42,000 nucleotides of DNA from Rhodophyticola porphyridii (GTDB taxonomy: Bacteria; Pseudomonadota; Alphaproteobacteria; Rhodobacterales; Rhodobacteraceae): contig NZ_RCNT01000013.1 in assembly GCF_003688285.1 (NCBI RefSeq), positions 1,899 through 43,898 on the forward strand. The letters are read 5' to 3'. Of the stretch, positions 1 through 42,000 are shown piece by piece. Under the pieces are notes generated by a model. That model did no database searches. It was not told the origin of the DNA and saw nothing but the letters and a program-made list of their open reading frames with translations. The position numbers were made by a program, and so were the translations under genes. Positions within the stretch are counted from its first letter, which is position 1; the number at the start of each line of letters is the position of its first letter.

Positions 1-155
1 GGTTAACACCCGTAAACCTGCGGGTCTTGGCGGAGTCCTGAGTCGCTTCGGGTTTTTCCCTCAAAAAGCGTGGATTGGCGCGTTATTCAACCGCCGCGCG
101 TCTGCACGAACTATCCGACATCCGGATCGGGCCGGCAGGCAACGCGCGCTCTGGC

Positions 156-2600
156 TCAGATGCCGTCGAGGAAATCCATCACCGTATCGAGCGTTTCGCG
201 CCAATGCGGCTCGGTCTGCGTGAGGATATGATTGCTGGAGGGCACCTCCACGAACCGCGCCCCGGGGATGGTGTCTGCCACGGCCTTTCCGTGGTCCACT
301 GGCACGGCTCGATCCCCGGAAGCATGCAATACGACGGTTGGTATCTCGATCCGTGGAAGGAACGAGCGGAAATCGAAATCCGCGATGGCTTCGATGATCT
401 GCACCGAAACATCCGCCCGGATCGTGTCGCGCATGTGGTCGTAGAGCCAGCCGGTGTCGATGCCGGTCTTGTCCGGCAGGACGGCGTCGAGGGTGAGCTT
501 CCGGAACACCGGCTCTTCGGCGTCCCAGCCCAGCCGCGCGATGGCTATGATGGCCTCGGTCCGCTCGGTCGTCTCGCCCCATTCGGGGTGGCGCCAGCCG
601 GTCGATGTAGCGCCATAAAGCGCAAGCCGGCTGACGTGGCCCGGGTTGTGTTCCAGGTATTCGAGCGCCACAGCACAGCCATGTGCCATGGCGAATAGCG
701 CAAAACGGTCCAGCTCGGCCGCCTTCGCGACCGTCTCGATATCGCGGGCGAAATCGCGCAGGGTCGTGCCTTCGATCTCTCGCTCAGAAAGGCCCATGCC
801 GCGATGGTCGAACTGGATCAGCGTAAAGCGCTCGGCCAGCGCCTGCACGATGCGGTTGTTGAGCGGATTGGCGTGCCCGCGCCCCAGATGCCCGATCCAG
901 CTGACCGATGCGATCAGGGGCGGCCCGGAGCCCATGCGCGACCAGGCGATGCGAACCCCATCGGGTGTCGTGGCGTAGCGCACCGGATAGGGCTCGAAGA
1001 TTTCCGTTGCGGCGACGGCGGGACCTGTTTCGGGCTTCCCGCTTTGCAAGCCCGCCTTTTTTAGTGCATCCGCGTAGGCGGGGCCCAGATCGGTCTTGAA
1101 CGGCTGTCGCGCGACCGCCGCGTCAACGTCGTGATGCGGCAGGAGCCCCATGAGTGCCGCGGCGGCGCGCCGGGCTTCGACCAGGCGGTCAAGGCTCGCG
1201 AGGGAGGCGCATTTCATGCGGTGCCCGGACGGGTGGTCGGGACTGAGCGAGATAAGTGCGCGGGCGGAGTCCAGCGCGCCTTCGAAATCGCCCAGGCCGA
1301 ATTGCGCAATGCCCTTGCCCGTCAGCCACAATCCGCGCCGCCGGTCATTGGGGCTGAGCTGCATCGCCCGGTCGAAGGCGGCCAGCGCCTCCTCGTAGCG
1401 GCCGGAATAGGCAAGGACCCAGGACTGGCAGCCATAAGCCATGGCCGAGGCCGGATCGACGTCGATTGCCTTCCCGGCGCTCGCGACAGCCGCATCGAAA
1501 CGGCGCAAGGTCAGCTTGCAGATTGCGAGAATGGACCAGGCCCAGCTGTCGTCAGGTGACAGGGCCAGGGCTCTCTCTGCGTCGCGGGCGGCAGACGCAA
1601 GGGACAGCTCCGCGCTGTCCGACCAGTCATACTTGTAGTCCCACAGATGCGTCATCGCGAGGCCGGCATGGATCCTCCCCGAACCGGGTTCGAGGGACAG
1701 GGCTCGGCGGAAATGCGACCGTGCCGCCGTGTTCGCGCTCTTGTCGGGGGCCGCGATCAGGTGCTGGCCCAGGACGAATTCCTGCCAGGCGTTGCGGTCG
1801 TCCCGCTCGATCGCCTCGGCCTTGATGCGTTCGGCTTCGAGGAGTTCGGGCAGGACCGTCGCCGTGACAATGGTCGAGATTTCGTCGAGAAGACGGAACA
1901 GTCCGTCATATGCCAGATCGTGGCGTGAGACATGGATATGCAGCGCGGGCTCGGTGTCGGTCAGTTGCAGGTGCAGCCGAACGTCATCTCCGTCGCGAAA
2001 GACGCCGCCTTCCACGAGGTAGGTGGCGCCCAGTTCGCGGAAAGGATGCCGGGCCTCGGGCGGAAGCTCGAGAAAGGTCCGGACGCGGTTTCGGGCGACC
2101 ATTGGGAACCACCGGGTCCGGGCAAGGGCCGCCATGACCTCCTCGGTCACGCCTTCGCTCAGGCCCTGCGTGTCAGCGGTATCGCCCACGATCTCGAAGG
2201 GCAGGACGATGATCGCGGGGGCCCCTTCGACACGCGGTCTTGCCGGGGACACGGCATCCCGCATGGCCTCGCCGACGACCACGGGGGCCTCGCGTTCCTC
2301 GACCTCGGCGCGAAAGACGAACCCACGGCCATGGCGCGTCGCGATGACGCGCTGTTCATCGCCCGAGTCGCCTACGAGGCGCCTTGCATTCCTGACCAGA
2401 GTCGAGAGGGCCGCGTCTGACACCACACGATCCGGCCAGAAGGTTTCGTGCAGCATGTCCTTGGTCACAAGTTGCCCGCGATTGCGGATCATGTGGATCA
2501 GGAACTCCAGCGCCTGCGGTTCGGCATCGATCGCGCCCTCGGGACCGGAGAGCTGGAAGCGGTACGTGTCGATCGTGAACTGTTCAAACGCATAAATCAT
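156..2600 (-). CDS. Fusion regulator: OmpR-type winged helix, TolB-like domain, TPR repeats and alpha/beta-hydrolase domain
   Basis: The 814-residue protein has four parts. Residues 1-100 form an OmpR/PhoB-type DNA-binding winged helix (recognition region around 55-75, wing near RHGRGFVF). Residues 125-260 resemble the TolB/FlgO-like domain of CadC-type regulators (IIVLPFEIVGD, GATYLVEGGV). Residues 268-500 are TPR-like helical repeats. Residues 535-814 are an alpha/beta-hydrolase fold. In the hydrolase part the acid (D763, SGDRAVP) and the histidine (H791, SNHIL) are present, but the nucleophile elbow reads A-M-A-H-G-C at 637-642, so the usual serine is A639. The domain is therefore probably a ligand or protein sensor and not an enzyme. 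No membrane segment is evident, so it is likely a cytoplasmic transcription regulator. It is divergent from the cupredoxin gene, and a palindrome abuts its start codon. No clear Shine-Dalgarno sequence precedes the ATG. The target genes are unknown. Confidence 0.85.
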   Translation of the reverse strand: MIYAFEQFTIDTYRFQLSGPEGAIDAEPQALEFLIHMIRNRGQLVTKDMLHETFWPDRVVSDAALSTLVRNARRLVGDSGDEQRVIATRHGRGFVFRAEVEEREAPVVVGEAMRDAVSPARPRVEGAPAIIVLPFEIVGDTADTQGLSEGVTEEVMAALARTRWFPMVARNRVRTFLELPPEARHPFRELGATYLVEGGVFRDGDDVRLHLQLTDTEPALHIHVSRHDLAYDGLFRLLDEISTIVTATVLPELLEAERIKAEAIERDDRNAWQEFVLGQHLIAAPDKSANTAARSHFRRALSLEPGSGRIHAGLAMTHLWDYKYDWSDSAELSLASAARDAERALALSPDDSWAWSILAICKLTLRRFDAAVASAGKAIDVDPASAMAYGCQSWVLAYSGRYEEALAAFDRAMQLSPNDRRRGLWLTGKGIAQFGLGDFEGALDSARALISLSPDHPSGHRMKCASLASLDRLVEARRAAAALMGLLPHHDVDAAVARQPFKTDLGPAYADALKKAGLQSGKPETGPAVAATEIFEPYPVRYATTPDGVRIAWSRMGSGPPLIASVSWIGHLGRGHANPLNNRIVQALAERFTLIQFDHRGMGLSEREIEGTTLRDFARDIETVAKAAELDRFALFAMAHGCAVALEYLEHNPGHVSRLALYGATSTGWRHPEWGETTERTEAIIAIARLGWDAEEPVFRKLTLDAVLPDKTGIDTGWLYDHMRDTIRADVSVQIIEAIADFDFRSFLPRIEIPTVVLHASGDRAVPVDHGKAVADTIPGARFVEVPSSNHILTQTEPHWRETLDTVMDFLDGI

Positions 2601-2614
2601 TTGATGTCATCAAA
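2600..2614. promoter_or_regulatory. Perfect palindrome at the start codon of the fusion regulator
   Basis: TTTGATG-T-CATCAAA is a perfect 7-bp inverted repeat with a 1-nt spacer. It touches the first base of the regulator's ATG and lies in the divergent interval to the cupredoxin gene. By position it could be an autoregulatory operator for the winged-helix protein. That role is inferred from position and symmetry only. Confidence 0.4.
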
Positions 2615-2773
2615 GCTTGCAAAGGCCGGAATTCGTTTCAAAACCGAAGATATCAGAAACACCGAGGCATTGCTCAGGATTTGCTCAGGGGTCTGTCAAG
2701 CTTCGCTGTTCCGGATGGATTTATGTGCTTCTTGCGTCGCTCTGCAAGCGCAACCCATCAAGGAGCAACCATC

Positions 2774-3112
2774 ATGAAACGCATCATTGCCGGGCTTGCG
2801 GTCGCCGCGGGCACCGCGCTGCCGGTTTTGGCCGAGGAGCATCGGGTGACCATCCGGGGCATGGCCTTTGAACCCGCCCTGCCGGAGATCGCGGTGGGCG
2901 ATACCGTGACCTTCGTCAACACCGGACGCATGACCCGCACGGCATCTGCAATTGTCCGTGGCCTCGATGCCGGACGGGAAGGTGCTGCCGCCTCCCACAC
3001 GGGCCGGATCGATCCCGACGCGGCGGTCCGTGTCCCCATCATCCGCACCGGCGCCGCCGACTATTTCTGCAGCGACCACTCGTCGATGCGGGGTCGGATC
3101 GTCGTGAACTGA
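2774..3112 (+). CDS. Small periplasmic cupredoxin-like protein lacking one usual copper ligand
   Basis: This is a 112-residue protein with a signal peptide (residues 1-20, cleavage after VLA) and a plastocyanin/amicyanin-like beta-sandwich. The C-terminal copper loop is recognisable as C99-x-x-H102-x-x-M105 (YFCSDHSSM). The first histidine ligand of the family, normally in a P-H-T motif after the FVN strand, is replaced by R55 (GRMTRTAS). The start at 2774 follows AGGAG at 2761-2765 with good spacing; a longer upstream reading exists but would place the signal peptide internally. The gene stands alone downstream of the divergent regulator and about 170 bp ahead of a binding-protein gene. The fold assignment is firm. 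Type 1 copper binding is doubtful because of the missing histidine, so a role in electron transfer should not be assumed. Confidence 0.75.
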   Translation: MKRIIAGLAVAAGTALPVLAEEHRVTIRGMAFEPALPEIAVGDTVTFVNTGRMTRTASAIVRGLDAGREGAAASHTGRIDPDAAVRVPIIRTGAADYFCSDHSSMRGRIVVN

Positions 3113-3283
3113 GCCCCGGAGCCCGAACATGCAGAACCTCATGATCCTCTGGCGTGCGTGGTTTCTCTCGCCCGTGGAGGACACGTCCGGGCGCGGGTCG
3201 CACCGATCCCGTCACCCCGCGCGAGAGCATCGCGCGGCCATCCTGGCCATCCTGGCCCTCAAATCACATGAAAAGGAAATGAA

Positions 3284-4480
3284 ATGCTGAAACATCTGCT
3301 TGCAACTACCACTGCACTGACGCTTGCGTCCGGTGCCGCCATCGCGGACAGCCATGTGGGTGCCGTGAAGATCGGCGTCCTGATGGGCTTCACCGGGCCT
3401 GTCGAGTCGCTCACGCCCGACATGGCGGCCTCCGCCGAGCTTGCCTTCGATGAAATCAACGCCTCGGGCCTGTTCCTGGGCGGTCGCCGGATTGAAGCCG
3501 TTCGCGGCGATAGCACCTGCGCCGATGCCTCCGCCGCCGCCGCGGCTGCGGAACGGCTGATCGGCGATGGTGTCGCGGCCATCCTTGGGGCCGCCTGTTC
3601 CGGGGCCACGACGGCCGTTGCCATGAACGTGGCCGTGCCCAACGGGGTGTTGGCCGTGTCGCCTTCGGCCACGAGCCCGGGTCTCAGCGATATCGAGGAT
3701 CGGGGCCTGTTCTTCCGCACGGCACCCTCCGACGCCCGTCAGGGCGAAGTGCTGGCCGAACTGACCATGGCGCGCGGCATCGACGAGGTCGCTGTGACCT
3801 ACACCAACAACGACTACGGTCAGGGCCTCGCCGACGCCTTCACCCGTGCCTTCGAGGCGCTTGGGGGGCGCGTGACGGTGTCTGCCGCCCATGAAGACGG
3901 ACGCGGCGACTATACCGCCGAGGTCTCGACCCTCGCGGCCTCCGGCGCATCGGACCTGCTGGTGATCGGCTATGTGGACCAGGGCGGTCGCCAGATTATA
4001 CAGACCGCGCTCGATCTGGGCGCCTTCGAGCGGTTCATCCTGCCCGACGGGATGATCGGCGACACGCTTCTGGCGGATCTCGGCGATCATTTGGAAGGGT
4101 CGTTCGGCTCGGTTCCCGGTTCGGACGGTGATGCCGCCGCGCGTTTCGATGCGATTGCGGCGGAGGCGGGGATCACCGGCATCGGTCCGTTTCGTGGCGA
4201 AAGCTATGACGCGGCTGCGCTGATCGCGCTGGCGATGCAATCGGCGGGCTCCGCCGAGCGGGGCGAGATCGCTGCGCACATGGACCGCATCGCCAACGCC
4301 CCCGGCACGCCCATCGGCGTCGGTGAACTGGCCGAGGGCCTCCGTATCCTCTCGGAAGGGGGGGACATCGACTATGTCGGCGTTTCCAATGTCGAATTCG
4401 ACGCCGGCGGCAATGCCTCGGGCACCTTCCGCGAACTCGAAGTCAGGGGCGCGGCCTTCGAGACCCAACGCGTCTGGTAG
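3284..4480 (+). CDS. Branched-chain-amino-acid-type ABC transporter substrate-binding protein (LivK-like), orphan
   Basis: The 398-residue protein has a Sec signal peptide (about residues 1-21, ending AIA). It shows the receptor-family ligand-binding fold of Leu/Ile/Val binding proteins: KIGVLMGFTGP near the mature N-terminus, a hinge region around GAACSGAT, and a YTNNDYGQGL segment in the second lobe. It should bind an amino acid or another small amide or aromatic acid in the periplasm. It has no permease or ATPase gene beside it, unlike the complete Liv system at 34.9-39.5 kb. It may feed another importer or act as a sensor partner. An AAGGA sequence lies 5-10 bp before the ATG at 3284. A perfect hairpin follows the stop codon. 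Confidence 0.85.
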   Translation: MLKHLLATTTALTLASGAAIADSHVGAVKIGVLMGFTGPVESLTPDMAASAELAFDEINASGLFLGGRRIEAVRGDSTCADASAAAAAAERLIGDGVAAILGAACSGATTAVAMNVAVPNGVLAVSPSATSPGLSDIEDRGLFFRTAPSDARQGEVLAELTMARGIDEVAVTYTNNDYGQGLADAFTRAFEALGGRVTVSAAHEDGRGDYTAEVSTLAASGASDLLVIGYVDQGGRQIIQTALDLGAFERFILPDGMIGDTLLADLGDHLEGSFGSVPGSDGDAAARFDAIAAEAGITGIGPFRGESYDAAALIALAMQSAGSAERGEIAAHMDRIANAPGTPIGVGELAEGLRILSEGGDIDYVGVSNVEFDAGGNASGTFRELEVRGAAFETQRVW

Positions 4481-4493
4481 TCGCAACCTCAAC

Positions 4494-4520
4494 CGCCCCG
4501 CCGAAGTCATCGGCGGGGCG
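4494..4520 (+). terminator. Strong GC hairpin after the binding-protein gene
   Basis: Two perfect 11-bp arms (CGCCCCGCCGA / TCGGCGGGGCG) flank a 5-nt AGTCA loop, starting 13 bp after the stop codon. No T tract follows. It could be a Rho-assisted terminator or an mRNA 3'-end stabiliser, separating the binding protein from the operon that begins at 4539. Confidence 0.55.
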
Positions 4521-4538
4521 CCATGTGGAAATAGTGAT

Positions 4539-5102
4539 ATGACATACCAAGCAGCTATTCTTGAAACACCGATCATCGAAATTCGGCGCGCCACTTTGGC
4601 GGACCGTCCGGCCCTCGAGGAGATGAAGGAGCGTTCGATTTCGACGCTCCTCGATCCGCTCATGACGCCCGAGCAACGCACGGAGATGAGACGGATCACG
4701 CCCTTCGATCCGGCCCTGATAGAGGACGGCACCTACTATGTCGCAACAGTGAACGGCTGGATCGCGGCCAGCGGTGGCTGGTCCCGTCGCGCCGCCCTGT
4801 TCAGTCCGAACGGGCGGGGTACAGGCGACGCCCCGATGCTGGATCCGGAAACCGACGCCGCCGGCATTCGCGCCATGTACACGAATCCCGACTTCGCCCG
4901 AAAAGGTCTAGGCTCTCTCGTCTTGTCTACGGCCCTGGCCGCCGCACGTCTTGCTGGATTCCAGCGTGCACAGCTTTTGGCGACCGTGGCGGGCGAGCGG
5001 CTATATCGCGCGGCCGGGTGGCGTAGCGACGAACAGGTCATGGTTGGCTCGGGTGATGGGGCAGTCGTGCCCGGCTACCGAATGTCGCGGGATATCCGAT
5101 GA
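4539..5102 (+). CDS. GNAT-family N-acetyltransferase
   Basis: The 187-residue protein has a GNAT fold: an N-terminal strand (IIEIRRATLADRPAL, residues 12-26), a central strand with YYVATVNGWIAASGGW, and an acetyl-CoA-binding helix preceded by FARKGLGSLVL near residues 122-132, a variant of the R/Q-x-x-G-x-G/A motif. The ERLYRAAGWR segment near the C-terminus is also typical. It would transfer an acetyl group from acetyl-CoA to an unidentified amine. It is the first gene of the operon running to 9018. The ATG at 4539 was chosen because the family similarity begins just after it; the Shine-Dalgarno sequence is weak. Next to an MccF-like S66 peptidase it recalls the MccE/MccF detoxification pair, but that link is inference. 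Confidence 0.82.
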   Translation: MTYQAAILETPIIEIRRATLADRPALEEMKERSISTLLDPLMTPEQRTEMRRITPFDPALIEDGTYYVATVNGWIAASGGWSRRAALFSPNGRGTGDAPMLDPETDAAGIRAMYTNPDFARKGLGSLVLSTALAAARLAGFQRAQLLATVAGERLYRAAGWRSDEQVMVGSGDGAVVPGYRMSRDIR

Positions 5103-5215
5103 AGGTCTTCTACACACCGTTGCCCCGGGGCCACCAGCCGTCCGGCCAGCTCCGCGAGGATGGGATGGTCGCCCGGCCATGGCGCAGGTCCCGTTATCGA
5201 TGGAGGCACGGAAAC

Positions 5216-5698
5216 ATGGAGCAGACCAGTGTTTGCAAGGGATGCGCAGGTTGCTTTCCCGATATCGATGGCCCGGTCCACGATACCCTCACCGTGTCGG
5301 CGGGCTGTTGGGCGCGGTTCGGACAAGCGCTCGCGCTGCAGTATTCCGATCACCGCTTCTGGCCCGCGCATCAACTCCTGACCGATGCCTACGTCCTTCA
5401 GCACAGCAGGAGTGACGACCGGCGCAGCATCCGCTCGGCGCATGTGCATCTCGCTGCGCTCTACGCCCAACTTTGCCTTGGCCAGACGGAAGCGAGGGTC
5501 ATCGCTCTGCGGCGGGCGCTTTCGGAGTTCGACTTCAAACCGCTTGGGCACCCTTGGCCGACTCCAGGCCAATCCATCCTGGCCGTGGATCTCTTAGCGC
5601 CGGATCAACACCAGATGACGGTAAACGCCTATGCTTGGCGCGTCCTGGAGGATTGGCGACCATTTCACGAACTCGCGGAGAGGCTTTGCAAGGTGTGA
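5216..5698 (+). CDS. DUF5946-like protein with N-terminal cysteine motif
   Basis: The 160-residue protein opens with C-K-G-C-A-G-C-F (residues 7-14), followed by DIDGPVHD and a GCW motif. The middle has helix-forming segments including HQLLTDAYVLQH and IRSAHVHLAALY. This pattern matches what I recall of the DUF5946 family, whose function is unknown; the N-terminal cysteines could bind zinc. The start at 5216 is favoured because GGAGG lies at 5202-5206 with 9-nt spacing and the cysteine motif begins shortly after. An in-frame ATG at 5099, overlapping the stop of the acetyltransferase gene, would add 39 residues with no family character. The stop is followed after 2 bp by the next start, so the gene is co-transcribed with its neighbours. 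Confidence 0.7.
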   Translation: MEQTSVCKGCAGCFPDIDGPVHDTLTVSAGCWARFGQALALQYSDHRFWPAHQLLTDAYVLQHSRSDDRRSIRSAHVHLAALYAQLCLGQTEARVIALRRALSEFDFKPLGHPWPTPGQSILAVDLLAPDQHQMTVNAYAWRVLEDWRPFHELAERLCKV

Positions 5699-5700
5699 CC

Positions 5701-6807
5701 ATGACGAACTGCGGTTCTTTCAGTCCATGGCGACGACGGCTCACCAAACCTCGGGTGCTGTCGGCCGGTGATCGTGTGGCGATCGTCACACCGTCCTGGG
5801 GCGGTCCTGCCTGTTTCCCGCACAGGTTCAACGCCGGGATGCGGGTCCTTGCCGAGGAGTTCGGGCTTGACGCCGTGGTCATGCCGAATGCCTGCAAGCC
5901 CGCAGACTGGCTCGACCGGAACCCTGAGGCGCGGGCCGACGATGTCATGCGGGCCTTCGCCGATCCGTCCATCTCTGCCGTGATCGCCAGCATCGGCGGT
6001 GACGATTCCGTCCGCCTGATCCCCTGGCTCGATCCGCGCGTGATCGCTGAAAACCCCAAGGCGTTCATCGGCTATTCGGATGCGACCGTTCTGCACTTCG
6101 CCTGTCTCAAGGCCGGCGTGACGAGCTTCTACGGCCCGACCGTCATGGCCGGATTCGCTGAAAACGGCGGGATGCATGAGCTCACCAAAGCCGCGCTGCG
6201 CCGGATTCTGTTCTCGACCTCCGCTCCCGGCCCGCTGCCGCGCAATACCGAAGGCTGGACGGACGAACGGCTCGACTGGGCCGACCCCGCCAACCAGACG
6301 CGCAAACGCCGCCTGAACGCACCCGGGCCGCCACGGCTCTGGCAGGGGTCGGGGCGGGTGCGAGGGCCTCTGATCGGCGGCTGTGCGGAGGTGCTGGAGA
6401 TGATCAAGGGGACCGAGCTCTGGCCACCCCTTCACCGGTGGGACGGCGTGATCCTGTTCTACGAGACATCGGAAGAGGCGCCGCCCCCGTCACTCGTCGC
6501 GCGCTGGCTGCGCAGCTACGGCGCGCAGGGTATCCTCGCGAGGATTGCTGGCCTGATCGTCGGGCGCCCCGGTGGCGGTGTCGCGCCCACCCGGCATGAC
6601 GAATACGGCGCCGCGATTGCCAGGGTTCTTGGGGAGTATGACGCAGGGCACCTCCCCCTGATCACCGGCCTAGATTTCGGCCACACCGATCCGATGACCG
6701 TACTGCCGTTTGGCATAGAGGCTGAGGTCGACTGCGACGCTGTGTCGGTTTCGCTCGTGGAGGGCGCTGTGACCGATCGGGCGCCGCTGGCGGAGGGGCG
6801 CGCATGA
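5701..6807 (+). CDS. S66-family serine carboxypeptidase (LD-carboxypeptidase / MccF-like)
   Basis: The 368-residue protein has the full S66 layout: an N-terminal domain with GDRVAIVTPSW, the nucleophile motif GYSD with S126, and the C-terminal catalytic pair E255 (FYETSEE) and H328 (DFGHTDP). The spacing is close to that of MccF. S66 enzymes either trim L,D-linked murein tetrapeptides in peptidoglycan recycling or, in the MccF branch, cleave the amide bond of peptidyl- or aminoacyl-nucleotide antibiotics. No signal peptide is visible, so it acts in the cytoplasm. The acetyltransferase and EamA exporter genes in the same operon make a detoxification role plausible, but sequence alone does not separate the two activities. 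Confidence 0.87.
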   Translation: MTNCGSFSPWRRRLTKPRVLSAGDRVAIVTPSWGGPACFPHRFNAGMRVLAEEFGLDAVVMPNACKPADWLDRNPEARADDVMRAFADPSISAVIASIGGDDSVRLIPWLDPRVIAENPKAFIGYSDATVLHFACLKAGVTSFYGPTVMAGFAENGGMHELTKAALRRILFSTSAPGPLPRNTEGWTDERLDWADPANQTRKRRLNAPGPPRLWQGSGRVRGPLIGGCAEVLEMIKGTELWPPLHRWDGVILFYETSEEAPPPSLVARWLRSYGAQGILARIAGLIVGRPGGGVAPTRHDEYGAAIARVLGEYDAGHLPLITGLDFGHTDPMTVLPFGIEAEVDCDAVSVSLVEGAVTDRAPLAEGRA

Positions 6808-7607
6808 AACATGACCCGACATACAGACCGCCTGTCCTGTTACTCCATGGCCTCGGTGGAACCGGCGAGACGCTTCGCCCGATCGCACAGGCGCTAGAGC
6901 GGCGCGGTTTCAGTGTCACGCACCCGACACTGGCGGAGGCACACCGACGTGCCACCTTGTCGGGGGCCGGGATGACCTCCGGATTGGCCCATATCGGGCT
7001 CGACTTCCTGCTCGACGAGGCGCGGACCTACGCCAAGCGGATCGCAGCGTGTGGTACACCGCCCATCATTTGCGGCCATTCCAATGGCGCGCTCCTCGCG
7101 CTCGCTCTGGGGTCCGACGATCTCGCAGCCGGTGTCGTTCTGATGGCCCCTGCTCCGCCGCCTTCGGTCGGGACCGGAGTGCCCCTCTGGCTGCAACAAC
7201 TGTTCTTCCGCCTAGCCTTCGGCGCAGGCTGGCAGCGCGGCGTTCTGGACCTCGGCGCGGCCCGCCGTCTGGACCCGGACCCGCCGTCGCCCGCGATCGC
7301 CCGGACACTTCTGCAAGATAGCGGTCGGGTCCTGTCGGAGGCTGCGGCGCTCAGGCCCGGAAGTCGGTTCGACCCCGATCCGCCGCTCGAGGTGCCCTGC
7401 GCGGTGCTCGCCGGTGACAGGGACCGCATCGTGCCAATCGAAACCGCGCGCCGGATCGCAGCGCGCTACAGCGCGGAGGTCCACGTCTTCCAAGGGGCCG
7501 GTCATTGGTTTCCGGCCGAGGAATGTCGGGCACGAGAGATCGCCACCCGTATCGCGCATTTGGTCGGTTCAGCACTTCCATATACATTCGAGGTTCCGTC
7601 GGCATGA
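6804..7607 (+). CDS. Alpha/beta-fold hydrolase
   Basis: This 267-residue protein shows the canonical serine-hydrolase features: the oxyanion segment LLLHGLGGTG (residues 12-21), the nucleophile elbow G91-H-S93-N-G95, an acid in LAGDRDRIVP and a histidine in GAGHWFP. A cap region lies between about residues 115 and 195. No secretion signal is visible. The substrate could be an ester or lactone and is not predictable from sequence. The start codon overlaps the stop of the S66 gene (ATGA), and the stop overlaps the start of the EamA gene, so translation is coupled across all three. Confidence 0.85.
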   Translation: MKHDPTYRPPVLLLHGLGGTGETLRPIAQALERRGFSVTHPTLAEAHRRATLSGAGMTSGLAHIGLDFLLDEARTYAKRIAACGTPPIICGHSNGALLALALGSDDLAAGVVLMAPAPPPSVGTGVPLWLQQLFFRLAFGAGWQRGVLDLGAARRLDPDPPSPAIARTLLQDSGRVLSEAAALRPGSRFDPDPPLEVPCAVLAGDRDRIVPIETARRIAARYSAEVHVFQGAGHWFPAEECRAREIATRIAHLVGSALPYTFEVPSA

Positions 7608-8545
7608 CCCCTTTGCCCGCATCAGACCGGCGTCAGAACGCCTTGGGAAGCCTCTGGATGGTGGCGTCCATGCTGGCGTTCTCGGTCGAGGACGTCTTCC
7701 TGAAACTGGCCGGGGCATCGCTGCCGGTCTCCCATGTCATGGTCGCTTTCGGCACTCTTGGCATGCTGGTCTTTGCCTTGCTCGGCCTTTGTCGCGGGCA
7801 ATCCCTCGCTCCGCCCGGCTTCATGCATCCCAGCATGATCCTGCGCTTCTGGTTCGAGGTTTTCGGGCGCCTGTTCTTCACCCTCTCACTCGTCCTGACC
7901 GCGTTGAGCTCCACGGTCGCCATTCTGCAGGCGACACCTCTCGTCGTCGTGGCGGGTGCGGCGTTCGTCTTTGGCGAGCGGGTGTCACGTCTTCGGTGGC
8001 TGGCCATTCTGATTGGACTCGTCGGTGTGATGCTGATCCTACGCCCGTCGGCCGAAGAGTTTTCCGCGATGTCTTTCCTCGCCGTTCTGGGGATGCTGGG
8101 GTTGGCGTTGAGGGACCTCGCCACGCGCGCCGCGCCGCGGGCGATCCCGAATGCCGTGCTCGGCTTCTACAGTTTCGCCTCGGTCGTGGTAGCGGGCCTT
8201 ATCTATTCGGTCTGGGAAGTTGAGCCGCCTGGGCTCCCCGAGATCATCCACCTGCCGGTTCTGGCGGGCGCGGCGCTGGCGGGGGCTGCGGGCTACATCG
8301 CCCTGACCGCGGCGATGCGGACCGGCGATGTCTCGGCGGTCACCCCGTTCCGGTATACGCGGCTGATCTGCGGTGCGATCGTCGGGGTCGCCCTGTTCGG
8401 AGAAACGGCGGACGCGGTCGATGTCCTCGGGGCCGCGCTGATCATCGCCGCGGGTCTGTTCATCCTGTTGAGCACTCAACGCGCGCCGGGGGTCTCGATG
8501 CTGGCCGGACAACACGACCTGGAGACAGGGGCGAAAAAGCCATGA
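7604..8545 (+). CDS. EamA/DMT-family transporter
   Basis: The 313-residue integral membrane protein has about ten hydrophobic segments arranged as two EamA repeats. The first repeat includes AFSVEDVFLKLAG and the ATPLVVVAGAAFVFGERV segment. The second includes ALTAAMRTGDVSAVTPFRYTR followed by GVALFGET. DMT/EamA members are drug, metabolite or amino-acid exporters of the inner membrane. The ATG at 7604 overlaps the stop of the hydrolase gene; a longer in-frame reading would only extend into that gene. In this operon it could export the product of the acetyltransferase, peptidase or hydrolase. The substrate is unknown. Confidence 0.87.
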   Translation: MTPLPASDRRQNALGSLWMVASMLAFSVEDVFLKLAGASLPVSHVMVAFGTLGMLVFALLGLCRGQSLAPPGFMHPSMILRFWFEVFGRLFFTLSLVLTALSSTVAILQATPLVVVAGAAFVFGERVSRLRWLAILIGLVGVMLILRPSAEEFSAMSFLAVLGMLGLALRDLATRAAPRAIPNAVLGFYSFASVVVAGLIYSVWEVEPPGLPEIIHLPVLAGAALAGAAGYIALTAAMRTGDVSAVTPFRYTRLICGAIVGVALFGETADAVDVLGAALIIAAGLFILLSTQRAPGVSMLAGQHDLETGAKKP

Positions 8546-9018
8546 GCACTCATCAACACCTGGATGACCTCGGCATGATGCGCATCGAAAGCCGCATCCA
8601 GATCTACGCGCCGCCCGAGCTTGTCTGGAGTGTCACCATTGGCATTGACGGCTGGCCCACATGGTCCCCGACCGTGCGCGCGGTGCATGGCCTGGACGGC
8701 AATCCTCTCACCAATGGAACCCGGTTCCGGCTCAGTCAGCCCCTTCAGCGGGCCAGGCTTTGGCAAGTGACGCGGCTGGAGCCGCCGGTCCGGGCGGAGT
8801 GGGAAACCGTCGATGCTGGGCCGCCCTTTCGCGCCATTCATGAGGCGACGCCGGAGGCTGATGGAACCCTTTCCTTCCTGGGTCTCGTTGCAAAGCGCCC
8901 GCGCGGTATCCTTTCACCTGCCGCCGCGCTGGCCCTGCGAACCGCGCTCGCAGTCGAGAACCGGGCGTTAAGGCGACGGTGCCTGAGAGTGTCCGGGAAT
9001 CGGAGGCTCGCCTCATGA
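8542..9018 (+). CDS. SRPBCC (START/polyketide cyclase-like) protein
   Basis: This 158-residue protein has the helix-grip fold signature of the SRPBCC superfamily: an N-terminal strand RIESRIQIYAPPELVWSV, the IDGWPTWSPTV segment, alternating strands through the middle, and a long amphipathic C-terminal helix. Such proteins form a deep hydrophobic ligand pocket; no enzymatic residues can be assigned. Its ATG overlaps the EamA stop (ATGA), making it the last gene of the operon. The conserved start may be the internal ATG at residue 12. Just downstream the DNA changes to decayed conjugation genes. Confidence 0.78.
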   Translation: MSTHQHLDDLGMMRIESRIQIYAPPELVWSVTIGIDGWPTWSPTVRAVHGLDGNPLTNGTRFRLSQPLQRARLWQVTRLEPPVRAEWETVDAGPPFRAIHEATPEADGTLSFLGLVAKRPRGILSPAAALALRTALAVENRALRRRCLRVSGNRRLAS

Positions 9019-9100
9019 AACTGGCGAGCCTTTACGATGGCTGCGCCAGAGCATGGACTGCATGGATTTTTGGATGTCATCTCCAGAGCGGAGAAAACCC

Positions 9101-9427
9101 ATGACCCAAAGTGTCCACGCGCGCACCGCAACGGGCGCCGCCATCCTAGCTATTGCCTCCATCCTCTTGTAAGACGCAGCCGTCGCGGCCGGCTCGGGCA
9201 TGACTTGGGAGGAGCCACTTCAGACGATCCTCAAGTCGATCGAAGGCCCGGTTGCGAAGATCTTTGCCGTGATCATCATCATCGTCACCGGCCTGACGCT
9301 GGCCTTCGGCGACAGTTCGGGCGGGTTTCGGCGGCTGGTGCTGATCGTTTTCGGCCTTTCCATCGCCTTCGCGGCCTCGAGCTTCTTTCTGTCGTTCTTC
9401 TCCTTCGGCGGCGGGGCGCTGATATGA
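9101..9427 (+). pseudogene. trbC: trbC remnant (conjugative pilin), nonsense mutation in the signal peptide
   Basis: Read through, the frame encodes a 108-residue TrbC/VirB2-type pilin precursor: a signal-peptide region, then MTWEEPLQTILKSIEGPVAK, two hydrophobic stretches (KIFAVIIIIVTGLTLAFGD and LVLIVFGLSIAFAASSFFL) and the GGGALI end. Codon 24 is TAA (9170-9172), inside the signal peptide. Only a short product could arise by restart at 9200, and it would lack export. It overlaps trbD by ATGA exactly as in intact trb operons, so this is a real operon fragment and not a chance ORF. The upstream trbB is missing, and the 80 bp before it hold nothing I recognise. Confidence 0.8.
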
Positions 9428-9696
9428 TGGAGAACCCCACTGGCATTCCCGGCTATTTCGCACCCGTGCACCGCGCCCTGATCGATCCGATCCTGCTGGC
9501 CGGTGCGCCGCGCACCATCGCGATCGCCAACGGCACTCTCGCCGCCGCCATCGGGCTGGGCCTACGGCTCTGGCTCGTGGGCCTCGCACTTTGGCTGGTC
9601 GGCCACCTTTTCGCTGTCTGGGCAGCAAAGCACGACGCGCAGATCTCAGAGGTGGCGCGACGGCATCTCCGGTACCCCTCCTGGTTCGGGGTCTGA
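9424..9696 (+). CDS. trbD: TrbD, conjugal transfer inner-membrane protein
   Basis: The 90-residue protein is full length for TrbD (VirB3-like). It has the N-terminal GIPGYFAPVHRAL motif, LLAGAPRTIAIANG, and a hydrophobic hairpin (IGLGLRLWLVGLALWLVG) followed by a polar tail ending in RRHLRYPSWF. In a P-type type IV secretion system it sits in the inner membrane near the pilin and the TrbE ATPase. The reading frame is intact, but both neighbours (trbC, trbE) are broken, so it is a survivor of a dead transfer operon and probably has no function here. Confidence 0.85.
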   Translation: MMENPTGIPGYFAPVHRALIDPILLAGAPRTIAIANGTLAAAIGLGLRLWLVGLALWLVGHLFAVWAAKHDAQISEVARRHLRYPSWFGV

Positions 9697-9700
9697 GCAG

Positions 9701-10600
9701 ATGATGCGTCTGGCCGAATACCGCTCCAAATCCGCACTACTGGCCGATTTTTTGCCCTGGGCTGCATTGATCGCGCCCGGCGTCATCCTGAACAAGGACG
9801 GCAGCCTGCAACGCAGCGCGGTTTCGGGGGCCGGATTTGGATTCAGCCACGCCCGCCGAACTGGTAGCCACATCGGCCCGGCTGAACAGCGCGCTCCGGC
9901 GGCTTGGCTCCGGCTGGACTGTCTTCGTGGAAGCGCAGCGGATCCCAGCGCAGGACTACCCCGCCTCCGAGTTTCCCGATCCGGTCTCGGCCCTTGTCGA
10001 TGCCGAACGGCGCGCGCAGTTCGAGGAAGCGGGTGCACATTTCGAGAGCGCGTATTTCCTGACGTTGGTCTGGATGCCGTCCGCTGACGACGCGAGCCGC
10101 GCCGAAGGCTGGCTGCTCGAAAACGCCCCGGATCGCAGCACCAAACCTCAGGATCTTATCTCCAGCTTTGTCGGCCGCGCCGACCGGCTGACCGATCTGC
10201 TCGACGGGTTCATGCCGGAGATCGCCTGGCTCTCCGATGAAGAGACCCTGACCTACCTGCATTCAACCGTTTCGACCCGGCGCCCACGCCTCCGCGTGCC
10301 GGAGGTGCCGATGCATCTGGACGCGGTGCTCGCCGATGACCCGTTGGTCGGTGGGCTTACACCCCGGCTCGGGGCCGCACATCTCAAGACCCTGAGCATC
10401 ATCGGGCTGCCAAGCGCCACCTGGCCCGGACTGCTCGACGAGTTGAACGCGCAGGGTTTCGAGTATCGCTGGTGCACCCGCGCGATCTGCCTCGACAAGA
10501 CGGATGCCGACGAAGCCAAGTTGAAGGCCGCCGAGAAGATATCGTGCAGGGGCGCGATTTTACCTGCATCCCGGAAACGCTGAACGCGCTCTAGGCCTGG
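9701..10600 (+). pseudogene. trbE: trbE remnant (conjugal transfer ATPase), frameshifted and internally deleted
   Basis: It starts MMRLAEYRSKSALLADF, the characteristic TrbE N-terminus. A one-base loss near 9815-9822 moves the rest into another frame, which continues from 9837 with DSATPAELVATSARL and runs through FPDPVSALVDAERR and VPEVPMHLDA. Near 10500 the text jumps from LDKTDA to DEAKLKAAEKI, which skips roughly 100 residues of normal TrbE. A further shift near 10540 leads into VQGRDFTCIPETLNAL and a TAG at 10592. The C-terminal half with the Walker motifs is gone. TrbE (VirB4-like) would power pilus assembly and DNA transfer; this copy cannot. Confidence 0.82.
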
Positions 10601-10609
10601 CTCGGCTGG

Positions 10610-10903
10610 AGCGCCGCAATCGCAACGCTAGCGGAGAATCTGTCCCCGGAGCCAATGCTTGCGACGATCTCGACGAGAGAGCGCCAGAGTGCCTCCTTGC
10701 CACGAGGTGGTCGCGTCGACTTGGCATCTCGCCATCTTGCGGAGGATGGCATCATGTTCACCGAACCGCTGGATCAGTTTTGCCCGTGACAGACAAAGCC
10801 GACCTGCGACATCGCTCAAGGTGAACGCTGCTCCCTTGTCCGCGAGCACCTGACGCGCAGCGTCGAGAACCGTGGCATCTGAGACCGTCATTGGCTGCGG
10901 CAT
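10610..10903 (-). pseudogene. TetR-family regulator remnant, frameshifted and truncated
   Basis: The first 60 residues are a TetR DNA-binding domain: VLDAARQVLADKGAAFTLSDVA followed by the recognition helix LSRAKLIQRFG. After ATTSW the frame is lost. The expected continuation (LWRSLVEIVASIGSGDRFSAS) lies in another frame toward 10620, where homology stops at the junction with the trbE remnant. The ligand-binding domain is therefore cut short and shifted out of frame. A 91-residue product could be made from the open frame but would lack dimerisation helices. The promoter side, upstream of 10903, has been replaced by the MFS fragment. Confidence 0.65.
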
Positions 10904-10919
10904 TATTACTGCGTCCTCT

Positions 10920-11135
10920 GTTCTGACCCTTGAAATTCTTGAGCACGTGAATCCAGTCTACCGGTTTCTCGGTTTGGACTCGATGCCATTAGGTGCGCTT
11001 AGTTGGGGCGCTTTGGTGGCCGCGCTAGCTCCAGGCATAGGTCGCATGGAGGCACTACAGGTACCATATCTGCTGGCGGCAATGGCTTGTGGCGTTCTTT
11101 TCACTTACGCGCTTACGCGGCTCAATTTGAGTTGA
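10920..11135 (+). pseudogene. C-terminal fragment of an MFS transporter
   Basis: The plus-strand frame ending at 11135 contains VNPVYRFLGLDSMPLGAL, a hydrophobic helix, GRMEALQVPYLLAAMACG and a final helix. This resembles the last two or three membrane segments of MFS efflux proteins, which carry an R-V-N-S-x-Y-R-F motif at this point. No start or N-terminal part is present, and the fragment begins abruptly beside the tetR start. Base composition is less GC-rich than the neighbourhood. The identification rests on motif memory only. Confidence 0.5.
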
Positions 11136-11148
11136 GAAGCGGCATGAT

Positions 11149-11214
11149 GGAAACAGGATCTATTGATTCCGGCTGGTGGCGTGATTCACGGTTGGAAAAC
11201 CGAGTGGTGAGAGC
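11149..11214 (+). mobile_element. Relic of the left end of an IS5-family element
   Basis: The stretch from ACAGGATCTATTGATT through TGATTCACGGTT to CGAGTGGTGA closely matches the left end of the IS5-family element at 41882-41944 in the same order and orientation. The match ends just before the position where the transposase ATG should be. Only the end and leader of the element survive. A further GGGTCAGGACT at 11231-11241 resembles the terminal repeat again but has no flanking similarity. Confidence 0.6.
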
Positions 11215-11267
11215 GCCATAACAACGGAGCGGGTCAGGACTGCAAGGGGTCTGCCGCAGGCATGAGA

Positions 11268-12257
11268 CTATTGCTCCAGCATGACCACCGTTTGCCCAAA
11301 TGCGTTCGCCTGCTCGACGTGAAGATGCGCCTCGGCGCAGCGGTCGAGGGGAAATGTGGCGGCGATGGGGATTTCCAGGTCATGGGTCGCAAGCCAGTGC
11401 TGGCCCTGCTCACGCGCGTTTTCGGGTAAAGCGAAGCCCTGGATGAAGCGGATATTCGCGCCCCTGGACGCGAAGGCGTAGTAGTCGAGAACCGGCATCG
11501 GGTCCGACGTGCTTGAGTAGCTGGCGATGATCCCATTCGGTTTGATCACCCGCGCATCCGCGGCCTGATTGGCCGCGAAATCGACTTCGACGATGCGGTC
11601 GACGCCTTCCCCATCGGTCAGTTCCCGGACTTTGCCGACAACGTCTTCGTCGTGGCGGTTGATCGGCGTACCGCCCAGGGCCCGCACACGCTCGACGTCC
11701 GATGATCTGCCGACCGTCGCAATGACACGGGCGCCGTCCTTTCGCGCGATCTGCACCGCGAGATAGCCGACGGCGCCCGCACCTCCCTGAATCAGAACCG
11801 TTTTGCCCGCAACCGGGCCATCCGACAGGACGGACCGGTGGGCGGTCATCGCAGGCACGCCCAGACACGCGCCCTGCGCCATCGTGAAATGGTCCGGCAG
11901 GGGGACTGCCTGCGCTTCGGGCAGCGCTACGAACTCGGCCGCCGTCCCGAACGCGCGGCCAGCTTGCCCGTAGCCCCCTTGCGCATTCCACAGCCAGACA
12001 CGCTGGCCCACCCGATCGGCGCTGACGCCTTCTCCGACCGCTTCGATCGTGCCTGCACCATCGCAATGCGGGATGATCAGCGGGTGGTCCATTTGCATGC
12101 CGGCCCAGCCCGCCCGGCGCTTGACGTCCGCAGGGTTGATGCCGGAGGCCGCGATCCTCACCAGAACGTTCCCCGGGCCGGCGACCGGCGCGGGGAAACG
12201 TCCCAGTTGCAGCACCTCGGCCGCCGGGCCCGTGGTTTTATAGTGAACCGCCCGCAT
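11268..12257 (-). CDS. MDR-family zinc-independent alcohol dehydrogenase / NADPH:quinone oxidoreductase
   Basis: The 329-residue protein has a GroES-like N-terminal domain (AASGINPADVKRR) and a Rossmann domain with the nucleotide motif GGAGAVGYLAVQ near residues 158-169. Structural-zinc cysteines are absent, which fits the quinone reductase branch. It should reduce quinones or enones with NAD(P)H in the cytoplasm. The start overlaps the M28 stop by one base (TGATG), so both genes are in one minus-strand operon. IclR-type control is inferred from the operator-like sequence upstream of the M28 gene. Its role in the pathway is unclear; it may simply handle a reactive carbonyl product. Confidence 0.85.
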   Translation of the reverse strand: MRAVHYKTTGPAAEVLQLGRFPAPVAGPGNVLVRIAASGINPADVKRRAGWAGMQMDHPLIIPHCDGAGTIEAVGEGVSADRVGQRVWLWNAQGGYGQAGRAFGTAAEFVALPEAQAVPLPDHFTMAQGACLGVPAMTAHRSVLSDGPVAGKTVLIQGGAGAVGYLAVQIARKDGARVIATVGRSSDVERVRALGGTPINRHDEDVVGKVRELTDGEGVDRIVEVDFAANQAADARVIKPNGIIASYSSTSDPMPVLDYYAFASRGANIRFIQGFALPENAREQGQHWLATHDLEIPIAATFPLDRCAEAHLHVEQANAFGQTVVMLEQ

Positions 12258-13981
12258 CAGCCGGCGACGAGCGAAATGTGCCGCGTTGCCTGTCTGAGTG
12301 CTGCAACCAGCCGGTTCTGCCCGCGCACCAGTTGGTTTTGGGCAAAGCCGAGCGTGTCGTCGTGCTGGTCGAGCTCCGCCGCCGTGTAGATCGTCGGCAG
12401 CGGCGGTATCGTGGCCGCAGGGTCGTGACGAAAGCGCGGTTCGCGACAGAAATTGATCGGCACGAGAATACGGGCAAGGTCCTGAATGACCGTGTTCGCC
12501 TTGTCTTCGGCCAGTTTCCCGGCGCGGGCCGCTGCATAGAACGCCTCAAGCGCATCCAGAAGATGCTGCGCAGCCTCGGCTGACGGAGAGAGGTCGAACC
12601 GGTCGCCTGCGGCTGCCTGATACTGCGTTATCGTATCCTGAAACTCCCGCGCCGTTATGCGCCAATCAAAGGGCAGGATCCCGGCATTGACCGTGCGCAG
12701 GATGGCCAGGAGGTAAACCTTGATGTCGCGCTCTAGGATATCCTTGTCGGCGATTTCGAGCGTGTCGTTTTCCGTATGCCAAGCGATGTTGGCGCCGCAG
12801 CCACCGACCGTGTAATACCCCTTCTCTTCCCGCAAGACCGTCGGCATCGTGGAGGACAGCATGAAGTAGCCCGAGATGCCGATGTTGTTGAAGGAATAGT
12901 CGCCCGCCCGGTGCGGTCGTTCCCCTTCGGCGGCCTTGCCTGCAACCTCCTGGATGACGGCGCTGATCATGTCGTCGGTCTCTGGCATGCGCGACAGGTT
13001 CAGGAACTCGGTCGCCCAACGGCAGCCGGGGCTGTCGCAGTTGACCTGGGCCACACAGTTTTCTTCGAGGTCGAGAGCGAAGGCATCCGCGTACCATGTC
13101 GAGCCTGCATAGCGCCCCGTGGAGTGGCCGGGCCACCAGCAGATCCGCACTGACCGGCGCAGCTTGTCGCGGTTCGCCCAAAGGATGCGGGCAATCTCCA
13201 GCATGCAGGCATCTCCGACGGCATTGTCGCCGACGCCCACGTCCCAACTGTCGAGGTGACCGTGCAGGAGGACGTATTTGTCGGCCTCTTCCGTGCCGGG
13301 GATCACGACCTCGACGAGCTTGCTGTCAAACCAGCCCTCTTCCATTTCGGTGAATATCGTGGCGTCGCCGCCGTTCTTGGCCAGCGCGATCAGCGCCTCT
13401 CCGTCGGGCTTGTTGACCGCGACGGCGGGGATGCCCGGTTTTCTCGGCAGATCGTCAAGGTCGGGGACGCCCCAGATCGTCGTGCAGATCCCCCAGTGAA
13501 TATCGACGCCCGGGTTGATCGCGATGACGCCGACGGCGCCGAGATCCTCGAACTGCCGCACCATGACCGGGCTTGCGAAACCTTCGGAGATAACGATTGC
13601 CCCATTTGCAAGGCCTGCCATATCCGCCGCGCCATCAATCTTGACGTCGAACATGTCGTCGATGTCGTCCACCGCATTGGCTCCGAGATAGACAAGCGGG
13701 GCCGTCACCCCGCCACGGGCATCTGTGGCATAGGCCGGCGGTTTGGCGCGGTAGGTCGTGCCGGATGCCTCTACCCGCGCGGCACCGGGCAGGCTGAGAT
13801 AGAGAGATGGCTTGTGGACCGTCGCGGGGACGCCATGGCGCGAGAGGCGTTCAACCACCTCGTCCATTCCGCGGTTCACATCATCGGGGTGCTCCCGCTT
13901 GAAGGTGGCGAAGCTTTCCACCAGACCCCAGGGCTCTTCCATCGTCACCTGGTCGAGAATTGCGGTTTCAGAAGTCTTCAT
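12257..13981 (-). CDS. M28-like metallopeptidase with PA-type insert and unusual catalytic motif
   Basis: The 574-residue protein contains a protease-associated insert (about residues 90-210, GAIVISEGFASPVMVRQFED) and an M28 zinc-peptidase core from about 235. Zinc ligand candidates are H242 in LLHGHLDSWD, D252 in GVGDNAVG and D316 in VNCDSPG, with another histidine in AWHTEND. In canonical M28 enzymes a Glu-Glu pair precedes a G-x-x-GS stretch; here that position reads GHSTGRYAGS, with no glutamate. The start at 13981 is preferred because GAGGTG lies 7 bp upstream; a longer reading uses TTG. No signal peptide is visible. It probably belongs to a divergent branch of the family acting on a peptide-like substrate, and peptidase activity is uncertain. 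Confidence 0.8.
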   Translation of the reverse strand: MKTSETAILDQVTMEEPWGLVESFATFKREHPDDVNRGMDEVVERLSRHGVPATVHKPSLYLSLPGAARVEASGTTYRAKPPAYATDARGGVTAPLVYLGANAVDDIDDMFDVKIDGAADMAGLANGAIVISEGFASPVMVRQFEDLGAVGVIAINPGVDIHWGICTTIWGVPDLDDLPRKPGIPAVAVNKPDGEALIALAKNGGDATIFTEMEEGWFDSKLVEVVIPGTEEADKYVLLHGHLDSWDVGVGDNAVGDACMLEIARILWANRDKLRRSVRICWWPGHSTGRYAGSTWYADAFALDLEENCVAQVNCDSPGCRWATEFLNLSRMPETDDMISAVIQEVAGKAAEGERPHRAGDYSFNNIGISGYFMLSSTMPTVLREEKGYYTVGGCGANIAWHTENDTLEIADKDILERDIKVYLLAILRTVNAGILPFDWRITAREFQDTITQYQAAAGDRFDLSPSAEAAQHLLDALEAFYAAARAGKLAEDKANTVIQDLARILVPINFCREPRFRHDPAATIPPLPTIYTAAELDQHDDTLGFAQNQLVRGQNRLVAALRQATRHISLVAG

Positions 13982-14006
13982 GGCACACCTCGTTGTTTCA
14001 TCTGAC

Positions 14007-14018
14007 AAAACAAAGTTT
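14007..14018. promoter_or_regulatory. Operator-like motif upstream of the M28 gene
   Basis: AAAACAAAGTTT lies about 26 bp before the M28 start and is followed at once by a second small palindrome, TTCAT-CAA-ATGAA (14016-14028). A near-identical AAAACAATGTTTT lies in the divergent promoter of the IclR gene. The pair is a candidate binding element for the adjacent IclR regulator. Confidence 0.4.
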
Positions 14019-14075
14019 CATCAAATGAAGCGTGACACCCGCGCAGCGATTCGACAAGCGCGGGGTCGATTCGGA

Positions 14076-14849
14076 TCAGCTGGCGCCTGTGAGACCGAGC
14101 TTGCCACTGATTTCGGCAGCGGCTTCTTCTATAAGCGCGAGATAGCGGCGGCGGCGGGTTTCATCGTACCGCGCCATCGCGCCCGCAACGGACAAGGACG
14201 CGATGACGTCCCCGGAGGCGCTTCGGATCGGCGCCGCGATGGAAAACGCCCCATCGTCGAGATCGTTGATGGCAATGTGGAAGCCATCGGCGCGGATCAT
14301 ATCCAGCCGCGCGCGAAGGTCATCGGGGTCTGTTGCGGTGTTGGAGGTGAAGCGCTCCAGCGGTTCTGCCAGGACCGCTTCCCGGACGTCTTCCGGAGCA
14401 AATGCGAGCAGCAGCATGGATCCTCCCCCGGCGTGCAGCGGCCCGTATCGCCCCGGATTGGCGAAGATTCGCATGGCGTGATGGCCGGCGAGCGTCGCTA
14501 GAACAAGGGATTGGTGCCCATCCCGCAGAATCAGGTTGATGTTCTCCGTCGTGTCATCGCGCAAGCGCTCCATCACCGGGCGGGCGGCCGTCATCAGGGT
14601 GTTCTGCGCTCCGGCCTGCTCGCCAAGAACACCTATCCGATAGCCCAGAGAATAGACGGCTTTGTCACCATCCCGAAACACGAAGCCCCGTGCCTCAAGG
14701 GTCGAAAGCAGCCGAAAGACGATGGTTTTGGTCATTCCCAGGCGGGAGGCAAGTTCCGTCACGCCTTGTCTCGGATGGCTCGCCAAAGCTTCCAGCACAC
14801 GCAGGGCGCGGTCGACGGCAGCTATGGTGTAGTCGCGGGGTTCAGACAT
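14076..14849 (-). CDS. IclR-family transcriptional regulator
   Basis: The 257-residue protein has an N-terminal winged helix-turn-helix (AVDRALRVLEALASHP, then VTELASRLGMTKTIVFRLLSTLEARG) and the IclR effector domain (GQHxx-like NLILRDGHQSLVLAT, a GRYGPLHAGGGSMLLLAF pocket segment and SIAAPIRSASGDVIASLSV). The ATG at 14849 is preferred over an upstream TTG because it starts where family similarity begins. It is divergent from the racemase/ABC/hyu operon and lies directly upstream of the M28/MDR pair, so it likely controls both arms. The effector is probably the pathway substrate or an intermediate. Confidence 0.9.
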   Translation of the reverse strand: MSEPRDYTIAAVDRALRVLEALASHPRQGVTELASRLGMTKTIVFRLLSTLEARGFVFRDGDKAVYSLGYRIGVLGEQAGAQNTLMTAARPVMERLRDDTTENINLILRDGHQSLVLATLAGHHAMRIFANPGRYGPLHAGGGSMLLLAFAPEDVREAVLAEPLERFTSNTATDPDDLRARLDMIRADGFHIAINDLDDGAFSIAAPIRSASGDVIASLSVAGAMARYDETRRRRYLALIEEAAAEISGKLGLTGAS

Positions 14850-14883
14850 TTTCGGCCCTACTCTTTTTACGTGAGGCTTGCTT

Positions 14884-14943
14884 TGCAATAAATTTGCAGC
14901 ATACTGACTTTAAAACAATGTTTTGCTTAGTGAAACACTGTTC
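14884..14943. promoter_or_regulatory. Divergent promoter region with palindromic elements (candidate IclR operators)
   Basis: This AT-rich interval separates the IclR gene from the racemase gene. It contains TGCAA-TAAAT-TTGCA (14884-14898), AAAAC-AAT-GTTTT (14912-14924) and a partial copy GAAAC-ACT-GTTC (14932-14943). The middle element recurs upstream of the M28 gene. The -35/-10 boxes are not clear enough to call. Confidence 0.45.
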
Positions 14944-14958
14944 TTTCAGGGGATGGCG

Positions 14959-15714
14959 ATGAAAATTGCATATGTTGTACCGGGGCCGATGTCGAAAGGT
15001 CCGATGGGGCGAACGGAGATGCAGCGCCGGGAGGCGCTGATGAATGGCTGGGCGTTCGATGGTACAGAGGTGTCGGTGATCGATGTGCCGTCCGGCCCGG
15101 CCTCGATCGAATCCGCTTACGAGGAGATGCTCGCGATCCCGCCGACCCTCGATCTGATCATGGAATGCGAGAAGAAGGGTTTTGATGCCGCCATCATCGG
15201 CTGTTTCGGTGACCCGGGGCTGGAGGCGGCCCGTGAGCTGGTCACGATGCCGGTTGTCGGCCCATGCGAAAGCGCCATGCTTCTGGCCGCGGCGCTCGGG
15301 CACAAGTTCAGTGTCCTGACGATTTTTGAAAGCCTGATCGCCGGGCAGGAAATGCTTGCCGTCCATGCCGGGGTCCGTGCGAAACTTGCGTCGGTCCGTC
15401 CGACCGATATCCCCGTTCTGGAACTCATGGCCGATCCCGAAGTGACCAAGGCGCGGCTGATCGACGTGGCCCGCGCTTGTGTCGAACAGGACCGCGCCGA
15501 CGCCCTTCTGTTCGGCTGCATGACAATGTCCTTCCTCGATATGGGCGATGAGATCGCCGCCGAGGTTGGCGTGCCGGTCGTCAATGCGGGGCGGGCCGCG
15601 GTGAAACATGCAGAAATGCTGGTTTCCATGGGATTGGCCCATTCGAAAAAAGCATGGCCCACGCCTGCAAAGATGAAGGCGGGCAAAACCGCCTCTGACA
15701 TGCGCGTCGCTTGA
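14959..15714 (+). CDS. Hydantoin/aspartate racemase-family protein
   Basis: The 251-residue protein has the two-cysteine active site of the Asp/Glu/hydantoin racemase family: C82 in GCFGDPGLEAARE and C187 in FGCMTMSF. The GC-x-x-DPG form and the spacing match hydantoin racemase (HyuE-type) more than aspartate or glutamate racemase. It would invert the alpha-carbon of a cyclic or N-substituted amino acid through a cofactor-free two-base mechanism in the cytoplasm. The ATG at 14959 is preferred over 14953 because AGGGG (14948-14952) then has 6-nt spacing. It is the first gene of the long plus-strand operon and is divergent from the IclR gene. Confidence 0.85.
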   Translation: MKIAYVVPGPMSKGPMGRTEMQRREALMNGWAFDGTEVSVIDVPSGPASIESAYEEMLAIPPTLDLIMECEKKGFDAAIIGCFGDPGLEAARELVTMPVVGPCESAMLLAAALGHKFSVLTIFESLIAGQEMLAVHAGVRAKLASVRPTDIPVLELMADPEVTKARLIDVARACVEQDRADALLFGCMTMSFLDMGDEIAAEVGVPVVNAGRAAVKHAEMLVSMGLAHSKKAWPTPAKMKAGKTASDMRVA

Positions 15715-15763
15715 ACCCGCGCACATCCAACGTCGTCCGCCGGACGCCAACAGGAGAACCACA

Positions 15764-17413
15764 ATGACACTGCCCTTAAGAACATCTGCCTTTGCCGCCA
15801 TGCTGTCGGCCACCGTGCTGTCGCCCGTGATGGCCGATGAGATCCGAACCATCAACCTCGTCACACGACCGCAGGCTGCGCAGCCTGCCGAGTTCCAGTT
15901 TACCCAGCTGATTGCCCAGGAGTGGCGCAGGCTCGGTCTTGATGTGAATGTCGAAGTGATGCCCTGGGAGCAGATGATCCAGGCGATCTGGTTCAGCCGT
16001 GATGACTGGGACACGACAGCCTGGCAAATGGTCGGCCGCCCCGAGCGGTCCGACCCTGACGAGATCGTCTACAACCTGTTCCATTCCACGACGGCGGAGC
16101 AGGGCTTCAACTTCATCGGTTACAACAACCCGGAATACGACGCGCTGGTCGAACAGCAGCGCGTGACGCTCGACCCCGACGAGCGGCGCGAGATTGTCCG
16201 GGCGGCACAGGCGATGCTCGCTGAAGATCAGCCCAACATGATGCTTGCGCACCCGCAATCGACCTACGCGTTCAATACCTCTGTCTGGAACCCCGACACC
16301 GTGGTGGACCAGTCCGGCATCGGCATCCGCAATACCTGGAGCTATCTCCAGATGGAGCCGCTGGGCGATGTCACCGACATCATCCTTAACTCGTCTGACA
16401 ACGTTACCGCGATCAACCCGCTCTATATCTCCGGGGGTACGGACAGCTGGATCACGGAGCTTGTGTATGATCGTCTGATGCGGATCGGGCCCGATGGCCT
16501 GCCGCAACCCTGGGCGGCCGAAAGCTACGAGTGGATCGACGACACAACAATCAGGGTCACGCTCCGCGAGGGGATGACGTGGCATGACGGCATGCCGGTG
16601 ACGCCCGAAGACGTGGCATTCTCGTTCGAAGCTGCCGGATCGGGCGAAGCGCCCATGTATGGCCCCTTCGTCGGGAGCATTGCCGATATCACCATCGACG
16701 GCATGGACATCACCTTCTCCCTGACCGAGCCGTCGGCACCGTTCCTCACCGCGAGCCTGTCGAAGATCAACCTGATCCCGATGCATATCTGGGAGCCGGT
16801 GATCGCCGAACAGCTGACCCTCGACACAAACGCCGAGTCGTTTCAGGAAGAGGTGCCGATCGGCTCCGGGCCCTACCGTTTCGGAAGCTGGACCCTGAAC
16901 GAGGAGGTCGTGCTGGAAGCCAATGCCGAGCATTGGGCCGCCCCGAAAGCGGATCGCTGGATCCTGCGGATCGTGCCAAATGTCGAGGCGGCGCTTGGGA
17001 TGCTCCGCTCGGGCGAGATCAACTTCCTGTCGGACTTCCCCGGCGATCCGACCGTCGTGGTGGCGGCAGCGGATGAAGATCCCAACCTGACCGCGGTCTC
17101 GACCGTCGATATCGGCTTCCGCTATGTCGCCTTCAACCACCGTCGGCCGCCGTTCAACGACCCAGCTTTCCGCCGCGCGTTGTCGGCTTCGGTCGATCGC
17201 AGGCTCATCGTGGGTGCCGCGTTCCGCGGGTTCGCCGTACCGTCGAATTCGGTCGTCTCTCCGGCGCTTGGCTTCTGGCACAATGAAGCCACGGTCGAGG
17301 GCATGGAGGCCGGTATCGAGTTGGCCCAGCAGATGCTGGAAGATGCCGGCTACATGGTGGTCGACGGCCGGCTGCACTACCCCGAAGGCGTGTCCGAGAC
17401 GTTGGGCGAATGA
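15764..17413 (+). CDS. ABC transporter family 5 (peptide-type) substrate-binding protein with apparently permuted domain order
   Basis: The 549-residue protein begins with a signal peptide (cleavage after VMA, residue 24). Residues about 28-196 resemble the C-terminal part of dipeptide-binding proteins (GYNNPEYDALVEQQR, then LDPDERREIVRAAQAMLAEDQP and a STYAFNTSVW segment). Residues from about 202 then resemble the normal N-terminal part (AINPLYISGG, LVYDRLMRIGPDG, REGMTWHDGMPVTPEDVAFSFE), followed by the normal middle (IGSGPYRFGSW, FNHRRPPFNDPAFRRALSASVDRR). It ends at GYMVVDGRLHYPEG, where the C-terminal segment would usually start. This is the order expected of a circular permutation. Its own permeases and ATPases follow directly. 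The ligand is probably a short or modified peptide or cyclic amide. Confidence 0.85.
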   Translation: MTLPLRTSAFAAMLSATVLSPVMADEIRTINLVTRPQAAQPAEFQFTQLIAQEWRRLGLDVNVEVMPWEQMIQAIWFSRDDWDTTAWQMVGRPERSDPDEIVYNLFHSTTAEQGFNFIGYNNPEYDALVEQQRVTLDPDERREIVRAAQAMLAEDQPNMMLAHPQSTYAFNTSVWNPDTVVDQSGIGIRNTWSYLQMEPLGDVTDIILNSSDNVTAINPLYISGGTDSWITELVYDRLMRIGPDGLPQPWAAESYEWIDDTTIRVTLREGMTWHDGMPVTPEDVAFSFEAAGSGEAPMYGPFVGSIADITIDGMDITFSLTEPSAPFLTASLSKINLIPMHIWEPVIAEQLTLDTNAESFQEEVPIGSGPYRFGSWTLNEEVVLEANAEHWAAPKADRWILRIVPNVEAALGMLRSGEINFLSDFPGDPTVVVAAADEDPNLTAVSTVDIGFRYVAFNHRRPPFNDPAFRRALSASVDRRLIVGAAFRGFAVPSNSVVSPALGFWHNEATVEGMEAGIELAQQMLEDAGYMVVDGRLHYPEGVSETLGE

Positions 17414-17447
17414 GCCTGACTGAACCAGAGCAGAAGGGACTGGCAGA

Positions 17448-18425
17448 GTGAAGGCGATCACCGTTATCGGCGCGCGCTTGCTGCAAACAGCGTTCGTCCT
17501 GTTGGCGGTGATCACCATTCTGTTTTTTATGTTCCGGTTGATGCCGGGCAGCCCGCTCGCGGCCTATATCGACCCGAATTTCACACCCGAGCAGCAGGCC
17601 GAACTGATGGCCCGCTTCGGCCTCGATCAGCCGCTCTGGCGACAGTATCTGATCTATCTGGGCAATCTCCTCCAGGGCGATCTGGGGGAGAGCTTCTTCT
17701 ATCGCCAACCTGTCGCCGAACGGGTTCTGGCGCTTTTGCCGAACACGCTGATCCTGACGTTCAGCTCCCTGATCCTGGCATATGTATTCGGCGTTCTTGC
17801 CGGCGCGTATCTGGCCTGGAAGCGCGGCTCGGTCGTCGAGCAGATATGTGTGCCCTTGGTTCTGACCACGCGCGCGATGCCAGAGTTCTGGCTTGGCATG
17901 CTCTTGCTGGCGGTGTTCAGTTTCGGCATGGGATGGTTCCCCGCGGGCGGGACAAGGCCGCCGGGCGCGGAATACGATTCCCTCTGGGCGCTCTACAGCT
18001 CTGCCGATTTCTGGTGGCACATGACCTTGCCGGTCATGACCTTGGCTATCTACAGTCAGGGACTTCCGCTGTTGCTCATGCGATCGAACATGATGGATGT
18101 CATGCGGGAGGATTTCGTCACCATGGCGCGGATCAAGGGCCTTTCGACCTTCTCGGTCGTGATCCGCCACGCGGCCCGTAACGCGCTGCTGCCCGTCATG
18201 ACATCCTTCGCCATCGCTGTCGGCTACCAGATCCAGGGCAATGTGGTGGTGGAAACGGTGTTCTCCTGGCCCGGGCTTGGGCGTGAACTGGTGCGCGCCG
18301 TCTCGACAGCGGATTACCCGCTGGCGCAGGGCGCGTTTCTGATGATCGCGGTTGTCGTGATCCTGATGAACCTCGTTGCGGACCTTCTTTATGCGGCGCT
18401 TGATCCACGGGTGACCCATGAGTGA
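17448..18425 (+). CDS. Dipeptide/nickel-type ABC transporter permease (DppB-like)
   Basis: This 325-residue inner-membrane protein has about six transmembrane segments, the first at residues 10-32 (LLQTAFVLLAVITILFFMF). The PGSP motif, the GLDQPLWRQYLIYLGNLLQGDLG-type periplasmic segment and the permease/ATPase contact loop (DFVTMARIKGLS near residue 225) mark the DppB/OppB class. The start is GTG at 17448, preceded by AGAAGGGA. It forms the translocation channel with the next gene's product. The stop overlaps the start of the second permease gene by 8 bp. Confidence 0.92.
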   Translation: MKAITVIGARLLQTAFVLLAVITILFFMFRLMPGSPLAAYIDPNFTPEQQAELMARFGLDQPLWRQYLIYLGNLLQGDLGESFFYRQPVAERVLALLPNTLILTFSSLILAYVFGVLAGAYLAWKRGSVVEQICVPLVLTTRAMPEFWLGMLLLAVFSFGMGWFPAGGTRPPGAEYDSLWALYSSADFWWHMTLPVMTLAIYSQGLPLLLMRSNMMDVMREDFVTMARIKGLSTFSVVIRHAARNALLPVMTSFAIAVGYQIQGNVVVETVFSWPGLGRELVRAVSTADYPLAQGAFLMIAVVVILMNLVADLLYAALDPRVTHE

Positions 18426-19332
18426 GAGCGTGACCTCTAAGCACCGACCGTCTGGCCTGTTTGCACGCCTGCGCCGCAGGTTTGGTTCGATCCGCCTGCC
18501 GCTGCACGATCCGCTCGCGGTTATCGGTCTGTGCATATACGTGTTCTTCATTCTCATGGCGGTCTTTGCGCCCCTTATCGCGCCCCACGACCCCAACGAG
18601 ATCCTTTTCACGTCCGAATTCGCCCTGGCGGCTGATCTGACACCGGGTACGGACGGGTACATTCTGGGGACGACGACTCTCGGCAGGGATATCTTCTCGC
18701 AAATCGTCTGGGGTGCCCGTTCCGCCCTTCTGATCGGGCTCACCGCAGCCTTCGTGGTGGCGCTCATCGGGTCGGTCGTGGGCATCGTTGCGGGCTATTT
18801 CGGGGGGTGGGCGGACACGGTGCTGATGCGCCTGGCGGATGTGGCGTTCGGCATTCCGTTCCTGCCCTTCGTCATCGTGCTTGCTGCGTTTCTCGAACCG
18901 TCTATCTGGAACGTCGTGATCGCCATGGCGCTGGTCTTGTGGCGCGATACGGGCCGGGTGATCCGAAGCCAGACGCTGACCCTGCGCAACCGGGCGTATG
19001 TGGAGGCCGCGCGCGTGGCAGGCTCCTCCGACCTGAAGATCATCCTGCGCCACATCGCGCCAAACGTCTTGCCGCTGTCCTTCCTCTATGGCTCCATCGC
19101 CATCGGCTGGGCGATCCTGACCGAGGCGTCGATCAGCTTTCTTGGGTTCGGCGATCCGGATTCCATCAGCTGGGGCTACATGCTCCAGGATGCTTTCGCC
19201 TCGCAGGCGCTCTCCAAAGGGTCCTATTACTGGTTCGTGCCTCCGGGCTTTCTGATCATCCTGATCGTTTCGGCGGGGTTCTTCATCTCCCGCGGATACG
19301 AGCAGATCCTCTTTCCGAAGCTTGACCGATGA
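18418..19332 (+). CDS. Dipeptide/nickel-type ABC transporter permease (DppC-like)
   Basis: The 304-residue protein has the DppC/OppC layout: a cytoplasmic N-terminus rich in arginine, a first membrane helix (DPLAVIGLCIYVFFILMAVFA region), a periplasmic loop with the LGTTTLGRDIFSQIVWGAR motif, and the EAA contact loop RAYVEAARVAGSSDLKIILRH. About six membrane segments are seen. It pairs with the upstream permease to make the inner-membrane pore. It overlaps both neighbours (8 bp upstream, ATGA downstream). Confidence 0.92.
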   Translation: MSESVTSKHRPSGLFARLRRRFGSIRLPLHDPLAVIGLCIYVFFILMAVFAPLIAPHDPNEILFTSEFALAADLTPGTDGYILGTTTLGRDIFSQIVWGARSALLIGLTAAFVVALIGSVVGIVAGYFGGWADTVLMRLADVAFGIPFLPFVIVLAAFLEPSIWNVVIAMALVLWRDTGRVIRSQTLTLRNRAYVEAARVAGSSDLKIILRHIAPNVLPLSFLYGSIAIGWAILTEASISFLGFGDPDSISWGYMLQDAFASQALSKGSYYWFVPPGFLIILIVSAGFFISRGYEQILFPKLDR

Positions 19333-20345
19333 CACAGCCGCTCTTGACCCTCAAAGACCTCAGCATCGCGTACCGGGTGGGCGACCAGGACACGATTGCC
19401 GTCGAAGGGGCGAGCTTTGATGTTCAGCCCGGCAGCATCGTGGGCCTTGTCGGCGAAAGCGGCTGCGGCAAGACCACGCTGGCGCGCTCCCTCACACGGG
19501 TGCTCGCGGGCAACGCGCGGATTGCCGGCGGCGAGGCGATTTTTGACGGGCGCGATATCATGGCCCTGTCGGAACGGGCGATGAACGGCCTGCGCTGGCG
19601 CGAGATCGCGTTCATTCCGCAATCGGCGATGAACTCGCTCGATCCGGTCTACACGGTCGGTACGCAACTGGCGGAGGTATTGATCCGCCGCGGCGGGTTG
19701 GGGCGCACCGCCGCGCGCACGCGCGCCGAGGAACTGTTTGAATGGGTTGGGATCGAGACCAACCGGCTTGGCGATTATCCGCACCAGTTCTCCGGCGGGA
19801 TGCGTCAGCGCGTGGCCATTGCGCTGGCATTGGCGCTGGACCCGAAACTGATCATCGCGGATGAACCCGTGACGGCGCTTGACGTCATCGTACAGCGTCA
19901 GATCCTCGACCAGCTGCGCGAGTTGAAAGAACGTCTGGGGATTTCCGTCATCCTTGTGACCCATGACATCTCGGTCGTGGCCTATGTTTGCGACCGTGTG
20001 GTGGTGATGTATGCGGGCCGCGTGGTCGAAACCGGGCCGATGGCCGCGACGCTGACGGCCCCTGCGCATCCCTACACGATGGGGCTGCGCAACGCCTTTC
20101 CCGATCTGGCCAGCGCCGCCGGAGAGCTGACGCCGATCGAAGGCGCACCCCCCGATCTGGCCAGCCCGCCGCCCGGCTGCCGGTTCGCGCCGCGTTGTCC
20201 GTTTGCGGAGGCCAGGTGCCGCACGGATGTGCCCGGTCTTGACGTCTATGACGGCGACCATCTGGCCGCCTGCCACCGTATCCCCGAGGCGGAAACCCTG
20301 AGGGCACGGGCAGTGGTATCCGAGACCTGGGAGGCTCCGGCATGA
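19329..20345 (+). CDS. Dipeptide-type ABC transporter ATP-binding protein (DppD-like)
   Basis: This 338-residue ATPase shows Walker A GESGCGKTT, a Q-loop at IPQSAMNSLDP, the signature FSGGMRQR, Walker B LIIADEP followed by VTALD, and the H-loop in LVTHDIS. The C-terminal oligopeptide-type domain carries the PPPGCRFAPRCPFAEARC cysteine cluster, which in this subfamily can bind an Fe-S cluster or metal. It powers import together with the next gene's product. Its start overlaps the permease stop (ATGA). Confidence 0.93.
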   Translation: MTQPLLTLKDLSIAYRVGDQDTIAVEGASFDVQPGSIVGLVGESGCGKTTLARSLTRVLAGNARIAGGEAIFDGRDIMALSERAMNGLRWREIAFIPQSAMNSLDPVYTVGTQLAEVLIRRGGLGRTAARTRAEELFEWVGIETNRLGDYPHQFSGGMRQRVAIALALALDPKLIIADEPVTALDVIVQRQILDQLRELKERLGISVILVTHDISVVAYVCDRVVVMYAGRVVETGPMAATLTAPAHPYTMGLRNAFPDLASAAGELTPIEGAPPDLASPPPGCRFAPRCPFAEARCRTDVPGLDVYDGDHLAACHRIPEAETLRARAVVSETWEAPA

Positions 20346-21343
20346 AGGACGGACACGACCAGGGTCCCCCGCTCGTCCGGCTTGACGCAGCGGAGCTGCA
20401 TTTTCCCGTTGGCGGCGTGGTGGCGCAACTGCAAGGCCGCGCCACCGTGGTCAAGGCTGTCGACGGCGTCACCTTCGAGTTGCGCCGGGGCGAAAGCGTG
20501 GGCCTGCTGGGTGAAAGCGGCTGCGGAAAGACCTCGACCGGGCGGATGCTTGTGCGGCTGGACAAGGCGACCGGGGGCCGTGTGGAGTTCGATGGCGAAG
20601 ATGTCAGCGGGCTGACAGGGGATGCTCTGAAACGGTTTCGCAGCCGGGTCCAGCTTATCTTTCAGAACCCGTTCGAGGCATTGAACCCGCGTTTCACGAT
20701 CCGCGATGTTCTGGCAGAACCGCTTGAGAATGCGCGCATTCCCAGAGCCGAGCACGAGGAAAGGATCCTGCGCGCCATGGCGCTGGTCAAGCTTGGCGAC
20801 GCGGGGCAGTTCATGGACCGCTATCCGCACCAACTGTCAGGCGGTCAACTTCAGCGAATCGTGATGGCCCGCGCCCTGATCCTTGAGCCGGAGTTCGTCG
20901 TCGCGGACGAACCCGTATCGATGCTCGACGTATCGGTCCGCGCCGGCGTGTTGAATGTGTTTCGGGACGTGCGGGCGCAACAGGGGATCACGGCGATCTA
21001 TATCAGTCACGATCTGGCGCTGGTGAGGTATGTCTGCGAACGCACCATCGTGATGTATCTGGGTCGGATCGTCGAAGACGGCCCGACGGAGGATATCGTC
21101 GCCAACCCGCTGCACCCCTATACACAGGCGCTGGTCGCGGCCGTGCCCGTGCCCCACCCGGATCAAAGCCACGCGCCGCTGCCCATCGGACGCGGTGCCC
21201 CCGATCCGCGCAACCCGCCCTCGGGCTGTACATTTCGCGACCGTTGTCCGCGCGCCTTCGACCGTTGCGCGGTTGAGGCACCCGGCCCGACGCATGTCCA
21301 GAACCGGATCGTTCACTGCCACCTTCATGAACCGAAGACGTGA
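20342..21343 (+). CDS. Dipeptide-type ABC transporter ATP-binding protein (DppF-like)
   Basis: This 333-residue ATPase shows Walker A GESGCGKTS, Q-loop IFQNPFEALNP, signature LSGGQLQR, Walker B VVADEP with VSMLD, H-loop YISHDLA and the C-terminal NPPSGCTFRDRCPRAFDRC oligopeptide-type cluster. It is the second nucleotide-binding subunit of the importer. It is coupled to the first by an ATGA overlap, and only 3 bp separate its stop from hyuB. The importer and the catabolic enzymes are therefore one transcription unit. Confidence 0.93.
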   Translation: MKDGHDQGPPLVRLDAAELHFPVGGVVAQLQGRATVVKAVDGVTFELRRGESVGLLGESGCGKTSTGRMLVRLDKATGGRVEFDGEDVSGLTGDALKRFRSRVQLIFQNPFEALNPRFTIRDVLAEPLENARIPRAEHEERILRAMALVKLGDAGQFMDRYPHQLSGGQLQRIVMARALILEPEFVVADEPVSMLDVSVRAGVLNVFRDVRAQQGITAIYISHDLALVRYVCERTIVMYLGRIVEDGPTEDIVANPLHPYTQALVAAVPVPHPDQSHAPLPIGRGAPDPRNPPSGCTFRDRCPRAFDRCAVEAPGPTHVQNRIVHCHLHEPKT

Positions 21344-21346
21344 CCC

Positions 21347-23161
21347 ATGACCTATGCCGCCGACATGAACACCTCCGCCGACCCGATCTGTGATCCGATC
21401 ACGCTCGAGATCATTCAGGGCGCCATCCAGGCTGCGCAAAGCGAAATGGAGGCATTGATCGAACGCACTGCGATCTCGGCTTTCATCCGCGAGAAGAAGG
21501 ACTTCTACACCGCGATTTTCGATCGCAATGGCGTGATGGCCGTGGGCTCGATGGTGCCGATCTTTGGCGACATCACCACGCCGGTATTCGAGCATTTTCC
21601 GATTGAAGCAATGCAGGACGGGGACCTGTATTGGTACAATGATTGCTATGGCTCCTATGGCGCGGTGAGCCATTCCAACGATCAGGTGCTGCTGGCGCCC
21701 GTGTTCCACAACGGCCGGCGCGTGGCCTTCGTGATGAGTTGGGCGCATTTTGCGGATATCGGCGGCATGCGGCCCGGCTCGATCAGCCCCGATGCGACCG
21801 AGATCTGGCAGGAGGGGATCATTATCCCGCCGACCAAGCTGATCGAGGCCGGTGCCGTGAACGACGCCGCGCTTGCCATCTTTCACCGAAACTCCCGTTT
21901 CCCCGCGCAAAGCGAGGGCGATATGAGCGCATTGATGGCCAGTGTGCGGCTTGGTGCGCAGCGTATGACGGAGGCGTCGGACCGTTTCGGGGCTGCGGTT
22001 CTTGAAGATGCCCTTGCCCAGCTTCTCGACCGGACGCGGCGCCTAGTCAGGCGCAAGCTGGCGGAAACCTTCGATTACGGCACGCATCGCTTCACCGATG
22101 CCATCGATAGCGACGGCCATGGCAACGGGCCGTTTCATCTGCGCTTCGCCATCATCCGTGAGAAGGGCCCGGACGGGGCCGACCGGTTCATCTTCGACGC
22201 TACCGAGACCGACGATCAGGCGCCCGGACCGGTCAACCTTCTGATGAACCGCTCCATCCCGGGCATGGCTTTGGGATTGTTCTATCTGGGCGGAGAACCC
22301 GGGCAGGTCTGTAACGCAGGGGGACCCCTCGCGCTGGACGAGGTGCGTCTGCGCGAAGGCTCGCTGGTGAAACCGAACTGGCCGGCGCCGCTTGGAATGC
22401 GTGGCCTGACGATGATGCGGGTGCTGGCGACGCTGAATGGGCTGGTCAACGCGGCCGGCGGACAGGCGCCGGCGGCACAGGCGGCTTATGTCGTGGCGCT
22501 CATTCGGGGCAGCTATACCGCGGAGGACGGGACCGCGACCCCGTTTCTTCTGGCCGATGGCATCGGCGTCGGCTATGGCGCGCGCGCCTTTGCCGACGGT
22601 ATGGACGCCGTCTATTTCGTGGCGCAGGAAAACTATCCGATCGAGTTCACAGAGCTTGGCTACCCCGTGTCCTTCAGAACCTATGGCATGGTGATGGACA
22701 GCGGTGGCCCCGGCGCGTTTCGCGGCGGAACGGGAATACTGCGGGAGTACGAAATCCTCGCCGATCACGCGATGCTGGGCATTCGCATCGATGGCGTTGA
22801 AAACCCACCCTGGGGGATCAATGGCGGGAAGTCGGGCGCGCCCGGGCGCATCGTGATCAACCCGGGCATGGCCGATGAAAGGGTTCTGCCGCCTCTGTCG
22901 GATGGCACGATGCTGAAGAAGGGCGATGTGGTGCGCATAGAAACCGGTGGCGGCGGGGGCTACGGACACCCCTTTGACCGACCGGCTGCGAAGGTTTTGG
23001 AGGATGTGCTTGCCGGGCTTGTCAGCAACGAGGCCGCAGCACGCGAATACGGGGTCGCCGTCACCGGGCGACAGGTCGACGAGGCCGAAACTGCGCGGCT
23101 GAGAACCGCGCGGCCCGTGGTCAAACCTTTTCACCGCAAGGAGTATCTCGATGTCCTTTGA
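21347..23161 (+). CDS. hyuB: HyuB-type subunit (N-methylhydantoinase B / oxoprolinase beta)
   Basis: The 604-residue protein has the family N-terminus (DPITLEIIQGAIQAAQSEMEAL), the IREKKDFYTAIFD segment, the metal-site-like ND-x-x-x-S-Y-G and H-x-x-D region (WAHFADIGGMRPGSI), and the GGGGGYGHPFDR motif near the C-terminus. With HyuA it forms an ATP-dependent ring-opening amidohydrolase of the N-methylhydantoinase/5-oxoprolinase/acetophenone-carboxylase superfamily. The real substrate class cannot be read from sequence; neighbouring racemase and peptidases favour a hydantoin or lactam. It overlaps hyuA by 11 bp. Confidence 0.9.
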   Translation: MTYAADMNTSADPICDPITLEIIQGAIQAAQSEMEALIERTAISAFIREKKDFYTAIFDRNGVMAVGSMVPIFGDITTPVFEHFPIEAMQDGDLYWYNDCYGSYGAVSHSNDQVLLAPVFHNGRRVAFVMSWAHFADIGGMRPGSISPDATEIWQEGIIIPPTKLIEAGAVNDAALAIFHRNSRFPAQSEGDMSALMASVRLGAQRMTEASDRFGAAVLEDALAQLLDRTRRLVRRKLAETFDYGTHRFTDAIDSDGHGNGPFHLRFAIIREKGPDGADRFIFDATETDDQAPGPVNLLMNRSIPGMALGLFYLGGEPGQVCNAGGPLALDEVRLREGSLVKPNWPAPLGMRGLTMMRVLATLNGLVNAAGGQAPAAQAAYVVALIRGSYTAEDGTATPFLLADGIGVGYGARAFADGMDAVYFVAQENYPIEFTELGYPVSFRTYGMVMDSGGPGAFRGGTGILREYEILADHAMLGIRIDGVENPPWGINGGKSGAPGRIVINPGMADERVLPPLSDGTMLKKGDVVRIETGGGGGYGHPFDRPAAKVLEDVLAGLVSNEAAAREYGVAVTGRQVDEAETARLRTARPVVKPFHRKEYLDVL

Positions 23162-25208
23162 TGGTGCGGATTCCGCGCGCGGGGCGGGGCCTGCGCTGAC
23201 GCTTGCAGTGGATATTGGCGGCACGTTTACAGATGTTGCGCTTGCAGATATCGCGACGGGGCAGGTCTGGCGGGCCAAGACGCCTTCCCGTCCCGATGAC
23301 CCGTCGGAGGCGTTTCTGACCGGGCTGCGTCTGGCCCTGCGCGCTGCGGGCGCTGTGCCCGGTGACCTGCGTCAGGTTCTGCATGGAACCACCGTCGCGA
23401 CCAACATGATCCTTGAAGGCAAGGGCGCACGGGCGGCCCTCGTGACGACCCGCGGGTTCCGCCACGTGCTCGGGATCGGGCGACAGGACATCCCCCGCGC
23501 GGCCAATCTCTACAACTGGATCAAGCCCGAGCGCCCCGTGCCGGCCTCGCGGATTGTGGAGGTGGCTGAGCGTGTCCTGCCCGGCGGCGTCGTCACTCAG
23601 CCGCTGGACGAAGACAGCGTTGCAGCCGCCGCTGAGTCGCTTCGCGAGATGTGCGTCGATGCGGTGGCCATCTGTCTGCTACATGCTTTCGCCAACCCCG
23701 AACACGAGCGTCGTACCGCCGAGATCCTGCGGGCCGCCCTGCCGGGCATTGCGGTCACGGCATCCTCGGATGTGCTGCCCGTGGTGCGGGAGTATGAGCG
23801 GACATTGGCATCGGTGCTGAACGCCATCGTGATGCCCGGCGTCACGAAATACGTAGGGCGAATCGAAGACAAGCTCACCGCCGAGGGGGTTCCCGCCCCG
23901 CTCCTTCTGATGCAGTCGAATGGCGGTGTCGCGGGCGCAGACAAGATCCGGTCCGCCCCCGCTCTGACGGCGCTGTCTGGACCCGCTGCAGGTGTCGTGG
24001 GTGCAAGATCCGTTGCGGCAGCATCTGGGATCAATGACATCCTGACAGTCGATATCGGCGGCACAAGTGCGGATATCTGCCTCGTTTCGGGTGGCAAGAT
24101 CGGACTGACGCAACAAGGGCAGGTTGGAGATTGGCCCTTGCCCTTGCCCATGGTCGATATGGTGACAATCGGCGCGGGCGGGGGGTCCATCGCCCGTGTG
24201 GCCGATGGTGTGCTGACGGTCGGACCGGAAAGCGCCGGGGCCACGCCGGGGCCCGCGGCTTATGGCCGGGGTGGGACCGAGGCGACCGTGACCGATGCGC
24301 ATGTGGTGTTGGGGCACCTGCCCGCGCGCCTGCTTGGCGGGGACATGGCGCTCGACGTGGTGGCGGCGCGCCGCGCGTTGGAAGACGGCGTCGCCCGACC
24401 GCTTGGCATCGCCGTGGAAGACGCGGCGCGCGGCATTCTCGCCATTGCCGACAACAAGATGGTCGGCGCCCTGCGCGTCGTGTCGGTCGAGCGTGGCTTT
24501 GATCCGCGGGATTTCACGCTTCTTCCCTTCGGCGGCGCCGGCCCGCTCCACGGTTGTGCGCTTGCCGATCTGATTGGTACACGCCGTGTGCTGATCGTGC
24601 CCGCGCCCGGCATTCTATGCGCCGACGGGCTGATGGCGGCGGATCTCAAGTCCGAGTTCAGCCGCGCCCGGCCCCGCGCCGGAGTCGCCGATATGGCGGA
24701 GGCCGAACGGCTTTGCGCAGAGCTTGAAGCAGATGCGGCCGTGTGGTTCGATGCGGAGGATGTGGCGGAGGCCGACCGGCAAACCAGTCGTGTCGCCCTC
24801 TTGCGCTATGCCGGTCAGGGCAATGAACTGGCCGTCCCGTGGGCCGACACGGTCGAGGCGTTGGAGGCGGGCTTCGTGGCCGCCCACCGGGCCCTTTACG
24901 GGTTCGAGCTGAGCGCACCGATCGAGCTTGTGACGCTGCGGGTCGAAGCCCGCGCCACCATGCAGGCGCTTGCCCCGGCCGTGCTTGCCCCGGGCGATCC
25001 GCCGGTGCCGGTGGATCACGTGCCCATAGCCTTGCCATCGGGCCGGCAGACTGTCCCGCTTTTCGACCGATCCACCATGAAGGCCGGCGCAATCATTGAA
25101 GGCCCCGCAATCGTAAGCCAACTTGACACCACAACCCTGATCACGCCCGGCTGGACCGGCACGGTGCAAACCTCGGGCGCGCTTCTGTTAACCAAGGCCG
25201 ACACATGA
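23151..25208 (+). CDS. hyuA: HyuA-type subunit (N-methylhydantoinase A / oxoprolinase alpha)
   Basis: This 685-residue protein has the Hydantoinase_A_N nucleotide-binding motif (LAVDIGGTFTDVAL, residues 18-31), HGTTVATNMILEGKGA, the second actin-fold phosphate loop (TVDIGGTSADICL, around residue 300) and GAGGGSIA. The pair FGGAGPLHG is also characteristic. It binds and hydrolyses ATP to activate the amide for cleavage by HyuB. The order HyuB-HyuA and the tight overlap are usual for the family. Length is normal. Confidence 0.92.
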   Translation: MSFDGADSARGAGPALTLAVDIGGTFTDVALADIATGQVWRAKTPSRPDDPSEAFLTGLRLALRAAGAVPGDLRQVLHGTTVATNMILEGKGARAALVTTRGFRHVLGIGRQDIPRAANLYNWIKPERPVPASRIVEVAERVLPGGVVTQPLDEDSVAAAAESLREMCVDAVAICLLHAFANPEHERRTAEILRAALPGIAVTASSDVLPVVREYERTLASVLNAIVMPGVTKYVGRIEDKLTAEGVPAPLLLMQSNGGVAGADKIRSAPALTALSGPAAGVVGARSVAAASGINDILTVDIGGTSADICLVSGGKIGLTQQGQVGDWPLPLPMVDMVTIGAGGGSIARVADGVLTVGPESAGATPGPAAYGRGGTEATVTDAHVVLGHLPARLLGGDMALDVVAARRALEDGVARPLGIAVEDAARGILAIADNKMVGALRVVSVERGFDPRDFTLLPFGGAGPLHGCALADLIGTRRVLIVPAPGILCADGLMAADLKSEFSRARPRAGVADMAEAERLCAELEADAAVWFDAEDVAEADRQTSRVALLRYAGQGNELAVPWADTVEALEAGFVAAHRALYGFELSAPIELVTLRVEARATMQALAPAVLAPGDPPVPVDHVPIALPSGRQTVPLFDRSTMKAGAIIEGPAIVSQLDTTTLITPGWTGTVQTSGALLLTKADT

Positions 25209-26596
25209 CCGAAGATACTGAAATCCCCGACACGCTGGCTGCGGTCTTCGACTATATCGAGGCGAACCGCGATGACCATCTGCGGCGCGTTATAGACTAC
25301 GTCAAACACCCATCGATCAGCGCCCATGATATCGGCATTCGCGAAGTTGCGGCGATGCTGGTCGAGCACCTGAGCGGGCTCGGTTTTGAAGCCGAGGCCG
25401 TTCCGACATCGGGGCATCCGATGGTTCTGGGTCATCGGTGTGAGGCGCCCGGCAAACCGACCGTCCTGCTTTACGGCCATTACGATGTGCAGCCGCCAGA
25501 TCCGCTGGAGGCGTGGATCACTCCACCATTCGAGCCGACGATCCGTGACGGGCGCATCTATGCGCGCGGGATCGGAGACAACAAGGGCCAGCATTTTGCG
25601 CAGCTTCTGGCGCTGGAGGCCCATCTGAAGGTCACCGGGACCTTGCCCTGCAACGTGATCTTCCTGCTGGAGGGAGAAGAGGAAATCGGCTCCCCCCGGA
25701 TTGCGGAATTCGTCGGTGCCCATGCGGACCGTCTGAAAGCCGATCTGGTGGTGACCGCCGATGGCCCGCTGCACCCCTCGGGCCGACCGATCGTGACCTT
25801 TGGTGTGCGTGGCATGGCCGGATTTGAACTGGTCGTCAAAACCGGTCGGACGGACGCTCATTCCGGCAATCATGGCGGCACGATGCCCAATGCATTGTGG
25901 ACGCTTGTTCACCTCTTGGGCACCATGAAGGATGCGGAGGGGCGGATCACGATAGAGGGCCTGCACGATCCGGTGCGCCCGCCTACCAATGCCGAACGGG
26001 CCGCTGCGGACTCCCTGCCGGTCGACGTGCCCGCATATCTCGAGTCCATGGGGCTTGGCCGTCTGGATGCGCCTGCCGACCGACCGTTCCATGACCGGTT
26101 GATGTTCCACCCGACTCTGACGATCAACGGCATTCACGGCGGCTATGGCGGCCCAGGCACGAAAACGGTGCTTCCTGCAGAGGCGATTGCGAAATGCGAC
26201 ATCCGCCTTGTTCCGGACATGACGCCGGAACAGGCGGTGGCCTGCGTCCGTGCCCATGTCGAAAAACACGCGCCCGAGGGCGAGGTTGAGGTGGTCATGA
26301 GCGGCAGCGGCATGTTGCCGTCGCGCACATCGCTCGACAATAGGTTCGCGTCGGCGATTGTCGATGCCGTGCGGACCGCGCGCGGGGTCGAGCCTTATCT
26401 TTACCCGAGCATTGGCGGCAGCCTGCCGGATTACGCCTTTACCAAGACGCTGGGGCTTCCCGCCTTCGTCACACCCTATGCAAACGCGGACGAGGCCAAT
26501 CACGCCCCGAATGAAAACCTTGAGATCTCTCTCTTTCATGACGGCATCCGCACCGGCGCCGCGTTGCTCGACAGGTTGGGCAGAATGTCGATATGA
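25205..26596 (+). CDS. M20-family metallopeptidase (dipeptidase/carboxypeptidase type)
   Basis: This 463-residue protein has the complete M20 di-zinc site: H and D in LLYGHYDVQPP, the bridging aspartate in RGIGDNKGQ, the catalytic/ligand glutamates in LEGEEEIGSP, D in VTADGP and the C-terminal H in ANHAPNE. A dimerisation domain lies at about 200-375, containing RTDAHSGNHGG. It would hydrolyse a peptide or N-carbamoyl/N-acyl amino acid in the cytoplasm. After HyuAB, hydrolysis of an N-carbamoyl amino acid or dipeptide is a sensible step. It overlaps hyuA and the next gene by ATGA. Confidence 0.9.
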   Translation: MTEDTEIPDTLAAVFDYIEANRDDHLRRVIDYVKHPSISAHDIGIREVAAMLVEHLSGLGFEAEAVPTSGHPMVLGHRCEAPGKPTVLLYGHYDVQPPDPLEAWITPPFEPTIRDGRIYARGIGDNKGQHFAQLLALEAHLKVTGTLPCNVIFLLEGEEEIGSPRIAEFVGAHADRLKADLVVTADGPLHPSGRPIVTFGVRGMAGFELVVKTGRTDAHSGNHGGTMPNALWTLVHLLGTMKDAEGRITIEGLHDPVRPPTNAERAAADSLPVDVPAYLESMGLGRLDAPADRPFHDRLMFHPTLTINGIHGGYGGPGTKTVLPAEAIAKCDIRLVPDMTPEQAVACVRAHVEKHAPEGEVEVVMSGSGMLPSRTSLDNRFASAIVDAVRTARGVEPYLYPSIGGSLPDYAFTKTLGLPAFVTPYANADEANHAPNENLEISLFHDGIRTGAALLDRLGRMSI

Positions 26597-27855
26597 ACGC
26601 GCGCCGCGATCCGGCGGAGACAGGCGTCACCGTCTTTCACAACGCCAGGCTCTGGGACGGTGTGTCCGATGAGGCGTTGGAGAATGCCTCCATCGTGGTC
26701 GAAGGGGCTCGCATCCGCGAGGCTGGCGCGGATGCGCGCCATACCGGTCCGGCACACCGGATTGATTGCGGCGGCCTGTTTCTCATGCCGGGCCTCATCG
26801 ACGCGCATTACCACGCCAACACACCAAGCTACGACTTTTATGGCACCGACCGCATGCATCCCGCGTTGCTCGCCGCCCATGCCGCGCGGCTGCTAACGGG
26901 GGCCGTCGACCGTGGCTATACCACGATCCGGGACGCAGGCGGTGGCGATGTCGGTCTTGCCCAGGCGCTCGATGCCGGTTTGATCGACGGACCGCGGTTT
27001 TTCTACCCCGGCAAGGCCCTGACGCAAACCGGAGGGCACGGTGACATGCGCCGGCGCGGTGAACCGGATCTGTGCGGATGCGGGGAGTATGCGGGCGTCA
27101 TCTGCGAGGCCGTTGATGGACCCCATGAGATGCGCAAAGCCGTGCGCCAGCGGTTCAGACAAGGCGCGACGCAGATAAAGATCTTCCTGTCGGGCGGTGT
27201 CTCGACAGAGCTTGCGCCGCTGGAAATGCCTCATTTCACCGATGCCGAAATTCTGGTTGCGGTCGAGGAGGCGGCGCGGCGCGGATCCTATGTCATGGCC
27301 CATTGCCATACCGATGCCGGCGCGCGGCGGTGCGTCGAACTGGGCGTGCGGACCATCGAGCATGGCAGCCTGATTGAGCCTGAGACGGCCGCTTTGATCG
27401 CTGAGGCCGGTGCATATGTTGTGCCCACGCTCTCCGCGGGTGAGTTGATTGCCGAAAATGCCGAAGCGCTCGGGCTTCCGAAATCCGCGACCGAAAAGGT
27501 GCGGGAGGTCAACAAACGCACGCTGGACGCCATCGAGGCCTGCGTGAGCGCCGGGGTCAAGCTTGGCTTGGGTTGCGACCTGCACGGCGATGTTTTTCTT
27601 CAAACCCAGGGCCGGGAGTTGCTTTTGCGCGGACAGGTGCAGCGGCCCGTGGATGTCCTGCGTTCGGCGACGTCGATCAATGCAGAGATCGTTCAGCGCG
27701 CGGGCGAGCTGGGCCGGATCGCAGCCGGCGCGCTTGCGGATCTGATCCTTGTCGATGGCGACCCGTTGAGCGACTTGTCGGTCTTCGTCTCATCCGCCAA
27801 GACCGTTCGATTGGTGATGATCGATGGCAAGATCCGCAGGGATCGTCGCGTCTGA
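26593..27855 (+). CDS. Metal-dependent amidohydrolase (imidazolonepropionase/prolidase-like)
   Basis: The 420-residue protein belongs to the amidohydrolase superfamily. It shows the H-x-H ligands in GLIDAHYHAN, the carbamylated-lysine candidate in IKIFLSGG, histidines in MAHCHTD and IEHGSLI, and the aspartate in GLGCDLHGD. An N-terminal composite beta domain returns at the C-terminus (GALADLILVDGDPL), as in the Xaa-Pro dipeptidase and imidazolonepropionase-like group. It likely cleaves an amide of a processed intermediate. It is the last gene of the operon. The following 250 bp, to the convergent TRAP operon, hold no recognisable gene or T-rich hairpin. Confidence 0.88.
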   Translation: MNARRDPAETGVTVFHNARLWDGVSDEALENASIVVEGARIREAGADARHTGPAHRIDCGGLFLMPGLIDAHYHANTPSYDFYGTDRMHPALLAAHAARLLTGAVDRGYTTIRDAGGGDVGLAQALDAGLIDGPRFFYPGKALTQTGGHGDMRRRGEPDLCGCGEYAGVICEAVDGPHEMRKAVRQRFRQGATQIKIFLSGGVSTELAPLEMPHFTDAEILVAVEEAARRGSYVMAHCHTDAGARRCVELGVRTIEHGSLIEPETAALIAEAGAYVVPTLSAGELIAENAEALGLPKSATEKVREVNKRTLDAIEACVSAGVKLGLGCDLHGDVFLQTQGRELLLRGQVQRPVDVLRSATSINAEIVQRAGELGRIAAGALADLILVDGDPLSDLSVFVSSAKTVRLVMIDGKIRRDRRV

Positions 27856-28107
27856 CGCCATGGGTGGGGGCACGGGGCGTCGCGTGTCCAGCGCATTTCG
27901 GCGGTTCTTGCTTTGCATCTGCCCCGCTATCCAATCTTGTCTTGCCCGCGCAGATCTGAAACCTCAGCGTGTGCGTAATGCCCGGTCCGAGCAGGCGACG
28001 ATCCGGCGGCGGCTTGGCATCTCGGATAGCGGGGTTTCGTTTCCCGGATGCAACCTGCGCGGACGATCGGCACAAGCGCAGCTCTCACTCAGAACGCGCG
28101 GCAGCCG

Positions 28108-29424
28108 TCACTCCATCTGGCTTGGCAGATAGGTCACCAGATCGGGGAAGGCGACAAGGATACCAAGGCGGATCAGGTCGCTGAGAACGAATGGCGCGAC
28201 GCCTATGAAGATCGTCGTCAGCCCCACGGTCCGCAGCACGCTTTTGATCACGAAAACATTCATACCCACCGGCGGTGTGATCAGGCCCAGCTCGACCGTC
28301 ATCACCATGATGATCCCGAACCAGATCGGGTCGAAGCCCAACTCCAGGATCAACGGAAACACGATGGGTACGGTCAGAAGGATCATCGCGATCGGATCGA
28401 GCACACAACCGAGAAGTAGAAAGAAGGCCAGAAGGATCCCGAGCACGACGTATCGGTTGAGCCCCATGTCGATGATCGAGTTGGTCAGGTTTTGAGGCAC
28501 TTGAGTGATCGCAAGGAAGTAGCCGAAGATCAGGGCGCCGATCAGGATCGTGAAGATCGCGGCCGTCGTCCGAACCGTTTCGCGCAGCGCCTCCCAGAAA
28601 TTCGCCCAGCTCATGCGGCGACGCGCCAGGGCGATGATCAGGGCGCCCATGGCCCCCATGGCGGCCGCCTCGGTGGCGGTGAAGATGCCGCCGTAAATAC
28701 CTCCGAAAATGAAGATGAACAGCAGTAGGATCGCCCAGATGCCGCGCAGGGCCGCAAAACGGACGCTCCAGGCCGCCTTCTCCACGCTTTTCATCTCGGA
28801 GCCGGAGAACCCGGCAATCACCCGGATTGTCAGAATGTACATCAACGCGGCAAGAAGGCCGGGAATGATCGCGGCAATGAACAGCTCGCCTACATTCTGT
28901 TCCGTGAGGATGCCGTAGAGCGCAAGCGGGACGGAGGGCGGGATGATGATGCCGAGGGTGCCACCTGCCGCGATGACGCCGGAGGAAAGGCGTTCGGAAT
29001 ACCCCAGGCGGCGCATTTCCGGAAAGGCGACCTTGGAGAAGGTGGCCGCCGTGGCGACGGAAGAGCCGCAAATCGCGGCAAAGCCCGCGCAGGCCCCGAT
29101 TGTCGCCATTCCGACCCCGCCCCTGCGATGGCCGAGCCATGCGCTTGCAAATCCGAAAAGCTCCCGGCTCATACCCGAAGCGGTCGCGAAGGCTCCCATC
29201 AAGATGAACATGGGGATCAGCGCCAGACTGTGCTTCGTTGCCGTGGAGATCGGTGACGAGGACAACAGGTTCAGTGCCACGTCCCAGTTGAACCCCGTGA
29301 CCGCGGCGAAGCCTACGACACCGGAGATGCCCATGGCGAAGCCGACCGGCACGCGGAGAAGCATCAGGGTGAAGAGAAGGCCGAAACCCAAGGCGGCAAT
29401 GAGGTCACGATCCATGTCTGGCAT
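28108..29424 (-). CDS. TRAP transporter large permease (DctM-type)
   Basis: This 438-residue membrane protein has about twelve hydrophobic segments and the DctM features: an N-terminal GFAMGISGVVGF helix, the SLALIPMFILMGAFA region, GGTLGIIIPPSVPLALYG near residue 150 and a second LITPPVGMNVFVI-type half-helix near residue 390. It is the sodium-driven channel subunit for an organic-acid importer. The start at 29424 could instead be the ATG at 29415. It is the last gene of the minus-strand operon that begins with the ThDP enzyme. Confidence 0.92.
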   Translation of the reverse strand: MPDMDRDLIAALGFGLLFTLMLLRVPVGFAMGISGVVGFAAVTGFNWDVALNLLSSSPISTATKHSLALIPMFILMGAFATASGMSRELFGFASAWLGHRRGGVGMATIGACAGFAAICGSSVATAATFSKVAFPEMRRLGYSERLSSGVIAAGGTLGIIIPPSVPLALYGILTEQNVGELFIAAIIPGLLAALMYILTIRVIAGFSGSEMKSVEKAAWSVRFAALRGIWAILLLFIFIFGGIYGGIFTATEAAAMGAMGALIIALARRRMSWANFWEALRETVRTTAAIFTILIGALIFGYFLAITQVPQNLTNSIIDMGLNRYVVLGILLAFFLLLGCVLDPIAMILLTVPIVFPLILELGFDPIWFGIIMVMTVELGLITPPVGMNVFVIKSVLRTVGLTTIFIGVAPFVLSDLIRLGILVAFPDLVTYLPSQME

Positions 29425-29441
29425 CCATTTGGAATGTCGGG

Positions 29442-29951
29442 TCAGTCGGCGGTCTGCACCGGGATTTGGGAAGGAGGGTCACCGCGTCCGCGAAGGATCC
29501 GCACCAGCCGGACAACACCGAAAACCTGCGCGGCCACGAGCCCGAACCACGCGAAGGCGTAGAAACCGGCCACCGGCAAGTCGAGGTCGATCGTGCCGTG
29601 ATTTGCGGTCCAGGTATCGACTACCTTCTCGGTGAACTTCCACAGAAGAAAGGCGAGCCCGAGGATGACAATCGCGTTGGAGAGCACGTCGATCACCCAT
29701 CGAAGGCGCTTGGGCGACAGCGCCCATACGGCATCCATCGTGATGTGATCGCCCCGATAGCACGTACTTGCGAGGCCCCAGAAGATCACGACGCCAAGAA
29801 GGTAGCGCGCGCCGTCGAATGCATCGGGAATTCCGGTGTTGAAGACATACCGGGCGACCACGGCCGAAAATGACAGCACCGTCACCACAAGAAGGGCTGC
29901 CGCCGCGGTGTTTTCCACCGCGGCGACAATGCGCTGAAAGGCGCGAGACAT
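29442..29951 (-). CDS. TRAP transporter small permease (DctQ-type)
   Basis: The 169-residue protein has four hydrophobic helices and the DctQ-family motif WGLASTCYRGDHITMD around the second helix. It associates with the large permease in the inner membrane. The ATG at 29951 lies 4 bp after the binding-protein stop. A longer reading to 29984 would overlap that gene and add a basic tail without support. Confidence 0.87.
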   Translation of the reverse strand: MSRAFQRIVAAVENTAAAALLVVTVLSFSAVVARYVFNTGIPDAFDGARYLLGVVIFWGLASTCYRGDHITMDAVWALSPKRLRWVIDVLSNAIVILGLAFLLWKFTEKVVDTWTANHGTIDLDLPVAGFYAFAWFGLVAAQVFGVVRLVRILRGRGDPPSQIPVQTAD

Positions 29952-29955
29952 TGCT

Positions 29956-30975
29956 TCAGTTCCCGTTCGCGGGCGTCTGGGCAAAGGCTTCGATCAGGGC
30001 GTCATAGGCGGCCTGGCCATCATATCCGGCGTCTTCGGCTGCCGCGAGCCACTCGTTACGTACCGGCTCAACCGCGTCCTGAAAGGCCTGAAGCTGCTCG
30101 GCACTCGGTACGTTGATGGTGTGGCCATCATCTATGAGGCGTTGCCGGCCGTCCGCTTCCACGGCGAGCCAGCCCGAGGAAATACGCGCGGCCCATTCGC
30201 TCGTGCAATGGCTGTCCACGGCGGCCTTCGCCCGATCGGAAAGGCCGTCATAGGTCGCCTGGTTCATCACGAAGGCAAAGTTGTTGAAGGCCATATCGAT
30301 ATCGAGGTGGTTCTGAACGACATCGTTGATTCCGAACGGGAAAAGGCTGGCCCATGGAAACAGGATCGCATCGGCTACGCCGCGCTCCAGCGCCTCGCGG
30401 GACTCAGGCGCCGAGATCTGAATGTTGGTCGCGCCCATCGCGCCGAAGTAGTTCGCAAGCGTGCGGTTCGGCAGCCGGATGCGCATACCGTCTATGTCCC
30501 CGATGCTCACGACCGGTTCAACGGAATGCAGCGCGTAGAGACCGCCATTGAAGGTCAGGCAAAACTTGACCTCCGACATCTCCTCTTCCGCATATTCGCG
30601 GTACCAGCCGTCAAAGGCCTCGGTTTCTGCGGTGACGGGGTCGTCGATGAGAAAGGGCAGCTCGGCCACGCCGACCATCGGGAAACGGCCGGGCTGATAG
30701 CCGGTGTTGATGAAGGCAATGTCGGCGATGCCGTTTGCCGCCATGTCGTAATGGTCGCCGGCCGCGCCAAGCTGGCGCGCGGGGAAAACCGCGACCTCGA
30801 TTTCGCCGCCCGATGCTTCGACGAGCGAGTCGATCCATGCGGGAAACACCGTGGTGTTCAGTACGTGCTGGGCGGGGAGCCAGTTTGCGAAGCGGAGTTC
30901 CGTCGCACCGGCGGGTGCTGCGGCAATTGCAAGCGCGACCGCCCCGCCTGCTGCTATCTTCTGTGTGGTCATCAT
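29956..30975 (-). CDS. TRAP transporter substrate-binding protein (DctP-type)
   Basis: The 339-residue protein has a signal peptide (about residues 1-24, ending AGA) and the DctP fold: LRFANWLPAQH at the mature N-terminus, then the ligand-contacting region GMRIRLPNRTLANYFGAMGA, whose arginine usually salt-bridges the substrate carboxylate. It delivers an organic acid to the permease pair. The start at 30975 follows GGGAGG (30984-30989) with 8-nt spacing; the longer upstream reading puts the signal peptide internally. The gap of about 100 bp to the ThDP gene has no clear terminator, so co-transcription is likely. Confidence 0.9.
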   Translation of the reverse strand: MMTTQKIAAGGAVALAIAAAPAGATELRFANWLPAQHVLNTTVFPAWIDSLVEASGGEIEVAVFPARQLGAAGDHYDMAANGIADIAFINTGYQPGRFPMVGVAELPFLIDDPVTAETEAFDGWYREYAEEEMSEVKFCLTFNGGLYALHSVEPVVSIGDIDGMRIRLPNRTLANYFGAMGATNIQISAPESREALERGVADAILFPWASLFPFGINDVVQNHLDIDMAFNNFAFVMNQATYDGLSDRAKAAVDSHCTSEWAARISSGWLAVEADGRQRLIDDGHTINVPSAEQLQAFQDAVEPVRNEWLAAAEDAGYDGQAAYDALIEAFAQTPANGN

Positions 30976-31077
30976 CGTGGTTTCCTCCCTTGGTGAGTTT
31001 CCGTGTCGTCGGCACCGCATGTCTTCTTTTTCTGTCCGGCGAGATTTTACGGTTTGGTCGTCGTTCCTTTGTTCTGA

Positions 31078-32793
31078 TCAGGCCGCACCGGTCCGCTGGA
31101 TGGCGATGTTCAGCAAAACTTGCCGCCTGTCCCGCGTCGCGACGTCGATCGCGCGTTCCAGCGCTGCGGGCAGTGCGTCGCCGGTCAGGACCGTTTCGGT
31201 ATAGGCACGGCTGGCCTCGGCCGTTTTCGTGAAATCCGGGCTGGGCCGGAGAGATGTGAGCGGGACTTCATTCGCCTTCGGCGCCAGCCCATCCTTGTAG
31301 AGCCCCTCGGCGGAGTGCCGGACGGCCGCCCACTCTTCGTTGTTGAGCACCAGCGTGATAATCGGAAGGGCCAGGGCCTCCGCGATCTGGTGGCAGGCGG
31401 TGGGATTGGCGAACATGTAGCTGCCATCGCCCATGGTCGCGAAAACGAGCCGGTCTGAATCGGCGAGTTGCGCGCCGAGCGCCGCAGGCAAGCCCCAGCC
31501 CAGCCCGCCGGAGTATGGCTCCTGAAAATAGCTTTTGTGGTGCTCAAGATCGAGCGGTTCCATCGGGGCGCCCAGTTCGTGAAAGACTGTCGCCTTGCGG
31601 CCCTTTATCGCCTGACCAACACAATGGCTGACCCACTCTTTCGTCATAGGTGCGCCGGAGCCGGATTTCGCGCGTTCAATCATCGTCGTGCAACGTGCTT
31701 TGGACCGCGCGGACATATGCCGATGCCTGCGGGCGATTGCCTCTGACGCGGCGGGGGGCGTGCCCATTTCTTCAATCAGTGCGACCAGCGCGTCCGACGT
31801 TTCTCCCGCAAGGCAGATATCGGCAGGAAAGTTGCGAACGGGCGTGCGGGAAAACAATGGATCGGGCCCCAGCTGAATCACCGTGGCGTCATCGCGCAGG
31901 GTCGTGCCGTCTGGCCACCATGGTGCCAGCGCATTGATCACGAGGACGACATCCGCCTCGGCCAACAGCTCTGTCGGATCCTGCCCGATGCTCATCGGAT
32001 GCTGGTTGGCGAGGGACAGCTGGTTCGCCCAGTACTGGCAGACCGGAAACGCCCAACTGTCGACGAAACCGGCAAAGGCCTCAAACGCTGCGTCCGAGCC
32101 GACACCGCGCTGGCTGATGATCAGCGGATGCTCAGCCGCCCGCAAGAGTTTTGCCGCCTGGGCCAGCGCAGCCACGTTCGGCGCCACTTCGGCCGGTTGC
32201 ATCCTCGCCGGAGCGCCGGCCTGCTCCGTCGGAATCGGTTCGCACAGCACCTCCCGCGGAAGGCTGAGATAGACAGGTCCCCTGGGCGTCGAGTTCGCGA
32301 TGGCGGCGGCCCGGTCAAGAAGCTCGGGGAGTTGCTCGGGGAACCGCAACTCGTACTCCCATTTCGACACTTCCCGCACCAGCGCGGTCTGGTCATACAT
32401 TTCCTGCCCCCAACCAATGGGCACGGTGCGGGCGCCAAACCGGTCCTTCTCCATGACAGGCGTCCGGCCCGACATCATCAGAACGGGGATCTGATCGCAG
32501 GCGGCATTAATCGCCCCGGTCGCGCCGTTCGAGAGACCGACATTGGTGTGAAGGAGAACCGCCTGCATCTGCCCCGACATAAGGTAGTATCCATGTGCCA
32601 TGCCAAGGGCGGCATGCTCATGGGGGCAGGTGACCGGCGTGGGAAGGTCGATACCCTTCCGGGTCGCGTCGATCAGGCCTTCGATGATCGGCGGGAAGTC
32701 GGTGCCGGAGTTCGCGAACACATAATCGACACCGAGCGTCTTGAGCTTGCTGAAGAGTGCGCCGCCTGCGGCAACCTCGGTCCGCTCGGTCAC
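31078..32793 (-). CDS. Thiamine-diphosphate-dependent enzyme (acetolactate synthase / benzoylformate decarboxylase superfamily)
   Basis: From the GTG at 32793 the protein has 571 residues and three domains. The N-terminal pyrimidine-binding domain has VDYVFANSGTDFPP and the catalytic glutamate in CPHEHAALGMAHG. The central domain includes HPLIISQRG. The C-terminal cofactor domain has the ThDP motif starting GDGSYMFANP and ending NNEEW. It decarboxylates or ligates a 2-oxo acid in the cytoplasm. The shared operon with a TRAP importer suggests that acid is imported. The start is uncertain: an in-frame ATG at 32889 would add 32 residues of unusual, arginine- and cysteine-rich sequence. A 26-codon ORF in another frame ends in a GTGA overlap with the preferred start. 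Confidence 0.82.
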   Translation of the reverse strand: MTERTEVAAGGALFSKLKTLGVDYVFANSGTDFPPIIEGLIDATRKGIDLPTPVTCPHEHAALGMAHGYYLMSGQMQAVLLHTNVGLSNGATGAINAACDQIPVLMMSGRTPVMEKDRFGARTVPIGWGQEMYDQTALVREVSKWEYELRFPEQLPELLDRAAAIANSTPRGPVYLSLPREVLCEPIPTEQAGAPARMQPAEVAPNVAALAQAAKLLRAAEHPLIISQRGVGSDAAFEAFAGFVDSWAFPVCQYWANQLSLANQHPMSIGQDPTELLAEADVVLVINALAPWWPDGTTLRDDATVIQLGPDPLFSRTPVRNFPADICLAGETSDALVALIEEMGTPPAASEAIARRHRHMSARSKARCTTMIERAKSGSGAPMTKEWVSHCVGQAIKGRKATVFHELGAPMEPLDLEHHKSYFQEPYSGGLGWGLPAALGAQLADSDRLVFATMGDGSYMFANPTACHQIAEALALPIITLVLNNEEWAAVRHSAEGLYKDGLAPKANEVPLTSLRPSPDFTKTAEASRAYTETVLTGDALPAALERAIDVATRDRRQVLLNIAIQRTGAA

Positions 32794-32913
32794 TGGCGTG
32801 ATATCGGCAGGGGTCTTGCGTGCCCTGCAGCTTCCGCATTGGCGTTGTCGATGACCTGTGACGCCCCCATATTGTGACTGCCCCCCCATCTCACTCTTTG
32901 ACTTGGATGCCTC

Positions 32914-32941
32914 ACCATATGCTTGAATGTCGACGGGTCAA
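32914..32941 (-). promoter_or_regulatory. Candidate sigma-70 promoter for the ThDP/TRAP operon
   Basis: Read on the minus strand, TTGACC (32941-32936) and TATGGT (32919-32914) are separated by 16 bp, close to the -35/-10 consensus. It lies between the operator palindrome and the ThDP gene and points toward that gene. Called by eye. Confidence 0.45.
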
Positions 32942-32960
32942 TCGGGATTCTGAGAATTTA

Positions 32961-32977
32961 ATCTCACATAGTGAGAT
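32961..32977. promoter_or_regulatory. Perfect palindrome in the divergent ThDP/IclR promoter region
   Basis: ATCTCAC-ATA-GTGAGAT is a perfect 7-bp inverted repeat with a 3-bp centre, about 20 bp upstream of the candidate -35 box. A half-site (ATCTCAC) recurs near 32888. Its size and placement fit an operator for the adjacent IclR regulator. Confidence 0.55.
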
Positions 32978-33084
32978 ATGGCTTTCCATAGAGCCTGCAT
33001 GTGATATGTCTTGATGGGCGGACGGGTGCCTTAAAGGCGGTCCCGCCGATGGCCTGACACCGAACGGAGCATCAAGGATCAGAC

Positions 33085-33840
33085 GTGCCCACAAAACCCA
33101 ATGAATCGGTTCTCAAGAGTTTCGATATCCTGAGCCTTGTTCGTGCCGACCGGCCCGAGATCACCTCCCAGATCGTCGTTCATGAACTGGGGATGAACCC
33201 GGCCACCGCGCACCGGTTCCTGTCGACCCTTGTGATGGTCGGGGCTTTGGCGAGTTACAAACGCGGCAGCTATTGCCTCGGACCGCGCGCTGCCGAACTG
33301 GGCAGCCTAGAGCAGCTTACGAACCCGCTGTCGAATGTCGTCAAGCCGGTTATCGAAAGCGCCAGCCAGGAGTTGAACGAGTCCGTCATGGCAAGCCGCT
33401 TGTCCCGCGGCGGCCCGGTTTGCATGGCCGTGGCCACGCCGAACCGCCCGTTCAACATCGCCATCAAGGTCGGCACCATCTTGCCGCTCCATTCGACGGC
33501 GCAGGGGAAGCTATGGCTTTCGTCGCTGACCCGGAAGGAGCGTCTGGCACGCCTCGGAGCATATCGGCTGGTCGCCCTGACCGACAGGACGATACAGGAT
33601 CTTGATGTGCTTGAGCAGGAGTTGGACCAGATCCGCAGCCAGGGATTTGCGATCAACAAGGGTGAAAACGAGGTGGATCTGGGCGCGGTCTCGATCCCCG
33701 TGAAAGGCAAAACGGGTGAGATCATCCTCACGCTCTCTCTTTTCGGTTTGCTGAGCCGGTTTGACGATCAGTTCGTGGCGCGCGCAATCGAGCGATTGAG
33801 GCGCGCGGCGGAAGAGATCCAGGATCAAAGCGGCCAATGA
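33085..33840 (+). CDS. IclR-family transcriptional regulator (second)
   Basis: The 251-residue protein has a winged-helix N-terminus (VLKSFDILSLVRADRPEIT, then HELGMNPATAHRFLSTL) and an IclR effector domain (MAVATPNRPF, VGTILPLHSTAQGKLWLSS, and GAVSIPVKGKTGEIILTLSL). GTG at 33085 is the start, with AAGGA 7-8 bp upstream. It is divergent from the ThDP/TRAP operon with a perfect palindrome between them, so that operon is its probable target. The AraC gene that follows is on the opposite strand. Confidence 0.9.
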   Translation: MPTKPNESVLKSFDILSLVRADRPEITSQIVVHELGMNPATAHRFLSTLVMVGALASYKRGSYCLGPRAAELGSLEQLTNPLSNVVKPVIESASQELNESVMASRLSRGGPVCMAVATPNRPFNIAIKVGTILPLHSTAQGKLWLSSLTRKERLARLGAYRLVALTDRTIQDLDVLEQELDQIRSQGFAINKGENEVDLGAVSIPVKGKTGEIILTLSLFGLLSRFDDQFVARAIERLRRAAEEIQDQSGQ

Positions 33841-33860
33841 AGCACAGGTTGCGACCGAGC

Positions 33861-34748
33861 CTAGGGCCAGGCGGCGTATGACGCGCGCCTGTCATCGTCA
33901 CCGCCTGTGGGTCTTTGCAGCCTGCGATACTTTCCGGGCGGTACGTCCTCGTGCCTTTGGAAGAAACGATTGAAATAGGCCGCATCGTTGAACCCCAATC
34001 TGTAGGCAATCTGTGCCATCGGCAGGTCGGATTGCAGAAGCAGCGTCTTCGTCTCGTCCATCAGGCGCGCCTGGATGTGGGAATGCGGGCTGCGCCCGAT
34101 GGCCCGGCGGACGACGGTATTCAACCGATCGCGCGAAATGCCGAGCGCTTCCGCATACTGGCCAACCGTCCAGTGCTGGGTGAGGTGAAGCTCCACGAGT
34201 CCCAGAAAGTCCTGCACGATCCGGCTGGGCAAGGCGACCGATCGTTCGATTTTGGGGGCCGCCGCCCGCCAGATATGGATCAGCGCCAGCGACACCAGTG
34301 TCTGAACGGCCATGTCCGACCCCGGGGGCGCGCCGGACAGTTCTGCCTCGATCTCGTCAAAGAGGCTCCGCAGCCGGTCGAAGCTACGCGTCCCGGCAGT
34401 GTTGAAGGCCAGTACCCTGCCTCCGATGGTCGAGCGGATATGCCCCGAAAGGCCTCCCGCCGGCATTGCGCGGCCGATCACCGTTTCCGTAAGACGCAGT
34501 GAAAACCCTGGCGTCCCGGCCGAGAGCTTCAGGCGCGCCGGGTTGCCCGCCGGCAGCCAGACGAGGCACGGCGCGTCCACCTTTGTCTCCCGCGCGCCCT
34601 CGATCAGCCGGACCGACCCTGCGTCGAGCACGAACAGGCCGCACCGCCGCCCGCGCAGGGCGAACTCCGTTGCCGTCAGCGCGCTGCGGATACGGTCCGC
34701 CTGAATCGTTGGAACCTCGCCGATTTTCGCCTCCCGAGAACACCTCAA
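33861..34748 (-). CDS. AraC-family transcriptional regulator
   Basis: The 295-residue protein carries a C-terminal AraC/XylS double helix-turn-helix (about 190-285): WTVGQYAEALGISRDRLN in the first and MAQIAYRLGFNDAAYFNRFFQRHEDVPPGKYR spread over the second. The N-terminal 130 residues include an AraC-ligand-like cupin region (CLVWLPAGNPARLKLSAGTPG) and resemble regulators of aromatic-acid pathways. No good ATG is present; the reading starts at TTG 34748, so the true start is uncertain. It is divergent from the Liv-type importer and is the obvious candidate activator of it. Confidence 0.87.
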   Translation of the reverse strand: MRCSREAKIGEVPTIQADRIRSALTATEFALRGRRCGLFVLDAGSVRLIEGARETKVDAPCLVWLPAGNPARLKLSAGTPGFSLRLTETVIGRAMPAGGLSGHIRSTIGGRVLAFNTAGTRSFDRLRSLFDEIEAELSGAPPGSDMAVQTLVSLALIHIWRAAAPKIERSVALPSRIVQDFLGLVELHLTQHWTVGQYAEALGISRDRLNTVVRRAIGRSPHSHIQARLMDETKTLLLQSDLPMAQIAYRLGFNDAAYFNRFFQRHEDVPPGKYRRLQRPTGGDDDRRASYAAWP

Positions 34749-34885
34749 AAGTGCAATTTAATACTCAAATCGTCTATTATCGGCCCAGCTCCTGCAAGCT
34801 ATCATTTTAACCACACCGCGCCGCCCGCTCTGGGCAGCCCGGAAAAACACCGCGCAAAGCGGGCCGCAAATATAGGGAGGAATCA
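34749..34885. promoter_or_regulatory. AT-rich divergent promoter region between the AraC and Liv genes
   Basis: This interval is clearly more AT-rich than its surroundings around 34745-34815. TATTAT at 34775-34780 is a possible -10 box toward the importer. I could not pick a convincing -35 or a symmetrical operator. GGAGGAA just before 34886 is the ribosome-binding site of the binding-protein gene. Confidence 0.35.
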
Positions 34886-36121
34886 ATGTCACAGACCGTT
34901 CTGAGGCGCGCTTTCTTGCGCTCCGTATCTGCGTTTGGCGCTGCTGCGCTTTTCTTGTCCGCGATGTCGGAGGGCGCGACCGCGCAGGATGACCGCACGT
35001 CGGTCCGAATCGGATATGCTGTTTCCCTGTCCGGTGCAAACGCCGGTGGCGCCGGGATCACCACGATCCCGAACTATCGCCTTTGGGTCGAAGACGTGAA
35101 TGCCGCGGGCGGCCTGCTCCTGCCCGATGGAAGCCGATTGCCCATCGAGGTGATCGAGTATGACGACCGGTCCTCGTCGGAAGAAGCCGTGCGCGCGGTG
35201 GAGCGTCTGGCCACCCAGGACGAGGTCGATTTCATCCTTCCGCCCTGGGGTACGGGCTTCAACCTTGCCATCGCCCCGCTGATGGCGCGCGCCGGCTATC
35301 CTCAGATCGCCGTGACGGCTGTGACCGACCGCGCGCCGGAATTCGTCGAGCGCTGGCCGTCGAGTTTCTGGCTTTTGGGCGGTGGCGCCGACTATTCGAC
35401 CGCCCTGGCCGCCGTGATGGCCGAGGCACGCGATGCCGGTGCGATCAACAATCAGGTCGCCATGATCTCGGTCGCTGACGGGTTCGGGATCGATCTGGTG
35501 AATGCCGCGCGGCCCGCTCTGGCCGAGGCCGGGTTCGAGCTTGTCTATGACGAGGTCTTCCCCGTCGGAACCTCCGACTTCTCCACCATCCTCAACGAGG
35601 CGCGGGCCACAACCGCCGACAGCTTCGTCGCCTTCTCCTATCCTCCGCACACTTTCGCGCTCATGCAGCAGTCGCAGGTCGTCGATTACAGCCCGCCGCT
35701 TTTCTATCTGGGTGTCGGCGCGGGGTTCCCGGTATTTCAGAACATGAACGCGGAGAATGTGGAGGGCGTGATGAGCCTTGGCGGCATCGACCCCAACAAC
35801 CCGCAGAACGCAGCCTATCGCGAACGCCATCAAGAGGTCATCGGCGCGCCTGCAGATTACTGGGCCAGCGTTATCACCTATTCCAGCCTGCAGATGCTGC
35901 AGCAGGCCATCGAACGGGTCGGGCTTGACCGGGAGGCCGTGACGCAGGAACTGGCGACTGGCACGTTCGAGACGGCGGCGGGCACGATCACGCTGGAAAA
36001 CAACCAGCTTCGCGATCTGTGGTGGGTCGGACAATGGCAGGGCGGTACCTTTGTCGGCGTCGCGCCTACCGACCGCGAAGGAGCCAGCGCGCCGCAACTT
36101 CCGAAACCGGGCTGGAACTGA
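34886..36121 (+). CDS. Liv-type ABC transporter substrate-binding protein with a twin-arginine signal
   Basis: The 411-residue periplasmic protein shows the LivK-like fold (VRIGYAVSLSGANAGG at the mature N-terminus, PPWGTGFNLAIAP in lobe one, DGFGIDLVNAARPAL in lobe two). The N-terminus contains R-R-A-F-L-R before a hydrophobic stretch and an A-x-A-type end (ATAQ). This fits a Tat signal, meaning it may be exported folded. It feeds the LivHMGF genes that follow; with an aromatic aldehyde dehydrogenase at the end of the cluster, an aromatic acid or related compound is a plausible ligand. An 11-bp hairpin follows its stop. Confidence 0.9.
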   Translation: MSQTVLRRAFLRSVSAFGAAALFLSAMSEGATAQDDRTSVRIGYAVSLSGANAGGAGITTIPNYRLWVEDVNAAGGLLLPDGSRLPIEVIEYDDRSSSEEAVRAVERLATQDEVDFILPPWGTGFNLAIAPLMARAGYPQIAVTAVTDRAPEFVERWPSSFWLLGGGADYSTALAAVMAEARDAGAINNQVAMISVADGFGIDLVNAARPALAEAGFELVYDEVFPVGTSDFSTILNEARATTADSFVAFSYPPHTFALMQQSQVVDYSPPLFYLGVGAGFPVFQNMNAENVEGVMSLGGIDPNNPQNAAYRERHQEVIGAPADYWASVITYSSLQMLQQAIERVGLDREAVTQELATGTFETAAGTITLENNQLRDLWWVGQWQGGTFVGVAPTDREGASAPQLPKPGWN

Positions 36122-36133
36122 GCCTTCGGCAGT

Positions 36134-36167
36134 ATCGGGCCCGCATGGAACTGCAGGCGGGCCCGAT
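36134..36167 (+). terminator. Hairpin between the binding-protein and permease genes
   Basis: Perfect 11-bp arms (ATCGGGCCCGC / GCGGGCCCGAT) flank a 12-nt loop, 13 bp after the stop codon. No T tract follows. Such hairpins commonly protect the abundant binding-protein mRNA or attenuate downstream permease expression. Confidence 0.5.
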
Positions 36168-36220
36168 CTCGCTTCCTGCGGGGTGAACCAGTCGTCCCGG
36201 CTTGCGGTAAGAGACAGCAG

Positions 36221-37090
36221 ATGTTGATCGACACACTTATCACCGGGCTGGTCGCCGGAGGCACCTATGCGCTGGTCGCTATGGGCCTGACGATCCAGTT
36301 CGGTATCTCGCGGATCATGAACCTGGCGCATGGCGACACAATCATCGCCGCGTGTTTCGCCAGCTTCATTCTGTTTTCGGTTTTCGGGCTGAGCCCGATA
36401 CTGGCGCTGATGATCGTCGTACCGGCTGGCTATGTGCTGAGCGATGCCATCTACCGGCTCATCATGCGCCCGCTGGTCGCCCGCGCGCCAAATGCGGGCG
36501 CGCTGGAAGTCGATTCCATCCTTGTCACCTTCGGCCTGCTCTTCGTGATCCAGGGTGTTTTGCTGGTGGCCTTCGGCGGTAACTACACCGGCTACACCTT
36601 TCTTAACACGCCGGTCGATCTCTTTGGCACGATCGTTGCCGCGAACCGTCTTCTGGCGCTTTTTCTTGCGCTCGTTTTCGGTATCACGCTGATCTTCGTG
36701 CTGAGCCGTACGAGATGGGGAATGACGCTGCGCGCCGTTTCCATCGCGCCGGAGAATGCCCCGCTTGTGGGCATCGACATCAATCGTGCGGCGCGCACCG
36801 CCTTCGCACTTGGCGGCGCTCTTGCCGCAACCGCGGGCGTTGTCGTCTCGATGTATCAGACGTTCACCGCCACCATCGGCGTCATCTTTACCATGAAAGC
36901 GCTTATCGTGGTGATCCTGGGAGGAAAGGGGAGCCTGACCGGCGCGCTGATCGGTGGGCTTCTGCTCGGCCTCGTGGAGACCTTTGTGGCCGCTTACATC
37001 GATCCCGGGCTGACCCTTGCAGCGACCTATACGATCTTCCTTTTGCTGCTGATCCTGCGTCCCACCGGCTTTTTCGGACAGGCGGGGTAA
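36221..37090 (+). CDS. livH: Liv-type ABC transporter permease (LivH)
   Basis: The 289-residue membrane protein has about eight hydrophobic segments and family motifs: an N-terminal LVAGGTYALVAMGLT, FGISRIMNLAHGD and the ATPase contact region near RWGMTLRAVSIAPENAPLVGI, then VVILGGKGSLTGALIGGLLLG. It forms the import channel with LivM. It begins about 100 bp after the binding-protein gene, beyond the hairpin. Confidence 0.93.
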   Translation: MLIDTLITGLVAGGTYALVAMGLTIQFGISRIMNLAHGDTIIAACFASFILFSVFGLSPILALMIVVPAGYVLSDAIYRLIMRPLVARAPNAGALEVDSILVTFGLLFVIQGVLLVAFGGNYTGYTFLNTPVDLFGTIVAANRLLALFLALVFGITLIFVLSRTRWGMTLRAVSIAPENAPLVGIDINRAARTAFALGGALAATAGVVVSMYQTFTATIGVIFTMKALIVVILGGKGSLTGALIGGLLLGLVETFVAAYIDPGLTLAATYTIFLLLLILRPTGFFGQAG

Positions 37091-37094
37091 GCGC

Positions 37095-38045
37095 ATGAGT
37101 ACGACCGTTGCCTTCATCCTTGCCGCGGCCGCCCTTGCCGGCCTCGCCGTGGCCCCGCTGTTCCTGAATGCCTATGGTATCGGGCTGCTGGTCGGCATGA
37201 CGGGCTATGTCGTGCTGGCCTCGGCCTGGGCGATGTTCTCTGGCCCCACCCGCTATGTCTCGCTCGCCACGGTCGCCTTTTTCGGCATCGGCGCCTATAC
37301 CGTTGCGGTTCTGTCCGAAACCCTGCCTTACCCGCTGGTCCTGCTCTGCGCCTGCGCGATCGGCCTGACCGTCGCACTGATCGTGGGGCTGTCGACGCTG
37401 CGCCTTGCGGGTATCTATTTCGTGATCTTCACTTTCGGGCTGGCCGAACTGATCCGCCAGCTTGTCACATGGTACGAAGTCAACGTGACCGGCACGCTCG
37501 GCCGCTACATTTTCCTGCCGTTCGAGGGCATCCATATCTACTGGCAGCTTCTAGCGCTTGCCGCGGTCACGCTGCTTCTGTCCTGGTGGATCAGCCGCAG
37601 CCGTCTCGGGCTGGCGCTGCGGGCGGTTGGCGACGATGAGGTCGTGGCGGCCCATGCGGGTATCAACGTTTCTCGCGCCAAGCTCATGCTTTTCGCGCTC
37701 AGCGCCACGATCATCACACTGGTCGGCGCTATCCAGGCACCGCGCTGGGTCTATGTGGAGCCGGCCATCGTGTTCAATCCGACGATCTCGTTTCTGACGC
37801 TGATCATGGCGCTTCTGGGCGGGGCCACCCGGCTTTGGGGGCCCGCACTTGGCGCGGTTCCGCTGTTTTTGCTGTTCGAATGGCTTTCCGCCAACTTCCC
37901 GAACTATTTCTCGATCATTCTGGGGATTTTCTTCATTTGCATCGTCTTCTTCCTGCCGCAGGGGGTGCTGGCCAAGATCGAAGGTCTGCGTCGCCCGGCA
38001 GGCAAGGTACCGCCCGAAGACAAGGAACGGAGCGGTGCGGCATGA
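37095..38045 (+). CDS. livM: Liv-type ABC transporter permease (LivM)
   Basis: This 316-residue membrane protein has family motifs including GPTRYVSLATVAFFGIGAY, LRLAGIYFVIFTFGLAELIRQ, RLGLALRAVGDDEVVAAHAGI and LLGGATRLWGPALGA. It is the second permease subunit. The start is 4 bp after livH, and the stop overlaps livG by ATGA. Confidence 0.93.
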   Translation: MSTTVAFILAAAALAGLAVAPLFLNAYGIGLLVGMTGYVVLASAWAMFSGPTRYVSLATVAFFGIGAYTVAVLSETLPYPLVLLCACAIGLTVALIVGLSTLRLAGIYFVIFTFGLAELIRQLVTWYEVNVTGTLGRYIFLPFEGIHIYWQLLALAAVTLLLSWWISRSRLGLALRAVGDDEVVAAHAGINVSRAKLMLFALSATIITLVGAIQAPRWVYVEPAIVFNPTISFLTLIMALLGGATRLWGPALGAVPLFLLFEWLSANFPNYFSIILGIFFICIVFFLPQGVLAKIEGLRRPAGKVPPEDKERSGAA

Positions 38046-38770
38046 GCTCTCATTTGCAGATCACCCATTTGCGCAAGCGTTTCGGCGGCTTGGTGGCAGT
38101 CAAGGATGTGAGCTTCGACGTGGCGGATGGTGAGGTCGTTGGCCTGCTCGGTCCCAACGGGTCGGGCAAGACGACCGTTCTCAACATGATCTCCGGCGCT
38201 CTGCTGCCCACGGCCGGTGAGATCACGCTGCGGGGCGTGCGTATCAGTCGCCTGCGCCCCGACCGCATCGCCCGGCACGGCGTCGCACGCACCTTCCAGC
38301 TTGTCCGCCCGCTGCCGTCGCTGACCGTGGCCGAAAACGTTCTTGTCTCTCTCGCCTTCGGACGTTTCAAGCATTGGGGGCCGGATGCCCGCGATCTGGC
38401 AGAAGAGAAGCTCGCCTTCGTTGGCCTTGGTGGGCGAGGTGGCGAGAACGTCGCCAACCTGACTTATATCGACCAGAAGCGCATGGAACTGGCCCGGGCG
38501 CTTGCATCCGAACCGGCGCTTCTGCTGCTTGACGAATGGCTCGCCGGCCTGACCCCATCCGAGCTTCAGATCGGCATCGACCTTGTCCGCCGTCTGCAAG
38601 GCGCAGGCATGTCGGTTTTGCTGGTCGAACATATCATGGATGCGGTGCGCGCGCTCTGTGCACGCTGCGTGGTGATGAACGCGGGCGAGATCATCGCCCA
38701 CGGTCCAACGGAGACGGTGCTGAAGGACCCCGGTGTGGTCGCGGCCTATCTGGGTGATGGTCATGCTTGA
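38042..38770 (+). CDS. livG: Liv-type ABC transporter ATP-binding protein (LivG)
   Basis: The 242-residue ATPase shows Walker A GPNGSGKTT, the LivG-type FQLVRPLPSLTVAENV region, Walker B LLLLDEW and H-loop LVEHIMDAV. The ABC signature is degenerate, NLTYIDQKR in place of LSGGQ-like, and the residue after the Walker B glutamate is W where P is usual. Signature drift is known among LivG proteins, so it is likely functional as a heterodimer with LivF. Confidence 0.92.
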   Translation: MSSHLQITHLRKRFGGLVAVKDVSFDVADGEVVGLLGPNGSGKTTVLNMISGALLPTAGEITLRGVRISRLRPDRIARHGVARTFQLVRPLPSLTVAENVLVSLAFGRFKHWGPDARDLAEEKLAFVGLGGRGGENVANLTYIDQKRMELARALASEPALLLLDEWLAGLTPSELQIGIDLVRRLQGAGMSVLLVEHIMDAVRALCARCVVMNAGEIIAHGPTETVLKDPGVVAAYLGDGHA

Positions 38771-39476
38771 GCTTTCAGATGTCACCATCCGCTACGGCCA
38801 GCATCTGGCGGTTGATCGGGTCTCGGCCACCGTTGCCCCCGGCGAGACGGTGGTGATTCTTGGCGCCAACGGGGCTGGCAAGACCTCGCTTCTGAAGGCC
38901 ATCTCGGGGATTATCACCGCCCAGCCCGGATCGGCGATCCGGTTTCAGGACTGTGACGTGACGGGCACTCCGGCCCATGAGATCACCGGCGCCGGCATCG
39001 CTCTGGTGCCCGAGGGGCGGGGCCTTTTCGGCGGCATGACGGTGCGCGACAACCTCCGGCTTGGCGCCAACCCCGCCCGCGCGCGCGCGCTGGAGAAGGA
39101 ACGGCTGGAGCTTGTCCACGATCTCTTTCCGCGCCTTGCCGAGCGGCAGGGACAGATCGTGCGCACCATGTCGGGCGGCGAGCAGCAGATGGTGGCGATT
39201 GCCCGCGCGCTGATGTCGAACCCCGATCTGCTGCTTCTTGACGAGCCAAGCCTCGGTCTCGCTCCGATTGTCGTGCAGGAGCTTTTCCGTGCTCTCGCCA
39301 GGATCCGCGAGACCGGGGTCGGCCTGCTGATCGTCGAGCAGAATGTGCGGCTGAGCCTGGGCATCGCCGACCGGGGATATCTGATGGAAGCCGGCCGTCT
39401 GACGGGCGAGGGGTCTGCCGACGACCTGTTGACCGACGACGCCGTGCAAAACGCTTTTCTAGGAACCGTAAGCTGA
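38763..39476 (+). CDS. livF: Liv-type ABC transporter ATP-binding protein (LivF)
   Basis: The 237-residue ATPase shows Walker A GANGAGKTS, the LivF-typical LVPEGRGLFGGMTVRDNL, a canonical signature MSGGEQQM, Walker B LLLLDEPSLGLAP and an H-loop-position glutamine in IVEQNV, normal for LivF. The ATG at 38763 overlaps livG by 8 bp; 38757 is an alternative start. It completes the importer. Confidence 0.92.
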   Translation: MLELSDVTIRYGQHLAVDRVSATVAPGETVVILGANGAGKTSLLKAISGIITAQPGSAIRFQDCDVTGTPAHEITGAGIALVPEGRGLFGGMTVRDNLRLGANPARARALEKERLELVHDLFPRLAERQGQIVRTMSGGEQQMVAIARALMSNPDLLLLDEPSLGLAPIVVQELFRALARIRETGVGLLIVEQNVRLSLGIADRGYLMEAGRLTGEGSADDLLTDDAVQNAFLGTVS

Positions 39477-39494
39477 CCGACAGGGAGATCGACT

Positions 39495-40946
39495 ATGGAA
39501 ATGCTGGAACTGCTGATCGCCGGAGAGGACGTACAGGCATCGGGCGGGCGCACCTTCACGAGAGATAATCCGCTGACGGGCGAGACGGCCACCGTTGCCG
39601 CCGCCGCGTCGGTCGAGGACGCGACGCGCGCGGCCGATGCCGCCGCCGCGGCCTTCCCGGGTTGGTCCGCGACGGGCCCGGGCGAACGACGCGCCCTGAT
39701 GAACGCGGCCGCCGATGCACTTCAGGCGCGCGCGGAAGACATCGTCGCCGCCATGGCGGACGAGATCGGCGCGACCAAGCCCTGGGCGATGTTCAACATC
39801 AAGCTCGCGGGCGACATGCTGCGCGAGGCAGGCGCGCTGACGACCTCGATCAAGGGCGAGATCATCCCCTCGAACCGCCCGGGCAGCATGGCCATGGCAA
39901 TCCGCCAGCCCGTGGGCGTGGTCTTGGGCATGGCGCCCTGGAACGCTCCCGTGATCCTGGGCGTCCGGGCGATCGCGATGCCGCTGGCCTGCGGCAACAC
40001 GGTCGTGCTGAAGACCTCGGAAATTTGCCCTCGCACCCATCGGCTGATCGTGGAGGCGATCCAGAGCGCGGGCTTCCCGCCGGGCGTCCTCAACGCCGTC
40101 TCGAACGATCCGGCAGACGCGGCCCAGATCGTCGAAGCGCTGATCGGCCATGCCGCCGTGCGCCGCGTAAACTTCACCGGTTCCACCCGCGTCGGTCGGA
40201 TCATCGCGCAATCGGCAGCCAAACATCTCAAGCCCGCGCTTCTCGAACTCGGCGGCAAGGCACCACTGATCGTGCTGGACGATGCCGATATCGACGCGGC
40301 GGTCGCTGCGGCGGCGTTCGGGGCCTACATGAATCAGGGCCAGATCTGCATGTCGACCGAGCGCATCATCGTTCAGGAGGGCATCGCCGATACTTTCGTG
40401 GATGCGTTGGCCGCCAAGGTCCGCACCCTGAAGACGGGCGACCCGCGCGAGGCTGCGGCCCCGCTCGGCTGCGTCGTCGACATCACCGCCGCGCAGCGTA
40501 TCGAAGGGCTGATCGCCGACGCGGTCGACAAGGGCGCAGACCTGATCGCGGGAGGCACGACCGATGGCGTCCTGATCGAGGCGACGCTGCTCGACAATGT
40601 CGTGCCGACCATGCGCATCTATACCGAGGAAAGCTTCGGCCCCACCGCCGCCATCGTCCGGGTCGGTTCCATTGATGAAGCGGTGCGGGTTGCCAACGAC
40701 ACCGAGTACGGGCTTTCGGCAAGCGTGTTCGGCCGCGATGTGATGCGGGCCGTGGGCGTGGCGCGACGGATCGAGTCGGGCATCTGTCATATCAACGGAC
40801 CGACGGTTCACGACGAAGCGCAGATGCCCTTCGGAGGAGTGAAGGCCTCCGGCTACGGTCGGTTCGGCGGTACGGCGGGGATTGAGGAGTTCACGGAACT
40901 TCGCTGGATCACGATCCAGGAGGGCATCCCGCATTATCCGATATAG
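39495..40946 (+). CDS. NAD(P)-dependent aldehyde dehydrogenase (vanillin/salicylaldehyde/benzaldehyde type)
   Basis: The 483-residue enzyme has the full ALDH catalytic set: N150 (APWNAP), K173 (VVLKTSE), E251 (LELGGKAP), and the nucleophile C285 (NQGQICMST). GPTVHDEAQMPFGGVKASGYGRFGG-type sequence at the C-terminus and PACGNTV-like text after N150 resemble aromatic aldehyde dehydrogenases. It oxidises an aldehyde to the acid in the cytoplasm. The gene follows livF by 18 bp, with GGGAG before the ATG, and is the last of the unit before a good terminator. It could oxidise an aldehyde made by the ThDP enzyme. Confidence 0.9.
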   Translation: MEMLELLIAGEDVQASGGRTFTRDNPLTGETATVAAAASVEDATRAADAAAAAFPGWSATGPGERRALMNAAADALQARAEDIVAAMADEIGATKPWAMFNIKLAGDMLREAGALTTSIKGEIIPSNRPGSMAMAIRQPVGVVLGMAPWNAPVILGVRAIAMPLACGNTVVLKTSEICPRTHRLIVEAIQSAGFPPGVLNAVSNDPADAAQIVEALIGHAAVRRVNFTGSTRVGRIIAQSAAKHLKPALLELGGKAPLIVLDDADIDAAVAAAAFGAYMNQGQICMSTERIIVQEGIADTFVDALAAKVRTLKTGDPREAAAPLGCVVDITAAQRIEGLIADAVDKGADLIAGGTTDGVLIEATLLDNVVPTMRIYTEESFGPTAAIVRVGSIDEAVRVANDTEYGLSASVFGRDVMRAVGVARRIESGICHINGPTVHDEAQMPFGGVKASGYGRFGGTAGIEEFTELRWITIQEGIPHYPI

Positions 40947-40991
40947 CGCCGGTCCTGCTGTTCCGGGGGCAGTCTGGCGGCCACGGCTTTC

Positions 40992-41021
40992 TTCCGTGAC
41001 CGTCAGCATCACGGAAGTTTT
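40992..41021 (+). terminator. Intrinsic terminator after the Liv/aldehyde dehydrogenase operon
   Basis: Perfect 8-bp arms (TTCCGTGA / TCACGGAA) flank a 9-nt loop and are followed one base later by TTTT. It lies 45 bp after the aldehyde dehydrogenase stop and before the decayed IS. Confidence 0.65.
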
Positions 41022-41047
41022 CCCGGAAAGCTGGGCAGTCATCTAGG

Positions 41048-41819
41048 TCATGTCGACAAATGTCGGACCCGAAGTCCGATCGACGTGATGTCGACGAAGC
41101 CGAGGACGCTTTCTGCTGTCTTGTCGTGGCGGGTGGCGACACGGCGGGCGTTTCTCAAGTTTCTTGCAGCAGCGTTCGACCAGGTTGCGCAGACGATACA
41201 AGGAGCGGTCGACGCCGATGCGCGTCCTGAGTGATTTGCGCATTGGGATGACGGGTAGGAGATGCATTTGTCCATGATTTCGCGAATGCTGTCAGCGTCA
41301 TAGCCTCGGTCAGCCAACAGGACGCTTGATGTGGGCAGGTTATAAGCCATGACTTGATCGAAGCCGAGATAGTCGGAGGTTTGCCCCGCAGTGATCCTCG
41401 TCCCCATAGGCAGCCCTGCAGCGTGACGAGAAGGTGGATCTTGGTCGTGAAGCCACCTCTTGAACGCCCAAAACCCTGTCGCCGTGTCTCCCTTCAGCGC
41501 CCGCTGCCTGATGGCGGGCGCGAAACACGGTGTTGTCGATCATCTGCAGGGGGTGCGGGACCGCCCCGCTTTCATTCAGGGCGTCCATGTGTCCTCCCAA
41601 AATCCCGGCAGTGTCCAGCGGCGGAATTGCCGGTAGTTGCCTGACCATTTGCCGAACTCATCAGGCAGGTCGCGCCACGGGGATCCGGTTCTGGCTATCC
41701 AGAACAAGGCGGTGATTGATGGGCTTACGCCTGTTAGGGGCTCGGACAGACAGGATGAACCGCTCAGAGAACGCCCACTGCTCATCCGATATCAGGTCTC
41801 GTGCCAAGCTGCTCTCCAC
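41048..41819 (-). pseudogene. IS5-family (IS427-like) transposase, heavily frameshifted
   Basis: Read on the minus strand from a GTG at 41819, successive frames give ISDEQWAFSERFIL, then ARTGSPWRDLPDEFGKWSGNY, then ALNESGAVPHPLQMIDNTVFRA, then FGRSRGGFTTKIHLLV, then LLADRGYDADSIREIMDK, then YRLRNLVERC, and last RVATRHDKTAESVLGF. These are the DDE-transposase blocks of the IS5 family in correct order. At least five frame changes are needed (near 41710, 41595, 41490, 41415, 41262 and 41165). The DDE residues are partly visible (D in MIDNT, D in LADRGYDAD), but no functional protein can be made. Confidence 0.8.
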
Positions 41820-41881
41820 TGCAGATACCAGCTTGAGTCACACCTGACGAAAAGTGTGAATCCCTTTGTCAACACGGCCTA

Positions 41882-42000
41882 GGGTCAGGACCCATTGATT
41901 TTTGGGTGGCGGCATGATTCACGGTTCAAAAAACGAGCGGTGAACATGTCTGATCTTTTCTGGCTAACAGACGCGCAGATGGCGCGTCTTGAGCCCTTCT
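41882..42000 (+). mobile_element. Left end of an IS5-family insertion sequence, continuing beyond the window
   Basis: A terminal GGGTCAGGACCC at 41882-41893 is directly preceded by CTA(G), which fits a short TA-centred target typical of IS5-family insertions. The leader that follows is the sequence partly repeated at 11149-11214. The transposase start lies 64 bp inside. The element is cut by the window end. Confidence 0.75.
41946..42000 (+). CDS. IS5-family transposase, N-terminus only
   Basis: The visible 18 codons (MSDLFWLTDAQMARLEPF) are the well-known N-terminus of IS5-family DDE transposases widespread in alphaproteobacteria. The frame is open to the window end. It appears to be a recent, intact copy, in contrast to the decayed element just upstream. 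Confidence 0.82.
   Translation, partial: MSDLFWLTDAQMARLEPF

Follow-up and report, generated by a model that had tools for sequence, protein, structure and literature searches.

Binding proteins of family 5 (cluster C; PF00496, SBP_bac_5), among them DppA, OppA, AppA and NikA, are very common components of importers. Their chains conventionally run from an N-terminal lobe through a middle part to a C-terminal segment, and this order has been taken for granted.

Natural permutation among binding proteins is nevertheless already known from a different family. TpMglB-2 (Tp0684) of Treponema pallidum and its relatives is a naturally circularly permuted binding protein of an ABC importer, for which the name 'cluster Bc' has been proposed (PMC4990184). 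In that account, the permutation is common to a group of relatives, ligand is still bound, and the first strands of the chain have moved to the C-terminus with the gain of a fourth hinge crossing; its authors leave open acquisition from another gene, and an advantage in tethering has been proposed (PMC4990184).

Here we describe a family 5 protein encoded in a 42,000-nucleotide stretch of DNA from the alphaproteobacterium Rhodophyticola porphyridii (contig NZ_RCNT01000013.1, positions 1,899 to 43,898; hereafter the window), in which the usual C-terminal part of the chain stands in front. We put at roughly 0.87 the probability that this protein is circularly permuted, that the permutation has a single origin and that the protein serves as the binding protein of a DppBCDF-type importer. 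A search of the open-access literature, with subscription papers and database notes mostly beyond its reach, brought up, among the papers listed, no permuted family 5 binding protein recognisable by title or start of abstract, and in full text 'circular permut' and SBP_bac_5 came together in unrelated contexts only; this agrees with a preliminary description of the window, which knew of no permuted branch of the family.

Segment order in the 549-residue protein

The gene at 15764..17413 on the plus strand opens with ATG and encodes 549 residues, for which PF00496 is the sole Pfam match at E<=10. Against the full protein this profile scores 218.7 bits, above its curated cut-off of 32.4, and in its best stretch profile positions 2-284 align with residues 247-536. 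When residues 1-200 are searched alone, profile positions 285-366 align with residues 26-111 (E 1e-6), at 28.6 bits, which lies under the curated cut-off. The profile is covered once, almost end to end, with its order swapped, and the chain does not follow the conventional arrangement of the family. In the NCBIfam DppA model, positions 41-368 correspond to residues 216-530 and positions 385-507 to residues 39-165 (residues 1-200 alone; E 7.8e-10), and the same swapped order is returned by the full-length NCBIfam models DppA, Opp4A, Opp5A/NikA, SapA and TIGR04028.

Sequences from the PDB give a matching picture. Residues 1-200 have 44 distinct matches (E<=1), only to C-terminal parts of ordinary family 5 chains, the best stretch starting at chain position 326 or later in all 44, and the counterpart of residues 201-549 is the N-terminal two thirds of such chains (best 60 of 101 matches). 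A profile built from the permuted protein with five relatives matched 102 PDB sequences; in the best 60 of these the best-matching stretch does not begin before query residue 200, it corresponds to N-terminal or middle portions of the chain, and the junction between the segments is spanned in none of the 60. No PDB sequence with the permuted order was seen among the 44 matches of residues 1-200 or the best 60 of 102 from the profile search. On these sequence comparisons, the product of 15764-17413 is confirmed as a family 5/cluster C binding protein whose C-terminal third lies ahead of its N-terminal two thirds.

Along the plus strand, a probable Sec signal peptide (residues 1-24; 15764..15835), recognised by eye from its hydrophobic start and a cleavage-like site of small residues, precedes the new N-terminus. 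Segment A, the usual C-terminal segment now in front, takes up residues 27-195 (15842..16348), and segment B, the usual N-terminal two thirds now at the back, residues 204-541 (16373..17386), both delimited by profiles and PDB sequences. From the segment profiles, residues 196-203 (16349..16372) form a linker from the old C-terminus to the old N-terminus, and residues 542-549 with the stop codon (17387..17413) form a new C-terminal tail, at which a conventional chain would continue into segment A. The preliminary description had seen a C-terminal-like segment at residues 28-196, straight after the signal peptide, and an N-terminal lobe from about residue 202, boundaries that the profiles reproduce almost exactly; searched separately, the two parts match complementary ends of the family profiles. 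It had also stated that the chain stops where the C-terminal segment would start, and the profile searches indeed detect no normal C-terminal segment there. On the minus strand, an antisense open frame of 580 residues (15776-17518) runs across nearly the whole gene and is probably a by-product of GC-rich codon use.

Relatives, order test and distribution

The source genome has 26 matches in 21 loci, of which one is permuted, 16 are conventional and four have no detectable C-terminal segment, the N-terminal segment in these four being in its usual place at the start of the chain. Scanning public genomes brought up five relatives with the same permuted order: three of 99, 97 and 96% identity come from one record named Boseongicola sp. 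H5 and two named uncultured Roseicyclus, one of 63% from a Trueperaceae MAG (Deinococcota) and one of 52% from an Anaerolineae MAG (Chloroflexota). Among plasmids, 3379 records match the query and 62 have a place covering at least 80% of it; 15 relatives examined from the 40 matches listed comprise 12 permuted proteins, including the haloarchaeal L019, L021, L022, L062, L063 and L064, and three conventional ones (L023, L060 and L061). The order first proposed from a single chain recurs in relatives from three bacterial phyla and haloarchaea. In one of the 12, on the Neorhizobium galegae VafX2 plasmid, the permuted gene (L016:7001-8636) is apparently frameshifted and annotated as two pieces; four other Neorhizobium records carry it in one unbroken piece (tblastn).

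Genome surveys were run at E<=1e-40, the best conventional paralogue in the source genome reaching only 4.8e-27, with the best 3-12 candidates scored per genome. Matches were found in 15 of 295 genomes of the same family and 12 of 337 of the same class (source genome counted in both; one of the 12 is a contig-edge fragment covering residues 276-547), in the source genome only out of 398 drawn phylum-wide, and, with the centre genome counted, in 3 of 251 genomes from the phylum of the Anaerolineae genome and 10 of 111 from that of the Trueperaceae genome. On these counts the permuted protein is sporadic and not universal. No relative was found in viral contigs, where only two family 5 proteins occurred among 77 pattern-matched loci. 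Annotated records call the permuted proteins simply 'ABC transporter substrate-binding protein', a generic name that hides the rearrangement.

Profiles of segments A and B, built from permuted proteins, were run on open frames of at least 120 residues from 41 permuted and 18 control loci. This order test returned 41 permuted proteins, 17 conventional ones and six without an assigned order. The permuted loci had been picked by colinear similarity to the query, so that their order was partly selected for; what the test shows is that ordinary relatives, searched with these same profiles, come out in the opposite order. No open frame in these loci has segment A doubled, and segment B appears twice only in L181, where the profile is broken into two pieces. 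At least three of the 17 conventional proteins are neighbours inside permuted loci (L150, L156 and L159), each a 20 kb stretch in which about 6 kb separate a conventional family 5 gene from the permuted one.

The cut site is identical in the 37 permuted proteins compared. Their chains end at most 30 residues past an AGY/AGF-type motif, and segment A comes after a signal-peptide or lipobox-like stretch, as judged by eye on start codons that were not curated. Most of the bacterial proteins have no evident lipobox (by eye). Four haloarchaeal ones (L019, L022, L062 and L064) have, also by eye, a lipobox-like start followed by a polar spacer, which would anchor the protein via a lobe other than that used by conventional relatives. 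A plasmid of Haloarcula sp. JP-L23 encodes a permuted protein (L063:6872-8668) that has diverged strongly and has a longer linker; no permease or ATPase is among the annotated neighbours in the stretch examined, making it an orphan binding protein.

A motif P-x-H-x-W in segment B is present at each of its positions in 45/45 permuted proteins, whereas in the same columns of conventional proteins P occurs in 9/24 and H in 5/24, and the top residue of the W column is F (4/24). The serine of GSGP is likewise found in 45/45 permuted proteins, and threonine is commoner in conventional ones (14/24). Segment A is less conserved than segment B, the lowest identity to the window protein within the permuted group being about 25% in segment B and 18% in segment A.

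Origin and fold of the permuted chain

With both segments concatenated, a tree of 36 permuted and 19 conventional proteins (55 in all) supports the permuted group at 97 and its union with L023 (Cytobacillus) and L060 (Meiothermus) at 100; left out were the duplicates or near-duplicates L001, L009, L035, L038 and L059, L016 with its broken gene, and any protein lacking a segment A match. For 69 proteins (45 permuted, 24 conventional; L011 left out in addition), IQ-TREE trees were built separately from the 168 columns of segment A and the 333 columns of segment B, and each returned, alone, one permuted group of 45 whose sister is L023+L060. Bootstrap values for the group and for the group with its sister are 89/85 (LG+G4) and 63/77 (LG+F+R4) for segment A and 90/99 (LG+F+R4) for segment B, support values being absent for segment B under LG+G4 and for the concatenation of the 69 proteins. 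All trees are unrooted, and taking the conventional order as ancestral rests on its generality in the family. A tree of the DppB and DppC permeases splits permuted from conventional systems at 100 (48 loci: 33 + 15). Its input was 35 of 42 permuted loci (L009, L011, L013, L063, L157, L164 and L165 omitted) and 18 controls, and loci without both genes within 6 kb were dropped, which kept 48 of 53 (33 of 35 permuted, 15 of 18 controls).

Several other histories could produce a chain of this appearance. If a front segment from another family 5 gene had been fused ahead of a truncated binding protein, the resulting chimera would mimic a permutation, and both the lower conservation of segment A and the only moderate support in its trees lean that way. 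Two parent genes should, however, lead to different sisters, and segments A and B taken apart recover the same permuted group with the same sister pair. This speaks for a single permutation of a single gene and makes a chimera improbable. Slightly less probable still is that bacteria and haloarchaea each permuted the protein at this site on their own. The depth of divergence within the group points that way, as does the instability of L063, placed outside the permuted group by an earlier FastTree run of segment A; yet IQ-TREE recovers the group from segment A, from segment B and from their concatenation, the permeases divide in the same manner, and the permuted proteins have their motif in common.

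Two further readings are refuted, and we give them next to no weight. An assembly error or a recent local rearrangement in the source genome conflicts with homologues in the same order, found at 96-99% identity in three other genome records and also in the Trueperaceae and Anaerolineae MAGs and on plasmids of named species. That residues 28-196 are an unrelated extra domain, or a duplicate of the C-terminal segment, conflicts with their match to the C-terminal, and not the N-terminal, positions of the family profiles and with the end of the chain, which lacks a second copy; neither segment recurs within the protein, the only extra matches having E values of 15 and 18, so the relocation rather than duplication suspected at the outset stands. 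The permuted protein gives the impression of an ancient, inherited redesign rather than a sequencing error.

Under a single permutation, one ancestral conventional family 5 gene would have been circularly permuted once. A short linker would have connected the two old termini, and the chain would have been opened at one site, after the AGY/DG helix-hairpin and before the first strand of what used to be the C-terminal segment, with the signal peptide now ahead of the new start. A likely route would be tandem duplication and in-frame fusion followed by trimming of both copies, the first perhaps losing its front behind its signal peptide and the second its end. No A-B-A intermediate was seen in the order test or among the relatives examined.

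The DppA matches place the cut in the interval of about residues 339-358 in the 1dpe/1dpp chains. In DppA and OppA, lobe I contains both of the old termini, close to each other, and lobe II contains this cut, so that lobe I would become continuous and lobe II split, still with two hinge crossings, unlike TpMglB-2 with its added crossing. AlphaFold2 gave a mean pLDDT of 46.3 and a pTM of 0.33 with six alignment rows, and 53.8 and 0.43 from few sequences with two conventional viral-contig fragments added and the signal peptide removed; in a Foldseek search with this low-confidence second model, the best 50 of 410 matches are all named as binding proteins of this kind, at TM scores of only 0.21-0.27, and our reading of the fold does not draw on either model. 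Most likely the permuted protein folds as an ordinary two-lobed flytrap and feeds a DppBCDF-type importer.

Importer, neighbours and comparison with known systems

Permeases and ATPases of Dpp/Opp type are encoded with the permuted protein (17448-21343), namely a DppB-type permease (17448..18425), a DppC-type permease (18418..19332), a DppD/OppD-type ATPase (19329..20345) and a DppF/OppF-type ATPase (20342..21343), all on the plus strand; with these partners the protein most likely catches solute for the importer. On the same strand follow the hydantoinase/oxoprolinase subunits HyuB (B; 21347..23161) and HyuA (A; 23151..25208), whose nearest curated models are caprolactamase beta and alpha, respectively, both below cut-off, an M20-type dipeptidase-like hydrolase (25205..26596) and a hydrolase resembling Xaa-Pro dipeptidase (26593..27855; 231 bits against a cut-off of 500). 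Ahead of the permuted gene lie an Asp/Glu/hydantoin racemase family protein (14923..15714, plus strand) and, on the minus strand, an IclR-family regulator (14076..14888), an M28-family peptidase (12257..14008) and a zinc-type alcohol dehydrogenase/quinone reductase (11268..12257). For a 248-residue plus-strand frame upstream of the operon (9837-10583), a Pfam search at E<=1e-5 was negative.

For each of these neighbours, we counted how many of 41 permuted and 18 control loci contain one or more matches (E<=1e-10), 15 of the controls being from the source genome, L009-L011 being near-identical and stretch lengths differing. M28 was found in 20/41 permuted against 0/18 control loci, IclR in 18/41 against 0/18, HyuB in 13/41 against 0/18, the racemase in 11/41 against 1/18, the quinone reductase in 9/41 against 0/18, the M20-like enzyme in 8/41 against 1/18, HyuA in 7/41 against 0/18 and the Xaa-Pro-like enzyme in 7/41 against 1/18; L013, L151, L158 and L163-L165 end at contig ends, so that misses there mean little. 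The haloarchaeal and several other permuted stretches compared have no HyuAB match, and other permuted loci have creatininase-family and gamma-glutamylcyclotransferase genes among their neighbours. The common theme of the neighbour genes is small cyclic amides and short peptides. The likeliest cargo of the importer in the window, though at less than even probability, would be a small cyclic amide or modified dipeptide (lactam or hydantoin type) that HyuAB opens and that the M28, M20 and Xaa-Pro-like hydrolases then cut. No paper on a HyuAB-linked importer was recognised by title in the open-access literature.

Somewhat better than evenly balanced, in our judgement, is the wider proposal that these proteins form an old and hitherto undescribed branch of cluster C, spread over Deinococcota, Chloroflexota, Alphaproteobacteria and haloarchaea, in which the lobes have exchanged their topological roles while two hinge strands are kept, and which has a permease lineage of its own. 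If true, the flytrap importer architecture would have been permuted in nature a second time, independently of cluster Bc, with the chain start, and in haloarchaea the lipid anchor, shifted to the other lobe. A permuted clade common to bacteria and archaea, with conventional sisters and co-splitting permeases, offers a natural test of flytrap topology, chain ends and anchoring, and its natural opening site may help sensor design.

All recognisable segments of conventional family 5 proteins are also present in the permuted protein, which is of similar total length and has the same Dpp/Opp-type partners; what differs is the order of the segments. The closest conventional group found, for both segments, consists of proteins from plasmids of Cytobacillus pseudoceanisediminis (L023) and Meiothermus taiwanensis (L060), which also lie beside DppB/DppC-type permeases but have the ordinary order and are 29% and 27% identical, respectively, to the window protein in segment A. 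An advantage in tethering, like that put forward for TpMglB-2, was rejected for the bacterial members, given how few have an evident lipobox, and may apply to the haloarchaeal ones. TpMglB-2 is a sugar-binding protein of type I/cluster B, a family to which the window protein, with PF00496 as its one Pfam match, does not belong; and whereas strands of TpMglB-2 have moved to the C-terminus, in the cluster C protein described here the C-terminal third has moved to the front, and both of its segments point to a single parent.
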